Assembly (NCBI RefSeq): GCF_003667315.2
Contig: NZ_RCTZ02000023.1
Coordinates: forward strand, 1 to 64,000
DNA length: 64,000 nucleotides
From: Tropicibacter alexandrii
GTDB taxonomy: Bacteria > Pseudomonadota > Alphaproteobacteria > Rhodobacterales > Rhodobacteraceae
Reading direction: 5' to 3'
Below the pieces are notes generated by a model, which had not been told where the DNA came from, searched no databases, and saw only the letters and a list, made by a program, of their open reading frames with translations. Positions 1 through 64,000 of this stretch are shown piece by piece. Both the position numbers and the translations under genes were made by a program. How positions within the stretch are numbered: the stretch's first letter is position 1; each line of letters opens with the position of its first letter.

Positions 1-150
1 GCCCGCGACGCGCTGCGTGGCTCGGATGCCAAGGTGTCCGAAGTGGCGTTTCGCGTGGGGTATGAAAGCTCCGCCCAGTTTTCGCGCGAATATGCACGGA
101 AGTTCGGTCGGTCGCCGCGTCAGGACCGGGCCGCGCTGGCTGCGGAGTGA
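1..150 (+). CDS. AraC-family regulator, C-terminal fragment
   Basis: The first 49 codons encode the end of an AraC/XylS-type DNA-binding domain: a second helix-turn-helix (VSEVAFRVGYESSAQFSREY) followed by the usual FGRSPRQ ending, then TGA at 148-150. The gene is cut by the left edge, so its ligand domain and target cannot be seen. It converges on rhaK (25 nt gap), so it need not regulate the rhamnose genes, which have their own DeoR-type regulator. Confidence 0.85.
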   Translation, partial: ARDALRGSDAKVSEVAFRVGYESSAQFSREYARKFGRSPRQDRAALAAE

Positions 151-174
151 CCACCGCGATGCACGGTGCGCCGG

Positions 175-1542
175 TCAGCCTCCGGTTGGATAAATGCGTT
201 GCACCCTTTGGGTCCAAGCTGCGCCATAGTCGAACAGACCCCGGGCATCGGCGGGCGCGTGCCGTTCGGTCAGGTGAACCTGCCGGGCGGGGGCCTGCGC
301 GCACAGCAAGGCCGCGCCCATGCTGGTGCCGGTGGCCGTGTTCGAGACAAGAACCTGTCGACCGGTTTGCACCGCCAGCATGTCGAGGAACAGGTCGTTT
401 CGGGCAAAGGGCCCTTCGACGATGATTGGCCCCTGCGCGCCGATCAGATGCAGGCAGGTACCTGTCATCAGGGCGAGGTAAAATGACAGGGCCGCGCCCT
501 TTTCGCCTTGGCTCATCGACGCATCGCTCCAGCCGCCATGCGCGGTGGGGAACGGCCCAGACCCCTGTTCGACTGCCGGATACAGGGCTTTGTGTGAGGT
601 CAGGACATGGGCGATGTCGTCGCGTGTGGGCGTCGATGTCTCTGGCGTCATCCGGTTGTATTCGCGGCCACCCATGAACCGGGCAGAGGGCACGGGATGG
701 CCCATTGCGTTGACGTTCATCAAGGTGTCGCGCGCCGGGTCCAGCGTGACCGGATCGCCATCCACGCTCATGCAGATGACCCATGTTCCGGTCGAAACCA
801 CCGAAAAGGCGCCCTCCATCCCGTGCAGATAGGGCAGAAGCGAGGCATTGCTGTCATGGATGCCGGACCGGACCCGCGTGTCGGCGGGCAAGCCGGTGAC
901 ACGCGCCACCTCTGTCGTGATCTCGCCCGCCACATCGCCAGCCGCAGCGAGCGGGGCCATGGTCAGACCCAGCCGGTCCGGCAGATCGGAAAACCGCCCT
1001 TCTTGCGGCAGCCACAGGTCTGTGTGACAGCCCAGCGATGTCGGCTCGGTGGCGAAGCATCCCGTCAGCCGCCCGGACCAGTATTGCGGATAGCTGGCAA
1101 CCTGCGCGGTCCGCGACCGCAGATCGGGGAAGGTTTCCACCAGCCAATGCAGCTGCGCCCCGGCGTTCAGCCCCGCAGGCAGACGGGGCGCGCCGGTTTC
1201 GTCGAAAGCCCCCCGGATCGCGGCATAGTCCCGCGCCAAGCTGTCCGGACCGTCATGTTCGTAGTCCAGTACCGGGCAGGCCAAGCCCCCCGTCTGATCG
1301 AGCAGAACGAAACAGGCGCCATGGGTGGTCACGCTGATCTCGTCCACGCCGTGTTCCGCCTGCATCCGCCGGAGCCCGTCGAGAACGAAGGCCCAGATCC
1401 CGTCGATGTCGAAATGCGGATAGGGCGGCCCCGCCACGACCCGGTTCGGGCGCGTCACGACGGCGATCTCGGTCATGCTGTCCATGTCGACCAGAGCCAG
1501 CTTGACGTTGGTCTTGCCGATATCGAGGACGGCCACCCTCAT
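175..1542 (-). CDS. rhaK: L-rhamnulose kinase, FGGY carbohydrate kinase family (RhaK)
   Basis: Encodes 455 aa. The N-terminus [19 protein letters not shown] is the phosphate-binding start of FGGY kinases, and [10 protein letters not shown] in the middle carries the likely catalytic Asp. The family phosphorylates ketoses such as L-rhamnulose with ATP. ATG at 1542 was chosen because it overlaps the TGA of the mutarotase gene (ATGA) and because homology begins there; the reading frame stays open upstream but runs through rhaU. It is the last gene of the leftward operon whose order matches the Rhizobium leguminosarum rhaRSTPQUK operon. In that species the kinase is also needed for transport; whether this holds here is inference. 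Confidence 0.9.
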
Positions 1543-1853
1543 GGCATGTGGAACATGGGCAGGAGCGGATTGGTCACTGGCGCGTTGTCGGGATGGGTGT
1601 CCATGATGTCGGCCATATGCGCCCACCACCGCTGCATGATCTCGGTTCCCGGCAGGTCATCCATGCGGTGGTCGTCCGTGCGCCACAGCACCCCGAATAG
1701 GGTATGCGTGTCCGGATCGAGATGGATCGAGTAGTCCGAGACACCCGCCTCTTTCAGAAGCGCGACCAGTTCGGGCCAGATGTCGTCATGGCGGCGCTTG
1801 TATTCCTCGGCCTGACCGGGGGCGAGCCGCATGGTAAAGGCGTGTTTCTGCAT
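1539..1853 (-). CDS. rhaU: L-rhamnose mutarotase (RhaU/RhaM)
   Basis: A complete 104-aa protein, the normal length for the family. It interconverts the alpha and beta anomers of L-rhamnose so that the isomerase receives its preferred form. [20 protein letters not shown], an internal YSIHLD stretch and the WWAHMADIM region are typical. The start ATG at 1853 overlaps the stop of the permease upstream (ATGA) and its own stop overlaps the rhaK start, so all three are probably translationally coupled. The family is called RhaU in rhizobia and RhaM in E. coli. Confidence 0.92.
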
Positions 1854-2845
1854 CACTTCCTCCACATCTTCCACAGGCGTGGCAGGGCGATCACGCCGAT
1901 CAGCATCAGGCCGATGAAGATCGACATGACGATCCCCGGCACGTTCAGCAAACCAAGGCCGAAGGTCACCAGCCCCATGACGAAGGCGGCGATGACCACG
2001 CCGGGGATGCTGCCCGCGCCGCCTAGGATCGACACGCCGCCCAGCACCACCATGGTGACCACCTCCAGTTCCCAGCCCATGCCGATGGACGGGCGCGTCG
2101 ATCCCAGCCGCGAGGTCAGGCAGATCGCCGCCACGCCGGACATGAGGCCTGTCAGCAGGAACAGGATGAACTTCACCCGTGCCACGCGGATGCCAGAGAA
2201 CTGCGCCGCCGTGGCGTTGTTGCCGATGGCATAGACGGTGCGGCCAAAATTGGTGCGGTGCAGCAGGACATAGTAGATGACGGCCAGCACGGCGAAGAGC
2301 ACGAACTCGAATGAGATCACCCAAAACACGTAGCCTTGTCCGAAATAGGCGAAATCCGACGGGTAGTCGCGATAGGCCCCATCCCCCAACACGATGAACG
2401 AGATGCCCCGGAACAGGCTCATCGTGCCGATGGTGACGACGATGGATGGCAGGCCCAGACGGGTTACCAGCGCACCGTTGAAGGCACCGCACGCAAGGCC
2501 GGTGGCAAGACCGACCACGATCAGCCCCGGCGTGCCGACGCCCACCGATGCCGCAGCCCCCATCGCGGTCGAGGCCAGCGCGATGATCGACGCGACGCTC
2601 AGGTCGATCTCGCCCGCGATGATCAAAAGCGCCATGGCAAAGGCGATCATGGCCTTTTCGGTGAAGTTGAAGGTCGCGTCGCTGAGGTTCCAGGCGTTCA
2701 GGAAATAGGGCGAGGCCAGCGAATTGGCGATGAAGATCGCCACCGCCACGACCAGCAGGAGCAGTTCCCACGACCCCAGCAGGCGCGCGGCCGGGCTGTG
2801 CAGGCGGTCGGGGATGCGGCGCGGTGTGAGGCTTGCGTCGCTCAT
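1853..2845 (-). CDS. rhaQ: Rhamnose ABC transporter permease (RhaQ)
   Basis: A 330-aa membrane protein of the ribose/rhamnose-type ABC permease family (BPD_transp_2) with about ten hydrophobic segments. The motif [10 protein letters not shown] is the family's conserved cytoplasmic-loop signature, and [15 protein letters not shown] near the C-terminus is also typical. ATG at 2845 overlaps the TGA of rhaP. It is expected to pair with RhaP in the inner membrane around the RhaT ATPase. Confidence 0.9.
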
Positions 2846-3834
2846 GCGGTGGCTCCTTCGGTCTGCTCCTGCGCGCGGCGCAGGATGATGCGGCCCTTGC
2901 GCTTGGTGTTGCGGGTGTTCAAAGTGACCGCGACGATGATCGCCGTGCCCGAAATGGCCATCTGCCAAAACGGCGAGATGTCCACGACCGGCAGGGCGTT
3001 CTTGACGATGCCAAGGAACAACGCCCCGAGAATGGTGCCAAGGATCGTGCCCGCCCCTCCGGCGATGGAGATGCCCCCGATCACGCAGGCGGCGACGACT
3101 TCCAGTTCGAAGCCCCCGGCGATGTCCACATAGGCCACCGCGTAGCGCGCCACCCAGAGATAGCCGCACAGCCCGGCCAGAGCCCCCGACAGGGTAAAGG
3201 CCCAGAATTGCGTGCGCCCGACGGAAATGCCGGTATAGACGGCGGCGTGCGGGTTGCCGCCCACCGCGTAGAAGGCGCGCCCCAGCGGCGTGCTGCGGAT
3301 CATCACGATCATGACGACCGCCGCGAGGATGCCGAACCAAGCCAGCATCGGCAGCCCCAGCACCGTCGCGCGTGGAAAGCCGGTGAAGGCGGCGGACATC
3401 TCGTGCGCATTGACCCACGCCCCGTCCGAGATCAGGAAGATGGTGCCGCGATAGATCGTCATGGTGCCCAGCGTCACCACGATCGACGGGATCGCCAGCT
3501 TCCACACCAGAAGGCCGTTCACCATCCCCATCACTGCGCCCAGCGTCACGGCGATCAGCAGGATCACCACGACCGGCACTCCGGGCATGGCGGCGTTCAG
3601 CATGGCGCAGACCATACCGGTCAGCGCAAGGTTGGCCGCCACGGACAGGTCAATGCAGCGCGTCAGGATCACCACCGTCTGCCCCAATGCGAGGATCAGC
3701 AACGGTGACGTGTCCGTGAAGACCCGCGCAAGGTTGTCGGGCGCGATGAAGGCGGGAAAGCGGCTGGCGATCAGGGCGAGCAGCACCAAGATGGCCCCGG
3801 CCAGCAAGGCTTCGCGTGATTTGAACAGGCTCAT
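2842..3834 (-). CDS. rhaP: Rhamnose ABC transporter permease (RhaP)
   Basis: A second 330-aa permease of the same family, with the motif [15 protein letters not shown] and a C-terminal [15 protein letters not shown]. It has the same length as RhaQ but a clearly different sequence, as expected for a heterodimeric sugar permease. The start overlaps the rhaT stop by 4 nt (ATGA) and the stop overlaps the rhaQ start, giving a continuous translationally coupled T-P-Q-U-K block. Confidence 0.9.
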
Positions 3835-5381
3835 GCGCTCTCTCCGATCCCCGCCGCAAAGCGGACCAGTGTTTCCGGGGTCAGGTCATCGCCCTCCAGT
3901 TCGGCGGCGATCAGCCCTTCGCGCATGACGATGACGCGGTCGGACATGCCCAGAACCTCGGGGATTTCCGAGCTGACCATGATGACCGAAAGCCCCTGCG
4001 CGGCCAGTTCGGCCATGAAGGCGTGAACGGCGGCCTTGGACCCGATATCGATGCCTTTTGTCGGCTCGTCGAGGATGATCACGCGCGGCTTGGTTGCCAG
4101 CCACTTGGCAATGACCACCTTTTGTTGGTTGCCCCCCGACAGGTTGCCGACATCCTGATCCAGCGCCGCCGCCCTCAGGTCGAGCCGTTCGGTATATTCA
4201 CGCGCCAAGGCGAATTCCTCGGACAGGCGCAGGAAGCCGCTGCGCGAGGTCTGCGTCAGCGAGGGCAACGTCACGTTCTGGAAGATCGGCAGACCGATCA
4301 CCGCGCCCTGCTTGCCGCGATCTTCGGGGACGTAGACGATGCCCGCCTCGACCGCCTCGGCGGGGGAGCGGATCACCTTGATCTGGCCGTCGATCTGCGT
4401 GACGCCCTTGGACGGTTTCGTGATCCCGAAAAGCGCCTGCATGACCTCGGACCGCCCTGCCCCGACAAGACCGTAAAAGCCAAGGATCTCGCCCCGCCGC
4501 AGGGTGAAATTGATGTTCTCGAACTCGGTCGGGTGGGCGTAGCCGACCACCTTCAGCACATCGTCCCCCGGCGCTTTCCGGCGCTCGGGGAAAATCTGGT
4601 TTACGTCGCGGCCGACCATCAGGCGCACAAGGTCGCCTTCGGTCACGTCAGCCATCAGCCCGGCACCGACATGGGTGCCATCGCGGAACACGGTGTAGCG
4701 GTCGGCGATGCGAAAGACCTCGTCGAACTTGTGGCTGATGAACAGGATCGCGCGGCCCTCGGCCTTAAGCCGGTCGACCAGATCGTAGAGCTCTTCGATT
4801 TCCTTGTGTGACAGCGCGGCGGTGGGTTCGTCCATCACCACGACACGCGCATCGACCGACAGCGCGCGGGCGATGGCGACCAGATGTTTCGACGCGATGC
4901 CCAGATCGCGCAGCGGCGTGTCCGGGTCCAGATCGGCATCGATCCGGGCAAGGATGTATGCGGCGCGGCTCCGCATCGCCTTCCAGTCGATCAGGCCGAA
5001 CCGGCCGCGCGGCGCATGGCCGATAAAGATGTTCTCCGCCACGGTCAGTTCGTCGAACAGGACGGTTTCCTGATGGATCGCGGTGATGCCCGCAACCGAT
5101 GCATCCTGCGCCGTGGCGAAAGTGACCGGCGCACCCGCCACATGTATCGTGCCGCTATCGGGCTGGTAAATTCCCGTGAGCGTCTTGACCAGCGTCGATT
5201 TGCCTGCACCGTTTTCCCCGATCAGGGCGGTGACCTGGCCCGGGAACAGCTCCAACGAGACGCCATCCAGCGCCTTCACGCCGGGGAATGTCTTTGTGAT
5301 GTCCCTGAGGGCGAGAACCGGCGTGTCAGAGATGTCTGACCGCGGGCTGTCGAACTGCCGGGACTCGACGCTGAGTTGCAT
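3831..5381 (-). CDS. rhaT: Rhamnose ABC transporter ATP-binding protein, two ABC domains (RhaT)
   Basis: A 516-aa tandem ABC ATPase. Domain 1 has Walker A GENGAGKST and Walker B VVVMDEPTAAL. Domain 2 has the degenerate P-loop GLVGAGRSEV usual in the MglA/RbsA/XylG class, signature LSGGNQQK and Walker B VIILDEPTKGID. It powers import through RhaPQ. A gap of about 93 nt separates it from rhaS upstream; that gap holds no gene and may separate abundant binding-protein mRNA from the rest. Confidence 0.92.
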   Translation of the reverse strand: MQLSVESRQFDSPRSDISDTPVLALRDITKTFPGVKALDGVSLELFPGQVTALIGENGAGKSTLVKTLTGIYQPDSGTIHVAGAPVTFATAQDASVAGITAIHQETVLFDELTVAENIFIGHAPRGRFGLIDWKAMRSRAAYILARIDADLDPDTPLRDLGIASKHLVAIARALSVDARVVVMDEPTAALSHKEIEELYDLVDRLKAEGRAILFISHKFDEVFRIADRYTVFRDGTHVGAGLMADVTEGDLVRLMVGRDVNQIFPERRKAPGDDVLKVVGYAHPTEFENINFTLRRGEILGFYGLVGAGRSEVMQALFGITKPSKGVTQIDGQIKVIRSPAEAVEAGIVYVPEDRGKQGAVIGLPIFQNVTLPSLTQTSRSGFLRLSEEFALAREYTERLDLRAAALDQDVGNLSGGNQQKVVIAKWLATKPRVIILDEPTKGIDIGSKAAVHAFMAELAAQGLSVIMVSSEIPEVLGMSDRVIVMREGLIAAELEGDDLTPETLVRFAAGIGESA

Positions 5382-5474
5382 CGTGGCCTCCGCTGGATGT
5401 GGGAATGTCTAGGCCCCCGGCGCAAGCGGCACCGGGGGCGGCCCCGGAACACCCTGCGCCGGGACGGGAGGAAA

Positions 5475-6476
5475 TCAGAAGATATCCTTGAAATCGTTGA
5501 TGTTGCTTGCATCATAGACGAAGGGATCGGCCATCGCGCCCTCGGTGTTCTCGTCCAGCGTCAGCGTGCCCATGCGGCCCATCGGGATTTCCGCACCCGG
5601 CGCGGCCTCTGCCGCATCGGTGGCCAGTTGGTAGGCCAGCATCGTCGCCGAATAGCCAAGGTCGATCGGGTTCCAGATCGCAAAGGACTTGGACGCGCCA
5701 CTTTCGATCGCGCCCGCCATTTCCGAAGGCAGGCCAAGGCCGGTCACGTTCACCTGCCCCACCTTGCCCGCATCCTCCACGGCGCGCGCCGCAGCCACGA
5801 TGCCCACCGACGTCGGCGCGATGATCGCGTCGAGGTCCGGATAGGTCTGCATCAGGCCGGTGGCCTCGCGATAGGATTTGTCGGCAAGATCGTCGCCATA
5901 GACGGTGCCGACCACTTCGATCCCCTCGTAATTGCCCATCACCTTGTTCATCTCGGCTATCCAGGTGTTCTGGTTCGTCGAGGTGGTGGTGGCCGACAGC
6001 ACAGCAACCTTGCCGCCCTCGGGCAGTTCGTCGGCGGCGAGCTTGATGATCATGTTGCCGATCAACGGGTTGGACGACGGGTTGAGGTGAAGCTCACGGC
6101 CCTCGGCGGCAACGCCCGAGTCCCACGAAATCACGGTGATGCCGCGCTGCATCGCCTTTTTCAGAACCGGTACCAGCGCGTCGGTGTCATTGGCAGAGAC
6201 CGCGATCGCGTCGACCTGCTGCGCGATCAGCGCGTTGATGACCTCGATCTGGCCTTCGGCGGTGGTATCGGTCGGGCCGGTGTAGATCACCTCGACATTG
6301 CCCAGTTCGGCAGCCGCCTCTTCGGCGCCTTTGGCTGCGGCCTCGAAGAAGCCGATGCCCAGCGCCTTGACCACCAACGCGATGCGCACCGTGTCCTCCT
6401 GCGCCGTTGCGACGGACCCGGCCATCAAAGCGGCGGCCATGGCCGCGCCACCAAACAGTCTGCGTGTGAGTTTCAT
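5475..6476 (-). CDS. rhaS: Rhamnose-binding periplasmic protein (RhaS)
   Basis: A 333-aa sugar-binding protein of the Peripla_BP_4 / ribose-binding type. The N-terminus MKLTRRLFGGAAMAAALMAG followed by ATAQ is a signal peptide with a clear cleavage site. The start ATG at 6476 is preceded by a strong GGGAGGAAA site; a longer frame starting at 6521 lacks this. Internal features such as ALIAQQVDAIAVSANDTDAL match the hinge region of the family. It delivers L-rhamnose to RhaPQT. This RhaS is the binding protein of the rhizobial nomenclature, not the E. coli AraC-type activator. Confidence 0.9.
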   Translation of the reverse strand: MKLTRRLFGGAAMAAALMAGSVATAQEDTVRIALVVKALGIGFFEAAAKGAEEAAAELGNVEVIYTGPTDTTAEGQIEVINALIAQQVDAIAVSANDTDALVPVLKKAMQRGITVISWDSGVAAEGRELHLNPSSNPLIGNMIIKLAADELPEGGKVAVLSATTTSTNQNTWIAEMNKVMGNYEGIEVVGTVYGDDLADKSYREATGLMQTYPDLDAIIAPTSVGIVAAARAVEDAGKVGQVNVTGLGLPSEMAGAIESGASKSFAIWNPIDLGYSATMLAYQLATDAAEAAPGAEIPMGRMGTLTLDENTEGAMADPFVYDASNINDFKDIF

Positions 6477-6501
6477 GTCTTTCCTCCCAAAAGTGAGCGC
6501 C

Positions 6502-7302
6502 TCAACCGGCGTTCGTTTCACGCGCGGCGCTTCCCTGCGCCACGATCACCCGGATGTCGGCCGCTTCCAGCATGGAGGCGGCGCGATCCGGTATGCCCTC
6601 GTCAGTGATGACGACGTCGATGCGGTCGAGCGGGCAAAGCACGAGGCTCGACCGGTTCTCGAATTTCGAACTGTCGGCCAGAACGATCAGCTCATCGGCC
6701 TGCCCGATCAGCTTTTCTTCGGCTTGGATCAGCAGCGGGTCGCCTTCCATCAGGCCGATGGGGCCAAGGCCATGGGCGCCCATGAACATGCGCCGGGCGT
6801 AGAAGTGCCGCGTCATGTCGTTGTCGAAGGGCGACAGGATGATGTTCTGCTCGCGATAGATCGCGCCGCCGGGCACCATCACCGTGTTCTTGGAGTGGCG
6901 CAGCAAGTGTTCGGCAATGGGAAAGCTGTTGGTCAGCACCTGCATGCGGCGATTGACCAGCGGATGCACCATCTGGAACGTCGTCGTGCCACCGTTGATG
7001 ATGATCGGTTCACCATCGTTGCACAGGTTGACCGCCTCCCGGGCAATCGCCGTCTTGGCCTCGACGTTGATCGCCTGATTGACGCTGAACGGACGGCCCG
7101 CAAGCCCCGGAAACGCGGGCGGCGTCAGCGCCTCGGCCCCGCCCCGCACGCGACGAAGGCGCTTTTGCCCGTCAAGCGTGGCGATGTCGCGGCGAATGGT
7201 GGCCTCGGATGTTTCCGTCAGCGTCACCAGCTCGGCCACCGTCACGATGGGCCGCTCTTGGACTGCGGATAGAATGATCCTGTGGCGTTCCGTCTCGTGC
7301 AT
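6502..7302 (-). CDS. rhaR: DeoR/GlpR-family transcriptional regulator (RhaR)
   Basis: A 266-aa DeoR-family regulator. The first about 60 residues hold the winged helix (VTVAELVTLTETSEATIRRD), and the rest is the sugar-phosphate-binding DeoRC domain with IIINGGTTTFQM. ATG at 7302 is preceded by GGGAGGA; the longer frame from 7353 lacks a site. It is the first gene of the leftward rha operon and diverges from rhaD, so it most likely represses both until a rhamnose metabolite binds. The role is inferred from family and position. Confidence 0.88.
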   Translation of the reverse strand: MHETERHRIILSAVQERPIVTVAELVTLTETSEATIRRDIATLDGQKRLRRVRGGAEALTPPAFPGLAGRPFSVNQAINVEAKTAIAREAVNLCNDGEPIIINGGTTTFQMVHPLVNRRMQVLTNSFPIAEHLLRHSKNTVMVPGGAIYREQNIILSPFDNDMTRHFYARRMFMGAHGLGPIGLMEGDPLLIQAEEKLIGQADELIVLADSSKFENRSSLVLCPLDRIDVVITDEGIPDRAASMLEAADIRVIVAQGSAARETNAG

Positions 7303-7366
7303 TGTGTCCTCCCGTATACCAAGAATGCCTGATTCACCGTCTCGGTCAATCATTTTCTTTCATTTT

Positions 7367-7403
7367 CGATCATACTGCGGTGCAGCATGATTGTTTATGA
7401 TCG
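7367..7403. promoter_or_regulatory. Candidate RhaR operator in the rhaR-rhaD divergent promoter region
   Basis: An exact inverted repeat CGATCATA (7367-7374) and TATGATCG (7396-7403) with a 21-nt spacer lies in the 186-nt divergent intergenic region. T-rich TTTC repeats at 7351-7366 (CATTTTCTTTCATTTTC) resemble the repeated TTTC motifs bound by DeoR-family proteins. A TTGACT at 7411-7416 may be the -35 element of the rhaD promoter. Binding is inferred from position only. Confidence 0.5.
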
Positions 7404-7488
7404 GTTTTGCTTGACTTGCCGCACGGTTGCGCTCACGCTGTTCCCGACGCAAGAGGCCGCATCCTGCGGCGTTCCAGGGAGGATGACC

Positions 7489-9588
7489 ATGCTGACCCGC
7501 GCCGAAAATCGGCTTCAAAACCTGTGGGATGACGCCCGTGCAAAGGACATGAGCGAACCCGAGAAGCTGCTGTACCGATCCAACCTTCTGGGCTCCGACA
7601 AGCGAATCACGAACTACGGCGGCGGCAACACCTCGGCCAAGGTGATGGAGAGCGATCCGCTCACCGGCGATCAGGTCGAGGTGCTGTGGGTCAAAGGATC
7701 GGGCGGCGATGTCGGCTCGATCAAGATGGACGGCTTTGCCACGCTCTACATGGACAAGCTGCGCGCCCTGAAGGGCAAGTATCGCGGCGTCGACCACGAA
7801 GACGAGATGGTCGGCTACCTGCCGCATTGCACCTTCAACCTGAACGCCCGCGCGGCCTCCATCGACACGCCGCTGCACGCCTATGTGCCGAAAAAGCACG
7901 TCGACCACATGCATCCGGACGCGATCATCGCCATCGCGGCATCAAAGAATTCGCGCGAATTGACCGCCGAGATCTTTGGCGACGAGATCGGTTGGCTGCC
8001 GTGGAAGAAGCCCGGCTACGAACTGGGTCTGTGGCTGGAGAAATTCGCGCTCGAAAACCCTCAGGCCAAGGGGGTCGTGCTCGAAAGCCACGGCCTGTTC
8101 ACATGGGATGACGACGCGAAGGCCTGCTACGAACTGACCTTGGAGATCATCCAGAAGGCGATGGACTGGTTCGAGGAAAAGACCGCCGGGGTCGCGGCCT
8201 TTGGCGGCGCGGAGCATACGTCGCTGGCACCGGAGGCGCGCCGCGCGGTTGCGGCGCGGTTGATGCCCGCGATCCGCGGCTTCGTCTCGGGCAACCAGCA
8301 CATGGTCGGTCATTTCGAGGACAGCGCCACGGTTCTGGAATTCGTGAACGCCAAGGACATGCGGGCCCTCGCGGCCCTTGGCACCTCCTGCCCGGACCAC
8401 TTCCTGCGCACCAAGATCCGCCCGCTGGTGATCGACTTCGACCCGGCGCAGAACGATATCGACGGCGTGCTGGCTGGCTTGGCGGACCAGATCGCCGCCT
8501 ATCGCGACGATTACGCCGCCTATTACGACCGCTGCAAACATGCGGACAGCCCCGCGCTGCGCGATCCCAATGCAGTGGTCTACCTCGTGCCCGGTGTCGG
8601 CATGATCACCTTTGCCAAGGACAAGGCGACGGCGCGCATTTCGGGCGAATTCTACGTCAACGCCATCAACGTGATGCGTGGCGCCTCGTCGGTGTCGGAA
8701 TATGTCGGTCTGCCCGAGCAGGAGGCCTTCGATATCGAATACTGGCTCCTCGAAGAGGCCAAGCTGCAACGCATGCCCAAGCCCAAGTCCATGGCGGGCC
8801 GCGTGGCCTTGGTCACCGGCGGCGCGGGCGGGATCGGCATGGCGACGGCGGACAGATACCTGTCCGAAGGGGCCTGCGTGATGCTGGCGGACATCGATCC
8901 TGAGACACTTGATACGGCGCTCGACAGCCTGACCCAGCGCTACGGGCGCGATGTCGTGCGCGCTGTCCAGATGAACGTGACGGATGAGACCGCCGTTTCT
9001 GCGGCCTATGCCGATCTCGCGGTGGAATACGGCGGCATCGACATCCTTGTGTCGAATGCGGGCATCGCCTCCTCGGCCCCGATCGAAGACACCACCCTCG
9101 ACCTGTGGCAGAAGAACATGGACATCCTCTCGACCGGGTATTTCCTTGTCTCCCGCGAGGCGTTCAAGATGCTGCGGGTGCAGGGCTTGGGTGGCTCGGT
9201 CGTGTTCGTGGCGTCCAAGAACGGCCTCGCGGCCTCCCCCAATGCCTCGGCCTATTGCACCGCCAAAGCGTCGGAAATCCATCTGGCCCGCTGCCTCGCG
9301 CTGGAAGGGGCCGAGGCGGGCATTCGCGTCAATGTCGTGAACCCCGATGCGGTGCTGCGCGGGTCCAAGATCTGGGAGGGCGAGTGGCTGGAACAGCGCG
9401 CATCCACCTATGGCACCGACAAGGGCGGCCTCGAAGAGATGTATCGCCAGCGCTCCTTGCTGAAACGGTCGGTCCTGCCGGAGGACATCGCCGAGGCGGC
9501 CTATTTCCTCGCCTCGGACCGGTCGGCCAAGTCCACGGGCAACATCATCAATGTCGACGCCGGCAACAAGGAAGCCTTCACGCGCTGA
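7489..9588 (+). CDS. rhaD: Bifunctional rhamnulose-1-phosphate aldolase / short-chain dehydrogenase (RhaD)
   Basis: A 699-aa fusion. Residues up to about 430 form a class II aldolase/adducin domain with GGGNTSAK and metal-binding HMHPDAI; it cleaves rhamnulose 1-phosphate to DHAP and L-lactaldehyde. The C-terminal part is a short-chain dehydrogenase with the NAD(P) site TGGAGGIG, SNAG and the catalytic YCTAK; it is thought to act on lactaldehyde. Two ATGs lie close together (7483, 7489). The GGGAGG site at 7478-7482 is well spaced only for 7489. It is the first gene of the rightward rhaDI operon. Confidence 0.9.
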   Translation: MLTRAENRLQNLWDDARAKDMSEPEKLLYRSNLLGSDKRITNYGGGNTSAKVMESDPLTGDQVEVLWVKGSGGDVGSIKMDGFATLYMDKLRALKGKYRGVDHEDEMVGYLPHCTFNLNARAASIDTPLHAYVPKKHVDHMHPDAIIAIAASKNSRELTAEIFGDEIGWLPWKKPGYELGLWLEKFALENPQAKGVVLESHGLFTWDDDAKACYELTLEIIQKAMDWFEEKTAGVAAFGGAEHTSLAPEARRAVAARLMPAIRGFVSGNQHMVGHFEDSATVLEFVNAKDMRALAALGTSCPDHFLRTKIRPLVIDFDPAQNDIDGVLAGLADQIAAYRDDYAAYYDRCKHADSPALRDPNAVVYLVPGVGMITFAKDKATARISGEFYVNAINVMRGASSVSEYVGLPEQEAFDIEYWLLEEAKLQRMPKPKSMAGRVALVTGGAGGIGMATADRYLSEGACVMLADIDPETLDTALDSLTQRYGRDVVRAVQMNVTDETAVSAAYADLAVEYGGIDILVSNAGIASSAPIEDTTLDLWQKNMDILSTGYFLVSREAFKMLRVQGLGGSVVFVASKNGLAASPNASAYCTAKASEIHLARCLALEGAEAGIRVNVVNPDAVLRGSKIWEGEWLEQRASTYGTDKGGLEEMYRQRSLLKRSVLPEDIAEAAYFLASDRSAKSTGNIINVDAGNKEAFTR

Positions 9589-9664
9589 ACGGACGGTGGA
9601 TCGAAAGCCGGCCTTGCCGTTGGCGGCAAAGGCGGCCTGTGATCCGCGATAGGGAGGATTTTGA

Positions 9665-10903
9665 ATGACCTACGAACAGGCCCGCGCGGCCTTTGCCGAC
9701 TGGGGCATCGACACCGAGGCCGCGCTTGCGACGCTCGCGACGATCCCGATCTCGATGCATTGCTGGCAAGGGGACGACGTGCGCGGTTTCGAGCAGGCGA
9801 CGGGCACCTCGGGCGGCGGTATTCAGGCCACGGGCAACCATCCCGGCCGCGCCCGCACGCCGGATGAGTTGCGCGCCGATCTGGAATTCGCCTATTCCCT
9901 GATCCCCGGCAAGCACCGGCTGAACCTGCACGCCTTCTACCTCGATACGGACGAGAGCCCGGACCGCGACGAGATCGAGTTCCGGCACTTCACGCCGTGG
10001 CTCGAATGGGCCGCGGAACAGGGCATCAAGCTCGACTTCAACCCGACCTTCTTTGCCCATGCCAAGGCCGACGACAACCTGACCCTGTCGCACCCGGATC
10101 AGGGCATCCGGGATTTCTGGATCGAGCATGGCAGGCGATGCCGCGAGATCGCGGCGCAGATGGGCGCGGCACAGGGTGGCGAAGTCGTCAACAACATCTG
10201 GGTGCCGGACGGGTCCAAGGACAATCCGGTCGACCGAATGGGCGCGCGTCGGCGACTGGAGACATCGCTCGACGCGATGCTCGCCCCGAAGCACGACAGG
10301 GCGCATCTGCTCGACGCGGTGGAATGCAAGCTGTTTGGCATCGGCGTAGAGGCCATGACCGTGGGCAGCCACGAATTCTACTTGGGCTATGCGATCCGGA
10401 ACCAGACGGCGCTCTGCCTCGATATGGGCCATTTCCACCCGACCGAGAACGTGGCCGACAAGCTGACCGCCGTGGCGCTTTCGGTGCAGGACATCCTGTT
10501 GCACGTCTCGCGTCCGATGCGCTGGGACAGCGACCACGTCATCCTGCTCGACGACAGTATTCGGGCGATGGCGCAGGAAATCGTCTTCTCCGACCTGCTG
10601 GCGCGGACGCGGATCGGTCTCGACTTCTTCGATGCCACGATCAGCCGCACGGCGGCTTGGGTCATTGGCGTGCGCAACATGCAAAAGGCGCTGCTCGAAG
10701 CGTTGCTTGCACCGCAGGACCGATTGCGCGCCGCCGAAACCGCGCTCGACTTCACCACCCGGTTCATCCTGACCGAAGAACTCAAGAGCCTGCCCTATGG
10801 TGCCATCTGGACCGAGTTCTGCGCCCGCACCGAGCGACCGACAGGCCCCGGTTTGATCGACGCGTTGAACGCCTACCAGAAAGCCGTGGCCGCGCGGGGG
10901 TGA
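9665..10903 (+). CDS. rhaI: L-rhamnose isomerase, RhaI type
   Basis: A 412-aa TIM-barrel sugar isomerase of the RhaI class, distinct from E. coli RhaA. Recognisable segments are SMHCWQGDDV, the glycine-rich TSGGGIQATGNHPG, LDMGHFHPTENV and SDHVILLDD, which supply metal and substrate ligands in the family. It converts L-rhamnose to L-rhamnulose. ATG at 9665 follows AGGGAGG. An imperfect hairpin in the 76-nt gap after rhaD (about 9610-9634) could shape mRNA stability but has no T-tract. The gene converges on the sensor kinase at 10932. Confidence 0.9.
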   Translation: MTYEQARAAFADWGIDTEAALATLATIPISMHCWQGDDVRGFEQATGTSGGGIQATGNHPGRARTPDELRADLEFAYSLIPGKHRLNLHAFYLDTDESPDRDEIEFRHFTPWLEWAAEQGIKLDFNPTFFAHAKADDNLTLSHPDQGIRDFWIEHGRRCREIAAQMGAAQGGEVVNNIWVPDGSKDNPVDRMGARRRLETSLDAMLAPKHDRAHLLDAVECKLFGIGVEAMTVGSHEFYLGYAIRNQTALCLDMGHFHPTENVADKLTAVALSVQDILLHVSRPMRWDSDHVILLDDSIRAMAQEIVFSDLLARTRIGLDFFDATISRTAAWVIGVRNMQKALLEALLAPQDRLRAAETALDFTTRFILTEELKSLPYGAIWTEFCARTERPTGPGLIDALNAYQKAVAARG

Positions 10904-10931
10904 GCGACATCCATCCGATCCGCGCGCCGTT

Positions 10932-12278
10932 TCAAGGCCAGGTGCCCGACCCCTCGGTCGGTAGCGTCACGCTGGCCTGAAAACCGGTTTCGGAACCGGG
11001 TCGGGGCGAGGCAAGGACAAGCGGGTGACCAAACCGGTCCGCGATGGCGGCCACGATGGCAAGGCCCAGCCCGCTGCCATCGGTGCTCGACCCCGCCCGT
11101 TCAAACCGGGTTGTCAGCCGGTCCAAGGCGTCGCGCGGCAGCACGGGGCCCTCGTTTGAGACGATGAACTGCCCGTCGGGCGTCAATGTCACCTCGACCG
11201 GCGACGTTTGTGCGCCGTGGCGCAGGGCGTTCTCGACCAGATTGCGGCACAGGATACCGAACGCGTCGGGGTCGAGGTCCGACAGGACCGGCGCATCGGG
11301 CAAGCTCAGCACGATACGATCCGGCGCGCTCATGCGCTGGATATCCTGCACCACGAGTTGCGCGACAGCGCGCAGGTCGGTGCTTTGCTCCATGCGAAGC
11401 CGCCCCCCCTCGGCCCGTGCAAGCTGCATCAGGCGTTCCGACAGGCGGGTCAGCCGTTTGAGCGTTGTCTCGATCTCTCCGGCGCGGGCCTTGGCAGCGG
11501 GGTCGGCGGTTTCGGATTGCAGGCGCTGCGCCTGCGCGATGGCCCCGGCGAGCGGCGTGCGCAATTCATGCGCGGCATTGGCGGCAAAGCTGCGCTCTGC
11601 CTCGAAGGCGGAATGCAGCCGCGCCAGAAGGCTGTTGAGCGTGGTGGCCACCGGGTCGATCTCGGCGGGCAGATCGTTCGCGGGCACCGGGGACAGATCC
11701 CGCGCATTGCGGGTCTCCAGTCTGGCGCGAAAATGGCGCAGCGGGGCGAGGTTCCTGCGCACGGCCAAGACGATGGCCGCAAGCGCGATGGGCAGGACGA
11801 CCATGAGCGGCAGGCCAAGCCCCATCTGGATGCTTTGCGCCACCTCCTTGCGATGGTCCAGCGGCTCCGCGACGGTGATGCGGATCGTGTCCTGAAGCAC
11901 CGCGGCGCTATAAAGCCGGTGGCTCGCGGTGTCGTGGAACCCCGGCCTGTCATAAGGCGGAAACACCGACGGGTCGGCGGCATGGGATTGCAGCAGGATG
12001 CGGCCCTGAGGATCACGCACGACATAGGTGAAGTACTCGTCATGGGCGCGGATGGCGGCGAGCCGTTGCGTCAGACCCTGCTCTTCGCGACCGACGATTT
12101 CGGTCACGGCCAAAGGCAGGATGCGTTCCGCCGTCTCGCGCAGCGCGGCGTCGAACACCTCGTCCATCTCGTGGCGCACCAGAACGGCCGTCGCCGTCGC
12201 GGCGAGAATCCAGCAGACCGCAAGGACCAGACCGACCGACAGCCCGAGCCGCGCCTGCAGGCTGCGCGGCAGCCTCAT
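10932..12278 (-). CDS. Two-component sensor histidine kinase (QseC/TctE-like)
   Basis: A 448-aa membrane kinase with a hydrophobic segment at about residues 12-33, a periplasmic loop of about 120 residues, a second membrane segment at about 150-172 and a HAMP-like linker. The H-box is NAAHELRTPLAGAIAQ and the ATP site contains NLVENALRHG and GSGLGLAIV. Its start overlaps the response-regulator stop (ATGA). Divergence from the PepSY/b561/DUF2271/ApbE cluster suggests it controls those redox genes; the signal is unknown, with metals, peptides or redox state as reasonable guesses. Confidence 0.88.
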   Translation of the reverse strand: MRLPRSLQARLGLSVGLVLAVCWILAATATAVLVRHEMDEVFDAALRETAERILPLAVTEIVGREEQGLTQRLAAIRAHDEYFTYVVRDPQGRILLQSHAADPSVFPPYDRPGFHDTASHRLYSAAVLQDTIRITVAEPLDHRKEVAQSIQMGLGLPLMVVLPIALAAIVLAVRRNLAPLRHFRARLETRNARDLSPVPANDLPAEIDPVATTLNSLLARLHSAFEAERSFAANAAHELRTPLAGAIAQAQRLQSETADPAAKARAGEIETTLKRLTRLSERLMQLARAEGGRLRMEQSTDLRAVAQLVVQDIQRMSAPDRIVLSLPDAPVLSDLDPDAFGILCRNLVENALRHGAQTSPVEVTLTPDGQFIVSNEGPVLPRDALDRLTTRFERAGSSTDGSGLGLAIVAAIADRFGHPLVLASPRPGSETGFQASVTLPTEGSGTWP

Positions 12279-12934
12279 GGTTTGCCCAGCCGGTAGCCCA
12301 TGCCGCGCTCGGTTTCGATCAGTTTGGACCCGAGCTTTTTGCGCAGACGGCTGACATGGACTTCGATGGTGTTGCTGTCGATCTCGGTATCGAAGGCATA
12401 CAGCTTTTCTTCAAGCTGCGCCTTGGACAGAAGCTGGCCGGGCCGCGACAGGAAGGCCTCGAACAGCGCCCATTCGCGGGCGGTCAGTTGCACCGGCTTG
12501 CCATCGCGGTGGATGCTGCGGGCGGCAAGGTCGATGTCCAACGCCCCGTGGCAGATGATCGGGTTCGGATTGCCGCTGTAGCGCCGCCCGACAGACCCGA
12601 TCCGTGCGGACAGTTCGGCCAGATCGAAGGGTTTGACCAGATAATCGTCCGCCCCCGCATTCAGCCCCTCGATCCGGTCCGACACCTGATCCAGCGCGGT
12701 CAGGATGATGACCGGGGTCACATCGCCCTGTTTGCGCAAGGTCTTGAGGAACGCGATCCCGCGCCCATCGGGCAGCATGAGATCCAGCAGGATCAGGTCG
12801 TAGGACGCCCCGCGCACCGCCTCGCCCGCCGCATCCAGCCGCGTCACCCAATCGACCGACTGGCCATCGGCGGCGATCTGGTCCCGCACGGCGGGGCCCA
12901 AGACGGTGTCATCCTCGATCAGCAGGATACGCAT
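12275..12934 (-). CDS. OmpR/PhoB-family response regulator (QseB-like)
   Basis: A 219-aa response regulator. The receiver domain starts MRILLIEDD, the phosphorylated Asp lies in LILLDLMLPDG at about residue 51, and the conserved Lys is in LVKPFD. The C-terminal winged helix ends SNTIEVHVSRLRKKLG...RGMGYRL. ATG at 12934 gives the standard family start; an in-frame ATG 21 nt upstream (12955) is possible. It is probably autoregulated through the repeat box at 12984-13035. Confidence 0.9.
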   Translation of the reverse strand: MRILLIEDDTVLGPAVRDQIAADGQSVDWVTRLDAAGEAVRGASYDLILLDLMLPDGRGIAFLKTLRKQGDVTPVIILTALDQVSDRIEGLNAGADDYLVKPFDLAELSARIGSVGRRYSGNPNPIICHGALDIDLAARSIHRDGKPVQLTAREWALFEAFLSRPGQLLSKAQLEEKLYAFDTEIDSNTIEVHVSRLRKKLGSKLIETERGMGYRLGKP

Positions 12935-12983
12935 GGCGGCTCTGCTCCTATTCATACTCGCACCCCAGACATGGCCTGCCTGC

Positions 12984-13035
12984 CTGACGCAAAGCTGACG
13001 CCGCCGGACATTGCGCTTCAGGCTGCCGTCAGCTT
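12984..13035. promoter_or_regulatory. Candidate response-regulator box between the two-component operon and the first PepSY gene
   Basis: A direct repeat CTGACG-N5-CTGACG (12984-12989 and 12995-13000) has the one-helical-turn spacing typical of OmpR-family sites. AAGCTGACG (12992-13000) is also repeated in exact inverted form as CGTCAGCTT at 13027-13035. A TATAAA-like element follows at 13042. A close match to the 17-bp core, CTGACG-N2-AAGCTGA-N-G, recurs at 14132-14148 upstream of the second PepSY gene. Confidence 0.6.
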
Positions 13036-13083
13036 GGCCCTCTATAAACTGAATATCGCTGCCCGGAACAAGGAGCTTGGCCC

Positions 13084-13401
13084 ATGCGAAAGACATCCCT
13101 GATACTTGCCTGCCTCGCCGTTTACGCGGCCAGCCCGGCGCTGGCAGATGATGATTGCTTTGTCCCGATGGAAAACTGGCAGCCCCGGGACGCGGTTGCA
13201 GGGCTGGCCAAGGAGAAGGGCTGGACCGTGCGCCGGATCAAGATCGACGACGGCTGTTATGAAATCGATGGCCGGGATGCGGAGGGGCGGCAGATCGAGG
13301 TCACGATCCATCCCGCCACGCTCGATGTGATCGAGTTCGAATACGAGGACGAAGACGACGACCATGACGACGACAAACGAAAGGGCCGTGACGATGACTG
13401 A
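13084..13401 (+). CDS. Secreted PepSY-domain protein with Asp-rich tail
   Basis: A 105-aa exported protein. A signal peptide ends at about ALA (residue 21), followed by a single PepSY domain that contains the paired segments ENWQPRDAV and DDGCYEIDGRD. Two Cys residues in the mature part could form a disulfide. The last about 25 residues are mostly Asp/Glu/Lys, a possible cation-binding patch. An AAGGAG site precedes the ATG. It is the first gene rightward from the two-component system, and its end overlaps the cytochrome b561 frame by 8 nt. Single-PepSY proteins are usually small periplasmic partners or inhibitors; the exact role here is unknown. Confidence 0.8.
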   Translation: MRKTSLILACLAVYAASPALADDDCFVPMENWQPRDAVAGLAKEKGWTVRRIKIDDGCYEIDGRDAEGRQIEVTIHPATLDVIEFEYEDEDDDHDDDKRKGRDDD

Positions 13402-14065
13402 TCGCGAAGCAGACGCCGCCCCGCAGGGGCCAAGCGACACAGCCGGTCTGGTGCGCATCTGGGACCCGCTGGTGCGCGTCTTTCACTAGAGCCTCGTCGC
13501 GGCCTTCGCGGTGGCGTGGCTAAGCGCCGAAGAACTCGATACCGTGCACGAGATCGCGGGCTACGTCGTCGCGGGGCTTGTGGCCTTCCGTCTTGTCTGG
13601 GGGCTGATCGGCCCCCGCCATGCGCGCTTTGCCCACTTCGTGAAGGGGCCGAGGGCGGTGCTTGCCTATCTCAAGGACATGACCGGCGGCAGGGAACGGC
13701 GCTATCTTGGACACAACCCGGCGGGCGGCGCGATGGTGATCGCGCTTCTGCTCACCTTGTCGGGCACGGCCTTCACCGGCTGGCTGCTGGAGGAACCCGA
13801 CCGCATGGCGATGCTGCCAGAACTGCCGCAGATCGTGGCACCCGCATGGGCCGATGATGATGACGGGTACGAGGGCTACGGCCAGAACGGATATTCCGCA
13901 GAGATGCTCGGAGACGTCCACGAGACCCTTGCCAATCTGATGCTGTTGCTTGTGGCCCTGCATGTCGGTGGCGTGATCCTTGCCTCCGTCCGCCACAAAG
14001 AGAACCTCGCCCGCGCCATGGTCACCGGTGACAAGCGCGCCCCGGCACCGTCGGATATGCCATAA
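13394..14065 (+). pseudogene. Cytochrome b561-family protein, interrupted by an in-frame TAG
   Basis: A reading frame of 224 codons starting at ATG 13394, overlapping the PepSY stop, and ending in TAA. It is typical of the bacterial Ni/Fe-hydrogenase-type or b561 cytochromes: about four membrane helices with heme-ligand His residues in VRVFH, TVHEIAGY, DVHETLAN and LHVGG. Codon 32 (13487-13489) is TAG where the family normally has Trp (VFHW). Translation restarting at GTG 13511 would lose the first heme-ligand His and half of helix 1. The rest of the frame is intact and includes a DDDD-rich loop at about codons 154-158. It is a recent nonsense mutation, readthrough or a sequencing error; the sequence cannot decide. 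Confidence 0.8.
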
Positions 14066-14097
14066 ACCCAAGGCCGTTCGTCCCTTCGGCCTGCCTC

Positions 14098-14126
14098 GGC
14101 CCCGCCCAGACCGGCGGGGCCTTTTT
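14098..14126 (+). terminator. Rho-independent terminator after cytochrome b561
   Basis: A perfect 9-bp stem GGCCCCGCC / GGCGGGGCC with a 6-nt loop, followed by TTTTT. It separates the first PepSY-b561 unit from the second PepSY gene, so the latter probably has its own promoter. Confidence 0.9.
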
Positions 14127-14131
14127 CGTTC

Positions 14132-14148
14132 CTGACGACAAGCTGAAG
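14132..14148 (+). promoter_or_regulatory. Second copy of the candidate response-regulator box
   Basis: CTGACGACAAGCTGAAG matches the box at 12984-13000 at 14 of 17 positions, with the same 11-nt period between half-sites. It sits just after the terminator and about 78 nt before the second PepSY start, so it may make the PepSY-DUF2271-reductase-ApbE genes part of the same regulon. Confidence 0.55.
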
Positions 14149-14225
14149 CAGAAAGCGCCGTCGTGTCAGGAAGCCCTCAGATCGGCTCCCCAGATTGGGT
14201 TCATCAGAAAACAGGAGATGATCCC

Positions 14226-14609
14226 ATGAAAAAGACCCTGACCATGCTGACGATTGCTGCCCTGCTGCCCGCCGGTGTCGTGCTTGCCGACGATGACGGC
14301 TGCTCTGTGCCGCGCGACCAGTGGCAGCCCCGCGAAGCCGCGCTTCAGGTGGCGCAAGACAATGGCTGGACCGTTGCGGACTTCGAAATCGACGATGGCT
14401 GCTACGAGATCGAGGGCCGCGATGCGGATGGCCGCGAGATCGAGGTCAAGCTCGACCCCGCGACGCTTCAGGTCGTCGAAATGGACTACGAGGATGACGA
14501 TGACGACTACGGCACGGCTGCCGACAACCCGGCCCCGGCTGGCACCGTCGCGCCGCCGCAAAACGGGCTGTTCGGCACCGGCACGCCGCCGAAGGTCAAG
14601 GTGAACTGA
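14226..14609 (+). CDS. Secreted PepSY-domain protein, paralogue of the first
   Basis: A 127-aa exported protein. The signal peptide ends near VVLA, followed by a PepSY domain very similar to the one at 13084 (DQWQPREAAL, DDGCYEIEGRD) and an Asp-rich stretch EDDDDD. It then adds a Pro/Gly-rich tail absent from its paralogue. ATG 14226 follows AGGAG; an upstream in-frame ATG at 14163 is less likely because it would place 21 residues before the signal peptide. It probably starts the transcript that continues into DUF2271, the flavoreductase and apbE. Confidence 0.82.
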   Translation: MKKTLTMLTIAALLPAGVVLADDDGCSVPRDQWQPREAALQVAQDNGWTVADFEIDDGCYEIEGRDADGREIEVKLDPATLQVVEMDYEDDDDDYGTAADNPAPAGTVAPPQNGLFGTGTPPKVKVN

Positions 14610-14650
14610 GCGCCTGTGACCCCTGACCTTCCAACCAAAGGATAGACCCG

Positions 14651-15121
14651 ATGAAATCCCTTCTCTCGACCCTCGTGCTGACCACGGCGCTGACGATGCC
14701 CGGCCTTGCCATGGCGCGGCAGGTCACCCTGACCACCAACCTCAAGACTTACGGCGGCGATGGTGCCTATCTTGCGCTCTATGTGACGGACGCCTCCGAC
14801 ACCTATGTCGGCAGTCTCTGGATGGCTGGCGGAAAGTCGAAATATTACAAACACCTGACCGGATGGTATCGCGCCACGGGGGGCGATACCGCGCAGGTCA
14901 ACGGGATCACCGGCGCCAGCGTCGGCGCGGGCCGGTCGCTTGAGATCACGCTCGATCTGGCCGATGCCCTGTTCGATGCGGGCTACACGCTGCATATCGA
15001 CGCCGCTGTCGAGGATATGCGCGACAGCCCGAACGAAGTGTCCGTGCCGCTGACCACCGACGGGGTGGGAACGCCCGTGACGGGGCGTCGCTACATCGCC
15101 GATTTTACCTACGACATGTAA
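14651..15121 (+). CDS. DUF2271 protein, candidate covalent-FMN carrier
   Basis: A 156-aa exported protein with a signal peptide ending near AMA. It matches the DUF2271 family, with the characteristic WMAGGKSKYYKHLTGWYRAT. Residues 84-90, NGITGAS, resemble the S/T-G-A-S/T motif that ApbE flavinylates, with Thr87 or Ser90 as candidate attachment residues. An apbE gene lies three genes downstream in the same run. The function is inferred: a periplasmic electron carrier accepting electrons from the membrane flavoreductase. Confidence 0.78.
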   Translation: MKSLLSTLVLTTALTMPGLAMARQVTLTTNLKTYGGDGAYLALYVTDASDTYVGSLWMAGGKSKYYKHLTGWYRATGGDTAQVNGITGASVGAGRSLEITLDLADALFDAGYTLHIDAAVEDMRDSPNEVSVPLTTDGVGTPVTGRRYIADFTYDM

Positions 15122-15133
15122 GGGGATCGGGCC

Positions 15134-17341
15134 ATGATCCGTGCACTCCATCGCTGGCCGGGTCTTCTGGCCCTTGCCCTTGTCTCGGCGCTCGCGCTCA
15201 GCGGCGCGGCGCTGTCCGTCTTTCCTGCGGCGGATCGTCTGACCGCGCCGCAGGCCGAGGCGGGCCTGACCGTCGCGCAATTGTCCGAGCGTATTCAGGC
15301 GGTCTATCCTACGGTCGAACAGATCCGGCGCGCGCCCTCGGGCCGGATCACCGCCTATTGGTTCGACAACGACACCCCCGGTGCGGCGATCATCGACCCC
15401 GCCACGGGGCAAGGCGCAGGATCGGCCGATCCCAACCCGGTCGAGCGTTGGCTGACCAATTTCCACCGCGCGCTCTTGCTGGGCGACGGGGGGCGTCTCG
15501 TGATGGCGGCGGGGGCCTTGGCGATGTTGGTCCTGTCGGTCAGCGGCGCGGCGCTGGTGGCGCGGCGGATGGGCGGCTGGCGGCATTGGTTTGCGCCGCT
15601 GCGTGGGACCGTGCCGGGCCGCCTGCATGTGGAACTTGCACGGGTCGCGGTGGTCGGTCTGGTGCTGTCCTCCGTGACCGCCCTTTGGATGGTCGCCGTC
15701 ACCTTTGAAGTGATCCCGGAAAACGCCGCCATGCCGGAGTTTCCGGCAGAGGTCAGCGGCGAGACAGGCATCGCCCTTGCGGATATGGCGGTGATCGGCA
15801 CCACGCCGGTGGCCGCGCTGCGCGAGTTGAGCTTTCCCTATCCCAACGATCCGACCGATGTCTTCACGCTTCGGACAGATCAGGGCACCGGGTATCTCGA
15901 TCAGGGCAGCGGGGCGCTCTTGGCGTGGGCCGATCTGTCCCTGTGGGAACGGATTTCGGAAACCATCTACATGCTGCATACCGGCCAAGGGGCGGCAGCA
16001 CTTGGGCTTGTGCTAGGCGTCATGGCGCTAGGCGTGCCAGCGATGGGGGCCACGGGCTTTCTCATCTGGCTGTCCGGGCGGCGCGGACGCCCCCGCATCC
16101 GGGGCAACGTGGCCGCAGGCCGGGCCGAGACCATCGTGCTGGTCGGCAGCGAAGGCGGCAGCACGTGGGGGTTTGCCGCGACGCTGCACGCCGCGCTGAC
16201 GCAGGCCGGGCAAAGCGTACATGTCGCGCCGATGTCATCCTTCGATCCCGCCCGCTATGGCCACGCCGAGCGGATGATCGTGCTGGCCGCGACCTATGGC
16301 GACGGCGATGCGCCCGCCTCGGCCAAGGGGTTTCTGGATCGGCTGGACGCGCTTGACCGAGCACCGGACATCCCGCTCGCCGTGCTTGGGTTCGGGGATC
16401 GCAGCTTTCCGGCCTACTGCGCCTTTGCCAAGGCCGTCGCGGCGGCAGCACAGGCCAAAGGCTGGCCCGGCCTCATGGGCATGGACATGATCGACCGCCA
16501 ATCGCCGCAGGACTTCGCGCGCTGGGGGCGTGACCTCGGGCAGGCCATGGGAATCGCGCTCGACCTGATCCATCACCCCGTCTTGCCCAAGACCGAGGCG
16601 CTGACCCTGATCGCGCGCCGCGACTATGGCGCAGAGGTGCAGGCCCCGACGGCGATCCTGCGCTTTGCGCTGCCGCGTGTTTCGCTGTGGCAACGGCTGA
16701 CCGGCCAAGGCTTTGCCCGGTTCGACGCAGGCGATCTGATCGGCATCCTGCCCGAGGGCAGCCCGGTGCCGCGCCTCTATTCGCTCGCATCCGGCCGCCG
16801 CGATGGGTTTGTCGAAATCGTGGTCAAGAAGCACCCCGGCGGCCTGTGTTCGGGGCAGCTTGCGGCGCTGGAACCCGGCGACACCGTCACCGCCTATCTG
16901 CGCCGCAATCCCGGGTTTCGACCGCGCCGCGACGCCACCCCGTTGATCCTGATCGGGGCGGGCACCGGGATCGGGCCGCTGGCGGGTTTCGTGCGCGGCA
17001 ACGCGCGGCAGCGGCCCATTCACCTGTTTTTCGGGATGCGCCATCCAAGCAGCGATTTCCTCTATGGCGAGGCGCTGCGCGACTGGCAGGACAAGGGTCT
17101 GCTGACCCGGCTGGTCACGGCGGTCTCGCGCGAGGCGAAGCCGCAATATGTGCAGGACGCGCTGCGCGGCGACGCCGCCCAAGTGGCCCAGCTGATCCGG
17201 GACGGGGCCCGCGTGATGGTCTGCGGCGGGCGGGACATGGCCGCTGGCGTCACCGATGCCTTGGCCGAGATACTCGCGCCCTCCGGGCTGACCCCGGCGA
17301 CCCTGAAAGCAGAAGGACGGTATGTCGAAGATGTCTACTGA
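15134..17341 (+). CDS. Membrane PepSY-flavodoxin-FNR fusion (CysJ-like flavoreductase)
   Basis: A 735-aa fusion. The N-terminal about 320 residues form a PepSY_TM membrane module with about four hydrophobic helices (near residues 12-30, 118-140, 172-195 and 290-312) and a periplasmic loop. A flavodoxin-like FMN domain follows (VLVGSEGGSTWGFA, ATYGDGDAPASA), then an FAD-binding domain (PRLYSLAS) and an NAD(P)H domain (LIGAGTGIGPLAGF, VCGGRD). It likely moves electrons from cytosolic NADPH through FAD and FMN across the membrane. The start lies 12 nt after the DUF2271 stop and the end overlaps apbE by 20 nt. Confidence 0.87.
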   Translation: MIRALHRWPGLLALALVSALALSGAALSVFPAADRLTAPQAEAGLTVAQLSERIQAVYPTVEQIRRAPSGRITAYWFDNDTPGAAIIDPATGQGAGSADPNPVERWLTNFHRALLLGDGGRLVMAAGALAMLVLSVSGAALVARRMGGWRHWFAPLRGTVPGRLHVELARVAVVGLVLSSVTALWMVAVTFEVIPENAAMPEFPAEVSGETGIALADMAVIGTTPVAALRELSFPYPNDPTDVFTLRTDQGTGYLDQGSGALLAWADLSLWERISETIYMLHTGQGAAALGLVLGVMALGVPAMGATGFLIWLSGRRGRPRIRGNVAAGRAETIVLVGSEGGSTWGFAATLHAALTQAGQSVHVAPMSSFDPARYGHAERMIVLAATYGDGDAPASAKGFLDRLDALDRAPDIPLAVLGFGDRSFPAYCAFAKAVAAAAQAKGWPGLMGMDMIDRQSPQDFARWGRDLGQAMGIALDLIHHPVLPKTEALTLIARRDYGAEVQAPTAILRFALPRVSLWQRLTGQGFARFDAGDLIGILPEGSPVPRLYSLASGRRDGFVEIVVKKHPGGLCSGQLAALEPGDTVTAYLRRNPGFRPRRDATPLILIGAGTGIGPLAGFVRGNARQRPIHLFFGMRHPSSDFLYGEALRDWQDKGLLTRLVTAVSREAKPQYVQDALRGDAAQVAQLIRDGARVMVCGGRDMAAGVTDALAEILAPSGLTPATLKAEGRYVEDVY

Positions 17342-18266
17342 ACGCACGCGCCACGCGCTGAACGGGGCGACCATGGGCACGCGTTGGTCTGCGCTGTATT
17401 TTGCGGCCCCGGGCCACGACCCGGAGCCGGTTCGCGCCGCGCTTCAGGCCGCCGTGGACGCGGTCGACGCCCAGATGTCGACTTGGACCGCGACCAGCAA
17501 CCTGATGCGCCTGAACGCAGCCCCAGTCGGCACATGGGTCGCGGTGCCCGAACAGCTTCGCGATGTCTTGCGCCTTGGGCTGGAGATCGGGCGCGCCTCT
17601 GGCGGTGCCTTCGATGTCGGCATGGGGGACGCGGTGACTGCTTGGGGCTTTGGGCCGCAAGACGCCGCGCCGGACCGCATCCGTGAGGCAATGTCCACCG
17701 ACCGTCAGCCCGCGCACACGGTGTTGGAGATCGGTGAGACCGATGTCCGCAAATCCGCGCCGCTTGCGCTTGATCTGAACGGCATCGCAAAGGGATACGG
17801 CGTGGATCGGCTGGCCGACACCCTGCGCGACCATGGGATCGAGAATGCGCTGGCGGGGATCGACGGCGAAATGCGCGCGCTCGGGCTTCGGCCCGACGGG
17901 CAAGCCTGGACCATCGCGATCGAGGCACCGGACCCGGATCGGCGCGCGGCGCAGGCCATGCTCGCGCTGGAGCAGGCCGCCGTGGCGACCTCGGGCGACT
18001 ATCGCCACTGGGTCGAGGTGCAGGGCCGCCGCCTGTCGCATACGATGGACCCGAAGCGCAGGGCCCCTTTGCTTGCCTCGCCCGCCTCGGTCACCGTGGT
18101 GGCGCGTAGCTGCGCGGAGGCCGACGCATGGGCAACGGCGCTGATGGTGCTGGGGGTCGAACAGGGATCAGCGCTTGCACAGGCGCGCGGTCTGGATGCG
18201 CTGTTCCAGATGCGGGACGCCCGTGGAGAAATCCAAAGCAGGGGTGTTGGACGCCTGTTCGGTTGA
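17322..18266 (+). CDS. apbE: FAD:protein FMN transferase (ApbE)
   Basis: A 314-aa ApbE-family protein that attaches FMN from FAD to Ser/Thr of target proteins. Recognisable parts are MGTRW near the start, GGAFDVGMGD, DLNGIAKGYGVDRLAD and the C-terminal SGDYRHW...LSHTMDPKR. ATG 17322 follows AGAAGGA; an ATG at 17331 is too far from it. No signal peptide or lipobox is visible, unlike many ApbE proteins, which leaves open where it meets the exported DUF2271 target. Overlap with the flavoreductase gene argues for a shared operon. Confidence 0.9.
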   Translation: MSKMSTERTRHALNGATMGTRWSALYFAAPGHDPEPVRAALQAAVDAVDAQMSTWTATSNLMRLNAAPVGTWVAVPEQLRDVLRLGLEIGRASGGAFDVGMGDAVTAWGFGPQDAAPDRIREAMSTDRQPAHTVLEIGETDVRKSAPLALDLNGIAKGYGVDRLADTLRDHGIENALAGIDGEMRALGLRPDGQAWTIAIEAPDPDRRAAQAMLALEQAAVATSGDYRHWVEVQGRRLSHTMDPKRRAPLLASPASVTVVARSCAEADAWATALMVLGVEQGSALAQARGLDALFQMRDARGEIQSRGVGRLFG

Positions 18267-18288
18267 AAGGCTGAAAGGGTCGGTCGGT

Positions 18289-19773
18289 TCACGCGTCGCC
18301 CGCAGCGCCGACCAAGGCCATTTCGGAACCGAGCCGACGCACCTCGTGGACCAAGATGTCGATATCTTCGTCCTTGGTGCGGTGGTTGCATAGTGCGACG
18401 CGCAGGCAGTGTCGGCCACGGATCGTGGTGTCAGAGAGGATGGCGATACCGCTTTCTTGAATACGCAGCATGATTTCGGTGTTGTGGGCGCGCAGATCGG
18501 CTTCACGCATGCCATCGGGCGCGTGGCGAAAACAGACGACGCTGGTTGCAGTCGGCGCCATCCGTTCCAGATCGGGCGCGGCATCGATCAGCGCCGTCAG
18601 GCGAGCGGCCTGCGCGATGTTGCGGTCGAGTATGCGTCCAAAGCGTTCGACCCCGTGATGGCGCAGCATCATCCAGACTTTGAGCGCCCGGAAACCACGC
18701 GTCGTTTCAAGACCGTAATCGTGCAGGAACTCGGTCGCCGCCAGACCGCGCGTCGCCACCTGCAGGTACTCGGCGCTTTCGGCAAAGGTCGCGCGATGGA
18801 CATTGCGGTCGCGCAGCAGGGCACATCCCACGTCGAAAGGCGCGTTCAGCCCCTTGTGCAGATCGAGGGCGAGCGAGTCCGCCCGTTCGATCCCCGCCAC
18901 CAGATGCCGACTGGATGGCGCGATGGAGAACAGAGCCCCGATACAGCCATCCACATGAAGCCAGAGCCCCTCGTCCCGGCACAGGTCCGCGATCTGGGGC
19001 AAGGGGTCTATCGCGCCCGTGTTGGTTGTGCCTGCGGTGGCGATCACGCAGGCGGGGCGCGCGCCGCGTTGGCGGTCGGCCTCGATCGCGCTGCGCAGCG
19101 CAGCAAGGTCCATGCGAAACGCGTTATCCGTGGCGACGCGCGTCAGCGCGCTGCCGCCAAGGCCCAACAGGTTCATCGCTTTCATGTGACAGGAATGCAC
19201 CTGATCCGAGGCATAGAACCGCAGCGGCGCGGTGATGTCGGCGACGCTGCGGGTATGCAGGTCCACCCCCGCCATCGTGTTTCGCGCCGCCATCAACCCC
19301 ACGATATTGGCCATCGATCCACCGTTGACCAGCGTCCCGCTGCCGCCCTCGGGAAAGCCCATCATCTGGCGCAGCCAGTCCGTGACCTGACGGTCCACTT
19401 GGTTTGCGCCGGTATCGCCCCCGCCAAGGTTTGAGCCGTCGATGGCCGCGAGAAAATCCGCCAGCGCGCCGGTCAGGCAGCCTGCCCCCATGTACCAAGC
19501 CCAGAACCGCGGATGGATATTGCCCATGGCGTGGGGGTAGAGTTTGTGCTTCACGTCGGCATAGACCGCCTCCAGCGGGGCCGGGCCTGTAGGCGGCGGG
19601 CCACGAAACCCTGCCTTCATCGCATCCGGCATCGGTTGCCAGACCGGCGCGTCGCGCAGCCCTTGCAGGCGCGAGATGGCATCGTCCACCATGACATGCG
19701 CCAATCTGCGCATGTCCTCCCAATCGCCGGGATCAAGGCTGTCTTCCGTATCGATCTGCGTATCGTGCGCCAT
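18289..19773 (-). CDS. PLP-dependent group II amino-acid decarboxylase family
   Basis: A 494-aa member of the aromatic-L-amino-acid/glutamate decarboxylase family. The PLP lysine is K307 in LALDLHKG. Other family features are NGGSMANIVGL, ATAGTTNTGAIDP and the cofactor-contact segment WLHVDGCIGA. The substrate cannot be assigned: relatives act on DOPA, tyrosine, tryptophan, glutamate or aspartate, and some perform oxidative deamination. It converges with apbE and follows the cysteine-synthase-like gene by about 176 nt, so cotranscription is uncertain. Confidence 0.85.
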   Translation of the reverse strand: MAHDTQIDTEDSLDPGDWEDMRRLAHVMVDDAISRLQGLRDAPVWQPMPDAMKAGFRGPPPTGPAPLEAVYADVKHKLYPHAMGNIHPRFWAWYMGAGCLTGALADFLAAIDGSNLGGGDTGANQVDRQVTDWLRQMMGFPEGGSGTLVNGGSMANIVGLMAARNTMAGVDLHTRSVADITAPLRFYASDQVHSCHMKAMNLLGLGGSALTRVATDNAFRMDLAALRSAIEADRQRGARPACVIATAGTTNTGAIDPLPQIADLCRDEGLWLHVDGCIGALFSIAPSSRHLVAGIERADSLALDLHKGLNAPFDVGCALLRDRNVHRATFAESAEYLQVATRGLAATEFLHDYGLETTRGFRALKVWMMLRHHGVERFGRILDRNIAQAARLTALIDAAPDLERMAPTATSVVCFRHAPDGMREADLRAHNTEIMLRIQESGIAILSDTTIRGRHCLRVALCNHRTKDEDIDILVHEVRRLGSEMALVGAAGDA

Positions 19774-19949
19774 GGTTTGCCGTCCGTTTCATTGCGCAGC
19801 GGGCCCGCCTGTTGCCGGGCGGTCCAGTTGCGACGGGTTTCAGTCAGGGGAAAGCCGTATGACCACGGTTGCGCCGAGCGGCAGGATCATCACCCCGCAT
19901 GCACTTCATGCAGAGGTCGTTACGGCTTCTCCCTGTCTTGCTTCGATAT

Positions 19950-21035
19950 TTACTCGGCGGCCATCCGGTATCCGGGCGTCGAGTCGGACAGGGCGCGTTC
20001 GTCGTCATCCATGTCCTCCGGGATATCCGCGAATAGCGGGGTCGACAGATAACGCTCGCCGGTATCGGGCAGCATGGCGAGGATCACAGCGCCCCGTTCC
20101 GCCCGTTCCGCCACCTGCATGGCAATGGCGAAACTGGACCCGCCAGAGATTCCGGTCAGGATCCCTTCTTGCGCGGCGAGCTTCTTGGCCCATGCGATCC
20201 CGTCCGCCCCGGCCACCGGGATCAACGCGTCATAGCCCCCCTTGTCCAAAGCCTCCTGCAGGACAAGCGGGATGAAGTCAGGCGTCCACCCTTGGATCGG
20301 ATGCGGCTCGAACGCAGGGTGGCTGCCTGCGGGCGAGCCGTCAGCGCCACGGTCCTGCGCGACGCCGCTGGCGATCAACGCGGCATTTGCCGGTTCACTC
20401 AGAATGATCTTCGTCTCCGGACGTTCCTTGCGCAGCACACGCGACAGCCCTGCGACCGTGCCACCCGTACCGAAGCCGGTGACGACGTAATCCAGCCTGT
20501 CGTCCTTGAAGTCGTTGATGATCTCGCGCGCCGTGGTCGTTTCGTGGATGTCGGCATTGGCAGCGGTCTCGAACTGGCGGGCGAGGAACCAACCGTGCTT
20601 TTCCGCCAGTTCGGCCGCCTTGCGATACATGCCGGTGCCTTTCTCGGCGCGCGGCGTCAGCACCACCTTTGCGCCCAGCATCCGCATCAACCGCCGCCGC
20701 TCGACCGAGAAACTGTCGGCCATGGTCACGACGAGCGGATAGCCCTTCTGCGCACAGACCATGGCCAGACCGATGCCGGTATTGCCGCTGGTCGCCTCGA
20801 CCACGGTTTGGCCCGGTTTCAGCGTGCCGTCGCGCTCTGCCGCCTCGATGATGTTCAGCGCCAACCGGTCCTTGATCGACGCCGCCGGGTTGAAGAACTC
20901 GGCCTTGACGTAAAGCCTGACACCCTCCGGCGCGAGGTTGTTGATGCGGATCACGGGGGTGTCGCCGACAGTGTCGAGCACGGACCCGAACAGGCGGCCC
21001 CTCCCTTGGGTCCTGCGGATGGTCTTGGCGGTCAT
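19950..21035 (-). CDS. Cysteine synthase-like PLP beta-synthase (CysK family)
   Basis: A 361-aa fold-type II PLP enzyme. The PLP Lys is K55 in NPAASIKDRLAL, the phosphate loop is TSGNTG (82-87) and the substrate loop is GFGTGGTVAG. The family makes cysteine from O-acetylserine and sulfide. It is longer than the usual 310-330 aa, with an acidic extension at the C-terminus and an insert around DRGADGSPAGSHP, so it may be a specialised paralogue. ATG 21035 follows GGGAG; an ATG at 21059 has no site. It diverges from the CadC-like regulator. Confidence 0.85.
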   Translation of the reverse strand: MTAKTIRRTQGRGRLFGSVLDTVGDTPVIRINNLAPEGVRLYVKAEFFNPAASIKDRLALNIIEAAERDGTLKPGQTVVEATSGNTGIGLAMVCAQKGYPLVVTMADSFSVERRRLMRMLGAKVVLTPRAEKGTGMYRKAAELAEKHGWFLARQFETAANADIHETTTAREIINDFKDDRLDYVVTGFGTGGTVAGLSRVLRKERPETKIILSEPANAALIASGVAQDRGADGSPAGSHPAFEPHPIQGWTPDFIPLVLQEALDKGGYDALIPVAGADGIAWAKKLAAQEGILTGISGGSSFAIAMQVAERAERGAVILAMLPDTGERYLSTPLFADIPEDMDDDERALSDSTPGYRMAAE

Positions 21036-21161
21036 GGCAATCTCCCTTTGTTCGGTCATTCGCTTCGCATTTCGCCATCTTGGACCCGTTTGGCGGTGAA
21101 ACGCTTGATGCCGATCTGAAGATTTCATGCAGAAATGCCCAAAACTGGGCTATGCTGGATC

Positions 21162-22712
21162 ATGGCTTGGCTTTTCGGTGATCACCGGCTCGACCCGGAC
21201 CTGTTCGAACTCACCTGCAAAGGGGACGTTGTGCATGCCGAGCCACAGGTCTTGGCACTGATCATCCACCTTGTCCGAAATCGCGCCCGAATGGTCAGCA
21301 AGGACGAGATCGCCAGCACCGTCTGGCCCGACCGTGCCGTATCGGATGCCAGCATCGCCAGCCGGATCCGGTCGGCGCGGCAGGCGCTTGGCGATGATGG
21401 CTGCGCGCAGGCCGTCATCCGCACGATCCACGGCAAGGGCTTTCGGTTCGTGGCCGAGGTCAAAGAGGCCAGCCCAGCCCTGCCCCACCAAACCCGGCCT
21501 TCGGACGCCGACACCGGCGCCGACCTGTCCCGCCCCTCGGTTGCGGTCCTGCCCTTCCGACCGCTCGGCGCATCACCCGAAGTCACGATCCTCGCAGAAG
21601 CCATTCCGCACGAGATCATTCAGGGGCTTTCGCGCCTGCGCTGGATTTCGGTGATCGCACGCGGTTCGTCGTTTCGCTTCCGCGAAGGACGGGGCGATCT
21701 GGATCTGGTCGGCACGGCGCTGGGCGCAGGCTATGTCATGACCGGAGTGATCGAAAGTCTGGCCGGCACGGTCGCCGTGGTTCTCGAACTGGCCGATGCC
21801 AGCCGCGGCGAGGTGATCTGGGCCGACCGGCTGACCGCCCCCATGGACGGGATCGAGGACTTGCGGCAGCGGGTCGTCGCGCAGGTCGTGACCGCGCTCG
21901 ACATGCACGTGCCGCAAAACGAGGTGCGCCTTGCATCGCAGACCGGCTCGGACCGGCTGGATGCATGGAAGACCTTTCACCTCGGATTGACCCAGCTTTA
22001 CCGGTTTACACCCGACGCAAATCAGGTCGCAAAGGGGCATTTCGAGCGCGCGATCGCGCTCGACCCGCGATTTGCACGCGCGCATGCGGGCCTGTCGTTC
22101 ACACGGTTCATCGACGCGTTCCTGCATCTGGGGCCCAGTGACGCGGAGGCCGCCAGTGCCGCCAGACGCCATGCCGAGCGTGGCATAGAACTGGACCCGA
22201 TCGACCCGTTCACGCATTATACGATGGGCCGGTCCTACTGGCTGACCGACCAGCCCGAGATCGCCAAGGGGTGGTTCGATCGCGCCATCGAGCTGAACCC
22301 CAACTATGCCCAAGGCTTTTACGCCAGCGCCTTCACCGCGCTGATGACCGGCGACATCAAGACGGTGGATGCGGGGCTTGATGCAGCGCTATTACTCAGC
22401 CCGCTGGACCCGCTGCTCTACGGAATCCACGGCGTGCGGGCGCAGGCGATGATTCAGGTCGGAGACTTGCAGGCCGCTGCCCGGCTGGGCGACCGCGCGG
22501 CCTCCACCCCCGGCGCGCACTACCTCATCTCTATGGTGGCCGCGGTGGCCAACGGGCTGGACGGGCGCTACGAACAGGCCCATCGCTGGCGACAGGACGC
22601 GCGTCGGCGCAAACCGGATGCCTCCGCCGCCCAGTATTTTGCGGCCTTCCCGATCCGCAACGAAAAGGCCCGGCACCAGATCGCGGAAGAGCTGAAACGG
22701 CAGGGATTCTGA
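21162..22712 (+). CDS. CadC-like winged-helix regulator with TolB-like and TPR regions
   Basis: A 516-aa protein. Residues 1 to about 100 form an OmpR-type winged helix (IASRIRSARQALGDDG, IRTIHGKGFRFVAEV) with no receiver domain. The middle (SVAVLPFRPLGAS to about residue 250) matches the TolB-like domain of CadC/adenylate-cyclase-type regulators, and the C-terminal half contains TPR-like repeats. No membrane segment is visible, unlike E. coli CadC. A start at 21135 is also possible and neither has a strong ribosome site. It may regulate the divergent PLP enzymes, as CadC regulates a decarboxylase, but this is only position-based. Confidence 0.82.
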   Translation: MAWLFGDHRLDPDLFELTCKGDVVHAEPQVLALIIHLVRNRARMVSKDEIASTVWPDRAVSDASIASRIRSARQALGDDGCAQAVIRTIHGKGFRFVAEVKEASPALPHQTRPSDADTGADLSRPSVAVLPFRPLGASPEVTILAEAIPHEIIQGLSRLRWISVIARGSSFRFREGRGDLDLVGTALGAGYVMTGVIESLAGTVAVVLELADASRGEVIWADRLTAPMDGIEDLRQRVVAQVVTALDMHVPQNEVRLASQTGSDRLDAWKTFHLGLTQLYRFTPDANQVAKGHFERAIALDPRFARAHAGLSFTRFIDAFLHLGPSDAEAASAARRHAERGIELDPIDPFTHYTMGRSYWLTDQPEIAKGWFDRAIELNPNYAQGFYASAFTALMTGDIKTVDAGLDAALLLSPLDPLLYGIHGVRAQAMIQVGDLQAAARLGDRAASTPGAHYLISMVAAVANGLDGRYEQAHRWRQDARRRKPDASAAQYFAAFPIRNEKARHQIAEELKRQGF

Positions 22713-22852
22713 TCGGTGATTTTGAGAGCGGTGTTGTTGAACAAGAGGACCTATCTGCGGATGACCGAAGGGGCACCAAATGCGGCAGCATCCGGTCCCA
22801 TGCGATCATAGCGATGGCCGGATCGGCGTTTCATGGCGATGCCGGAGTTGCA

Positions 22853-24181
22853 TCAGGTGGCGTCCGGCTCGCGTTCGGTATCCGACGATATCCCGTATCG
22901 GCGCATCTTGTCGTTCAGCGTGCGTCGCGGCAGCCCGAGCGTTTGCGCCGCGCGCAGCGTATTGCCCGCATGCGCATCGAGAACGGCTGAAATCTCCCGC
23001 GCCTCGAAGTCGGCGACGCGGTCCGCCAGTGTCATCGGAACCGCCTTGGGTGGGCCGCTGCCTTCGAATTCCACCAGCCCGAGGGCAAAGGCCTCTGCGC
23101 TCGATTTCAGCTCGCGGACATTGCCGCTCCAGGCTTGCCGCTTCAGTTTCTGCGCTAGCGCCCATGGCAGTTTGGGGGCCTCGCGGCCATAGCGGCGGGC
23201 GGCCAGTTGCGCGTAGTGGGCGAAGATCAGGGGGATATCCTCGCCCGCTTCGCGCAGGGTCGGAGTCGTCAGTTCCGCCGTCGCCAGCCGATAGAACAGG
23301 TCCGGGCGGAAGCCGTCGAGCAGGCGCAGGTTCGTCTTTGTCGTCGCGATCACCCGCACGTCGAGGCTCCGGGTCACGGTGTCACCCAGACGTTCGAAGC
23401 TGCGCTCCTGCAAGACCCGCAACAGCTTGGCCTGAATGGCGATTGGCATGGTTTCGACCTCGTCGAGCATCAGGGTCCCGCCCTGCGCTGCCTCCAGCTT
23501 GCCGACGCGGCCCGCCGCATCATGCGCCAGCACCCCCTCGGCATGGCCAAACAGGATCGTCTCTGCCATGGATTCCGGCACCGCCGCGCAATTCAGCGCC
23601 ACGAACGGCGCCTCGGCGCGGTTGCTTGCGGCGTGGATGCCGCGGGCGGCCAGTTCCTTGCCGGTTCCCGTCTCGCCGGTGATGAGCACGTCGATATCGA
23701 CCGAGGCCAGCACCGAGATGCGCTTGCGGAATTGCTGCATCGCGCGGGATCGGCCAAGGATGCTGTCCTCGGCGCGCTCGGCCAGAACCTGTTGCAGGCG
23801 CGCGACCTCGTTCCGCGTGGCCTGCGCCTCCAGCGTACGGCGGATCACGGCGAGCAGATGCGCGGAGTCATACGGTTTTTCGAGAAAGTCCTCGGCACCG
23901 GCGCGAATGGCCTCGACGGCATGGCCGACATCGCCGTGGCCGGTCAGCATAACGACCGGCACGCCCAACTTGCGCAGCCTAAGCTGCCTGAGGAAGGCCA
24001 TGCCGTCCATGCCGGGCATGCGAAGATCGCTGATCACGAGATCAGGCTGGTCCGCCATCGCGTCGAGTGCATCCTGCGCCGCGCCGAACGTCTGCACATC
24101 ATATCCGGAGGCGTCGATCAGATCGGCAAGGGCCGACAGGTGATCTGCATCATCGTCGACGATGAAGATGCGGGCGGTCAT
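22853..24181 (-). CDS. DctD-like response regulator with degenerate GAFTGA motif
   Basis: A 442-aa NtrC-family regulator. The receiver has D52 in LVISDLRMPGMDG, the AAA+ domain has Walker A GETGTGKE and Walker B GTLMLDEVE, and a Fis-type helix-turn-helix ends the protein (NTLRAAQTLGLPRRTLNDK). Where sigma54 activators have GAFTGA, residues 216-221 read GVLAHD, so classical sigma54 contact is doubtful. Its start overlaps the sensor-kinase stop (ATGA). It probably controls the upstream TAXI-TRAP genes in response to the partner kinase. Confidence 0.88.
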   Translation of the reverse strand: MTARIFIVDDDADHLSALADLIDASGYDVQTFGAAQDALDAMADQPDLVISDLRMPGMDGMAFLRQLRLRKLGVPVVMLTGHGDVGHAVEAIRAGAEDFLEKPYDSAHLLAVIRRTLEAQATRNEVARLQQVLAERAEDSILGRSRAMQQFRKRISVLASVDIDVLITGETGTGKELAARGIHAASNRAEAPFVALNCAAVPESMAETILFGHAEGVLAHDAAGRVGKLEAAQGGTLMLDEVETMPIAIQAKLLRVLQERSFERLGDTVTRSLDVRVIATTKTNLRLLDGFRPDLFYRLATAELTTPTLREAGEDIPLIFAHYAQLAARRYGREAPKLPWALAQKLKRQAWSGNVRELKSSAEAFALGLVEFEGSGPPKAVPMTLADRVADFEAREISAVLDAHAGNTLRAAQTLGLPRRTLNDKMRRYGISSDTEREPDAT

Positions 24182-25917
24182 GCGGCTTCTGCTCCGTTCG
24201 GCGTCGCCAAGGGCACGAGGACAGTGACCTGTGTGCCCTGGCCGGGTGTGGACTCGATCGACAGCGAGCCCTGGAAATCGGACAGGATCGCCTTGCAGAT
24301 CGCAAGCCCCAGCCCAAGGCTTTCGCCGCTGACCTTGGTCGAAAAGAACGGTTCGGTGACATTGGGCAGGTCGGCCTCTGAAATGCCCTTGCCCGTATCC
24401 GTGACGCAGAGCCGCGCGATCCCGTTCTCGGTGGTCAATGTGACGGTGATCTGCGCATCAGGCACACCGGCAACCGCGTCCAGCGCGTTCAACAGCAGGT
24501 TGGCCACCACCTGTTCGATCCGGACAACCCCCGCCACGACCTCGATCTTGTCCTCCGGCGGATGGAAGACCGGGATCACGCCGACGGCACGCGCCCGAGG
24601 TGCGACCAGTTCCAGCGCCGAGACAACCGGCGCGCCAAGATCGATCAGTGAGCGTTCCGCCACGTCCTTGCGGGCAAAACTCTTCAGGTGCTTGGTCGTG
24701 CGCTGCATGCGGCGGATCAATCCGCGCGCCTTGGCCAACCGGCTTGCGGTGGCGGCATCGGAGGCGTCCAGACCCAGTTCCGCCGCCGAAAGCGTCGCCT
24801 CCATCGCGGCAAGAGGTTGGCTGATCTCATGGACGATCGCCGTGGACATGCGGCCAAGCGCGGCCATCTTCTCGGTATGCACCAAGGCATCCTGCGTGGC
24901 GCGCAGGTCGATTTCCACTTGGGTCCGGGCCTCCACTTCGCGCGCCAGATCGGCGGTCCGGGCGCGAACCATGGATTCCAGCGCCTCGGCTTGCGACAGG
25001 CGCAGCGCGACGATCTGCCGGCGCTGGTCGCGGGCCTTGACCATGCCGATCAGGGCCAGCGTCGCCAGCATGGCCAGCACCGCCGCCCCGAAGGCCATGA
25101 GTTGCAACCCGCTTGTGTTCCTCGCCGCGATCACCTGCCATCCGGTCGAGGGCATCGTGGCGATGCGACCGATCCAGCCGTCGCCCGTTGCATCGCCGCC
25201 ATCGGGCGGTCCGGGCAGCAGCGGCACGGCGGCGGCCAGATCCTCGCCCGCGAAGGCCCGTGTCGTGGCCAGTTGTTCCAGCACGTCGGGGCTCAAACCC
25301 GTGAGCGGACGGTATTCCCAATCGGGCCGGGCCGACAGGAACACGACGCCATGCGGATCGGCAAGGGCGACATCCGCATCCGCCGTCCGCCAGACGGTCT
25401 GCAAGGGGCGCAGGTCCATCTTGACGACCAGCACGCCGCGCGCGCCCTCCGCCTCGATCCGCGTGGCGAGGAAGTAGCCCGGCACACCGGTGGTGACACC
25501 GATGCCGTAGAATTGCCCCTTGCCTAGGGTCATGGCCTCCTTGAAATATGGGCGGAACCCGTAGTTCTGGCCGACGAAGCTGCTCGGTCGGTTCCAGTTC
25601 GACGCCGCGATCGTGTCGCCCTGCGCGTCGATCAGGAACAGGTCACCCGCCTGCGCATGGGCGGCGACCGTTTCCAGATAGATGTTGGCCTCCTGCAAGG
25701 CGCCGGTTCCGGCAAGCGCCCGGCGCACACGCGCGTCTTCGGCGGCAACAGAGGGGAGCGAGCGCAGCCGCTCCACCTCTGCCTCGACCGCGCGTTCGGT
25801 CAAAAGCAGCCTCTGGTCCAGTTGCGTGCGCGCCGCGCCAAGGACGAGATTCTGCATGAGCAGCCAAACCAGACCGCCGACAAGCCCCGCGATGAAGAAA
25901 GGCCGCACGAGGGTCAT
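24178..25917 (-). CDS. DctB-like sensor histidine kinase
   Basis: A 579-aa kinase with a membrane segment at the N-terminus and a periplasmic double-Cache sensor region. The sensor contains DLFLIDAQGDTIAASNWNRP and NYGFRPYFKEAM, the C4-dicarboxylate-sensor fold of DctB. A second membrane segment lies at about 295-312, followed by a coiled coil, the H-box STAIVHEISQPLAAME and ATP motifs NLLLNALDAV and SLGLGLAI. It starts 4 nt after the TRAP permease stop, so sensor and transporter are one operon. The transporter suggests that a carboxylate-type solute is the signal. Confidence 0.88.
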   Translation of the reverse strand: MTLVRPFFIAGLVGGLVWLLMQNLVLGAARTQLDQRLLLTERAVEAEVERLRSLPSVAAEDARVRRALAGTGALQEANIYLETVAAHAQAGDLFLIDAQGDTIAASNWNRPSSFVGQNYGFRPYFKEAMTLGKGQFYGIGVTTGVPGYFLATRIEAEGARGVLVVKMDLRPLQTVWRTADADVALADPHGVVFLSARPDWEYRPLTGLSPDVLEQLATTRAFAGEDLAAAVPLLPGPPDGGDATGDGWIGRIATMPSTGWQVIAARNTSGLQLMAFGAAVLAMLATLALIGMVKARDQRRQIVALRLSQAEALESMVRARTADLAREVEARTQVEIDLRATQDALVHTEKMAALGRMSTAIVHEISQPLAAMEATLSAAELGLDASDAATASRLAKARGLIRRMQRTTKHLKSFARKDVAERSLIDLGAPVVSALELVAPRARAVGVIPVFHPPEDKIEVVAGVVRIEQVVANLLLNALDAVAGVPDAQITVTLTTENGIARLCVTDTGKGISEADLPNVTEPFFSTKVSGESLGLGLAICKAILSDFQGSLSIESTPGQGTQVTVLVPLATPNGAEAA

Positions 25918-25921
25918 GCGC

Positions 25922-27919
25922 TCAGCCGCCCGCAGCGCCCTGTGCCCCGGTCAAGGCTCTGTCCCGTCGCGCCTGCACCCAGTTCATCCCCAGCAGGCCC
26001 ACGACCAGCGCAAAGCCTACGCCCTCGACGATCAGGTCGGGCCAGAACAGGGCAACGACCCCCGGCAGCAGAAGCACACGCATCCAGACCGGCATCGGAC
26101 CCCACAGGAAACCTTCGAGCACCGCAGCGAAAGCCACGAGCCCAAGGATCGCAAGAGCGCCACCCCACAGGACGAAAAGCACCGGCCCGCCAATGATGAT
26201 CTGTTCGTTGAAAACCATGAAAAGCGGGATGAGGTAGAGACCCTTGGCGTATTTCCATGCCTGAATGCTCGTCTCCATGGGCTTCGATCCGGCGATGGCG
26301 GCACCGGCAAACCCCGCAAGTGCCACGGGCGGGGTCACGTTACTGTCCTGAGAATACCAGAACACCACCAGATGCGCGATCAAAAGCGGAATGCCGAACT
26401 GTTCGGTCAGCGCGGGACCGACAAGGATGATGAGCACGATATAGGCCGCCGTCACCGGCAGACCCATGCCCAGAACGAGGCTCGCCAGCAGGACGAGGAT
26501 CAGCGCGAGGACGATGTTGCCCCCGGAAAAGGCGATCATCATGGCCGAGAACTTCAGCCCGAGACCGGTAAGACCGACGACCCCCACGATGATGCCCGCG
26601 ACAGCGCAGGCCACGGAGACCGCCACCGCGTTGCGCGCACCGAGGTCGAGCGCCTCAAGCGTCAGGGCGAGACCGCGTTTGCACAGCGCGACGAACCCCG
26701 ACACCGTCGGATCGGACTTGGCGAAGGTCCAGAGCGCCCGCGCCGAGGCTGCCGCGATGATCGAAAGGATCGCGTAGAACCCCACCCGCATCGGCGAATA
26801 GCCCGCGACCAGCAGCGCCACCAGCGCGACCAGCGGCAACAGGAAGTGCCAGCCTTCGGCCAGCACCTTGCGAGTGTCGGGCAGGTCCTCGGCGGCAAGG
26901 CCCGTCATCCCCTGCTTGACCGCCGCGATATGCACCAGCAGGTAGACCGTGCCGAAATACAGCACCGCCGGAAAGATCGAGATCAGGACGATATCGACGT
27001 AAGGCACGCTGGTATATTCGCTCATCAAGAAGGCACCGGCCCCCATCAAAGGCGGCATGATTTGCCCACCGGTGGAGGCCGCCGCCTCGATCCCGCCCGC
27101 CTGCGCAGGGCGATAGCCGAGCTTCTTCATCAGGGGGATGGTAAAGGCGCCGGTCGTTACGACATTGGCGATGGCCGAGCCGGAAATCGACCCCATGCCC
27201 GCGCTGGCGATCACCGCCGCCTTGGCCGGGCCACCGCGCTGCTTGCCCGCAGCGGCATAGGCGAGGTCGATGAAGAACTTGCCCGCGCCGGTCACTTCGA
27301 GAAACGCGCCGAACAGCACGAAGACAAAGACGAAGGTCGCCGCGACGCCCAGCGGAATGCCGAAGATGCCTTCGGCCCCCAGCGTCATCTGGCTGGCCAG
27401 ACGCTCGATGGAATAGCCGCGATGATTGAGGATGCCGGGCATCCAATCGGCGAGAAAGGGCAGCTCTCCGCGGTTGCCCGCAAAGGCATAGACGATGAAG
27501 AACGCCCCGATCAGCGTCATGCCGAGGCCCACGGCACGGCGCGCGGCCTCCAGCACGACAAGCATGGTCACGACCCCCATGACGACGTCCTCTGTCCGGG
27601 GGAAGACCTGATTGGCGATGGTGTCGATGTTCAGCGGCACCCACGCACCCGCGCCAATGCTCAGCACGATCAGGGTGCCGTCGATGATCCATCCCGTCAC
27701 GCCGCGCGCGCGATCCTTGCCGAAGGCGGGATAGATCAGGAAGCACAGCACAAGGACAAAGCCAAGGTGAATGGGTCGTTGGAAGAACAGGCCAAGCGGC
27801 TGCAAGCCTGCCGTATAGAGTTGAAACAGCGACAGCGCGATGCCGATCACCGTGATGGCACGCGCAACCGTTGTGGGTTGCACGCGCGGGACAAGGGGGT
27901 CGTCAGAGGTCGAAGTCAT
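25922..27919 (-). CDS. TAXI-TRAP transporter fused 4TM-12TM permease
   Basis: A 665-aa, very hydrophobic TRAP permease in which the small (DctQ-like) and large (DctM-like) subunits are fused, as usual for TAXI systems. Family motifs include GSISGSAIANVVTTGAFTIP, EAAASTGGQIMPPLMGAGAF and LGMGLPVTAAYIVL. It imports an organic acid or other solute with a Na+ or proton gradient. Its start overlaps the DUF1850 stop by 4 nt (ATGA). It belongs to the five-gene leftward operon taxi-DUF1850-TRAP-dctB-dctD. Confidence 0.92.
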   Translation of the reverse strand: MTSTSDDPLVPRVQPTTVARAITVIGIALSLFQLYTAGLQPLGLFFQRPIHLGFVLVLCFLIYPAFGKDRARGVTGWIIDGTLIVLSIGAGAWVPLNIDTIANQVFPRTEDVVMGVVTMLVVLEAARRAVGLGMTLIGAFFIVYAFAGNRGELPFLADWMPGILNHRGYSIERLASQMTLGAEGIFGIPLGVAATFVFVFVLFGAFLEVTGAGKFFIDLAYAAAGKQRGGPAKAAVIASAGMGSISGSAIANVVTTGAFTIPLMKKLGYRPAQAGGIEAAASTGGQIMPPLMGAGAFLMSEYTSVPYVDIVLISIFPAVLYFGTVYLLVHIAAVKQGMTGLAAEDLPDTRKVLAEGWHFLLPLVALVALLVAGYSPMRVGFYAILSIIAAASARALWTFAKSDPTVSGFVALCKRGLALTLEALDLGARNAVAVSVACAVAGIIVGVVGLTGLGLKFSAMMIAFSGGNIVLALILVLLASLVLGMGLPVTAAYIVLIILVGPALTEQFGIPLLIAHLVVFWYSQDSNVTPPVALAGFAGAAIAGSKPMETSIQAWKYAKGLYLIPLFMVFNEQIIIGGPVLFVLWGGALAILGLVAFAAVLEGFLWGPMPVWMRVLLLPGVVALFWPDLIVEGVGFALVVGLLGMNWVQARRDRALTGAQGAAGG

Positions 27920-28404
27920 CGGTTCTGAATCCTTTCAAGCGCGATCCGCACCCTTTCGTGCGGCGCGACCGCCGACAGGGAGACGATGCTGTCTCCGACC
28001 TGAAGGCGGTGGTTCACGGGACCGGCACCGGGGCGCAGAATATAGGCGTTCCCCGGGACCGGCTCATCGATGTCCAGAATGAAGTAGCCGCCTTGCCCGT
28101 CCGTCACCTGTCGTCCGCGACCGGGAATATGGTCGAGGCCGGCGGCGAAATCGGGAAGATGCGCGTGGACAAGGACCATTCGGCCCGCCCGGTTCTGGTA
28201 GCAGTCGGACACCGGAAAGCCCTTGACCGAATGGTTCCACAGAACGCACCACTCGGCCCCTTCGGGGACATCCAGCCGGGCAAGTTCGGTTCCGTCTTCA
28301 AGCGTGGCCGTCAGCGCATCCGCCCCTGCCGGGACCGGCAGCAGCAGCGTCAAAAGGAGAAAAGGGAGCCGTCCGACTCCCCTTCCCCATATCGCACCGG
28401 TCAT
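27916..28404 (-). CDS. DUF1850 protein of TAXI-TRAP operon
   Basis: A 162-aa exported protein with a hydrophobic N-terminus ending near AGADA. It contains the DUF1850 features CVLWNHSVKGFPVSD and RVRIALERIQNR. The domain is known mainly as a small gene beside TAXI-TRAP transporters; its function is not established. It overlaps both neighbours by 4 nt. The second TAXI-TRAP system in this window has no counterpart. Confidence 0.85.
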   Translation of the reverse strand: MTGAIWGRGVGRLPFLLLTLLLPVPAGADALTATLEDGTELARLDVPEGAEWCVLWNHSVKGFPVSDCYQNRAGRMVLVHAHLPDFAAGLDHIPGRGRQVTDGQGGYFILDIDEPVPGNAYILRPGAGPVNHRLQVGDSIVSLSAVAPHERVRIALERIQNR

Positions 28405-29387
28405 GGGCGCAGCTTGTCCGGGATGCTGGCGCCGATCTCTTCATAATAGCGGATCGCGCCGGGATGCAGCGGCACGGGGGTTGCCGACAGCGAGAACTCC
28501 ACAGTCGTCTCGCGTGCAGCCGGATGGACCGCTTGCAGCTCTGCAATGTTCTCGAACATCGCCTTGGTGATGCTGTAGGCCATGTCATCCGACATCTCGG
28601 ACGAGACCGTCAGCACGTTGGGAATGCCCAGCACGGTGATGTCTGCGTCGACGCCGGTATAGCTGCCGCCGGGCAGGGTTGTCCGGGCAAAGGTGCCGTC
28701 TTCGGCCACTGCCGCGTCCAGCTGTTCTTCGGTCAGAGCGATGATCACGATATCCTGCGTGGTCGCGAGGTTCATGATCGACGAGGTCGGCGCGCCCACG
28801 GACCAGAACCCCGCATCGATATCGCCGTTCGACAGCGCGTCGGCGGTTTCGTTGAAATTCAGACGCTGTTCGTCGATGTCATCATAGCTGATGCCGTTCG
28901 CCGCAAGGATCGCGTTGGTGTTCACCTCGGTGCCGGACCCTGGCGCGCCGATCGACACGCGCTTGCCGCGCAGATCGTCGAGCGAGGTGATGCCCGAGCT
29001 TTCCAGCGCCACGATGTGCACCATGTTGGCGTAAAGCGACGCGAGGCCCCGGATCATCGGCAGTTGCTGCCCGTCGAAACGGCCGGTGCCGGAATAGGCC
29101 TGCGCCACCGTATCGGCCAGCCCGATGGCAAGGTCCGCGTCGCCCGTGGCGATCAGGCCCATGTTCTCGACCGACGCGCCGGTGACTTCGGCGGTCGCGG
29201 AATAGCCGTCGATATGCGTGTTGATGATTTCGGCCAAGCCACCGCCCATCGGGTAATACACGCCGCCGGTCCCGCCGGTCGCGATGGACAGTTGCTGTTG
29301 CGACAGTGCGGGCGCCGCAAGGCCGATGGACAAGGCAACGGCTGCGCCCAGCAGGCCAAAGCTTGGGTGTTTTACGGATTTCGTCAT
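28401..29387 (-). CDS. TAXI-family TRAP solute-binding protein
   Basis: A 328-aa periplasmic binding protein with a signal peptide ending near PALS. The mature start QQLSIATGGTGGVYYPMGGG is the TAXI-family hallmark, and GKRVSIGAPGSGTEVNTN is also typical. The start at 29387 is preceded by GGGAGGA. It captures the substrate for the fused permease at 25922. The substrate is unknown; TAXI relatives bind glutamate, other amino acids or dicarboxylates. Confidence 0.92.
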   Translation of the reverse strand: MTKSVKHPSFGLLGAAVALSIGLAAPALSQQQLSIATGGTGGVYYPMGGGLAEIINTHIDGYSATAEVTGASVENMGLIATGDADLAIGLADTVAQAYSGTGRFDGQQLPMIRGLASLYANMVHIVALESSGITSLDDLRGKRVSIGAPGSGTEVNTNAILAANGISYDDIDEQRLNFNETADALSNGDIDAGFWSVGAPTSSIMNLATTQDIVIIALTEEQLDAAVAEDGTFARTTLPGGSYTGVDADITVLGIPNVLTVSSEMSDDMAYSITKAMFENIAELQAVHPAARETTVEFSLSATPVPLHPGAIRYYEEIGASIPDKLRP

Positions 29388-29787
29388 GGTCTTCCTCCCT
29401 TATCGGGCCGATGGCCCAAGAACTCTCCCGACTCCTTTTCGAGATGGGGGAAAGCTACGGGGTCTCGCGGGGCAGATCGGCCAATTTCCGGGGCGGTCAG
29501 CGCATCTCGTCGCAACAGACCGCCAAGCCCGGGGCAGAAATTCGCCAGACCTTGCACCGTCGGTGCATGACATCGGTGGCCCGGGGCCATGGACAGAGTC
29601 ATGCTTGGGCACCGAACGGGCCAATCTTTGGCGCCGCGTGACACGTCGAAGAACGGCTCGCCACGCCGCAGACCACGCGGTCGGTCATGCCAGCCCCCCA
29701 GAACAGCGCGTGATGCGGCGTCGTCTCACTGCACAGGGATACAAGATGTGCTTGTCACAACGGGCAATTGACCGCAGACATTAGGAC
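29388..29787. other. 400-nt divergent intergenic region between the two TAXI-TRAP clusters
   Basis: No gene is supported here; the short open frames lack ribosome sites and family features. The region must hold the leftward promoter of the first TAXI operon and the rightward promoter of the second sensor-regulator pair. Apart from the palindrome at 29553-29567, no clear promoter was identified. Confidence 0.6.
29553..29567. promoter_or_regulatory. Perfect palindrome, candidate activator or repressor site
   Basis: TGCACCGTCGGTGCA consists of exact 7-bp arms around one base, in the middle of the divergent region. It resembles in form the short palindromic upstream sites bound by NtrC/DctD-type dimers, and two such regulators flank it. 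The binding protein is inferred. Confidence 0.45.
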
Positions 29788-31662
29788 ATGACTCCCACGC
29801 CCTTAAGCCACACACCTCTCAAACAACCGGGACGTCGGTTCGCTGTTGGCGTGGCTGGCGTCGTCGGGGCGCTGTTCACAGCGTTTGCCCTTTTGTTTCC
29901 GCTTCTGGAGCGCGTTTACCTCGCGCAGCTTGCCGAAAAGGAAGCGTCGACGCTGACCTTGGCCGTCGAAGGTTTGAACGGGTCTTTGCAGAGGTTCGAA
30001 GCCCTTCCCGGGCTGATCGCCGAACGGCCTGAGGTGAACGCCGCCTTGCAGAACCAGTCGGATGACGTGCTGTTGTCTGAGGTCAACACCGAGCTGCAAC
30101 GCATCGCCGACGAAGTCGGATTGTCGGATATCTTCCTGATCAATGCCGCTGGAACGACCATAGCGGCCAGCAACCATTGGAAAGAAAGGTCTTTCGTCGG
30201 GCGGAATTTTCAGTTCCGGCCCTATTTCGTTCAGGCATTGGCGGGTGAAAGAGGCCAGTTCTTTGCGCTTGGGACGACATCGGGCGAACGCGGATACTTC
30301 TTCGCCGAGGCGGTGCGGGACGGTGCCGACGTAATCGGCGTGTTGGCGGTCAAGTTCACCTTCGATGCGTTCGAAGACGCATGGCGCGCGGGCGATAACG
30401 TGGTCGCCGTCAAGGACGATGACGGCGTGGTGTTCATTTCCAACCGAAGCGAGTGGCATTTCGGGAGCTTTGCCCCCCTCACCGATCTCGCCCGCGACCG
30501 GATCGAAGCCACGCGAAGATACCCTTTGGATGCGCTGCAAGTGCTGGAAAACACGCAAACACCGTTCAATGGCGATTTGATCCGCGTGACGATCACCGGC
30601 GAAGACGGCCAGACCGACGACTTTGTCGCGCAATCCCAAGCGATCGCAGATGCGGGTTGGGTGGTTTGGCTGTTCACCCCGGCCGGACCCGCTTGGAACA
30701 GGGCCATGGGCACGATTGCGACAATTGCCCTGCTGATGACGTTGATCGGGTTGGTGGTGATCGTCGTCCTCCAGCGTCGTCTGCAATTGCAGGAACGCAT
30801 CGCTGCCGCCCTGTCCATGCAACAGGAACTCGAACAGCGGGTCGCGCAGCGGACCGCAGAGTTGCAGGCCGCCAACCGCAACATCATGCAAGAGATCGAG
30901 GAACGCCGCAGTGCGGAATTGCGCCTGCGCCAAACACAAACTGAACTGGTTCAGGCGGGCAAGCTCGCCGCACTCGGGCAGATGTCTGCGGCCCTGAGCC
31001 ACGAATTCAACCAGCCGCTTGCCGCCGTGAAGTCCTTTGCACGCAATTCGCTCGCATACCTTGATCGGGACGAGGCCGACAAGGCACGCCAGAATATCGG
31101 CATGATCGACACTATGGTGGATCGGCTCGTCGCGATCTCGACCCACTTGCGCAACTTTGCCCGCCGCCCGGGCGAGCGCACGGAACCCGTGCTGCTGAAC
31201 GAAGCCATTTCGAGCGCCCTGGCCATCGCGGAACCCAAATTGCGCGCGGCCAATTGCGCCGTGAACTGGACCGCGCCCGACGAACAGGTTTGGGTGTTGG
31301 GCGGGCAGGTCCGCTTGCAGCAGGTCTTTGTGAACCTGCTCAGCAATGCCGTGGATGCCATGGCGGACGTGCCCGAGCCAGAGATCGAAATGTCGCTCGA
31401 ACAGGAGGCGGGGCAGGTTCATGTCAGAGTGCGGGACCACGGGGCAGGCATGACCGAGGCCAACATCGCGCAGCTGTTCGATCCGTTCTACACGACCAAG
31501 GAACCCGGACAGGGCATGGGGCTTGGCCTGTCGATTTCCTACAATATCGTGCGTGACTTTGGCGGCAGTCTGTCGGGCAAGAACCATCCCGATGGCGGGG
31601 CCGTGTTTTCCGTCTCTTTGACGCAGTCCGACGCGCCCATGGCCCGAAAGGCGGCGGAATGA
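29788..31662 (+). CDS. DctB-like sensor histidine kinase of the second TAXI-TRAP system
   Basis: A 624-aa kinase with the same layout as the one at 24178: N-terminal membrane helix (about residues 20-45), double-Cache periplasmic domain (IFLINAAGTTIAASNHW, FQFRPYFVQAL), second helix at about 308-330 and a long coiled coil. The H-box is SAALSHEFNQPLAAVKS and the ATP motifs are NLLSNAVDAM and GMGLGLSIS. An AGGA site precedes ATG 29788. Its stop overlaps the next gene's start (ATGA). Confidence 0.88.
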   Translation: MTPTPLSHTPLKQPGRRFAVGVAGVVGALFTAFALLFPLLERVYLAQLAEKEASTLTLAVEGLNGSLQRFEALPGLIAERPEVNAALQNQSDDVLLSEVNTELQRIADEVGLSDIFLINAAGTTIAASNHWKERSFVGRNFQFRPYFVQALAGERGQFFALGTTSGERGYFFAEAVRDGADVIGVLAVKFTFDAFEDAWRAGDNVVAVKDDDGVVFISNRSEWHFGSFAPLTDLARDRIEATRRYPLDALQVLENTQTPFNGDLIRVTITGEDGQTDDFVAQSQAIADAGWVVWLFTPAGPAWNRAMGTIATIALLMTLIGLVVIVVLQRRLQLQERIAAALSMQQELEQRVAQRTAELQAANRNIMQEIEERRSAELRLRQTQTELVQAGKLAALGQMSAALSHEFNQPLAAVKSFARNSLAYLDRDEADKARQNIGMIDTMVDRLVAISTHLRNFARRPGERTEPVLLNEAISSALAIAEPKLRAANCAVNWTAPDEQVWVLGGQVRLQQVFVNLLSNAVDAMADVPEPEIEMSLEQEAGQVHVRVRDHGAGMTEANIAQLFDPFYTTKEPGQGMGLGLSISYNIVRDFGGSLSGKNHPDGGAVFSVSLTQSDAPMARKAAE

Positions 31663-33002
31663 GTGAAACCGGCACGGTCCTTTTCATCGACGACGAAGAG
31701 CCACTGCGCATTGCAGGTCAGCAAACGCTGGAATTGGCGGATATCGAATGCCGCCCTTTTGATCGCGCGGAACCTGCGTTGGAACGGATTGATCGGGACT
31801 TTGCCGGTGTAATCGTCACGGATCTGCGGATGCCGGGGATGGGCGGCGCGGCGTTGCTGCACGCTGTCTTGCAAAAGGATGCGGAGCTTCCGATCATCCT
31901 GATCACCGGACATGGCGATGTAGAGCTTGCGGTGTCGATGATGCGCGACGGCGCATATGATTTCATCCAGAAACCGTTCGAGCCGGAACGCTTGGTCGAC
32001 GCGGTTCGGCGGGCGCTCGCCATGCGCAGCCTGACGCTTGAAAACCGGCGCTTGCGGTCGCAGATGCAATCGCAGCTTACGACGCAGGACCGGTTTCGGG
32101 GCGCAAGCGAAGCCACGAAACGGTTGCGCAAGCAAATCAGCGACATTGCCGTGACGGATGCCAATGTGCTGATCGTAGGGGAAACGGGCACGGGCAAAAG
32201 CCTTGCGGCGCAGGCCCTGCACAGCGACAGCGCGCGGGCCGACAAGCCGTTCATCACCGTCAACTGCGCCGCTTTGCCGGAAGGCGGGATCGAAAGCGAA
32301 TTGTTCGGCCATGAAGTCGGCGCCTTTGCCGGTGCAACGCGGGCGCGGATCGGCAAATTTGAACATGCGCGGCGCGGCACTCTGTTCCTCGATGAAATCG
32401 ACAGTCTCCCCATGGCAACGCAGGGCAAATTGCTGGAAGCCGTGGAAACCGGGATAATCCATCGACTGGGGTCACATGATCCGATCCATCTGGATGTGCG
32501 GTGCGTCGCAGCCACAAAGACCGATTTGGAAAGCGCCGTCGCAGACGGCAGGTTTCGCGGTGATCTGTTGTACCGGCTGAACGTCGTCACCTTGCGCATG
32601 CCCTCTCTTGCCGCACGCCGCGAAGACGTCCCCGTGCTGTTCCTGACCTTCGTCGGGCAAATCGCGGACAGGTACGATGTGCCCGTGCCCCACGTGCCCG
32701 GGGCCACGCTGGATGCCATCGCCGCACGGGACTGGCCCGGCAATGTCCGCGAGTTGCGCAACGCCGCAGAGCGCTTCGTGCTGGGGTTGCCCGATCAGAG
32801 CGACCTTGCCGCCCCTACCTCTGGTACCTTGGCCGAACGGTTGGCAGAGCACGAACGCGCCTTGATTGCGGCCAGCCTGACGGCCCATGGCGGTCGCCTC
32901 AAGGACACGTACGAGGCTTTGGGAATCTCTCGCAAAGCGCTGTACGAAAAGATGGTGCGCTACGGTTTGGACCGCGACAGCTTCGCCAACCAGCAGGTTT
33001 GA
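31659..33002 (+). CDS. DctD-like response regulator with GAFAGA instead of GAFTGA
   Basis: A 447-aa NtrC-family regulator: receiver with D55 in VTDLRMPGMGG, Walker A GETGTGKS (174-181), Walker B GTLFLDEID, R-finger region, and a Fis-type helix-turn-helix at the end. The loop that normally reads GAFTGA is GAFAGA (residues 221-226), replacing the Thr that contacts sigma54 in family members. It overlaps the sensor-kinase gene by 4 nt and lies 214 nt before the TAXI binding-protein gene it probably controls. Confidence 0.88.
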   Translation: MSETGTVLFIDDEEPLRIAGQQTLELADIECRPFDRAEPALERIDRDFAGVIVTDLRMPGMGGAALLHAVLQKDAELPIILITGHGDVELAVSMMRDGAYDFIQKPFEPERLVDAVRRALAMRSLTLENRRLRSQMQSQLTTQDRFRGASEATKRLRKQISDIAVTDANVLIVGETGTGKSLAAQALHSDSARADKPFITVNCAALPEGGIESELFGHEVGAFAGATRARIGKFEHARRGTLFLDEIDSLPMATQGKLLEAVETGIIHRLGSHDPIHLDVRCVAATKTDLESAVADGRFRGDLLYRLNVVTLRMPSLAARREDVPVLFLTFVGQIADRYDVPVPHVPGATLDAIAARDWPGNVRELRNAAERFVLGLPDQSDLAAPTSGTLAERLAEHERALIAASLTAHGGRLKDTYEALGISRKALYEKMVRYGLDRDSFANQQV

Positions 33003-33020
33003 CGGACGACGACATGCGCA

Positions 33021-33073
33021 CATGGGTCGTCAGCGACCCATGAATTCGGCGCAATGTTCCCTTGGCGACCCAT
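33021..33073. promoter_or_regulatory. Palindrome plus third half-site upstream of the second TAXI-TRAP genes
   Basis: Exact 9-bp arms CATGGGTCG (33021-33029) and CGACCCATG (33034-33042) enclose four bases, and a further half-site CGACCCAT lies at 33066-33073. The lack of a T-tract argues against a terminator for the regulator gene. Its place 140-200 nt upstream of the binding-protein start suits an upstream activator site for the adjacent DctD-like protein. Confidence 0.5.
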
Positions 33074-33216
33074 CGCACGTGTGAACTTGAAAAAATCCGG
33101 AAAATCCACGCCCGACGGCGTTGGAGCAATCATGATTCCCGATCAGACCTCTGTGGACCCGTCTTCTTTGCATGGCGGGGATGCACAGGAGACATACCTT
33201 TTTGGGAGGAAAGTTC

Positions 33217-34206
33217 ATGACTAAAGTATCCGGAATTACGTTGGCCGTTGCCGTGGCCATTGCAGGCGCGGCGCAAGCCGAAAGCCACGTCGACCGCTCC
33301 GGTTGGCCGGACAGCTTCACCGTGGGCACCGCGTCCCAGGGCGGCACGTACTTCGCATACGGCTCGGGCTGGGCGAACCTGGTTGCAGAAGAGCTGGGCA
33401 TTTCCGGCGGTGGCGAAGTCACCGGTGGCCCGATGCAGAACATGGCGCTGGTCCACACCGGCGACGCCCAGTTCGGCATGACCACGATGGGCCCCGCCGC
33501 TGAATCGCTGGCCGGTACGAACCCGATCGCACCCGGCCTGCAGATGACCAACGCCTGCGCCATGTTCCCGATGTACCAGACACCGTTCTCCGTGACGGCG
33601 CTGTCCTCGTCGGGCATCACATCCATCGCGGACATCCCGGCGGGCGCCCGCATCGGGTTCGGCCCGGCTGGCTCCACCTCGGACACCTACTTCCCGCGCA
33701 TGATGGAAGAGCTGGGCGTCGAGTTCGACCGTCGCAATGGCGGCTGGTCCGACCTTGGTGGTCAGCTTCAGGATGGCCTGCTGGACGTGATCGCATTCGC
33801 AGCCGGTGTTCCGGTTCCCGCCGTGTCCCAGCTCGAAGTCCAGACCGAAGTGAACATCATCGAGTTCACCGAAGACGAGCAGGCCAAGATCATGGCAGCC
33901 TTCCCGGTGTCCCAGTTCGACATCGCAGCAGAGACCTACACCACGCTTGAGGCCCCTGCCCGGTCCGTGTCGATGTGGAACTTCGCCATCGCCAACTGCG
34001 ACCTGCCCGAAAGCTTCGTGAAGGCCGTGGTCGACGTCGTCATGTCCGACAACGAGCGCATGCAGGGCATCCACCGTGCGGCCCGCTCCACCCTGCCGGA
34101 GCATTGGGACAAGAACACCGTCATGAAGTGGCACCCCGGTGCGGCGGCTTGGTTCACCGAGAACGCGGGCGCCGAGATCCCGGCCGAAATGATCTACGGC
34201 AACTGA
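33217..34206 (+). CDS. TAXI-family TRAP solute-binding protein (second system)
   Basis: A 329-aa binding protein with a signal peptide ending near AQA. The mature start contains SFTVGTASQGGTYFAYGSG, a variant of the TAXI signature, and later FGPAGSTSDTYFP. ATG 33217 follows GGGAGGAAA; an upstream frame from 33172 has no site. It is only distantly similar to the TAXI protein at 28401, so the two systems probably take up different solutes. Confidence 0.92.
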   Translation: MTKVSGITLAVAVAIAGAAQAESHVDRSGWPDSFTVGTASQGGTYFAYGSGWANLVAEELGISGGGEVTGGPMQNMALVHTGDAQFGMTTMGPAAESLAGTNPIAPGLQMTNACAMFPMYQTPFSVTALSSSGITSIADIPAGARIGFGPAGSTSDTYFPRMMEELGVEFDRRNGGWSDLGGQLQDGLLDVIAFAAGVPVPAVSQLEVQTEVNIIEFTEDEQAKIMAAFPVSQFDIAAETYTTLEAPARSVSMWNFAIANCDLPESFVKAVVDVVMSDNERMQGIHRAARSTLPEHWDKNTVMKWHPGAAAWFTENAGAEIPAEMIYGN

Positions 34207-34353
34207 TCCACGACCGGCGGCGCGCTGATATCGGCGCGCCGCCACCCATTCAGACCTGTCGGCGGCGCTCATGGAGCGCCCGATTGGTTGAAAACTCACA
34301 CATTCAGCAATGTGCCACCGTCCTGTGCGGGTCGTTGTGGCAGGGAGGGGACA

Positions 34354-36666
34354 ATGGTTCACGAGGCTACGAAAGCCGATGATGACCTGATCGCCGAGGG
34401 CGTCGACGAAGAGCCGATTGAGCCAAATCGGCGCTTGTTCGATGGCTGGCGGCTTCAGCTGATCGCGGGCATTGGCGCACTTTATGCGCTGTTTCACATG
34501 GCAGCACTCAACGGTGTCTCGATTTCGTCCTACACGGGCGTGACCATTCCGCTGCTTCCACAGTTTCCGATGGAGACGTGGAATTTCCGCATCTTCCACA
34601 TCGCGGGCGCCCTCGCCTTGGGCTTCCTGATGTACAACGCGATGGTGTTCTCGGACAAGGAAGAGACCGGCACCAAGGGACCTTGGGACAAGATCTCTTA
34701 TCTGCTGATGATCCCCGCCATCGCCTCGCTTGGAGTGGCCTTCTATTTCGCCTCCGTCATCGCGGGCGGCGATCTGCCCCAGATGGGTGGCCTGACGACA
34801 TGGCCCGCCTTTGCGGGCACGCCGATCTACAATCAGGAGGTCTGGTATTACGGCACGCCCCTGCTTATCGCCACGTTCGGCGGCATCGTCATGGGCTGGC
34901 TGGAACGCGCCCCGCGCAACAGGTTCCGCGCCTCCGACATCCTGCTGGCAATCTGCGGCTTCGCTGTCGCGGTCTACCTGATCGCGATCTACGGCACCGC
35001 CGCCCGCAATTCCGTCGGCACGCAATTCGTGCCGATCGGTGTCGCCTTTGCCGCCACGGCAGGGTCGGCGCTGATCCTCGAATTGACCCGTCGCGTCGCG
35101 GGCCTCGCCCTCGTGATCATCACGGGCGTCTTCCTCGTCTATACCTTCACCGCGCACTTGCTGCCCGGCATTCTGGCGGTTCAGAAGGCCTATGACTGGC
35201 AGCGGTTCTTCGGCTTCGTCTACACGGATGCGGGTATCCTTGGACCGACCACGGCGGTGTCGTCGACCTATATCATCCTGTTCATCATATTCGCGGCCTT
35301 CCTTCAGGCCTCCAAAGTGGGTGACTATTTCATCAACTTCGCCTTCGCGGCGGCAGGCCGTGCGCGGGGTGGCCCGGCGAAAGTGGCGATCTTCGCCTCG
35401 GGCCTCATGGGCATGATCAACGGCACCTCGGCGGGTAACGTCGTGGCCACGGGCTCGCTTACGATCCCACTGATGAAAAAGGTCGGCTACAGGCCGCAGA
35501 CCGCAGGCGCGATCGAGGCCGCCGCCTCCACCGGTGGGCAAATCATGCCGCCGATCATGGGCGCGGGTGCCTTCATCATGGCCGAAATCACAGGCATCCC
35601 CTATCAGGAAATCGCCATCGCGGCGATCATCCCCGCGATCCTGTATTTTGTTTCCGTCTACTTCATGGTCGACCTCGAAGCTGCGAAGCTGGGCATGCGC
35701 GGCATGCGCGAGGAAGAGCTGCCAAAGCTCGGCAAACTGGCCCGTCAGGTCTATCTGTTTCTGCCGATTATCATCCTCATCGTCGCTCTCTTTGCAGGGT
35801 ATTCGGTCATTCGGGCCGGCACTCTGGCCACCATCGCGGCGGCCGTGATCAGCTGGATGCCGGTGCTCATGGTGCGGTTCTTCCCGGGTAGCCTGCCCGA
35901 GGCAGCCGTCTCTGGCATGGGTCCGCGTCAAATCTGGCGCGCGTTCGAACTGGCCGGTGTCATGTCGATCCAGATCATCGCGGTCTGTGCCTGTGCTGGT
36001 ATCATCGTGGGCGTGATCTCGTTGACGGGTGTGGGCGCCCGCTTCTCGGCGGTGCTGCTTGATCTCGCAGGTGTCAGCCAGCTTCTGGCGATGTTCTTCG
36101 CCATGTGCATCGCCATCCTGCTGGGCATGGGGATGCCAACGACCGCCGCCTACGCGGTTGCGGCTTCCGTGGTGGCTCCGGGTCTGGTGCAGCTGGGCAT
36201 CCCGCAACTGACCGCGCATTTCTTCGTGTTCTACTTTGCGGTCGTCTCGGCGATCACACCCCCTGTTGCCTTGGCCAGTTACGCAGCGGCAGGCATCTCG
36301 GGCTCGAACCCCATGTCCACCTCCGTGGCCAGCTTCAAGATCGGGATTGCGGCGTTCATCGTGCCTTTCATGTTCTTCTACAACTCGGCCTTGTTGATGG
36401 ACGGCACGTGGTACGAAGTGGCCCGCGCCGGTGCGACGGCAGTCTTCGGAGTGTTCTTGTTGTCGGGCGGTGTCCAAGGCTGGTTCATGGGCCAACGTTC
36501 GGCATGGTTCATCCGTCTGGCGCTGATCGTCGCTGCGTTGTTCATGATCGAAGGTGGCCTGATCACCGACGTGATCGGCATCGGCGCCGTGGTCTCGGCC
36601 TATCTGGTGCAAAAGCTGTTCCGCCCCGATCCAAATGCGCCCATCCCGGTGCGGGGAGCAGATTAA
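34354..36666 (+). CDS. TAXI-TRAP transporter fused 4TM-12TM permease (second system)
   Basis: A 770-aa fused TRAP permease, about 100 residues longer than the one at 25922, mainly at the N-terminal small-subunit part. Motifs include GMINGTSAGNVVATGSLTIP, EAAASTGGQIMPPIMGAGAF and LLGMGMPTTAAYAVA. ATG 34354 follows GGGAGG; an open frame from 34288 lacks this. The gap of 147 nt after the binding-protein gene may allow higher expression of the binding protein. A strong terminator follows. Confidence 0.92.
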   Translation: MVHEATKADDDLIAEGVDEEPIEPNRRLFDGWRLQLIAGIGALYALFHMAALNGVSISSYTGVTIPLLPQFPMETWNFRIFHIAGALALGFLMYNAMVFSDKEETGTKGPWDKISYLLMIPAIASLGVAFYFASVIAGGDLPQMGGLTTWPAFAGTPIYNQEVWYYGTPLLIATFGGIVMGWLERAPRNRFRASDILLAICGFAVAVYLIAIYGTAARNSVGTQFVPIGVAFAATAGSALILELTRRVAGLALVIITGVFLVYTFTAHLLPGILAVQKAYDWQRFFGFVYTDAGILGPTTAVSSTYIILFIIFAAFLQASKVGDYFINFAFAAAGRARGGPAKVAIFASGLMGMINGTSAGNVVATGSLTIPLMKKVGYRPQTAGAIEAAASTGGQIMPPIMGAGAFIMAEITGIPYQEIAIAAIIPAILYFVSVYFMVDLEAAKLGMRGMREEELPKLGKLARQVYLFLPIIILIVALFAGYSVIRAGTLATIAAAVISWMPVLMVRFFPGSLPEAAVSGMGPRQIWRAFELAGVMSIQIIAVCACAGIIVGVISLTGVGARFSAVLLDLAGVSQLLAMFFAMCIAILLGMGMPTTAAYAVAASVVAPGLVQLGIPQLTAHFFVFYFAVVSAITPPVALASYAAAGISGSNPMSTSVASFKIGIAAFIVPFMFFYNSALLMDGTWYEVARAGATAVFGVFLLSGGVQGWFMGQRSAWFIRLALIVAALFMIEGGLITDVIGIGAVVSAYLVQKLFRPDPNAPIPVRGAD

Positions 36667-36675
36667 ACCAACCCA

Positions 36676-36705
36676 AGGGCCGCCCATTCGAGGCGGCCCT
36701 TTTTT
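36676..36705 (+). terminator. Rho-independent terminator of the second TAXI-TRAP operon
   Basis: A perfect 9-bp stem AGGGCCGCC / GGCGGCCCT with a 7-nt loop, followed by TTTTT, 10 nt after the permease stop. Confidence 0.93.
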
Positions 36706-37078
36706 GTGCCCGGTCTATGCATTTTTCACGCGCATAAGGCCAATCGTGAGCGGTGTGCCGGTCACATCTTGGCGTCTGACGGCAGCGATGTCGCTTTGCA
36801 TGTGCCCTCCAGCGATGGCCTCCGGGGGTCTTGTCATCCATGCGTGCGGATCGATCGGCGTGTCGTGGAGTTCAGTCCTGACATCGGTCATGAACAGCAC
36901 CTGAAATCTGGCGCAGCCCCAAGCCATTGATACGAATAAATCTTTTCTCTTTGCGTATCCCGAGCCTTGCTCGAATTTTATGCATTTGATGCGCCGTGGC
37001 GCCCTGAGGCGTTAGAGGAAATTTAAGTGGAAGGACCCAGACTTCACAAGCTCACAGAATGTAACTGTCAGGCTTGAT
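36706..37078. other. Intergenic region upstream of the chemoreceptor gene
   Basis: About 370 nt with no supported gene. The second half (36930-37078) reads as clearly AT-richer than the sequence to the left, with runs such as ATAAATCTTTTC. It probably contains the chemoreceptor promoter, but no convincing -35/-10 pair was identified. Confidence 0.5.
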
Positions 37079-38782
37079 ATGCTCAGCTCCATCCCAATCA
37101 GAAAGAAGATTTTGTTGCCCGGACTGGCCGGGGCATTTCTGCTTATCTTGAGCCTGACGGTATTTTGGTCGGTTCGATATTCGGACAGTCTAGATGCGGC
37201 ACGAAAATCAGAATTGCATTTGTTGGAAAAGTTTATCGCAACGCCACTTTCCAACGCGCTGTGGAATTTCGACACAACACTTACCGAGTCCACGTTGGAC
37301 AGCCTGAACGAGTTCAGCGCCTATAATTTTGCTGTCGTATTCTCGGAAGGACAGGAGTTTTCCAGAGTGTCGCGCGACGGGAGCTGGCAGCCCGAATGGG
37401 ACGAATTGGTGGAATCCGTTCATTCCGATGAAACGATCAGAAATAGCAGTCTCGGCGTCTACGAAGCGCACGAAGTTTTCTTGACACAAGGTGACGAGGT
37501 GATTGGTTCGATTGTCATCGGCACTTCGAATGAGCACATCACTCAGGCAATCCAGAGCGCCAACCTCGTCGCGGCTGCAATTGGCGGAGTCGCGATGGTT
37601 CTCTTCTCGGCGCTGTTTCTGGCCATCACTTCAACAGTCGCCCGTCCAATTGGAACCGTTGTCGACAAGATTTCCCAACTTCAGGCGGGAAACTATCAAA
37701 TTGATTTGCCGGAGGCCAAGCGGAAGGACGAAATCGGGTCACTCGGACGTGCTTTGGAAAAATTCCGCGAAAGCTTGGTGACGACTGAAAAAATGCGGGC
37801 TGAAAATGAACGGCGCGCCGATGAGCAAACCAAGATGGTCGAGGCGCTGAGCACAGGCCTGTCAGCATTGTCCAAGAACGACCTGACCTTCACGCTGGAG
37901 GCCGAATTTCCGCCCAAATACGAACAATTGCGCCAAGACTTCAACGCTGCCGTCGAAACCTTGCAGGCCACTGTGACCGTTTGTATCGAGCGCTGCGGCG
38001 ATATTCTGGCCGAAGTCGAAGCCGTCATGAGCGCGGCAACCGACGTTGCAAAGCGCGCGGAAACGCAGGCAGCAACGGTCATTCAAATCAACAGCTTCGT
38101 GGCAACCGTTTCCAAGGCACTCAAGGAAACCGCGGGGCTGACCAAGTTGTCCCAAGTTTTGGTTCAGGACTCTGCCGACGAATGCCGAAAGGGCAACGGC
38201 GTTGCGACGCAGGCAATCGGCTCTATGGCGGTCATTGAAAGCTCGGCAAAAGAAATCGGATCGATCACTCAGATCATTGAAGATATCGCCTACCAGACGA
38301 ACCTGCTTGCCTTGAATGCCGGCGTCGAAGCGGCCAGGGCCGGTGAAGCTGGCCGTGGATTTGCCGTTGTCGCTCATGAGGTCCGTGGCCTCGCTCAACG
38401 ATCGAAAGACGCCGTGGGTGACATCCAGGGCATGGTGACTGCAAGCAGCGCAGCTGTGGATGAGGGGTCTCGCCTCGTGACCGGCGCCGGCGCTGCACTG
38501 GAAACAATGGTGGAGGCTTTCGATCAACTCACCAAGAACATCGAGTCGATCACCGAAATGTCACATGAGCAGGCCTCCAGCATTTCCGATGTATCAGGTT
38601 CTTTGAACGAACTAGACGACGCAAGCCAAAGAAGCGCCGCAACATTCGAAGAAATCAACGCTTCTATCGGATCTCTGACCAGTTCGACACGGTCGCTGCT
38701 GTCAAGCCTCCAAAAGCTGCGCGTGCATAACGGAATATCCGCTCAGCGGCCAAACGAAGACGTCGAATTTCGTGTCGCGTGA
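37079..38782 (+). CDS. Methyl-accepting chemotaxis protein
   Basis: A 567-aa transmembrane chemoreceptor. Membrane helices are at about residues 10-30 and 163-188, with a periplasmic sensor of about 130 residues between (contains [13 protein letters not shown]) that does not match a sensor family I recognise with confidence. A HAMP domain follows, then a signalling hairpin whose tip [20 protein letters not shown] is diagnostic. No C-terminal CheR-binding pentapeptide is visible. The gene directly precedes a periplasmic binding-protein gene, which may present the ligand. Codon choice reads as less GC-biased than the neighbouring operons. Confidence 0.9.
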
Positions 38783-38819
38783 GCAACCTCCCTCCATCCA
38801 CCTCTGAATAGGAAGAAAA

Positions 38820-39548
38820 ATGAAGGCCACCCTCTCGAAAATCGCTTGTGGAGCAGCACTCTCTCTTGGCTTGATGTCCGCCGCATCAGCCGAATCGATC
38901 GTTGCCTATACCGCAGTGCTTCCACCCTATACATTGGGTGCAGATCGTGAAAAGCCGGGCATATCGCATGAGTTGCTGGTCGAAATGGCCGACCGCGCCG
39001 GGATCGATATCCAGATTGAATACCTGCCTTGGGGACGGGCTCAGGAAACGGTGAAATCCACACCTGGTACGCTGCTCTTTACCGCCACTCGCAATGCGAC
39101 CCGAGAAGATCAGTATGGTTGGGTTGCGCTCATGATCCAAGTGGAAGAAGTCTTTGTCACTGTTGGACCGCGCATCGAAAACATGACGGAAGCCTCTGCC
39201 TTGGCAAACGTTTTGGTCCTTGCCAACACACCCAGATCGCGCCGACTGGCGGATGCAGGTCTCAGCAACGTAAGAGATGTTACGGACGTAGAGCAGGCTG
39301 CGAAAATGCTGAACGGTGGCAGGGTGGATGCTTGGTATACGCTCAACCAACGCGCAGCCGCAGCTTTTGTCGAAGCTGGTCTTGATCCGTCGCGATTGGT
39401 GTTTGGCGCTCCGGTCAAACAGTCGAAGAATTGGCTCGCTTCAAATCCGGAATTTGATCAAGAGGTGGCAGCCAAGCTGGCACAAGCGCTGGAAGCGATG
39501 CGGTCAGACGGTACATATGATGCGATCTTGAAACGCTATTTGGGCTGA
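38820..39548 (+). CDS. Periplasmic solute-binding protein (SBP_bac_3-like)
   Basis: A 242-aa exported protein with a signal peptide ending near ASAES. It belongs to the amino-acid-type periplasmic binding fold, with YTAVLPPYTLG at the start and YDAILKRYLG at the end. An AGGAAG site precedes ATG 38820. There is no ABC permease or ATPase nearby, and it lies 37 nt after the chemoreceptor, so it may serve as a ligand-sensing partner for chemotaxis rather than transport. The residues that bind amino-acid carboxylates in true transport proteins cannot be confirmed by eye. Confidence 0.82.
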   Translation: MKATLSKIACGAALSLGLMSAASAESIVAYTAVLPPYTLGADREKPGISHELLVEMADRAGIDIQIEYLPWGRAQETVKSTPGTLLFTATRNATREDQYGWVALMIQVEEVFVTVGPRIENMTEASALANVLVLANTPRSRRLADAGLSNVRDVTDVEQAAKMLNGGRVDAWYTLNQRAAAAFVEAGLDPSRLVFGAPVKQSKNWLASNPEFDQEVAAKLAQALEAMRSDGTYDAILKRYLG

Positions 39549-39792
39549 CCTACCCTTGACCTGCCCCCTTCCGGTCCCGCATTCAGTACGTGAGTCTGCA
39601 GGTTGGATTTTGGTGTTCTGGTCGCCTGTCTGGCGCAAGCGCGCCGGACGCGGAGCCCTCATATGGCTCAAGCGCCCGGAGTTCTTGTCGTCGTATCTGG
39701 TGGGCGAAGGACGAGTTCGGTCGTACCGTGTCGTAGGGTCTGGACTGTCTGTGAACCGCCCAGGGTTTACTGGAGAGTTTCTGGTTCAATGA

Positions 39793-40313
39793 TTAGACTG
39801 CCTTTTCGGCAGCGTTCAAGCGTGCGTAGAATGCCTCCTCTGCCTCGTGCGGCGTGATGTATCCGATGGCGTTGTGCAGGCGGGTGTTGTTGGACCAGTC
39901 GCCCCATTTCAGGGTTTCCCATTCGACCTGACCAACGGACTTCCAGGGGCAGAGGAACTTGATGTCCTCGATCTTGAACAGGCCGATGATGCTTTCTGCC
40001 AGGGCGTTGTCGTAGGAATCGCCGACGGGCGCCGAGGAACGCCATCGGTACCTGAGACGATGGCGGCGACCGCGGGGACGATGCCTGCCTCGGCAAGCCG
40101 CTCGGTGTATCGGATCGACAGGTATTGGCTGCCGCGCTCGCTGTGGTTGATCAGCATGCCAGTCTCCGAGGGCGCCCGCTGCCAGATGGCCTGGTTCAGG
40201 GCATCGAGGACGAATCCAGTCGTCATCGAATTCGAAACACGTCCCCCCACGATCTTGCGAGCAAAGATATCGGTGACGAAAGCCACGTAGACCATCCTCT
40301 GCCAGCCTAACAC
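39793..40313 (-). pseudogene. IS3-family transposase OrfB (rve domain), frameshifted
   Basis: Two overlapping frames together give the DDE integrase core. The first carries VTDIFARKIVGGRVSNSM and HSERGSQYLSIRYTERL. After a frameshift near 40030 the second carries GDSYDNALAESIIGLFK and HNAIGYITPHEAEEAFYA. The N-terminal part further upstream (to about 40560) is broken by several stops. It is a degraded remnant. Confidence 0.85.
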
Positions 40314-40579
40314 TTAGGTGAAATCGTCGCCCACTGGGCTTGAACCAATAGCGCCTGCGTGGACGACCCCACAGCTTCTCAGGCATCTGTGCCACGAACG
40401 CTCGGTTTACCTTGGCATCCGGGCACGGCTAAGCAGCATCGGGCTTGGTGGTGACTGACGTCTTTTCGCGCACAACGCATTGTATTTGCAGGACCCGCAT
40501 CAGCCATTCAACCATGCAGCGGGCGATGGCTGCCATTGGAGCGCCATTGATCGGGTGGATGGCGGAAAATGTTCTCACC

Positions 40580-40862
40580 CGTCATTAGGATATCGTTGGC
40601 CTGACACAGTTCACGGACCTCGCGCTCCAACTCCTAAGTCCGGTCCTTCTCCGCGCTCGTTGGACCGACGCTCTGACCTGCATCACGTTCGGCCTGCTGG
40701 CACCAGACCCGCAGACTGTCGGGCGAGCAGCCAAGCTTTGGCGCAATTGCATGGTATGCCGCACTGTCGCTGGTGCAATCAGCGCGGTTGTTTCGAAACA
40801 GCCAAACAGAGCGTATGCGAAGCTCCCCCCGGATAGGCGGGGGTGAATCGTATCGTCGTCAT
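40580..40862 (-). pseudogene. IS3-family OrfA remnant
   Basis: It starts with MTTIRFTPAYPG after an AAAGGA site, then shifts frame in a run of six G and continues as a typical OrfA helix-turn-helix (AIAPKLGCSPDSLRVWCQQA). An in-frame TAG interrupts it before the leucine-zipper part ELEREVRELCQANDIL. It is non-functional. Confidence 0.8.
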
Positions 40863-40977
40863 AGGGCTCATCCTTTAAGTGTTTTACTCTCCGGGAAACC
40901 CGGGGCGGTTCAGGTTCGCACCGCGTCCGACATCGACCCTAAACAAAGAAACGGAGCAGTTGCCCTTCGCACGCGCC

Positions 40978-41880
40978 TCATGCCCCAAGCGCGGCCAGAG
41001 AACTGGACATTTCCTGCACAACTTTGCCGGTTGCCTCTCCTAGGTTGTTGCCGCGACAGATCGAGATGCTAAGCGTTTCGGTCAGCCTACGGTTGGCCAG
41101 TGGCCTGAAGCATAACCGCCCGGCTTCGACATCGTCACAAATATCGGGCCAGGTCAGAAAGCCTACGCCCGAGCCTTGTCGTAGGAACGTCAATAGCGCG
41201 GTGATGGAATTCGAACTGATCCTGACCTGAGGGTTGACCCGCTCGCTGAGGATTTCCGCCAGAAGGCGCGTGTGCATCGACAGGGCTGAGGATGGCAGGC
41301 ACAGCGGATATTGCAGGGCCTGATCCAGCGGCAGCGGCCCGTCACCTGACAGTGGAAGGCTTGGGGCAAAGACCGCGCCCAAGTGGTATTCTTTCGTTTC
41401 GACGACGATCAGCCGCGACAGCCGCGGCATGTTGAAGGCGACGATCATGTCCAGCTCAAGCGCTTCGGCCCGGCTGATGATGTCGCCCGTCGTGCCGACC
41501 GCCAGTTCCAGTTCGACCTCTCCGAAAATCGCCTGCAAGCGTTCGGTCAGCTTTGGCACCAGCGTGCCGACCAACCCTTCCATGATGCCGATCCGCAGGC
41601 GCAGATCGGTTGCGTTCTTGGCTTGGTGCAAACGCTTGGACAAGGCCGCATCCGCTGCCATCCAACGCATCGCCTCATCACGAAGCGCTTCACCCTCGGC
41701 CGTCAAGGCGACACCGCCCGCGCTGCGCACCAGCAGTTGCGTGCCATAGCTGCGTTCCAGCATTTGCAACTGACGAGAGAGCGCCGGGGCCGAAATATTG
41801 AGGCGTTCCGCAGCAGCCCGGATCGAATCCGACTGCGACACGACGAGGAATGATCTGATTTCACGAGAAAATGCGGACAT
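40978..41880 (-). CDS. LysR-family transcriptional regulator
   Basis: A 300-aa LysR protein. The N-terminal winged helix reads SIRAAAERLNISAPALSRQL and the effector domain includes GIMEGLVGTLVPKL and GSGVGFLTWPDI. The start ATG at 41880 gives the standard family N-terminus; longer frames overlap the deaminase gene. It diverges from the six-gene catabolic and transport operon with a 105-nt intergenic region, the classic arrangement for a LysR activator and its target. Confidence 0.9.
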   Translation of the reverse strand: MSAFSREIRSFLVVSQSDSIRAAAERLNISAPALSRQLQMLERSYGTQLLVRSAGGVALTAEGEALRDEAMRWMAADAALSKRLHQAKNATDLRLRIGIMEGLVGTLVPKLTERLQAIFGEVELELAVGTTGDIISRAEALELDMIVAFNMPRLSRLIVVETKEYHLGAVFAPSLPLSGDGPLPLDQALQYPLCLPSSALSMHTRLLAEILSERVNPQVRISSNSITALLTFLRQGSGVGFLTWPDICDDVEAGRLCFRPLANRRLTETLSISICRGNNLGEATGKVVQEMSSSLAALGA

Positions 41881-41985
41881 AGCCGGAGTGTAAATTTTTA
41901 TGCAACACCATGTGAAGTTCTTTCTTCTTTTTGAAACACCCAAGCACTGTCTACCCTTGCTGCAACGCAGAACAGGAATCAGACC

Positions 41986-42456
41986 GTGCCCGACGACATC
42001 GCCCTTCTCAAAGAGTCCATCCGCATCGGAGAGGCCGCCCGCGCAGCCGGAAACCATCCCTTTGGCGCGGTTCTGGCAGATGCCCATGGCAATGTCCTGA
42101 TGACCATGGGCAACGCCTACACCACAGACAAAGGCCCCGGCCACGCCGAGACCAACCTCGCGCGCAAGGCCGCCGTGACCTATGACGAGGCATTCCTGAA
42201 CACCTGCACGCTCTATTCCGCCTTCGAACCCTGTTCGATGTGCGCGGGCACGATCTACTGGGCCGGGATCGGCCGCGTCGTCTTTGGCGTGACCGAAGCC
42301 CGTCTGCTCCAACTAACCGGCGACAATCCCGAAAACCTGACCATGGCGCTGTCGTGCCGCGAAGTGCTGGCCGCAGGCCAACGCGAGGTTGTGGTCGAAG
42401 GCCCGTTTCCCGATCTGGAAGAAGAAATCATCCGCTCTCATGACGGGTTCTGGTGA
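41986..42456 (+). CDS. Nucleoside/guanine deaminase-like zinc enzyme
   Basis: A 156-aa member of the cytidine/guanine deaminase superfamily. Zinc and catalytic residues are in HAE (53-55) and PCSMC (82-86), and NHPFGAVLAD is the substrate-side motif. The start is GTG at 41986 with an AGGAA site upstream; no ATG fits the family N-terminus. It opens the operon that also encodes an NMT1-type importer, an amidohydrolase and a non-heme iron oxygenase. The substrate is probably an exocyclic amine of a purine or similar ring, but this is inferred from family and context. Confidence 0.88.
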   Translation: MPDDIALLKESIRIGEAARAAGNHPFGAVLADAHGNVLMTMGNAYTTDKGPGHAETNLARKAAVTYDEAFLNTCTLYSAFEPCSMCAGTIYWAGIGRVVFGVTEARLLQLTGDNPENLTMALSCREVLAAGQREVVVEGPFPDLEEEIIRSHDGFW

Positions 42457-42496
42457 TCGTTCTCACCCGCCCGTTTTCCCACCGAAAGGACACCCG

Positions 42497-43492
42497 ATGA
42501 CCTCAAGCCCCCTGTCTTTCCTCGCCTCTACAGCCCTGCTTGCCGCGACTGCCCTGCCAGCATACGCGCAGGACAAGGTCACCTACCAGCTGGACTGGCT
42601 GCCCGGCGGTGACAAGGCGCCGATCTACGTCTGCATCCAAGAAGGGTTCTGCGCCGATGCGGGCCTTGAGGTTTCGATCGAGCCGGGGCGCGGATCGTCC
42701 GAGGCAATCACCAAGATCGCCACGGGCACCTCGGATATCGGCAGCGCCGGGATCGGCGCCCTGATGGCGGCGGTGGCCACCGAGGACGTGCCGGTCACGG
42801 CGGTCATGTCGATCTTCAACATGGGGCCGCACGCATTCTACACCACGACCGAAAGCGGCATTGCCTCGCTGGCCGATGTGAAGGGCAAATCCATCGCCAC
42901 GTCGCCCTTCACCTCGTCGAATGTCTTCCTGCCGCTGGTGCTGGCCGACAACGGGCTGAGCGAGGCGGACATCACCCTGACGAAATCCGATCCCGGTGCC
43001 TTGGGTCCTTTGCTGATGACCGGGCAAAGCGATGCGATCATCGCATGGCTGACCGATGTGTCGCGCTACCAGGGGCAGGCCGCCGAGGCCGGCAAAGAGC
43101 TGGTGATCCTTCCTTGGGCCGATGCCGGGCTTGAGCTGTATTCCGCCGCGCTTGTGGCCAACGACACCTTCCTTGCCGAACGTCCGGACGTGGCCAAACG
43201 CTTTGTCATGGCGTTCAAGCAATCGCTGGAGTTTGCCATGGAAAATCCCGATGCCGCCGCAGCGGCGGTGGCCGCACAGGTGCCGGAATTGTCGGCAGAA
43301 GACGTCAAGGGCAGCTGGCTGGATGCCTCCAAGCTGGCCTTCAACGACGTGACCGAACAGTTCGGCCTCGGCACCTTTGATACCGACCGGCTTGCGGCGA
43401 CCTGGGAACGGGTCTCGGCGGCGCAGGGGCTGGATCCGGCCGCGCTCGCGCCGGAAAGCGTCGTCGACCGTTCGTTCCTGCCGTCGGAATGA
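42497..43492 (+). CDS. ABC transporter substrate-binding protein, NMT1/THI5-like
   Basis: A 331-aa periplasmic protein with a signal peptide ending near AYAQ. The mature start [20 protein letters not shown] and [19 protein letters not shown] are typical of the NMT1/SsuA/ThiY superfamily, which binds pyrimidines, sulfonates or nitrate-like ligands. ATG 42497 follows GAAAGGA; a longer frame from 42389 overlaps the deaminase. The ATPase and permease genes follow immediately. Confidence 0.9.
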
Positions 43493-43496
43493 TCTG

Positions 43497-44279
43497 ATGG
43501 CTCTGGTGCCCGAAGCCATTCGGTTCAAAGCTGTGGGTCAGACCTTCGCCACCGAGAGCGGTCCGCTGACCGCTCTCAGCGGGGTCGATCTGTCGATTGC
43601 GCAGCATGAATTCGTCGCCGTCCTTGGCCCGTCCGGCTGTGGCAAGTCGACCCTGCTTCGGCTGACCGCCGGTCTGATGACCCCCACCAAAGGCCACGTT
43701 TCGGTCTTTGGTCATGCGGTCGATACGCCGCGTGACGACGTGGGCATCGTCTTTCAGCAGGCGACCCTGCTGCCTTGGGCCAATGTGCTGGACAATGTGA
43801 CCTTCCCGGCCAAGCACAAGCGTGGCCGGGTCGATGACATGGACCGCGCGCGCGCCGCCGAGGTCATCGAGGCGGTCGGCCTCAAAGGGTTCGAGACCCG
43901 GTTGCCCGCCGAGCTGTCGGGCGGCATGCAGCAACGTGTCGGGATCGCGCGAGCCCTGTTCCTGAACCCCGATATCCTGCTGATGGACGAGCCGTTCTCG
44001 GCGCTCGACGCGCTGACCCGCGATGCGATGGGGTTCGAGTTGCTCAAGCTGTGGCAATCCAGCCCCAAGACCGTGATGTTCATCACCCATTCCATTCCCG
44101 AAGCCGTGCTGCTGGCCGACCGCATCGTGGTCATGAGCGCGCGGCCCGGGCGCATCATCGCCGATCTGCGGGTTCCGCTGGGCCGTCCCCGCGACGAACG
44201 CGCCCTGCGCGCACCCGAGGTGCAGGATTTCGCAGCCCATCTGCGCGAGTTGCTGATCGCTAAGGAGGCTATGATTTGA
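43497..44279 (+). CDS. ABC transporter ATP-binding protein (NMT1-type system)
   Basis: A 260-aa ATPase of the nitrate/sulfonate/taurine class. Walker A is GPSGCGKST, the signature is LSGGMQQR and Walker B is [14 protein letters not shown] 43497 begins 4 nt after the binding-protein stop; the frame is open further upstream but overlaps that gene. The stop overlaps the TTG start of the permease. Confidence 0.92.
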
Positions 44280-45112
44280 CCGCAGATGCCGATATCGCCC
44301 CGGCGCATGACGCCGAAGAAAAAGCGCCCGGCCTGTCGCTGACCGAGCGCTTGATCTCGGCGCCCGCCGCCTTGCCACTTTTGACCTTCGCGGCGCTGCT
44401 GATCGTCTGGGAGGCCTCGGCGCGGATCTTCGCGATCCCATCCTACATCCTGCCTGCCCCAACCCGGGTGATTCAGGGCTTTGGCGCGGTCGATGCGGGG
44501 CGCTGGGTCGCACATGTCTGGGCCACGTTGCGCGTGGCGCTGATCGGCTTTGCCGTTGCCATTGCCGTGTCGCTGCCCATCGCGGTGGGGCTCGCCAAAT
44601 CCCGATTGCTGAGCCGCGCGCTCTACCCGATCCTTGTGGTGATCCAGTCGGTCCCTGTTGTTGCCGTGGCCCCGATCATCATCGTCGTGCTGGGCACAGA
44701 TGACGCGCCGCGCGTGGTGATCACGTTCATGATCTCATTCTTTCCGCTGGTCGTGTCGATGACCACCGGGCTGATGGCGACACCGCCAGAACTGATCGAA
44801 CTGTCCCGCAGCCTGCGCGCGCCGCAGCATCGCGAGATCACCCAGATCCGGTTGCCCTATGCGATCCCCTACATCTTCTCGGGTCTCAAGATCTCGATCA
44901 CACTCGCCGTCATTGGCGCGGTCGTCGCCGAGTTCGTCGCCGCCGACGTGGGCATCGGCTATTTCATCCAGTTCTCGACCTCGATGTTCAAGCTGCCCCA
45001 GGCTTGGGCGGGGCTGGTAATCTTGGTGGCCATGTCGCTGACACTGTTTCAAGCGGTCAGCACCGCGCAGCGCGTGTTCTTTCCTTGGTCCTTGCCCAAG
45101 GAGCGACGCTGA
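44276..45112 (+). CDS. ABC transporter permease (NMT1-type system), TTG start
   Basis: A 278-aa permease of the SsuC/ThiX family with about six membrane segments and the loop EAA-like motif [20 protein letters not shown]. The start is TTG at 44276: an AAGGAGG site at 44262-44268 lies 7 nt before it, inside the ATPase gene, and the TTG overlaps the ATPase stop by 4 nt. The rare start may lower permease yield. Confidence 0.88.
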
Positions 45113-46470
45113 TGCTGATCACCGGAATTGGCCACGGCTGGACGGGCGACGCCGCAGGCACGCGGCTGTCGGGCGCCATCCGGATCGAAGGTAGCCTGAT
45201 CGCCGAGATCGGTGACCTGACGCCACGCCCCGGTGAAGAGGTGCTGGATGCCAAGGGCTGCGTGGTCACGCCGGGTCTGGTCAACACGCATCACCACCTG
45301 TTTCAATCGGCGCTGAAAGGGCTCGCCATCGACCGCGCGCTGGATGACTGGCTGGCTATGGTGCCCTATACCTATTGGCCACGCCTGACCGAGGAAGCCT
45401 TGCGCATCTCCGCCCGCATTGGGCTGGCCGAACTGGCTTTGACTGGTGCGACAACGGTCTGCGATCATCACTACGTCTTTTCCGACCGCTATGATTACGA
45501 CCCCGCCGAGGTGCTGTTCGAAGAGGCCGCACGCTTTGGCCTGCGCTTTGTTCTGGCCCGTGGTGGAATGGCCAAGGGTCGCGCGTTTGGCGGTGACGTG
45601 CCCCCGCCCCCGGTCGAGAGCGTTTCGGACTTTCTCGACGGGATCGGCAAGGTCGCGGCGCGCTGGCACGATCCCTCGCCCGCCGCCATGACCCGTGTCG
45701 CCTGCGCGCCGACCACGCCCAATTTCAACTTCGCGCCCGAGGCCTTGCCCGAGATCGCGCAAGAGGCCCGCCGTCAGGGGCTGCGGCTGCACGCGCATCT
45801 GTCGGAAAACACGGCCTATGCAGCCCATACGTTGACGGCGTTCGGTCAGCGCCCGGTGCCTTGGCTCGCTGGCCGCGACTGGTTGGGCGAAGATGTCTGG
45901 TTCGCGCATCTGGTGGACATCACGCCCGAGGAGATCGCGCTGCTCGCGGAAACCGGCACCGCCATGGCCCATTGCCCGCAGGCCAATGCGCGGCTTGGGT
46001 CCGGTATCGCGCCCGCCCCCGCGCTGCACCGCGCGGGCGGGACGGTCTCGCTGGCTGTCGACGGCGCCGGGGCGAATGAGGCTGCCGATATGGGGGCCGC
46101 GCTCTATGCGGGTTTCGCCTATCACCGCGCGACCGGTGGCGTGTGTGAAAGCGCGCCCGGAACTGTCCTACACTGGGCCACCATGGGCGGCGCAAAGGCG
46201 CTTGGCCTGCCGCAGATCGGCGGGCTGCGCCCCGGCATGGCCGCAGACATCGCAATCTTTGATCTGAGCGCCCCACGCAATTTTGGCCTGCATGACCCGG
46301 CGCTGGCGCCGATGATCACCGGGGCCGCAACCGTCCGGCACAGCCTTGTCGGCGGTCGCGTTGTGGTGCGCGACGGGCGTCTGCCGCATCTCGACCTCGC
46401 GGATCTGGCAGAGGATGCCGCCCGCGTGACCGCATGGCTTACCACCCAAAAGGAGGCCGTGCCCGCCTGA
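45112..46470 (+). CDS. Metal-dependent amidohydrolase, 8-oxoguanine deaminase-like
   Basis: A 452-aa amidohydrolase. The metal motif THHH (H60-H62, within GLVNTHHHLFQS), HAHLSEN, and the Asp of LAVDGAGANEAADMG match the ATZ/TRZ and 8-oxoguanine deaminase subgroup, which hydrolyse amino or halogen groups from nitrogen heterocycles. The ATG overlaps the last base of the permease stop (TGATG). Together with the deaminase and NMT1 importer it suggests catabolism of a purine, oxidised purine or related heterocycle; the true substrate is not shown. Confidence 0.85.
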   Translation: MLITGIGHGWTGDAAGTRLSGAIRIEGSLIAEIGDLTPRPGEEVLDAKGCVVTPGLVNTHHHLFQSALKGLAIDRALDDWLAMVPYTYWPRLTEEALRISARIGLAELALTGATTVCDHHYVFSDRYDYDPAEVLFEEAARFGLRFVLARGGMAKGRAFGGDVPPPPVESVSDFLDGIGKVAARWHDPSPAAMTRVACAPTTPNFNFAPEALPEIAQEARRQGLRLHAHLSENTAYAAHTLTAFGQRPVPWLAGRDWLGEDVWFAHLVDITPEEIALLAETGTAMAHCPQANARLGSGIAPAPALHRAGGTVSLAVDGAGANEAADMGAALYAGFAYHRATGGVCESAPGTVLHWATMGGAKALGLPQIGGLRPGMAADIAIFDLSAPRNFGLHDPALAPMITGAATVRHSLVGGRVVVRDGRLPHLDLADLAEDAARVTAWLTTQKEAVPA

Positions 46471-46548
46471 CTTCCACCCGGAGTAGAAGCTGTCAGCGCC
46501 ACCCCGGCGCAGGTCATTGCTCCCCTTTCCCCCAAAGGAGACCGAACC

Positions 46549-47544
46549 ATGACAAAGCAAGACTATGGCCTCGCCGAACTGAACAAAGAGGCCGGCATCG
46601 GCGCCTACGGCGAAGAGATCGACCGCGACGTGCCGCAGATCGACCTGTCGGATTACTTCAACCGCAAGCAAGAGATCAGCGACGCCCTGTGGGAGGCCGC
46701 CACCGGCATCGGGTTCTTCCAGCTGACCGGGCATGGCATCCCGCAGACTCTGATCGACGATGCCTTTGCCCTGTCGGCGGGCTTTTTCGACCTGCCGACC
46801 GAAACCAAAGCGAAATACCCGCTCAAGCCCGGCACCAATGCCGGCTGGGAATATATGGCGCAGGTGCGCCCCTCGACCGGGACGGCGGATCGCAAGGAAA
46901 GCTACCAGATCACGCTGCCCCGGATGCGCGAGCTTTGGCCCACGGGCGAAGAGATCTTCGGCTTCAAGGAAACCATGCTGGCCTTCGAGCGGCACAATTG
47001 GGCCGTCGCCATGAAGGTGCTCGATTGCTTTGCCGAACGCCTCAGCTTTCCGCCGGGTTTCTTCACCGAAGGCCATGACCCCGACACGCCGGAATACCAA
47101 TCGACCCTGCGGCTGATCCACTATCTGGGCATGGAGGACGCCAAGCCCGAGGATTTCAAGTTCTGGCGCGCGGGCGCGCATACGGATTTCGACTGTCTGA
47201 CATTGCTGCACCAAAAGGACGGACAAGGCGGGCTTCAGCTGTGTCCCGGCAAGGACGAAAAGGGCCGCGCCACGCAATGGACTGACGTGCCGCCCATCGG
47301 CGGGGTAATCACCTGCAACATCGGCGACATGCTGATGCGCTGGTCCGATGACAAGCTGCTGTCCAACCTGCACCGGGTGCGCATGCCCAAGCCACAGGAA
47401 TACCTCGGTCCGCGCTATTCGATCGCTTATTTCGCGCAGGCCAATATGGACACGCTGCTGAAAGGCCCCGAAGGCAAATACGAGCCGATGACAGGCCATG
47501 ACTACATCCAGATGCGTCTGGGTGCCAATTTTGGGAAAAAGTGA
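46549..47544 (+). CDS. Isopenicillin N synthase-like non-heme iron oxygenase (2OG-Fe(II) family)
   Basis: A 331-aa member of the IPNS/2-oxoglutarate-Fe(II) dioxygenase superfamily. The iron triad is H211, D213 (AHTDFD) and H275 (NLHRV), and R289 in RYSIAYF is the usual 2-oxoglutarate or substrate-carboxylate anchor. The N-terminal DIOX_N part contains GFFQLTGHGIP. A GGAGA site precedes the ATG. As the last gene of the heterocycle operon it may hydroxylate, N-demethylate or open the ring of the substrate; this is inference. Confidence 0.88.
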   Translation: MTKQDYGLAELNKEAGIGAYGEEIDRDVPQIDLSDYFNRKQEISDALWEAATGIGFFQLTGHGIPQTLIDDAFALSAGFFDLPTETKAKYPLKPGTNAGWEYMAQVRPSTGTADRKESYQITLPRMRELWPTGEEIFGFKETMLAFERHNWAVAMKVLDCFAERLSFPPGFFTEGHDPDTPEYQSTLRLIHYLGMEDAKPEDFKFWRAGAHTDFDCLTLLHQKDGQGGLQLCPGKDEKGRATQWTDVPPIGGVITCNIGDMLMRWSDDKLLSNLHRVRMPKPQEYLGPRYSIAYFAQANMDTLLKGPEGKYEPMTGHDYIQMRLGANFGKK

Positions 47545-47594
47545 TGGGACGGCCGGTCATCGATATTCTCGGGGCTGGCGGCATCAGATCCTGC

Positions 47595-47619
47595 CGCGCA
47601 CCGCGCGGTGGGGTGCGCG
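47595..47619. terminator. GC-rich hairpin after the oxygenase gene
   Basis: Exact 8-bp arms CGCGCACC (47595-47602) and GGTGCGCG (47612-47619) enclose a 9-nt loop, 50 nt past the oxygenase stop. No T-tract follows, so intrinsic termination is uncertain. It may protect the mRNA end or serve the convergent kinase gene. Confidence 0.4.
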
Positions 47620-47736
47620 CTGTGTGAGGCCTGTCTGGAGCATGGGCTTTTCTAATGCAACGGCTGCAGGGTGTTAGATGCACTGGTCGCGGTCGGAGAA
47701 CGCAACATTGCCATTCGGCACTCTGGAGCCCGATCT

Positions 47737-50286
47737 TCACAAAGTCGGTTCCAGCGCCTCCCTCAGTGCCCTTGCCAAAGCCTCGCGCCTGAACGGTTTG
47801 TTGAGAAGCACACTGTCCGAACCAATAAAGCCGTTCCGCCGCGCCGCCTCTGCAGGGTAGCCGGACATGAAGATGATCCGGGCATCTGGTTTCTCGGCTC
47901 TGACCTCTTCTGCGAAGTCTGGTCCACTGGTGCCGCCGGGCAGGATCACGTCGGACAAGATGACGTCGAAATGCTGCCCACCCACAAGCAAGGTTCGAGC
48001 AGCCGCGGCGTGCTCGGCCGTGACCGCTACATAGCCAAGCTCGGAGATAATGCGCTCCGCCAGCAATCGCACGACAGGATCGTCTTCGATGACCAAGACC
48101 GTCTCACCATGCCCCTTTTGAATGGGGGCGCCGGGTTGCACCGCAACAATCCGGCCCGAATTGTCGCCTCTCGGAAGGTAGAGTTTAACCGTCGTGCCTT
48201 TACCTTGTTCACTGTAGATCGACACATGTCCCCCGGTCTGCTTGGCAAACCCGTAGATCATCGAAAGGCCGAGGCCCGAACCTTGGCCTATCTCCTTGGT
48301 TGTGTAGAACGGCTCGAACGCCTTCGCCTTGACCTCCTCGGTCATGCCCGTTCCGTTATCGCTGACCGCGAGCATGACATACTCGCCAACGGATGCTTCG
48401 GGGTTCTTGGCGGCATAGTCGCTGTCGAGGCCGACATTGGCACATTCGATTGTCAGCTTGCCACCGTCGGGCATCGCGTCACGGGCATTGATCGCCGGAT
48501 TCAAGAGCGCGTCCTCGACTTGGCTGGGGTCGGCCCGACACACCCACAGCCCGTCCTGAACTAGAACCGAAATGGCAACGGTCTCTCCCAGCGTGCGCGC
48601 CAGAAGACCTTCCATTTCGGAAACCAAGGCGTCCAGTTTGAAAAGCTTGGGCGTCAACGACTGCTTGCGTGCGTAGGCGAGCAAACGTTGGGTCAAGGAT
48701 GCGCCCCTGTTTGTGGCCTTGAGGATTTCGCCGACAAGCTTCTGGTCCTGGTTCGGCACATCCTGAAGAAACTCGGCGTTTCCCATGATCACAGCCAACA
48801 GGTTGTTGAAGTCATGCGCAATGCCGCCGGTCAATTGGCCGATCGCCTCCATGCGCTGCGCGTGACGAAGACGCTCTTCGCTTTCCCTTTTGTCGGAAAT
48901 GTCTTCGACAATGGAAATGAAGCCGCCGCCCGTTGCGGGGTGTTCGGTCATCGTGACCCATCGGCCAGTGGACTGCTTGTAGGTCCAGATCCGACCGGGA
49001 CCGCGCAGTTCCGAAAGCCTGTCGGCGAGGTAGTCCGCTTCGTTGTCATAGCCCATCTTGGGGGCAACGAGCGCCGCCGAGTTGCGTATCAGAGCTTCGA
49101 ACGTCACGCCGGGCGCGATCAAATGCCGGCTTGTGGTCAGCAGCGCGGGGTATCTTTCATTGCATCGCACCAGAACATCGTCAGCGCCGTAATACGCAAA
49201 CCCAAGCGGCAGAGCCTGAATGCCGTCTTCGAGCAGCCTTTCGTTTTCACGTAGCGACTCTTCGGTCCGGCTCCGGGCGGACAGCTTAAAGTCGATCTTG
49301 GCCGCCAATTCGTTGAACGACTGTGCGAGCTTCCCGATTTCGTCGTTGCTTTGCATCTTTATTCGGGTCGAAAAATCACCGCCTGCAAGGCTGTGTGCAG
49401 CGCTAGACAGGCGCTCTACCCGGGTGACGACACGATTGGAAATGATCTGTCGAAGCAATAACGGCGTGGCGAGCGAGAAAACCAGCAAAACGACAACACC
49501 AAGAAAGCTCTGCATTCTTTTCGCAATCGCGCCCCAGAGTTGGTGCTCTGCAACCAACTGTAATCTGAATCGGCCGAAGGCAATCGGTTCAACGCTGATA
49601 AAAGCTAGATCGTCAGAAAGGCCGGGACGTAGGCCGGAATTTCCGTCGATCCCCGCAATCGAACCTGAAAATACCGTTCCGCGCAGAGCGACGCTGGGAT
49701 TTTGGTGGGCGATGACCTGCTGCCCGGGACCAAGAAGATACAAAACCGTGTCCGGAACCGCCGGGACCTCGCTCAGTATTGTTGAAAGCGGTCGCAGATG
49801 ATGCTGCGATACAAGCAAATACTCCAGCCGCACGCGAGTCGGATCCATAAATGGCGTCGCGACGAGCATCATGGGCTCGCCAGTTTCGTCCACCCGGAAC
49901 AGACGAATAACCTTAGGATCGCCCGATTTGGCAAGGTCCACCGCGAGCTGCGGAACATCCTCTGGCATGTCTGGACTTTCGGAAACCAGAAGATCGCGGT
50001 CGATGCGCAGCAATTCTCGACCCCGAGGATCAAACAGCGCCAGCACCTCGACATTCGGGTGGCGAAGAATGAATGTTTGCATGACAGGCCGCCAATCTTC
50101 TGGCCCCTCAATTCGCAATGCGGTGGATTCGATGACGCGTTTGGCGTTGTAAAGCTCCGCCTCCATTGTGTTTTTCAGCAACTGCGCGACAGTCACCGCA
50201 CGCTGACGCTGCTGGGCTTGGATATCCCTCACCACGTTGCCATATGTCAGCCACGATAACACTGCCCCAACAACCAAAAGCGGCAC
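47737..50286 (-). CDS. Hybrid sensor histidine kinase (Cache-HAMP-PAS-HK-receiver), N-terminus probably frameshifted
   Basis: The 849-aa frame begins at GTG 50286. Order: membrane helix, periplasmic Cache-like domain, second helix (about residues 255-275), HAMP, PAS-like domain, H-box GGIAHDFNNLLAVI, ATPase motifs and a C-terminal receiver with Asp in VILSDVILPGG. A better start, ATG 50345 (MTEGKSIRTDIYRKFFF), lies in another frame and joins this one only if a run of seven A (50294-50300, plus strand) changes by one base. The GTG start has no good ribosome site. The damaged binding-protein gene lies 26 nt before ATG 50345, suggesting a former binding protein / kinase sensory pair. Confidence 0.8.
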   Translation of the reverse strand: MPLLVVGAVLSWLTYGNVVRDIQAQQRQRAVTVAQLLKNTMEAELYNAKRVIESTALRIEGPEDWRPVMQTFILRHPNVEVLALFDPRGRELLRIDRDLLVSESPDMPEDVPQLAVDLAKSGDPKVIRLFRVDETGEPMMLVATPFMDPTRVRLEYLLVSQHHLRPLSTILSEVPAVPDTVLYLLGPGQQVIAHQNPSVALRGTVFSGSIAGIDGNSGLRPGLSDDLAFISVEPIAFGRFRLQLVAEHQLWGAIAKRMQSFLGVVVLLVFSLATPLLLRQIISNRVVTRVERLSSAAHSLAGGDFSTRIKMQSNDEIGKLAQSFNELAAKIDFKLSARSRTEESLRENERLLEDGIQALPLGFAYYGADDVLVRCNERYPALLTTSRHLIAPGVTFEALIRNSAALVAPKMGYDNEADYLADRLSELRGPGRIWTYKQSTGRWVTMTEHPATGGGFISIVEDISDKRESEERLRHAQRMEAIGQLTGGIAHDFNNLLAVIMGNAEFLQDVPNQDQKLVGEILKATNRGASLTQRLLAYARKQSLTPKLFKLDALVSEMEGLLARTLGETVAISVLVQDGLWVCRADPSQVEDALLNPAINARDAMPDGGKLTIECANVGLDSDYAAKNPEASVGEYVMLAVSDNGTGMTEEVKAKAFEPFYTTKEIGQGSGLGLSMIYGFAKQTGGHVSIYSEQGKGTTVKLYLPRGDNSGRIVAVQPGAPIQKGHGETVLVIEDDPVVRLLAERIISELGYVAVTAEHAAAARTLLVGGQHFDVILSDVILPGGTSGPDFAEEVRAEKPDARIIFMSGYPAEAARRNGFIGSDSVLLNKPFRREALARALREALEPTL

Positions 50287-50371
50287 AGTCCCGAAAAAAA
50301 GAACTTACGATAGATATCCGTGCGGATACTTTTTCCTTCGGTCATAGGCCCCTCTCTCATCGCAGGCCAAT

Positions 50372-51343
50372 TCAGGGCAGCAGCATTATTGCCTGCGACA
50401 AAAGCGCGGGAGACAGGTCCAGACCGATTGCCCGAGCTGTGTCAGTATTAATAAACAGGTGGCTTTCGGCGATTTCGACAGGAATTATGGCAGGGTCGGT
50501 GCCGGAGAGCGCATCGCGCGCCAATCGGGCGGCCATTTGCCCCACCGTTTCCAGCATGACTCCGTAAGAAAACAGCGCGCCTTTCTCTACACCTTCGTGA
50601 CTCGATGCGGAAAGCGGAAGCTTGCGCGCGATTGCGGCTTGGCTGATCTGAGCGATCGCCGCGCTGATCATGGAGTCCCGCGGCAAGAAAATCGCGTCGA
50701 TGTCCTAGGGCAAATCCGCAAAGAGCGCGAGAACCTCGTCCGGGGTACTTACAGCCTCTGCCACTATAACCAGACCAAGCGCGGTGGCATGCGCCTCGAG
50801 GTGGGCAAGCGATGTTGTTGCGCTATTGTCATTGGGGTTGAAGGGAACAAGAATGCGCTGCACATCCGGGCTGAATTGGGCGAACCAAGCCAAGCGCTTT
50901 GCGGTAGACGGTGCAAGCGTTACACCGGTTGCTTGCCCGCCGGGCGTTCTCAAATTGTCGACAAACCCCGCGTCAACCGGGGTGTTCACCGGGCCGAAAA
51001 TGACGATTGTGTCGGTGCCTTGGGCGGCATTCAGGGCCGCCTTGGTCGCTGGCGTGGTGGCGGAGTAGATCAACGTGGCACCGCTGGCGATAAGCTCCTG
51101 CGCGCGTTCGCGTAAATTCGCTCCGGCAGGGCCATCATAAAGATACGTTACGGTTTCTCCCTCTTCGTAGCCATATTCGCGCATTTGCTCTACAAACCCG
51201 GTAGCGGCGGAGGACTGCGCGGCGCTGGGATGCAATATCCCTATGATCGGAACGCCGACACGCGTCTGCAAAAAGTACCAGCCTAATGCGCTCGACAGGA
51301 CGGCGAGTAAGGCGAAGCCAATTGCCTAGCGTGTCTTCATCAT
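50372..51343 (-). pseudogene. ABC-type substrate-binding protein (PF04392-like) with two in-frame TAG codons
   Basis: From ATG 51343 the 324-codon frame encodes an exported binding protein of the TrpX/YnhJ-like type: a signal segment AIGFALLAVLSSALG, then VPIIGILHPSAA, GPVNTPVDAGFVDNL and a conserved end. It is interrupted by TAG at codon 6 (51326-51328) and codon 213 (50705-50707), with no frameshift. There are no cognate permease or ATPase genes; the neighbour is the hybrid kinase, for which it may have been the ligand sensor. It is either a recent pseudogene or a readthrough case. Confidence 0.8.
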
Positions 51344-51345
51344 TT

Positions 51346-51868
51346 CTCTCAAATATTGAATGGCGAAAATAGGCGGATGTTTTTCGGGGACGATTCTGCT
51401 CCGCACTGAAATGTGTATCACGGTTGGGTGTCGCGATGGGTCGAAAACTTCCGCAGCAGCATTTCTCAGCTTGGGCGGCCCCGGCATCGCAAGTGGTTTT
51501 GTGGTATTGGTCGTTTCTCAGTTCAGTCCTGCTTGCCCGTTGTCGGCAGGCGACATTCAAAGCAAACCTGCGGTGAGGGGCCTGTTGCTTGGCATGGCCA
51601 CTGACCTTGACGATGTCCGCAAGCAAGGTTCAGCTTGGCCTCAACGCCCGGCGTGCCGGGGGGCGAAAAAGCTTCTTGAACGCCTTAAGCCATTGGACAG
51701 CATGGTTTGCACGCCTGAGTTTCTTCCACTCGACAGTCGGCACAAACATGACGATTTGGTCAGAGGATAAGGCTGTATGCTGCCGCAACTCTGCTTTGAG
51801 TTGGCGAACGGCGCCCGTGCGCCGCTCGCGATGGTCCGTCCGTCAGGCGGCGGTGCGTCCCAAGCGGA
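51346..51868. other. Region without a recognisable gene
   Basis: About 520 nt. Short open frames exist on both strands (for example 51360-51770, plus) but show no family signature, and base use is patchy. It lies between two damaged genes and may be a remnant of deleted or decayed sequence. Confidence 0.5.
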
Positions 51869-52981
51869 TCAATTCCAAGGGGTTACGAGGTACTTCTCTC
51901 CGGTGCTCATGGTGCGATAGTCCATCACCGCGTCCTTCGTCAGCATTTCCTCCAGCGTCACGCGCGCCTTGTAATGGCTCGCGAACGTCGTGGTCAGGCT
52001 GTCGCGCACGCGTTGACGCATGCGCCCCACGGTTTCCTGCCCGACCGACTGAAGGAAGGGGAACAGCAACCAGCCCGACAGAGTCCAGCCGAAACCGTAG
52101 CTCGGCGTCAGCACGGTCGCGCCGGTGTCGAGACGACCATAGATGAACATGCGCTTGTGCTGGTTCGAGCCGTAGCGCGAGTATTCGGTCATCCGTTCGA
52201 CCGCGACCCGCTCCATCGCCTTGAAGGCGGTATCCACGAGTTTCCCGCCGCCCACAGGGTCGAACCCGTAGAACGCGCCAGTCTCGCGGATGCCAGCGGT
52301 CAGCTGGTCGATGAAATCCTCGTCAGAGGAATTGGCCACGTGCTGCGCGCCGAGGTCTTTGAGCAAATCGACTTGCTCCGCCTTGCGCACGATATTGACC
52401 AGCCCGATCCCGTCCTCTTGGCAGATGCGTGTCAGCATCTGTCTAAGGTTTGACGCACCGACAGTGTGCAGGATGGCATCTTGCCCGTCTGCCTTGGCGT
52501 TCTCGACGAAGCCCAATGCGGTCATCGGGTTGACGAAGGCGCTGGCCCCCTGCTCGGCGGAATGCTCTCCAAGCGGCAGGCACATGCGGGCATCAGCGAT
52601 GCAATACTGACTGAACGCATTGCCCGGCACGCAAGAGACGCGCTGACCAATCAGCGCCTGCGCCGCGTCGCTATCGCCCGCGGCGATGACTGTTCCCGCG
52701 CCCTCGTTGCCGGCGGGCAGCTTCAGACCATGACGGGCCTTCGACGCCGCGTTCACGTTCTCCGGCATCTTGGCGACGAACTTGCCGGGCGTGAATTCGG
52801 CATTTTCCATGTCCGCGCCACCGATGAGGATCGCGAGGTCGGAGGGGTTGATCGGGGCGGCTTCCATGCGCACCAAGACTTGGTCGCCGGTAGGGTCGTC
52901 AAAGGTGACGTCCTCCAAAGCGACAGTCAGCGTGCCATCCGCCGCCAGGGTGGTGAAGAGTTGCTTGCCCGTTGTGGTCAT
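51869..52981 (-). CDS. Zinc-type alcohol dehydrogenase / quinone oxidoreductase-like protein
   Basis: A 370-aa medium-chain dehydrogenase/reductase. The GroES-like N-terminal part has EAAPINPSDLAILIG and AGNEGAGTVIAAG; the nucleotide-binding part has AILHTVGASNLRQML in place of a strict GxGxxG. It lacks the catalytic-zinc Cys/His set and resembles NADPH:quinone reductases. ATG 52981 follows AGGAAAGGA. It diverges from the GST gene across a region with a likely operator. The substrate is unknown, possibly electrophilic carbonyls or quinones. Confidence 0.85.
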   Translation of the reverse strand: MTTTGKQLFTTLAADGTLTVALEDVTFDDPTGDQVLVRMEAAPINPSDLAILIGGADMENAEFTPGKFVAKMPENVNAASKARHGLKLPAGNEGAGTVIAAGDSDAAQALIGQRVSCVPGNAFSQYCIADARMCLPLGEHSAEQGASAFVNPMTALGFVENAKADGQDAILHTVGASNLRQMLTRICQEDGIGLVNIVRKAEQVDLLKDLGAQHVANSSDEDFIDQLTAGIRETGAFYGFDPVGGGKLVDTAFKAMERVAVERMTEYSRYGSNQHKRMFIYGRLDTGATVLTPSYGFGWTLSGWLLFPFLQSVGQETVGRMRQRVRDSLTTTFASHYKARVTLEEMLTKDAVMDYRTMSTGEKYLVTPWN

Positions 52982-53016
52982 GTCGCGGTCCTTTCCTGAG
53001 TACGTTGCCACTATAA

Positions 53017-53034
53017 CTAAACCATTCGGTTCAG
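53017..53034. promoter_or_regulatory. Candidate operator between the oxidoreductase and GST genes
   Basis: CTAAACC (53017-53023) and GGTTCAG (53028-53034) form 7-bp arms with one mismatch around ATTC. The AACC-N4-GGTT core is common in TetR-type operators. It lies 36 nt upstream of the oxidoreductase start. No TetR-like regulator gene lies beside it in the window. Confidence 0.45.
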
Positions 53035-53202
53035 ATGTCATCCGCCGCATGGTGCCCGACGTTGCGGAAGAATGACGCTTCCGTGATCCCCGCCGTTCCA
53101 TACCAGACCGACCGGAACCCGATGCGGCGCGGCGGGTTGTTCGTTGCATGGGCCAACGAAGGGGCCTCCCTGCACACCATGCCGACAAGGACCGGTCAGG
53201 AC

Positions 53203-53817
53203 ATGATCACCCTACACGCTTTGCAATACTCGCGCGCGACTCGCGTGCTCTGGCTGCTCTCTGATCTTGGTCAGCCTTGCACCCGCATCGACTATGTCCG
53301 GACCGAGAGCTTTCGCGCGCCAGAGGCGCTGAAGCAGGTCCATCCTCTGGGCAAGTCCCCAATCATCTAGGACGAGGGCCAGATGATCGCGGAATCTGCC
53401 ACCATCTTGCGCTACCTCACTGCGAAGTACGGCGATGACAGCCATGTACCGCCGCATGGCACAGCCGCCTACTGGCAGCATGAGGCGCTGTTCGACTACG
53501 TGGAATCCTCGCTCGCCGGGGTTGCTCTGCCGGTCATCCTGCCAGCCTTCCGGGGCAAACCGATCCCGGACGAGGCCCGCGCCGCCTTGCACCAGAATCT
53601 CGACTATCTGTCGGAGGCCATCGGCAAAGGTCCCCTGCTGTTTGGCGATCGCGCGACGCTGGCGGACATCCAGCTGTCCTACATCGTGGCGCTGTTTTCG
53701 CGGCTGGGCCTGCTCTCCGATCACCGCGCCATCGAAGCCTACTGGGAGGCCTTGCAACAGCAGCCCGGATACATCGCCGCCACGGAGGCCTCGGGCCCCA
53801 TGGCCCCGCCTGCCTGA
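53203..53817 (+). pseudogene. Glutathione S-transferase interrupted by an in-frame TAG
   Basis: A 205-codon frame with the GST N-terminal thioredoxin-like domain (SRATRVLWLLSDLG, PLGKSPII) and C-terminal helical domain (LADIQLSYIVALFSRLGLL). Codon 56 (53368-53370) is TAG exactly in the glutathione-binding turn, where relatives usually have an acidic residue, as in the pattern PLGKSPVIED. No other lesion is visible. A product starting at ATG 53383 would lack the glutathione site. The gene is followed 19 nt later by an NAD(P)-binding protein, probably cotranscribed. Confidence 0.82.
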
Positions 53818-53836
53818 ACACCGAAAGGAATTCCAA

Positions 53837-54436
53837 ATGACCAAGACCATCCTCCTCGCCGGAGCCACTGGCAAGACCGGCCGCCTTCTCGCACAAGATT
53901 TGGTGGACCAAGGCCACAGCGTGACGGCGCTGGTGCGTGACAGCTCCGACACAAGCGTCCTGCCGGAGGCCGTGACCCTGAAACAGGCGGACTTGACCGA
54001 CCTGCCGCCCGATACCTGCAAGGGCGCGGACGTTGTGATCTTTGCCGCAGGCTCCGGCGGGTCCACCGGTCCCGAGATGACCGAAAAGGTCGACCGGGAG
54101 GGGGCGTCGCGTCTGATCGATCTGGCGCGAGACGCCAAGGTCGAACGGTTCGTGATGCTCAGCTCGATCGGCGCCGACCAGTCCGACCCGTCCGGCGATC
54201 TCGCGCATTACCTGAAGGCCAAGCACGACGCAGACGCGCATCTCAAGGCTTCCGGGCTGACTTACGCGATCCTGAGGCCCGTGGCCCTGACCGACGGCGG
54301 ACGCAGCGGGAACATCCGTCTCGGCGATGATGTCGACACGGCAGCAGAGGCCAGCCGCGCCGATGTGGCCTACGTCCTTGCCGAAGCCGTGACCGGCAAA
54401 TACGACGGACGGGCGCTCAACATGCAATCCGCCTGA
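53837..54436 (+). CDS. NAD(P)-binding protein, atypical short-chain dehydrogenase (SDR a5 type)
   Basis: A 199-aa Rossmann protein starting MTKTILLAGATGKTGRLLA (GxxGxxG). It has VIFAAGSGG, FVMLSSIGAD and YAILRPVALTDGG, as in the YwnB/BVR-B-like family of small NAD(P)H-binding reductases. AAAGGAA precedes the ATG. With the oxidoreductase and GST it suggests an electrophile-stress response group. An exact 7-bp palindrome CCCACCA-C-TGGTGGG at 54473-54487 follows the stop but has no T-tract. Confidence 0.85.
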   Translation: MTKTILLAGATGKTGRLLAQDLVDQGHSVTALVRDSSDTSVLPEAVTLKQADLTDLPPDTCKGADVVIFAAGSGGSTGPEMTEKVDREGASRLIDLARDAKVERFVMLSSIGADQSDPSGDLAHYLKAKHDADAHLKASGLTYAILRPVALTDGGRSGNIRLGDDVDTAAEASRADVAYVLAEAVTGKYDGRALNMQSA

Positions 54437-54497
54437 CGCCTTCTCCGGGTCTGGCTCACGTCGCCTCGCCGGCCCACCACTGGTGGGTCGGCTGGGT

Positions 54498-54824
54498 CTA
54501 CGTGGTCAGGCTGGACGCGGTGCGGTGGGCCTTCAGGTACGTCGCATCGATCATGACCGTCCCCTTATCGCTGCCTCGATCAGCCAGCTTGATCAGGATC
54601 CTCGCGAAGACGCCCATCTCGCTCCACCGGCGCCAGCGGTTGTAAAGCGTCTTGCGCGGGCCGTATTCCTTGGGCGCATCCCGCCAGCGCAAGCCATTGC
54701 GATTGATAAAAATAATCCCGCTCAAAACGCGTCTGTCATCGACTCTCGGAACCCCACGGCTCTTCGGAAAGAACGGTCGAAGGCGCTCCATCTGCGCCTC
54801 CGTCAGCCAGAACAGATCGCTCAT
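54498..54824 (-). pseudogene. IS5-family transposase, N-terminal fragment
   Basis: From ATG 54824 (GGAG upstream) it encodes MSDLFWLTEAQMERLRPFFP, then RGVPRVDDRRVLSGIIFI and MIDATYLKAHRTASSL, the insertion-element DUF4096 part and first catalytic Asp region of IS5/IS427 transposases. It then runs into unrelated sequence and TAG. The catalytic C-terminal half is absent, so it is inactive. Confidence 0.82.
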
Positions 54825-54894
54825 AATGCAGGTCTCCAAGGCGCCCCACATGCAGCTTGTCTCTCAAACCTTAGTGAGGCCTGAGCCTAGTGTG
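54498..54894. mobile_element. Truncated IS5-family insertion sequence
   Basis: The fragment carries the 5' part of an IS5 (IS427-group) transposase reading leftward. The end near 54894 (in reverse complement CTAGGCTCAGGCCTCACTAA) looks like the element's terminus. The other half is missing: homology stops near 54507. It probably marks an old rearrangement between the oxidoreductase genes and the Tn7-like region. Confidence 0.7.
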
Positions 54895-55190
54895 CCAGAC
54901 ACCAAGCTGCCATGAGCAATGCGGCAACATCAAATCTAAGCTAGGTTTTCCGCACAAAGGGCGTCATTTCTTCCTTGACACACCTTGCGCAGGCTTTTGC
55001 TTTCGTTTGCGCACTCATTTGCTTTCTCTGGCTGTCGGCGCAGCCAATAGATGTCCTTCCACGGCAGCCAACATATTGATTTTATTGGTGTGATTTGCAG
55101 ACTGCGCGATGCAGATGTCGATTGTGCAAGCAATACCTGTCCATTTTTCGGAAACGATAGGCCGTAAGGCAATGGCTCAGTCGAAATATG
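54895..55190. other. AT-richer region beside the toxin-antitoxin genes, no gene seen
   Basis: No open frame with family features. The sequence has several similar short words (TTGCGCA, TTGCGCAC, CGGCGCAG), and it is a plausible place for one end of the Tn7-like element, but no pair of matching terminal repeats could be defined by eye. Confidence 0.4.
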
Positions 55191-55220
55191 AAAAAGCCCC
55201 GACGATGAGTCGGCAGGGCT
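55191..55220 (-). terminator. Intrinsic terminator downstream of the toxin-antitoxin pair
   Basis: On the minus strand: a CCGAC / GTCGG stem with a 5-nt loop, extended by AGCC / GGCT with a 3-nt bulge, then TTTTT. It lies 26 nt beyond the toxin stop. Confidence 0.6.
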
Positions 55221-55246
55221 ACTTGTCGTTGCGGAGGCCAAGGACT

Positions 55247-55636
55247 TCATTCAAGCGGTGACATACCGACAGAAAGCCATTCGGCGAATTCAGCTTCGGT
55301 CACATCGCCCGATGCCAAGCCTTCCATCATACGAACACCCTCGACCGGGTCTGGCCTGAACGAGAAGCCGTTGAGCCTCAGGAATGTCACAGCGGTGACG
55401 AAGGCTGTCCGCTTGTTGCCATCGACGAATGCATCGGCCTTCGCGATACCGAATGCGGAGGCGGCGGCGACATCGGCAAGACTGGCGTCAGCGCAGCCCG
55501 CAAGGTTCATCGCCCGCGCGCAGCCCATTTCCAAGAGTGCTCGGTCGCGCAGACCTGACGCGCCACCGTGACGCGCGATCTGCCGATCATGAATGGCGGT
55601 CACGGCAGCGATCGGAACCCAAACGAAATTCGTCAT
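55247..55636 (-). CDS. Doc-family (death-on-curing) toxin with altered Fic motif
   Basis: A 129-aa Doc/Fic protein. The family segment is usually HxFx(D/N)GNKR; here residues 68-76 read DAFVDGNKR, so the first His is Asp. Everything else (GLRDRALLE, the helix before the motif, LRLNGFSF) is normal. Doc toxins phosphorylate EF-Tu, and the motif His is important in the P1 protein. The start ATG overlaps the antitoxin stop (ATGA). It may be a detoxified toxin or a sequence variant of the subfamily. Confidence 0.87.
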   Translation of the reverse strand: MTNFVWVPIAAVTAIHDRQIARHGGASGLRDRALLEMGCARAMNLAGCADASLADVAAASAFGIAKADAFVDGNKRTAFVTAVTFLRLNGFSFRPDPVEGVRMMEGLASGDVTEAEFAEWLSVGMSPLE

Positions 55637-55857
55637 GCCAATGCTTGCAGCATGTCCCGATTTTCATCCATGACAATTTCAGCCGCTGCGAGAGCCTTAG
55701 CAATCGAGGGGTCATGCGCCATCAGTTTCAGGCTGCCATCATCGCCGCGGACAACGAAAAGCGTGTCGCCCTCTTTTGCGTCGAGGATGGTCAGCATCTC
55801 GGTCGTCAGAGTCATGACGGCAGAGTTGCCGACCTTGCGGATTTTCGTTTCGATCAT
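55633..55857 (-). CDS. AbrB/MazE-family antitoxin
   Basis: A 74-aa protein beginning MIETKIRKVGNSAVMTLTTE, the swapped-hairpin SpoVT/AbrB DNA-binding fold, followed by an acidic C-terminal tail that would wrap the toxin. ATG 55857 is chosen for homology; a frame from 55911 adds 18 unrelated residues. It overlaps the toxin gene by 4 nt and probably represses the operon. AbrB-Doc pairing replaces the classical Phd-Doc pairing. Confidence 0.87.
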   Translation of the reverse strand: MIETKIRKVGNSAVMTLTTEMLTILDAKEGDTLFVVRGDDGSLKLMAHDPSIAKALAAAEIVMDENRDMLQALA

Positions 55858-55943
55858 TGCGGCGTCTCCGTATTCACAACGGTATATACAATAAGACATC
55901 ACCGCAGGCAAGTCACAGCCGAGGACCGATAGGGCCCATTATG

Positions 55944-57776
55944 TTACATGCCGAGAACTCGATGTGTATCAGCGCGACGGTAGAGGTCTGCACCGATTTC
56001 GGCATGGGAAAATGCGGGGCGGATGCGAGCGTGGCGCATGCGGCGGGACAAGCTCTCCGCCCCCATCCCGAAGAGCTCGAGTGACCGGGAAGCACTGATC
56101 AAATCCGCCGCGACCCTGGCCACCGCATCGGCTTCGAAACGGTGAACGAGGTGTGTCCCCTTCTCCGGCGGGATGATCCGCGACGACAGGACGCCCCGAT
56201 CAACCAGTGCCCAGCCCGCCTCGTTCGGCACGCGTAGGGTTTCGAACGCCTTTTGGGACGAGAGGCCCGTCAGCAGGTCACGGACAAGCACCTTGACTGC
56301 CGCCGGATCGACGCGCAGCGCGGCCAGCCCTTCGCCTTCCACGCGCACGGCGTCATGCAGATGACCGCCGAACAGCAGGTGCAGGACGTCGACGCCACGG
56401 CACTTGGCCTTTTCCGCGGCCTTCGCGATGGGCACGAAGTCTGCCGGAGCGGTGGTGACCAAAGGCGCTGCCTGCGCGACCCGCGCACGAACTCCGTCGA
56501 TTTCATCCTGGGCTACCGCTTTGCGGGTGCGACCCGAAGCGTCCGGCCGGTCACCCGCCAGAGGGGTTAGCAGGCGATCGTCCATGAGCTGATCCGCCAG
56601 CGGGCGGCTGCACCCCAGCGCCTTCGGCAAGGAGATGACCGTCACCATGCGCTGCATTTGCGCCGCGACCGTTCGGCCTGCCTGTGCGTCAAACGCATGG
56701 TGCACCTGCTCGTCGGACGGGACGAGGCCGCGCGCGATCAGCAGTTTGCGCAGAGTGCGCGGGTCAAGCCTTTGCTCGGAGGCCAGCGACGCAACCGTGT
56801 GCAAGCGACGTTCCGGGAGCGTCTTGCCCAGAACTTCCGTCCCGGCCTCCAGCGCGAAACGCTCGAAGATAACCTCTCCCAGGATATCCGTCAGCGCGCC
56901 GTGTTTGCCCAACGAACGTGCGCCACTCATGGCGGTGTAGAGGCGACCAAAGATCTTCTGCGGGCCGGGCTTGCTGCTGCCGTGCTCGAAGGCATCGAAC
57001 ATCCTGTTCAGGTAAGCACGGACGCCCACCTCTCCCTGCGCTATGATGGAAAAGCCCACGCGCCCCGCTTCGTCGCGCTGCTCGTCCGTGAGTTCGGCCA
57101 GATTGACCGACGTGCCAAAGGCGACCACCGCGCCGAGCAATTCGGCGGCGCGAACCACGCAATCCAGCGTCTGAGCATCGAGCCATGCCGGGCCCGACTG
57201 CCCCTCGAGACGCGAGACGACGTAGGTTTGCAGCGGCGAAACCGGGCGTGCAGGCTGTGCCGCGATCTCTGCCATCAGCGGCGCACCCGGAGCCGGGGCA
57301 CGGTAACCCAGTTCGAGCAACTCGCCATCGTGGAAGTCCTTGTCGAGCCGGACCAGAGCAATGCCGTGCTCTGGACAGGTCCGGACAACGTCGAGCGCCC
57401 AGAACCAGCGGTGACGACGCGCCTTGGCGGGGTGTCCGTCAATGGCCTGATCGTCTGCGTGCAAGCAGGCCGGGCAATATGCCGTCTTCGGCCGCGCAAA
57501 GAGTTCCGCAGGAAGAACCTGTCCGCGCAAACGGTAAGCCCGTTTGCCGACGCGGATAGGCGTGTTGTGTTCAACCGCCGCCCGATCCGTTCCGGACACC
57601 TCTGCCAGCCGCGCAACGGCCTCCGGCTCTCCGGACACCATTGCCATTGGGGCTATGCCGACATCCCGCAGGAAAGCCGTCAACCGCCCGCCGGTGTGGA
57701 ACGTTGCCAAACGGGCGGCGAAGGACAGCGCGGATTCCAGCGCATCGAATGCGAAGTACGGCTTGAGAAGCGACAT
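55944..57776 (-). CDS. tniQ: TniQ/TnsD-family target-selection protein
   Basis: A 610-aa TniQ protein. The N-terminal TniQ domain has a zinc motif C101-C104 (CPAC) with C134-H137 (CPEH), preceded by YRLRGQVLPAELF. The long C-terminal part contains helix-turn-helix-like stretches. At about 610 aa it is nearer to site-specific TnsD-type proteins than to the short CRISPR-coupled TniQ. ATG 57776 begins MSLLKPYFAFD; the frame is open upstream but overlaps tnsC. It likely guides insertion to a fixed site, which is unknown. Confidence 0.85.
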   Translation of the reverse strand: MSLLKPYFAFDALESALSFAARLATFHTGGRLTAFLRDVGIAPMAMVSGEPEAVARLAEVSGTDRAAVEHNTPIRVGKRAYRLRGQVLPAELFARPKTAYCPACLHADDQAIDGHPAKARRHRWFWALDVVRTCPEHGIALVRLDKDFHDGELLELGYRAPAPGAPLMAEIAAQPARPVSPLQTYVVSRLEGQSGPAWLDAQTLDCVVRAAELLGAVVAFGTSVNLAELTDEQRDEAGRVGFSIIAQGEVGVRAYLNRMFDAFEHGSSKPGPQKIFGRLYTAMSGARSLGKHGALTDILGEVIFERFALEAGTEVLGKTLPERRLHTVASLASEQRLDPRTLRKLLIARGLVPSDEQVHHAFDAQAGRTVAAQMQRMVTVISLPKALGCSRPLADQLMDDRLLTPLAGDRPDASGRTRKAVAQDEIDGVRARVAQAAPLVTTAPADFVPIAKAAEKAKCRGVDVLHLLFGGHLHDAVRVEGEGLAALRVDPAAVKVLVRDLLTGLSSQKAFETLRVPNEAGWALVDRGVLSSRIIPPEKGTHLVHRFEADAVARVAADLISASRSLELFGMGAESLSRRMRHARIRPAFSHAEIGADLYRRADTHRVLGM

Positions 57777-57825
57777 GGGACTGTCTCCGAAGATTGCGGA
57801 AAGGAAAGGCGGCGCTTTGAAGACG

Positions 57826-58785
57826 TCAGTCCTCGGTGAGGCGTTCCACATCGACACGCGACCAATGACGCGTGAGGTACACGTTGTCCGCAGTGGCGCA
57901 GCTGGACTTGACCGCATACGCCTCGACAAAATGCCCGCGTTCCAGCGAGGTCGCACCTTCATCGAGGGCAATGTCGATTGTATCGAGCAAATATTCGATG
58001 AATTGCCCAAGGCGCGACTGCGCAGCATGGATCATGCGGCCAAGCAACTCATCCTCAAAGCTCGGCGCATCAAGTCCAGCCTTCCGGCAATAACTTGCGA
58101 CGATACCGCGCAACATGGCTGCGTCGGCGCCCGCATCGATATCCTGAAGGCGCATCTTGTTGAAACGCCGCGTGATCTGCCGGTCTGTCGCCGCGATCTG
58201 CTGAAGGGCATCGACGCCGCTCAGGATGACGATGACAGAGCCCTCGCCCTGCATCTGCGCCTTCAGGAGGTTGAGGATATTCTGGGTGTCCTTCGGGCTC
58301 GATTTGCCGAACAGGTCCTGCGCCTCGTCGATCCAGAGAACGATTGTCCCCAGCTCGGACAGTCGGTGCCGCACGATGTCCCAAATTTCCCGCTCGACAC
58401 GCCGTGTGTTCACGTCCGGGTATTCAGTGGCTTTGAGGATCGCGACACCAAGACCTTTCGTCGTGGCCGGGCTCGGCACGCGGGCTGCGATCCAGGGACG
58501 CTGACGCGTTGCGTCGGGTTGCATCGCGGGATGGCGCGACAGGGCGCGCTCGATCATCCGCGTCTTGCCCGCGCCGGACTTGGCCAGAACCATGAGGCCC
58601 CGGGTCTCAAAGGTGCGGGTAAAGTGGCGCGGCATCGGCAGGGTGTTGCCTTGCCCATCGGTGCGAAGAAGCCGGTCAAAAACGGCTTCGAAATTCTCGT
58701 CGCGCGCGGTCGCGACGTACGCATCCCGCAGCTCCTGGCCAAGGTCCTGGCCAGGAAGGGTTTCCATGGTGCACATGATTGTCAT
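57826..58785 (-). CDS. tnsC: TnsC/TniB-family AAA+ transposition regulator
   Basis: A 319-aa ATPase: Walker A AKSGAGKT (68-75), Walker B VLWIDEAQD (149-157), sensor-like ILSGVD and an arginine in RRFNKMRL. TnsC joins target recognition by TniQ to the TnsAB transposase. The start overlaps the tnsB stop by 4 nt (ATGA). It is shorter than E. coli TnsC and closer to TniB in size. Confidence 0.88.
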   Translation of the reverse strand: MTIMCTMETLPGQDLGQELRDAYVATARDENFEAVFDRLLRTDGQGNTLPMPRHFTRTFETRGLMVLAKSGAGKTRMIERALSRHPAMQPDATRQRPWIAARVPSPATTKGLGVAILKATEYPDVNTRRVEREIWDIVRHRLSELGTIVLWIDEAQDLFGKSSPKDTQNILNLLKAQMQGEGSVIVILSGVDALQQIAATDRQITRRFNKMRLQDIDAGADAAMLRGIVASYCRKAGLDAPSFEDELLGRMIHAAQSRLGQFIEYLLDTIDIALDEGATSLERGHFVEAYAVKSSCATADNVYLTRHWSRVDVERLTED

Positions 58786-61163
58786 TCCTCGAAGGTAAAT
58801 CCGTTGGTGTCGTCGGATGCGTCAGGCGCGCTGCGCCCGCTCCGTCGACGCCGGGGAAGTACGTTCGAAGTGTCCGGCGCGGAAAAAGATTCCGGGGTGG
58901 TTTCGGACGACGTGGTTACCGAATTGCTTTGATCCGCGGAAGGCGTGAGGACCTCGTCTGCGCCCAAAGCCTCCTCGTCGTTATAGACCTGCGCCTCTTC
59001 GACCGTCGCGGCACCGTTCGGTGCCGCATTCCCGGAGTCGGCACCATGATTGCGTACGGCGGATGGGTCGTCGTTGTCCAAGCGCTTACGCAGCGCCGTG
59101 CCGTAGCGCGGAGCCGGGCTGCCCTTGGCGGCCACATCAACCACGGGTTCCTTCTCCTCCGGAAAATCGAAGCTCATCAGGAAGCTGTCCTCGATGCGCT
59201 GCCTTTCTTCCTCGGAAAACGCCTGATGGATGACGCCTTCGCGACGGACGGCCTCGTCATTGATTTCCTTGATGGCCTGGATCGCCTTGGCGATCACCAG
59301 CGCGTTCACCTCCATGCTGCGTCGGCAGCGGGCATTGATCTCGACCAGTGCAAGCCGCCACTCCCGAGCCGTCAGCCCCTTCGCCCACGAATGAACCGCA
59401 GGGACACGGATCCAGTCGGCATTGCCCATCTTTACGAAGATCCCGCCGAGATCGCTCGGATGCCAGCGCACAGTCATTTTCCGATTCCTGTGCCGCATCA
59501 TCCATTCCGCCAGGGCGCGGTTGTGGTAGCGGATGTTCATGATGGTGATACCGTCGCGCTGAAGCTCGCGGGTTTCTTCCTGTCCGAAAGCAAGCAGGCG
59601 CGTATTCTTGTTCGGCGGCGGGGTCACACCGAATTTCCGGCTGAGCCGGTTCCAGCAATCGAACGGTGTTTCCTTGGCCAGCCCCTTATGGGGTTTCAGA
59701 TGATAAACGTCGACGATCCATCGTGTCAGGATCTGGCAAAACTCCTCGACCGTCAGAGCGGCGGTCTTGTCGGGATCGCTGTCGCCCTTTTCTGCGACAC
59801 TGCGGAACGTCCTGCCGCTCAGTCGGCCCATCAGCTGAACCCCGATGGTATCGAACATGCGTTCGATGCGCCCTTTTTGGCGGGGATCCCCGGCGGGACA
59901 ATGTTCATAGTCGAGGCCGCATGCGATGGCGGCCTGGCGGACCCGCTCCGAGATGTTGTGTTCGCCGCAATCACCGAGGATCAGCCCCGGCTTGCCATGC
60001 ATGTGCCAAGATGATTGCGCGCCGACGGCTTCTGCGAGTTTATGCTTGTCCTCGAAGATCATCGCCATGGTCGCCAACGCGCTTTCGGCGGTGCAGGTCA
60101 GCGAAATCGTCATCCCGAGAATGCAACGCGTCGCGGCATCGATCGCCATCGTGACCCAAACCCGGATTTTCTTCTTCGCAGAGATCAGCTCCTTCATCTC
60201 GGCAGGAATGAAGTCCCAGATGCCGAGCTTGCCGACTATCGTCTTGAGGTCCGCGTGATACTCATCGAACATCACGACCTGAAGCGGGCGTTCCGCCTGA
60301 AATCCTTCACCCACGGGCGAAAACTCATCGCGGGCGGCGTCATGGCCAAGCCGTGCAAGATGGGATTCGAACGGGTCGAGCTGAAGGATCTTCTGCCGGG
60401 TGAATTCACGCGAAGGCTTCAGAAGCAACGGCGGTTCACCTTTGCCGCCTTTCATCTCGTGCTCGCGCCTGCGCCGCTCGTTTTCGAGCGTGATGGCAGT
60501 ACAGACATCTTCATGGATCTGGGATTGCGTAGGCCGGTTCCCGTGCATGAAACCGGCAATGATCGGCAGAACGAAAGCGTTCAATTCGGGCGAGTGGCGC
60601 GCTTCGCGATTGCCGCGGCCACGCCGGTTATCGTAGAGGCCGATGGCCCCCTTCTGTTGGAATTTCTTTTTCCAGCGCAAGAGTGTCTTCGGTGAATGCC
60701 ACGCGGGCCGGACAGTGTCGCCATTCACCTTCAAAGCGTACAGCTTCTCCGCACGCTGGATGATGTCCTCCTTGGCCGCCGCGATCGAATCTTCCGTGAA
60801 CGTCAAACGCTTCTCGCGATGCAGCTCCAGCAGAGCCTGCAGGAGCACTTTGCGCCGTTTCGCATCCTGATGTTCGTCCGGCGTCCGCGACGCCACGAAT
60901 TTGGCCGTTTCCATTTCGGCATATGCCGAACTGGAGTGCACCGGTTTCGTCACCGGGTTATGGGTCAGCTTTCCAAGTGCTGCGTAGTGCGCCAATTGGG
61001 CATTCGTGAATTCCTGCGGAACTCGGTGTCCAGACTGCGGCAGAAAGGCGTATCTCCCGTCCAGCCTGTGCAAGACAGTCCAGGCAGTCTTGTCGAGAAT
61101 GACCTCATCGCCCGTTTCCAGAGCATATTGAGGCGTTACATCGCTGGGAACCATATCCAACAT
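58782..61163 (-). CDS. tnsB: TnsB-like DDE transposase (rve, Mu-type C-terminus)
   Basis: A 793-aa transposase. Helix-turn-helix domains in the first about 280 residues are followed by the catalytic core: D300 (VVMFDEYHA), D398 (LILGDCGEHN) and E434 (RQKGRIERMF). A beta-barrel Mu C-terminal domain and a long disordered, acidic/basic tail (from about 690) follow, which in Tn7 TnsB contacts TnsC. The ATG overlaps the tnsA stop. Confidence 0.9.
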   Translation of the reverse strand: MLDMVPSDVTPQYALETGDEVILDKTAWTVLHRLDGRYAFLPQSGHRVPQEFTNAQLAHYAALGKLTHNPVTKPVHSSSAYAEMETAKFVASRTPDEHQDAKRRKVLLQALLELHREKRLTFTEDSIAAAKEDIIQRAEKLYALKVNGDTVRPAWHSPKTLLRWKKKFQQKGAIGLYDNRRGRGNREARHSPELNAFVLPIIAGFMHGNRPTQSQIHEDVCTAITLENERRRREHEMKGGKGEPPLLLKPSREFTRQKILQLDPFESHLARLGHDAARDEFSPVGEGFQAERPLQVVMFDEYHADLKTIVGKLGIWDFIPAEMKELISAKKKIRVWVTMAIDAATRCILGMTISLTCTAESALATMAMIFEDKHKLAEAVGAQSSWHMHGKPGLILGDCGEHNISERVRQAAIACGLDYEHCPAGDPRQKGRIERMFDTIGVQLMGRLSGRTFRSVAEKGDSDPDKTAALTVEEFCQILTRWIVDVYHLKPHKGLAKETPFDCWNRLSRKFGVTPPPNKNTRLLAFGQEETRELQRDGITIMNIRYHNRALAEWMMRHRNRKMTVRWHPSDLGGIFVKMGNADWIRVPAVHSWAKGLTAREWRLALVEINARCRRSMEVNALVIAKAIQAIKEINDEAVRREGVIHQAFSEEERQRIEDSFLMSFDFPEEKEPVVDVAAKGSPAPRYGTALRKRLDNDDPSAVRNHGADSGNAAPNGAATVEEAQVYNDEEALGADEVLTPSADQSNSVTTSSETTPESFSAPDTSNVLPRRRRSGRSAPDASDDTNGFTFEE

Positions 61164-61837
61164 CAGTTTGCACTCCGACGCACCAGTGTATTCTCACCGA
61201 TCCGTTCATGATGGATGGTTTCCAGCTCTCCGCACCGCAAAAGGCGCACGATGGCGCGGAAACCTTGGCCATCGAAGCCCACCAAGTGCTGGAAATCTTG
61301 GATTCGAATGGCGCCTTGCAGGGTTTGCAAGACGCGCCGCGCGGCCGCATCAATGATCGGTTCGTCCTGACGCATCTCGTGGAACATGACCGCATTGTGG
61401 AGGTCGATCGGGTCGAGATCATCTTCGGTCATGAGGACCACGTCTTCGGCAAAACTTGCGGGCACCTCCGCGGCGATGGTCTCGAGCTCGCCCATCAAGC
61501 GCGCACTTTCCGTCCGATGAGACCCTTTGACCATGATTGCGACGCGCGTGCCGTCATCATGGCTGACACGGAAATCGAAATAGTGGGTCGCTTTGTTTCC
61601 ATCAGGCTTAGTCCATTCGCAAGGAACCTGATTTTCGATCGCGACGACGTCCATCCTGGCGATCAGGCAAAGGCAGGTCATGTATTCGGTGTGGCTTTCG
61701 AAATCGAGGTGGCAGGGGTCGTCTGCGGTCCCCAGGACCATCTGGCCAGTGAAGTGATTGCGGCGCCCTTTCGCCACCTTTCGGGCTCCGGAGATTTTTC
61801 TCGGCATGACGAACGTGGCGTCAGGTGTGATGTACAT
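61163..61837 (-). CDS. tnsA: TnsA-like endonuclease
   Basis: A 224-aa protein with the TnsA nuclease pattern: E51 in SHTEYM, D88 in HYFDFRV and K104 in IMVKGSH, at spacings like those of Tn7 TnsA. TnsA cuts the 5' ends so that the element moves by cut-and-paste. Its presence separates this element from the TniABQ/Tn5053 and Tn5090 type. ATG 61837 has AGGTGA upstream. Confidence 0.83.
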   Translation of the reverse strand: MYITPDATFVMPRKISGARKVAKGRRNHFTGQMVLGTADDPCHLDFESHTEYMTCLCLIARMDVVAIENQVPCEWTKPDGNKATHYFDFRVSHDDGTRVAIMVKGSHRTESARLMGELETIAAEVPASFAEDVVLMTEDDLDPIDLHNAVMFHEMRQDEPIIDAAARRVLQTLQGAIRIQDFQHLVGFDGQGFRAIVRLLRCGELETIHHERIGENTLVRRSAN

Positions 61838-62149
61838 GAGTCACCTCTGCGTGAAGCTGCGTGGAGGTGGACGGCTCGTGATCCTTTTCTCGAGCCGAGA
61901 CGCTTCTGCGTGCTCACGGTGCCAGACCAATGTTCTGTCCCTCGGGAGGCCTGGCGTGTCCGACGGGGACATTGGCTGATCGAAAAATTTCGGAAATCAA
62001 CAATCGGTTTCCACTTTCGAAACGGCGGAGTCTCAAGGGGAAGCCGGAATAGTTTAATAATTTTCAGATGCTTAATTTGACGCTTTGCGGAAACTGTTGG
62101 CTTGTACATCTGCGCCTTTGTATTTTGTCCGGCGCAATAACGAACAGGT
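61838..62149. other. Promoter side of the Tn7-like operon, no gene seen
   Basis: About 310 nt between tnsA and the convergently positioned 3' end of the helicase gene. An AT-rich stretch at 62040-62085 (AATAGTTTAATAATTTTC) probably holds the tnsA promoter or part of a transposon end. No terminal repeats could be assigned with confidence. Confidence 0.45.
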
Positions 62150-64000
62150 TTACTCCAGCACGATCTCAGGCAGGACAACCTCCCAACTGTCCTGTTGAAG
62201 CTTCCCACGATGCTCCTCGCCGCTTTCATGGGCATGGCGTGCGACGATGGCACCGATCATGGCAGAAACGACACGCTGCCCATCAGGTACCGCCCACCCG
62301 CCTTTCATGGCGATCAGTCTCCGTCCCTGTCGGTCTTGCACCCACCAGCGCCCGTTCTGCTGGCTCAGAGTGACGGGATCACCCGTCTGCGCCTGAGCAA
62401 TAGCGTTGAGACTGACATAGCCTGTCCGTAGCCGCCCGGCCCAGTCGATGAACACCTGGCTCATGTCTGGCATGAGGTAGGTCCTGTCCGGGGGCAAGTC
62501 CTTCACTTCCGGCAAGGCGGCGTGCCGGCGCAGGATGCTATCGCCAGTGGATGGCAAGAAGGCATGCGCGCCCTGTGTCATCACGGCAAGGCTGCGGCGG
62601 GCACGGGTCATGGCGACATAGAAAAGCCGGCGCGGCGCATCGAGATCCTCGTTCCGTGATGGCCGATCCCAACCGCCGTTCAGGATAACAACGTCATCGA
62701 ATTCAAGCCCTTTTGCGCGGTGGGCAGTCATAAGCAACAGCCCATGCTGCTCCCCTCGTGCGTCTCGCGCCCACTCGCCGAACCACTCCACCAGATCGGG
62801 GACCGAGGCCGACCCGGTTCCGATTTCCTGCACCAAAGCAGCGACGCCCTCGGCGATTAGATCGGACCAACGATTGCGAGGAAGAGTGTTCACGACCTCC
62901 AGCAAATCCGTCACGTCCAGCAGGCGTGTCCGATCGCGGCTGATGCCATCGATGAATTGCCGCATCTCGCGCAAACGCCATAGGCTGGGCAGGCTTTCGT
63001 TGGCCATTTCAACCGGAATACCCTGCGCCTCGGCGTAGGCACGAACCGGGGCGAGCTGCCGCCAGTTGCGCGCGATGATGGCTGTGCGCGACCAGTTCCA
63101 GCCGGGCTCCAGCGCCGCCAGCCGCTGCAACTCTGTCACGGCGGCCACCGCCTGCGCACGGTCCCCTGGCGGGCATTGCAGCAACTGAACGCGCCCCTGT
63201 CCCACGGGATCGCCTTCGGCCATCACCCCGCCCAACGGTTCCTTGCGACGGTTGCGGTCGATGGTGATGTCGTGGCCAAGCTTCATCCTGTCAGACGCAC
63301 CGGCGATCACCGTATTCGACGCCGCGATGATGTGGCCGGTCGAGCGGTAGTTCTCGACCAGATATTCGGGCCGCGCGCGGTAATCCTGTTCGAACTGGCG
63401 GATGTAACGGATCGACGCGCCCGCAAAGGCGTAGATGTTCTGGTCGTCATCGCCCACGGCGAAGAGGCTCAGTTTCATGTCCTCGTCTTCGATCGTCCGC
63501 CCGGCGACGGCGGCAATCAGGGCGTATTCCTCAGGTCCGACGTCTTGATACTCGTCGACCAGAATCCAGCGATAGCCTTGGATCAAAGTCTCACGCTGCG
63601 CCTCGGCCTCTGTCTTGCTCAGCCCCTCGCCATTCAACTGGCGCACGGCTTCCATGACGATGCCGTCGAAATCACGGCTTTCTGCCTGCAATCCCGCGAA
63701 ACTCGCGCCCACCAGCCGCATGGCCATCGCATGACAGGTGGACACCGTCACACCAAACGCCTCATCCCCGATCAGGTGCCGCAGCCGCGCACGGATTTCG
63801 ACCGCTGCGTGGCGGTTGTAGCTGAGCACGAGGATACTGCGCGGGTCTTCGCGGCGTACGCGGATCAGGTAGGCGATACGATGGACCAAAACCCGCGTCT
63901 TGCCAGAACCGGGCCCGGCAAGAACAAGCACGTTGGTGGCATCCCTGTCGTCGGCCACGATCTTTTGTTGCACGGGATTGCCGAGGGACTCGACCACAGC
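62150..64000 (-). CDS. UvrD/Rep-type superfamily 1 helicase, C-terminal part (gene continues past the window)
   Basis: 616 codons remain. Motif I is AGPGSGKTRVL, motif II is LVDEYQDV, motif III is GDDDQNIYAFAG, and later motifs include LLLMTAHRAKGLEFD and LFYVAMTRARRSL. The frame is open to the last base, with no convincing start (GTG at 63997 only), and homology begins immediately with NPVQQKIV, so an N-terminal portion lies outside. I recall similar modules fused behind RecQ-type helicases in this group of bacteria; that is inference. It ends in TAA at 62150. Confidence 0.85.
   Translation of the reverse strand, partial: AVVESLGNPVQQKIVADDRDATNVLVLAGPGSGKTRVLVHRIAYLIRVRREDPRSILVLSYNRHAAVEIRARLRHLIGDEAFGVTVSTCHAMAMRLVGASFAGLQAESRDFDGIVMEAVRQLNGEGLSKTEAEAQRETLIQGYRWILVDEYQDVGPEEYALIAAVAGRTIEDEDMKLSLFAVGDDDQNIYAFAGASIRYIRQFEQDYRARPEYLVENYRSTGHIIAASNTVIAGASDRMKLGHDITIDRNRRKEPLGGVMAEGDPVGQGRVQLLQCPPGDRAQAVAAVTELQRLAALEPGWNWSRTAIIARNWRQLAPVRAYAEAQGIPVEMANESLPSLWRLREMRQFIDGISRDRTRLLDVTDLLEVVNTLPRNRWSDLIAEGVAALVQEIGTGSASVPDLVEWFGEWARDARGEQHGLLLMTAHRAKGLEFDDVVILNGGWDRPSRNEDLDAPRRLFYVAMTRARRSLAVMTQGAHAFLPSTGDSILRRHAALPEVKDLPPDRTYLMPDMSQVFIDWAGRLRTGYVSLNAIAQAQTGDPVTLSQQNGRWWVQDRQGRRLIAMKGGWAVPDGQRVVSAMIGAIVARHAHESGEEHRGKLQQDSWEVVLPEIVLE

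Follow-up and report, generated by a model that had tools for sequence, protein, structure and literature searches.

Closest described systems

Systems in which a PepSY-like membrane protein, a DUF2271 protein bearing an [S/T]GA[S/T] motif and apbE are clustered were described by Meheust et al. in 2021 (PMC8238504). In that work, such systems are defined by a PF03929 or PF16357 protein located no more than five genes from ApbE, FMN_bind, DUF3570 or DUF2271, and one or more of these target genes must encode a signal peptide. NAD-binding PepSY fusions and VIT neighbours are also reported there, and DUF4198 is frequent in the systems. In A. ursilacus, the DUF2271 protein was flavinylated by its ApbE, which must carry a signal since it was expressed in a signal peptide-truncated form (PMC8238504). 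A similar locus of Caulobacter crescentus (CCNA_03155-03159), with a PepSY membrane protein, a flavin-dependent reductase and DUF2271, is a Fur target that includes DUF4198 and is associated with fitness under EDTA, a phenotype linked to iron (PMC11870441). Small exported PepSY proteins are also encoded beside two-component systems, as in Vibrio cholerae DbfQRS and in BqsRS with PA2658/PA2659; their gene order is divergent in some species, and the description of these modules in PMC12714742 names no electron-transfer genes. In FoxB and other PepSY_TM ferrisiderophore reductases, conserved histidines of the PepSY_TM core hold two haems (PMC11334425, PMC13038864). Finally, a 2025 review of ApbE (PMC12052999) presents the enzyme as modifying secreted targets and, in its treatment of cytosolic forms, names them only for a cytosolic fumarate reductase, as for the ApbE of Klebsiella pneumoniae, which has no signal peptide, or fused to one.

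Gene content and conservation of the cluster

We analysed a window of 64,000 nucleotides from Tropicibacter alexandrii (contig NZ_RCTZ02000023.1, positions 1 to 64,000). Gene content, motifs, signal contrast, operators and protein tail were read directly from the sequence. The domains of the window genes were called with Pfam, with an additional NCBIfam search for the histidine kinase and the response regulator, and the cluster was compared across 81 loci (the window and 80 relatives). The following features were recognised:

10932..12278, minus strand: sensor histidine kinase (2CSK_N, HisKA, HATPase_c; QseC/PmrB-like; Pfam, NCBIfam)
12275..12934, minus strand: OmpR/PmrA-type response regulator (Pfam; the best NCBIfam match, PmrA, is under its cut-off)
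12984..13032, no strand: operator A, in the divergent promoter, tandem CTGA half-sites (11-bp period) arranged as two mirror-image pairs
13084..13401, plus strand: small PepSY_2 protein P1, signal-like N-terminus, acidic C-terminus (Pfam)
13394..14065, plus strand: cytochrome b561 gene (Ni_hydr_CYTB), interrupted (Pfam on the read-through, relatives)
14132..14180, no strand: operator B, same 49-bp architecture as operator A, upstream of P2-DUF2271-reductase-ApbE
14226..14609, plus strand: PepSY_2 protein P2, signal-like N-terminus, conserved 27-residue tail (Pfam)
14651..15121, plus strand: DUF2271 protein (Pfam, 116.5 bits for a cut-off of 27.3)
15134..17341, plus strand: PepSY_TM-flavodoxin-FAD/NADPH reductase fusion (Pfam)
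17322..18266, plus strand: ApbE (FAD:protein FMN transferase), no export signal (Pfam, 258.5 bits)

The gene list of the original prediction was thus borne out by Pfam, including a two-component system that faces the operon (a histidine kinase and an OmpR-type regulator on the minus strand). The frame of the b561 gene is broken, which had been overlooked, and the histidine kinase falls outside the proposed interval (12275-18266). The comparison of gene neighbourhoods showed that the two-component system, DUF2271, the reductase and ApbE remain linked among relatives. The reductase is found in 81/81 loci, apbE adjoins DUF2271 in 76/81 (the remaining five end at a contig edge), and 76/81 have both the kinase and the regulator gene, oriented divergently to the operon. 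The cluster is real, and the flavinylated-carrier model first proposed for it is largely right in kind.

In the window, PF03929 is detected at 115 bits in a gene adjoining DUF2271 and apbE, and a signal peptide is present on DUF2271, as judged from hydropathy and alignment rather than with SignalP. The cluster is of the PepSY-like/DUF2271/ApbE type reported in 2021, and the kinds of its components were already known. Compared with what is reported of those systems, the present operon adds a dedicated two-component system with its operator, small PepSY/acidic proteins, a slot for b561 or a ferric-reductase-like gene, and an ApbE devoid of signal in 76/76 cases; DUF4198 is not named in six plasmid regions of the present class. 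The operon also has its own two-component system where the C. crescentus locus is described as a Fur target, and electron-transfer genes that the description of DbfQRS and BqsRS does not name. The cluster probably moves electrons from the cell interior to a flavin-bearing envelope protein. We lean, with some reserve, towards an operon that regulates itself and encodes a transmembrane electron relay, with flavinylation before export and a probable metal acceptor. This envelope redox module is often carried by plasmids and occurs in many Rhodobacterales and rhizobia.

A two-component system and its candidate 49-bp operators

The candidate operator follows the pattern CTGA-N7-CTGA-N19-TCAG-N7-TCAG, to which both operators A and B conform exactly in the window copy. 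The genome of T. alexandrii holds five exact matches, only at its three copies of the operon, and the reversed control gave 0. In a scan of 295 genomes, 28 of the 30 loci fetched adjoin genes of this operon type; the two others (L264 and L275), away from the operon, look like chance matches. No published description of this 49-bp operator was found in literature searches. We infer that the regulator binds these sites: the two-component system would sense an envelope signal and, via the paired operators, control its own promoter together with the P1-b561 and P2-DUF2271-reductase-ApbE units. The operator sequence would help to trace the regulon of the module and the signal to which it responds.

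RExxE is an iron-sensing motif of kinases, and the window kinase displays R-E-T-A-E after its first helix. Iron sensing through this motif is doubtful, the second E being kept in only 44 out of 77 kinases and replaced by Q in 33.

The reductase and its probable DUF2271 carrier

The four histidines of the reductase (His6, His111, His165 and His282), which sit in or beside predicted helices of its membrane half, are conserved in 80, 81, 80 and 79 of the 81 sequences, respectively, the remainder being gaps. Four conserved membrane histidines are the pattern of FoxB-type proteins, from which the present protein differs by the fusion of PepSY_TM to a CysJ/P450-reductase-like diflavin half, giving it its own NADPH input. 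The structural model of the reductase has a pTM of 0.50; diflavin reductases head the best 50 of its 333 structural matches (E <= 0.001), and FoxB (7ABW) is not among these 50.

The motif NGITGAS was confirmed at residues 84-90 of the DUF2271 protein, downstream of a Sec signal with AxA at residues 20-22. This signal is found in 81/81 loci, with a lowest 13-residue mean hydropathy of 1.74. A motif that was not conserved next to apbE would have spoken against flavinylation; as [N/D/S]GITGAS, which conforms to [S/T]GA[S/T], is present in the DUF2271 of 81/81 loci, 76 of them with apbE, its conservation indicates that it is not due to chance. The original prediction had proposed Thr87 or Ser90 as FMN acceptor. 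Since the published [S/T]GA[S/T] rule places the acceptor at the last residue of the motif, it should be Ser90 (codon 14918-14920) rather than Thr87; Ser90 is also invariant in 26 aligned DUF2271 rows. The structural model of the DUF2271 protein (mean pLDDT 72) gave no PDB match at E <= 0.001.

In the proposed relay, the cytosolic half of the reductase would pass electrons from NADPH to FAD and on to FMN. These electrons would traverse the membrane via two haems held by the four conserved histidines and reach the FMN that the periplasmic DUF2271 protein would carry as a covalent adduct on Ser90. This part of the chain first put forward, from NADPH through FAD/FMN to the DUF2271 flavin, fits the domains, the four histidines and the motif, and is also backed by the published flavinylation of the A. 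ursilacus protein; b561 as an obligatory link to quinones was not supported.

Indeed, an in-frame TAG at 13487-13489 interrupts the b561 frame at codon 32, in the first membrane helix, so that the window copy encodes no intact b561, even though the read-through still matches PF01292 at 96 bits. The acidic stretch formerly ascribed to this protein is situated beyond the stop. Among the 81 loci, the slot is taken by b561 in 34 (4 of them degraded, including that of the window) and by a ferric-reductase-like gene in 19, while the other 28 have neither gene there. Since so many relatives have replaced b561 or do without it, the comparison indicates that it is no required link to quinones; in the window copy, this branch would have been lost.

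Given its broken b561 gene, the window copy might be a duplicate that is decaying and no longer functional. The genome carries three copies of the operon, and the two others, which are plasmid-like, could do the work: one shares 99.0% identity over 12.3 kb with a Mameliella plasmid and the other 94.9% identity over 18 kb with a Salipiger plasmid. Moreover, no P1B ATPase or VIT gene was found within 8001-22000 of the window. We nevertheless consider decay unlikely, as no other frame of the cluster is interrupted, DUF2271, the reductase and ApbE retain their key residues, both operators are exact, and 28 of the 81 loci have neither gene in the b561 slot.

Small PepSY proteins and a possible link to metals

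Acidic stretches had been predicted in both PepSY proteins and are present near the C-termini of P1 and P2. In P2, the acidic run is followed by the conserved tail (codons at 14526-14606). This 27-residue C-terminal tail is common to the PepSY and the acidic proteins that occupy the P2 slot, which holds 25 PepSY (three of them diverged) versus 43 other proteins. The constraint acts on the protein, since codons vary at synonymous sites; a nucleic-acid element was discarded for the same reason. Literature searches found no published description of this tail.

In relatives, a P1B ATPase gene is found in 51/81 loci and a VIT gene in 43/81 (both in 38, at least one in 56, neither in 25). Through this linkage, the metal-reduction role first suggested is plausible: the final acceptor would probably be a metal ion held close to the small acidic proteins, with ferric iron as the likeliest candidate. 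Alternatively, the relay could serve as an envelope oxidative-stress reductase or a respiratory shunt, with the small PepSY proteins as kinase ligands and not metal binders. As in DbfQRS, a small PepSY protein with a signal-like N-terminus lies near the two-component system, and most loci listed have the PepSY and regulator genes in divergent orientation; in V. cholerae, the small periplasmic DbfQ directly controls the DbfS kinase, and added iron left the pathway reporter unchanged in the assays described (PMC12714742). Against such a role stand the ATPase or VIT gene of those 56 loci, the acidic runs of P1 and P2, and the published iron links of PepSY-like/DUF2271 systems. We regard this alternative as a serious one, which we would still not expect to hold.

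An ApbE without export signal

The start of apbE overlaps the last codons of the reductase gene. Its product belongs to the ApbE family (PF02424; PDB relative 5mgy, E 8e-61; residues invariant over 76 sequences). Its lack of an export signal, already raised as a difficulty for the model, was confirmed and the concern was well placed: none of the 76 cluster ApbEs carries an N-terminal Sec, lipoprotein or Tat signal, and ahead of the conserved MG motif none has a hydrophobic stretch (13-residue mean hydropathy of at most 0.87). In the classic DUF2271 clusters L169-L177, the N-termini of ApbE are too uncertain to be classified. Judged from the sequences, the missing signal is the rule of this cluster class. 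As a control, 33 out of 40 other ApbEs from cluster-bearing genomes have a Tat or Sec/lipoprotein signal (judged by eye). Unlike the K. pneumoniae enzyme, whose substrate is described as cytosolic (PMC12052999), the present ApbE has an exported protein as its only recognised partner.

As ApbE has no export signal while its DUF2271 target is exported, the simplest reading suggests flavinylation on the cytosolic side, where ApbE would attach FMN to DUF2271 ahead of Sec export. In Pfam searches, fourteen genomes show a single ApbE, the signal-less one of the cluster, a single DUF2271, and no match to FMN_bind or DUF3570, which covers other substrates from recognised Pfam families. Overall, the data favour either flavinylation before export or an unknown pathway by which ApbE leaves the cytosol. 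DUF2271 could instead be flavinylated in the periplasm, whether an exported ApbE acts on it in trans or the cluster ApbE itself gets there by such a pathway. This would agree with ApbE practice as reviewed in PMC12052999 and with the signals on those 33 other ApbEs; T. alexandrii itself has a fourth ApbE, NosX-like and of Tat type, beside a NosR-like gene, which could act in trans, and a model search did not find apbE beside DUF2271 in the more distant loci L161 and L162. However, the fourteen genomes above show in Pfam searches no second ApbE and one DUF2271 each, and among the 81 loci apbE adjoins DUF2271 wherever the contig does not end first. We thus judge periplasmic flavinylation improbable, though slightly less so than decay of the window copy.

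The mismatch in localisation could also mean that the cluster ApbE has another cytosolic job, on an unrecognised substrate or in converting FAD to FMN for the flavodoxin domain, DUF2271 being without covalent flavin. Hydrolysis of FAD to FMN is carried out by a member of the ApbE family, Treponema Ftp (PMC4767422). This reading seems very doubtful to us: the [S/T]GA[S/T] motif of DUF2271 is invariant, and in A. ursilacus such a protein did receive its flavin from the ApbE encoded with it (PMC8238504). The reductase was rejected as an ApbE substrate, as that of the window has no [S/T]GA[S/T] and only two of six reductases compared had one match each.

Taken together, a cytosolic ApbE may flavinylate an envelope protein whose unfolded, FMN-bearing chain passes Sec, the carrier then docking through the 27-residue tail with interchangeable acidic/PepSY metal holders; we give this combined reading slightly less than an even chance. 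If true, flavinylation before export would contradict the picture of ApbE acting on exported proteins from outside. The signal-less ApbE hence poses a sharp question, namely whether Sec can export a covalently flavinylated protein. Rhizobium johnstonii 3841, one of the fourteen genomes with one ApbE and one DUF2271, is a clean genome in which to ask it.

Composition of the operon and its relatives

Every part listed for this region in the original prediction was assigned by Pfam, from the two-component system to ApbE (FAD:protein FMN transferase).

Genes of the operon in the window, as assigned by Pfam
10932-12278, minus strand: histidine kinase
12275-12934, minus strand: OmpR-type response regulator
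13084-13401, plus strand: P1, a small PepSY_2 protein
13394-14065, plus strand: cytochrome b561 frame, broken (match on the read-through)
14226-14609, plus strand: P2, a PepSY_2 protein with a C-terminal tail
14651-15121, plus strand: DUF2271 protein
15134-17341, plus strand: reductase, a PepSY_TM-flavodoxin-FAD/NAD fusion
17322-18266, plus strand: ApbE

The operon is a PepSY-like flavinylation system under the published definition. Two-component systems with small PepSY proteins alongside are a known pattern, according to excerpts of one article (PMC12714742), and no published description of the operon, its operator or its tail was found in the open-licence part of PubMed Central.

We scanned genome contigs with a DUF2271 alignment and kept the best 80 of at least 393 relatives, giving 81 loci with the window; the counts therefore describe the nearest relatives and not all DUF2271 clusters. 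The reductase was matched in all 81 loci, the histidine kinase and response regulator together in 76, and ApbE in 76, the remaining five (L070, L071, L097, L110 and L115) ending at a contig edge. The reductase is in two pieces in L093 and L113, where the gene is possibly broken or the assembly possibly wrong. Two other DUF2271 clusters with a two-component system (L161 and L162) had no apbE detected by the models, an ApbE being found elsewhere in those genomes.

Among metal-linked neighbours, a P1B ATPase gene was present in 51 of the 81 loci, a VIT gene in 43, both in 38 and neither in 25, counted anywhere within the fetched locus, some loci being short. Positions 8001-22000 of the window contain neither. 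The ATPase of plasmid locus L004 has TPC in its membrane motif, a form known from Ni/Fe-type pumps. The window kinase carries R-E-T-A-E after its first helix, resembling the RExxE of Fe(II) sensors; its second E is replaced by Q in 33 of 77 relatives.

The T. alexandrii genome (5.04 Mb, 86 contigs) contains three DUF2271 genes, each inside such an operon. The contig 4 copy matches Mameliella alba plasmid pKUB112 at 99.0% identity across 12,346 bp, and the contig 20 copy matches Salipiger plasmid pTPRO2 at 94.9% identity across 18,014 bp; the window copy is nearest, among the loci fetched, to Anianabacter salinae (DUF2271 93% identical). Megablast of the region against plasmids returned 57 records, 38 of them from Pseudosulfitobacter and 49 typed as conjugative; six plasmid regions (L004-L009) were examined. 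The apbE of pKUB112 (L006:10974-11957) lies in two frames and is absent from its gene table, and it is a single open frame in the 99%-identical T. alexandrii copy (L032).

Localisation of ApbE and of the DUF2271 protein

The most interesting feature of the operon is its compartment mismatch, an ApbE without signal facing an exported DUF2271 protein. For each ApbE, we took up to 60 residues ahead of the conserved MG motif (or back to the previous stop) and retained the best 13-residue mean hydropathy. The highest value among 76 ApbEs was 0.87; an earlier pass had given a maximum of 1.26 (L112), from residues well ahead of the motif. Moreover, in 62 of the 76 the previous in-frame stop lies no more than 25 codons ahead of the MG motif, since apbE begins inside the 3' end of the reductase gene; this leaves no room for a signal. 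The lack of an export signal that had been pointed out for the window ApbE was thus borne out, and extends to all 76 cluster ApbEs. In contrast, the 24 residues ahead of the DUF2271 cleavage site score at least 1.74 in 81/81 loci, all with AxA.

As a control, 49 other ApbEs were obtained from the 98 matches listed by removing 46 cluster genes and three others (one beside a second DUF2271 gene on contig 21 of G001, and one each in G511 and G512 with cluster-like scores), and N-termini were fetched for 40. By eye, 33 of the 40 carry an export signal of Tat or Sec/lipoprotein type; three had none (L224, L226, L233) and four could not be called (L222, L231, L242, L249). With a script using the most hydrophobic possible start, 32 of the 40 exceeded 1.5.

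We then searched for ApbE in 48 genomes selected for a DUF2271 gene in or near this group. A single ApbE was found in 16, being the cluster ApbE in 15 and located elsewhere in G269. Once G269 and the incomplete G029 (86%) were dropped, 14 genomes remained, including Rhizobium johnstonii 3841 (L109). Each has exactly one DUF2271 gene, and none has a Pfam match to FMN_bind or DUF3570. The DUF2271 protein is therefore the sole recognised substrate in these 14 genomes and the signal-less ApbE the sole one found, within the limits of Pfam sensitivity, possible unrecognised substrates and draft assemblies (12 of 14, as judged from record titles or contig numbers). The T. alexandrii genome falls outside this set: it encodes a further, fourth ApbE, whose N-terminus is of Tat type and whose gene lies beside a NosR-like gene (L034, contig 55).

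In two more distant DUF2271-reductase-ApbE loci (L159 and L160), ApbE likewise has no visible signal, and the mismatch may extend past this operon class. In the portions consulted of a 2025 review, ApbE is presented as acting on secreted targets, a cytosolic ApbE appearing solely where a cytosolic fumarate reductase is its counterpart or its fusion partner (PMC12052999).

Predicted flavin site and electron path

The DUF2271 motif that the original prediction had likened to flavinylation sites is kept as [N/D/S]GITGAS in all 81 loci (NGITGAS in 69, DGITGAS in 11, SGITGAS in one). By the motif rule in the part of PMC8238504 available, the predicted FMN acceptor in the window protein should be Ser90. 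The same part reports a DUF2271 protein flavinylated by its own ApbE in E. coli, a change at the predicted site abolishing the modification.

For the cytosolic half of the reductase, matches among solved structures include sulfite reductase flavoprotein, P450 reductase and NOS reductase. In its membrane half, four histidines are conserved (His6 in 80/81, His111 in 81/81, His165 in 80/81 and His282 in 79/81, the remainder being gaps), in or near long predicted helices of a model with mean pLDDT 76 and pTM 0.50. By analogy with the PepSY_TM proteins treated in sections of PMC11334425, the reductase would bind haem, and the direction of electron flow would follow the same analogy.

A shared C-terminal tail

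In 68 of the 81 loci, the protein preceding DUF2271 carries a C-terminal tail similar to NPAPAGTVAPPQNGLFGNGAPPQVQVN (text pattern), 27 residues long in 66 of them and encoded at 14526-14606 in the window. Its synonymous codons vary, so the constraint acts on the protein. Ahead of the tail, 25 of the 68 proteins look PepSY-like and 43 do not; 42 of these 43 have an acidic run of at least five residues, and Pfam detected no PepSY in any of the nine scanned, the positive control, window P2, being matched. The tail is also present in 56 plasmid records, with one copy in each. It may dock the PepSY or acidic proteins onto DUF2271 or the reductase.

Putative operator

The divergent promoter, aligned in 75 of the 81 loci (the others being without a recognisable regulator or PepSY gene start), presents CTGAC repeats at 11-bp spacing and their mirror image. 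Pattern search gave two sites in the window.

Putative operators in the window
12984-13032: 49-bp mirror-image site, divergent promoter
14132-14180: 49-bp mirror-image site, upstream of P2

The single pair CTGAC-N6-CTGA has three matches in the window (two in the divergent promoter, one upstream of P2) for 0.35 expected, a number also reached in 1 of 100 shuffles. CTGA-N7-CTGA has one or more matches in the divergent promoter of 75/81 loci and upstream of P2 in 66/81, vs. 0.07 per kb elsewhere. Even with two mismatches allowed, the window has the full form CTGA-N7-CTGA-N19-TCAG-N7-TCAG at 12984 and 14132 and nowhere else, and none of 100 shuffles contains it. Across the T. alexandrii genome (at most one mismatch), it has five occurrences, each of them exact and located at one of the three operon copies; the reversed pattern gave no match in the whole genome. 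Among the 80 relative loci, 73 have the 49-bp form (absent from L067, L093, L097, L101, L108, L109 and L126), and 56 have it twice or more (spacer of 19-20). It was also found in 57 of 295 genomes of the family, and 28 of the 30 loci fetched from that scan adjoin genes of this operon. We infer that the neighbouring regulator binds this putative operator.

The b561 slot

An in-frame TAG (13487-13489) interrupts the b561 frame within the first membrane helix, and was read through solely for family scans; at this position the b561 genes of L006 and L007 carry sense codons. The slot after P1 is occupied by b561 in 34 of the 81 loci, by a ferric-reductase-like gene in 19 and by neither in 28. Four of these 34 b561 genes are degraded, those of the window, L048, L104 and L125; L048, the nearest relative of the window, retains just a fragment.
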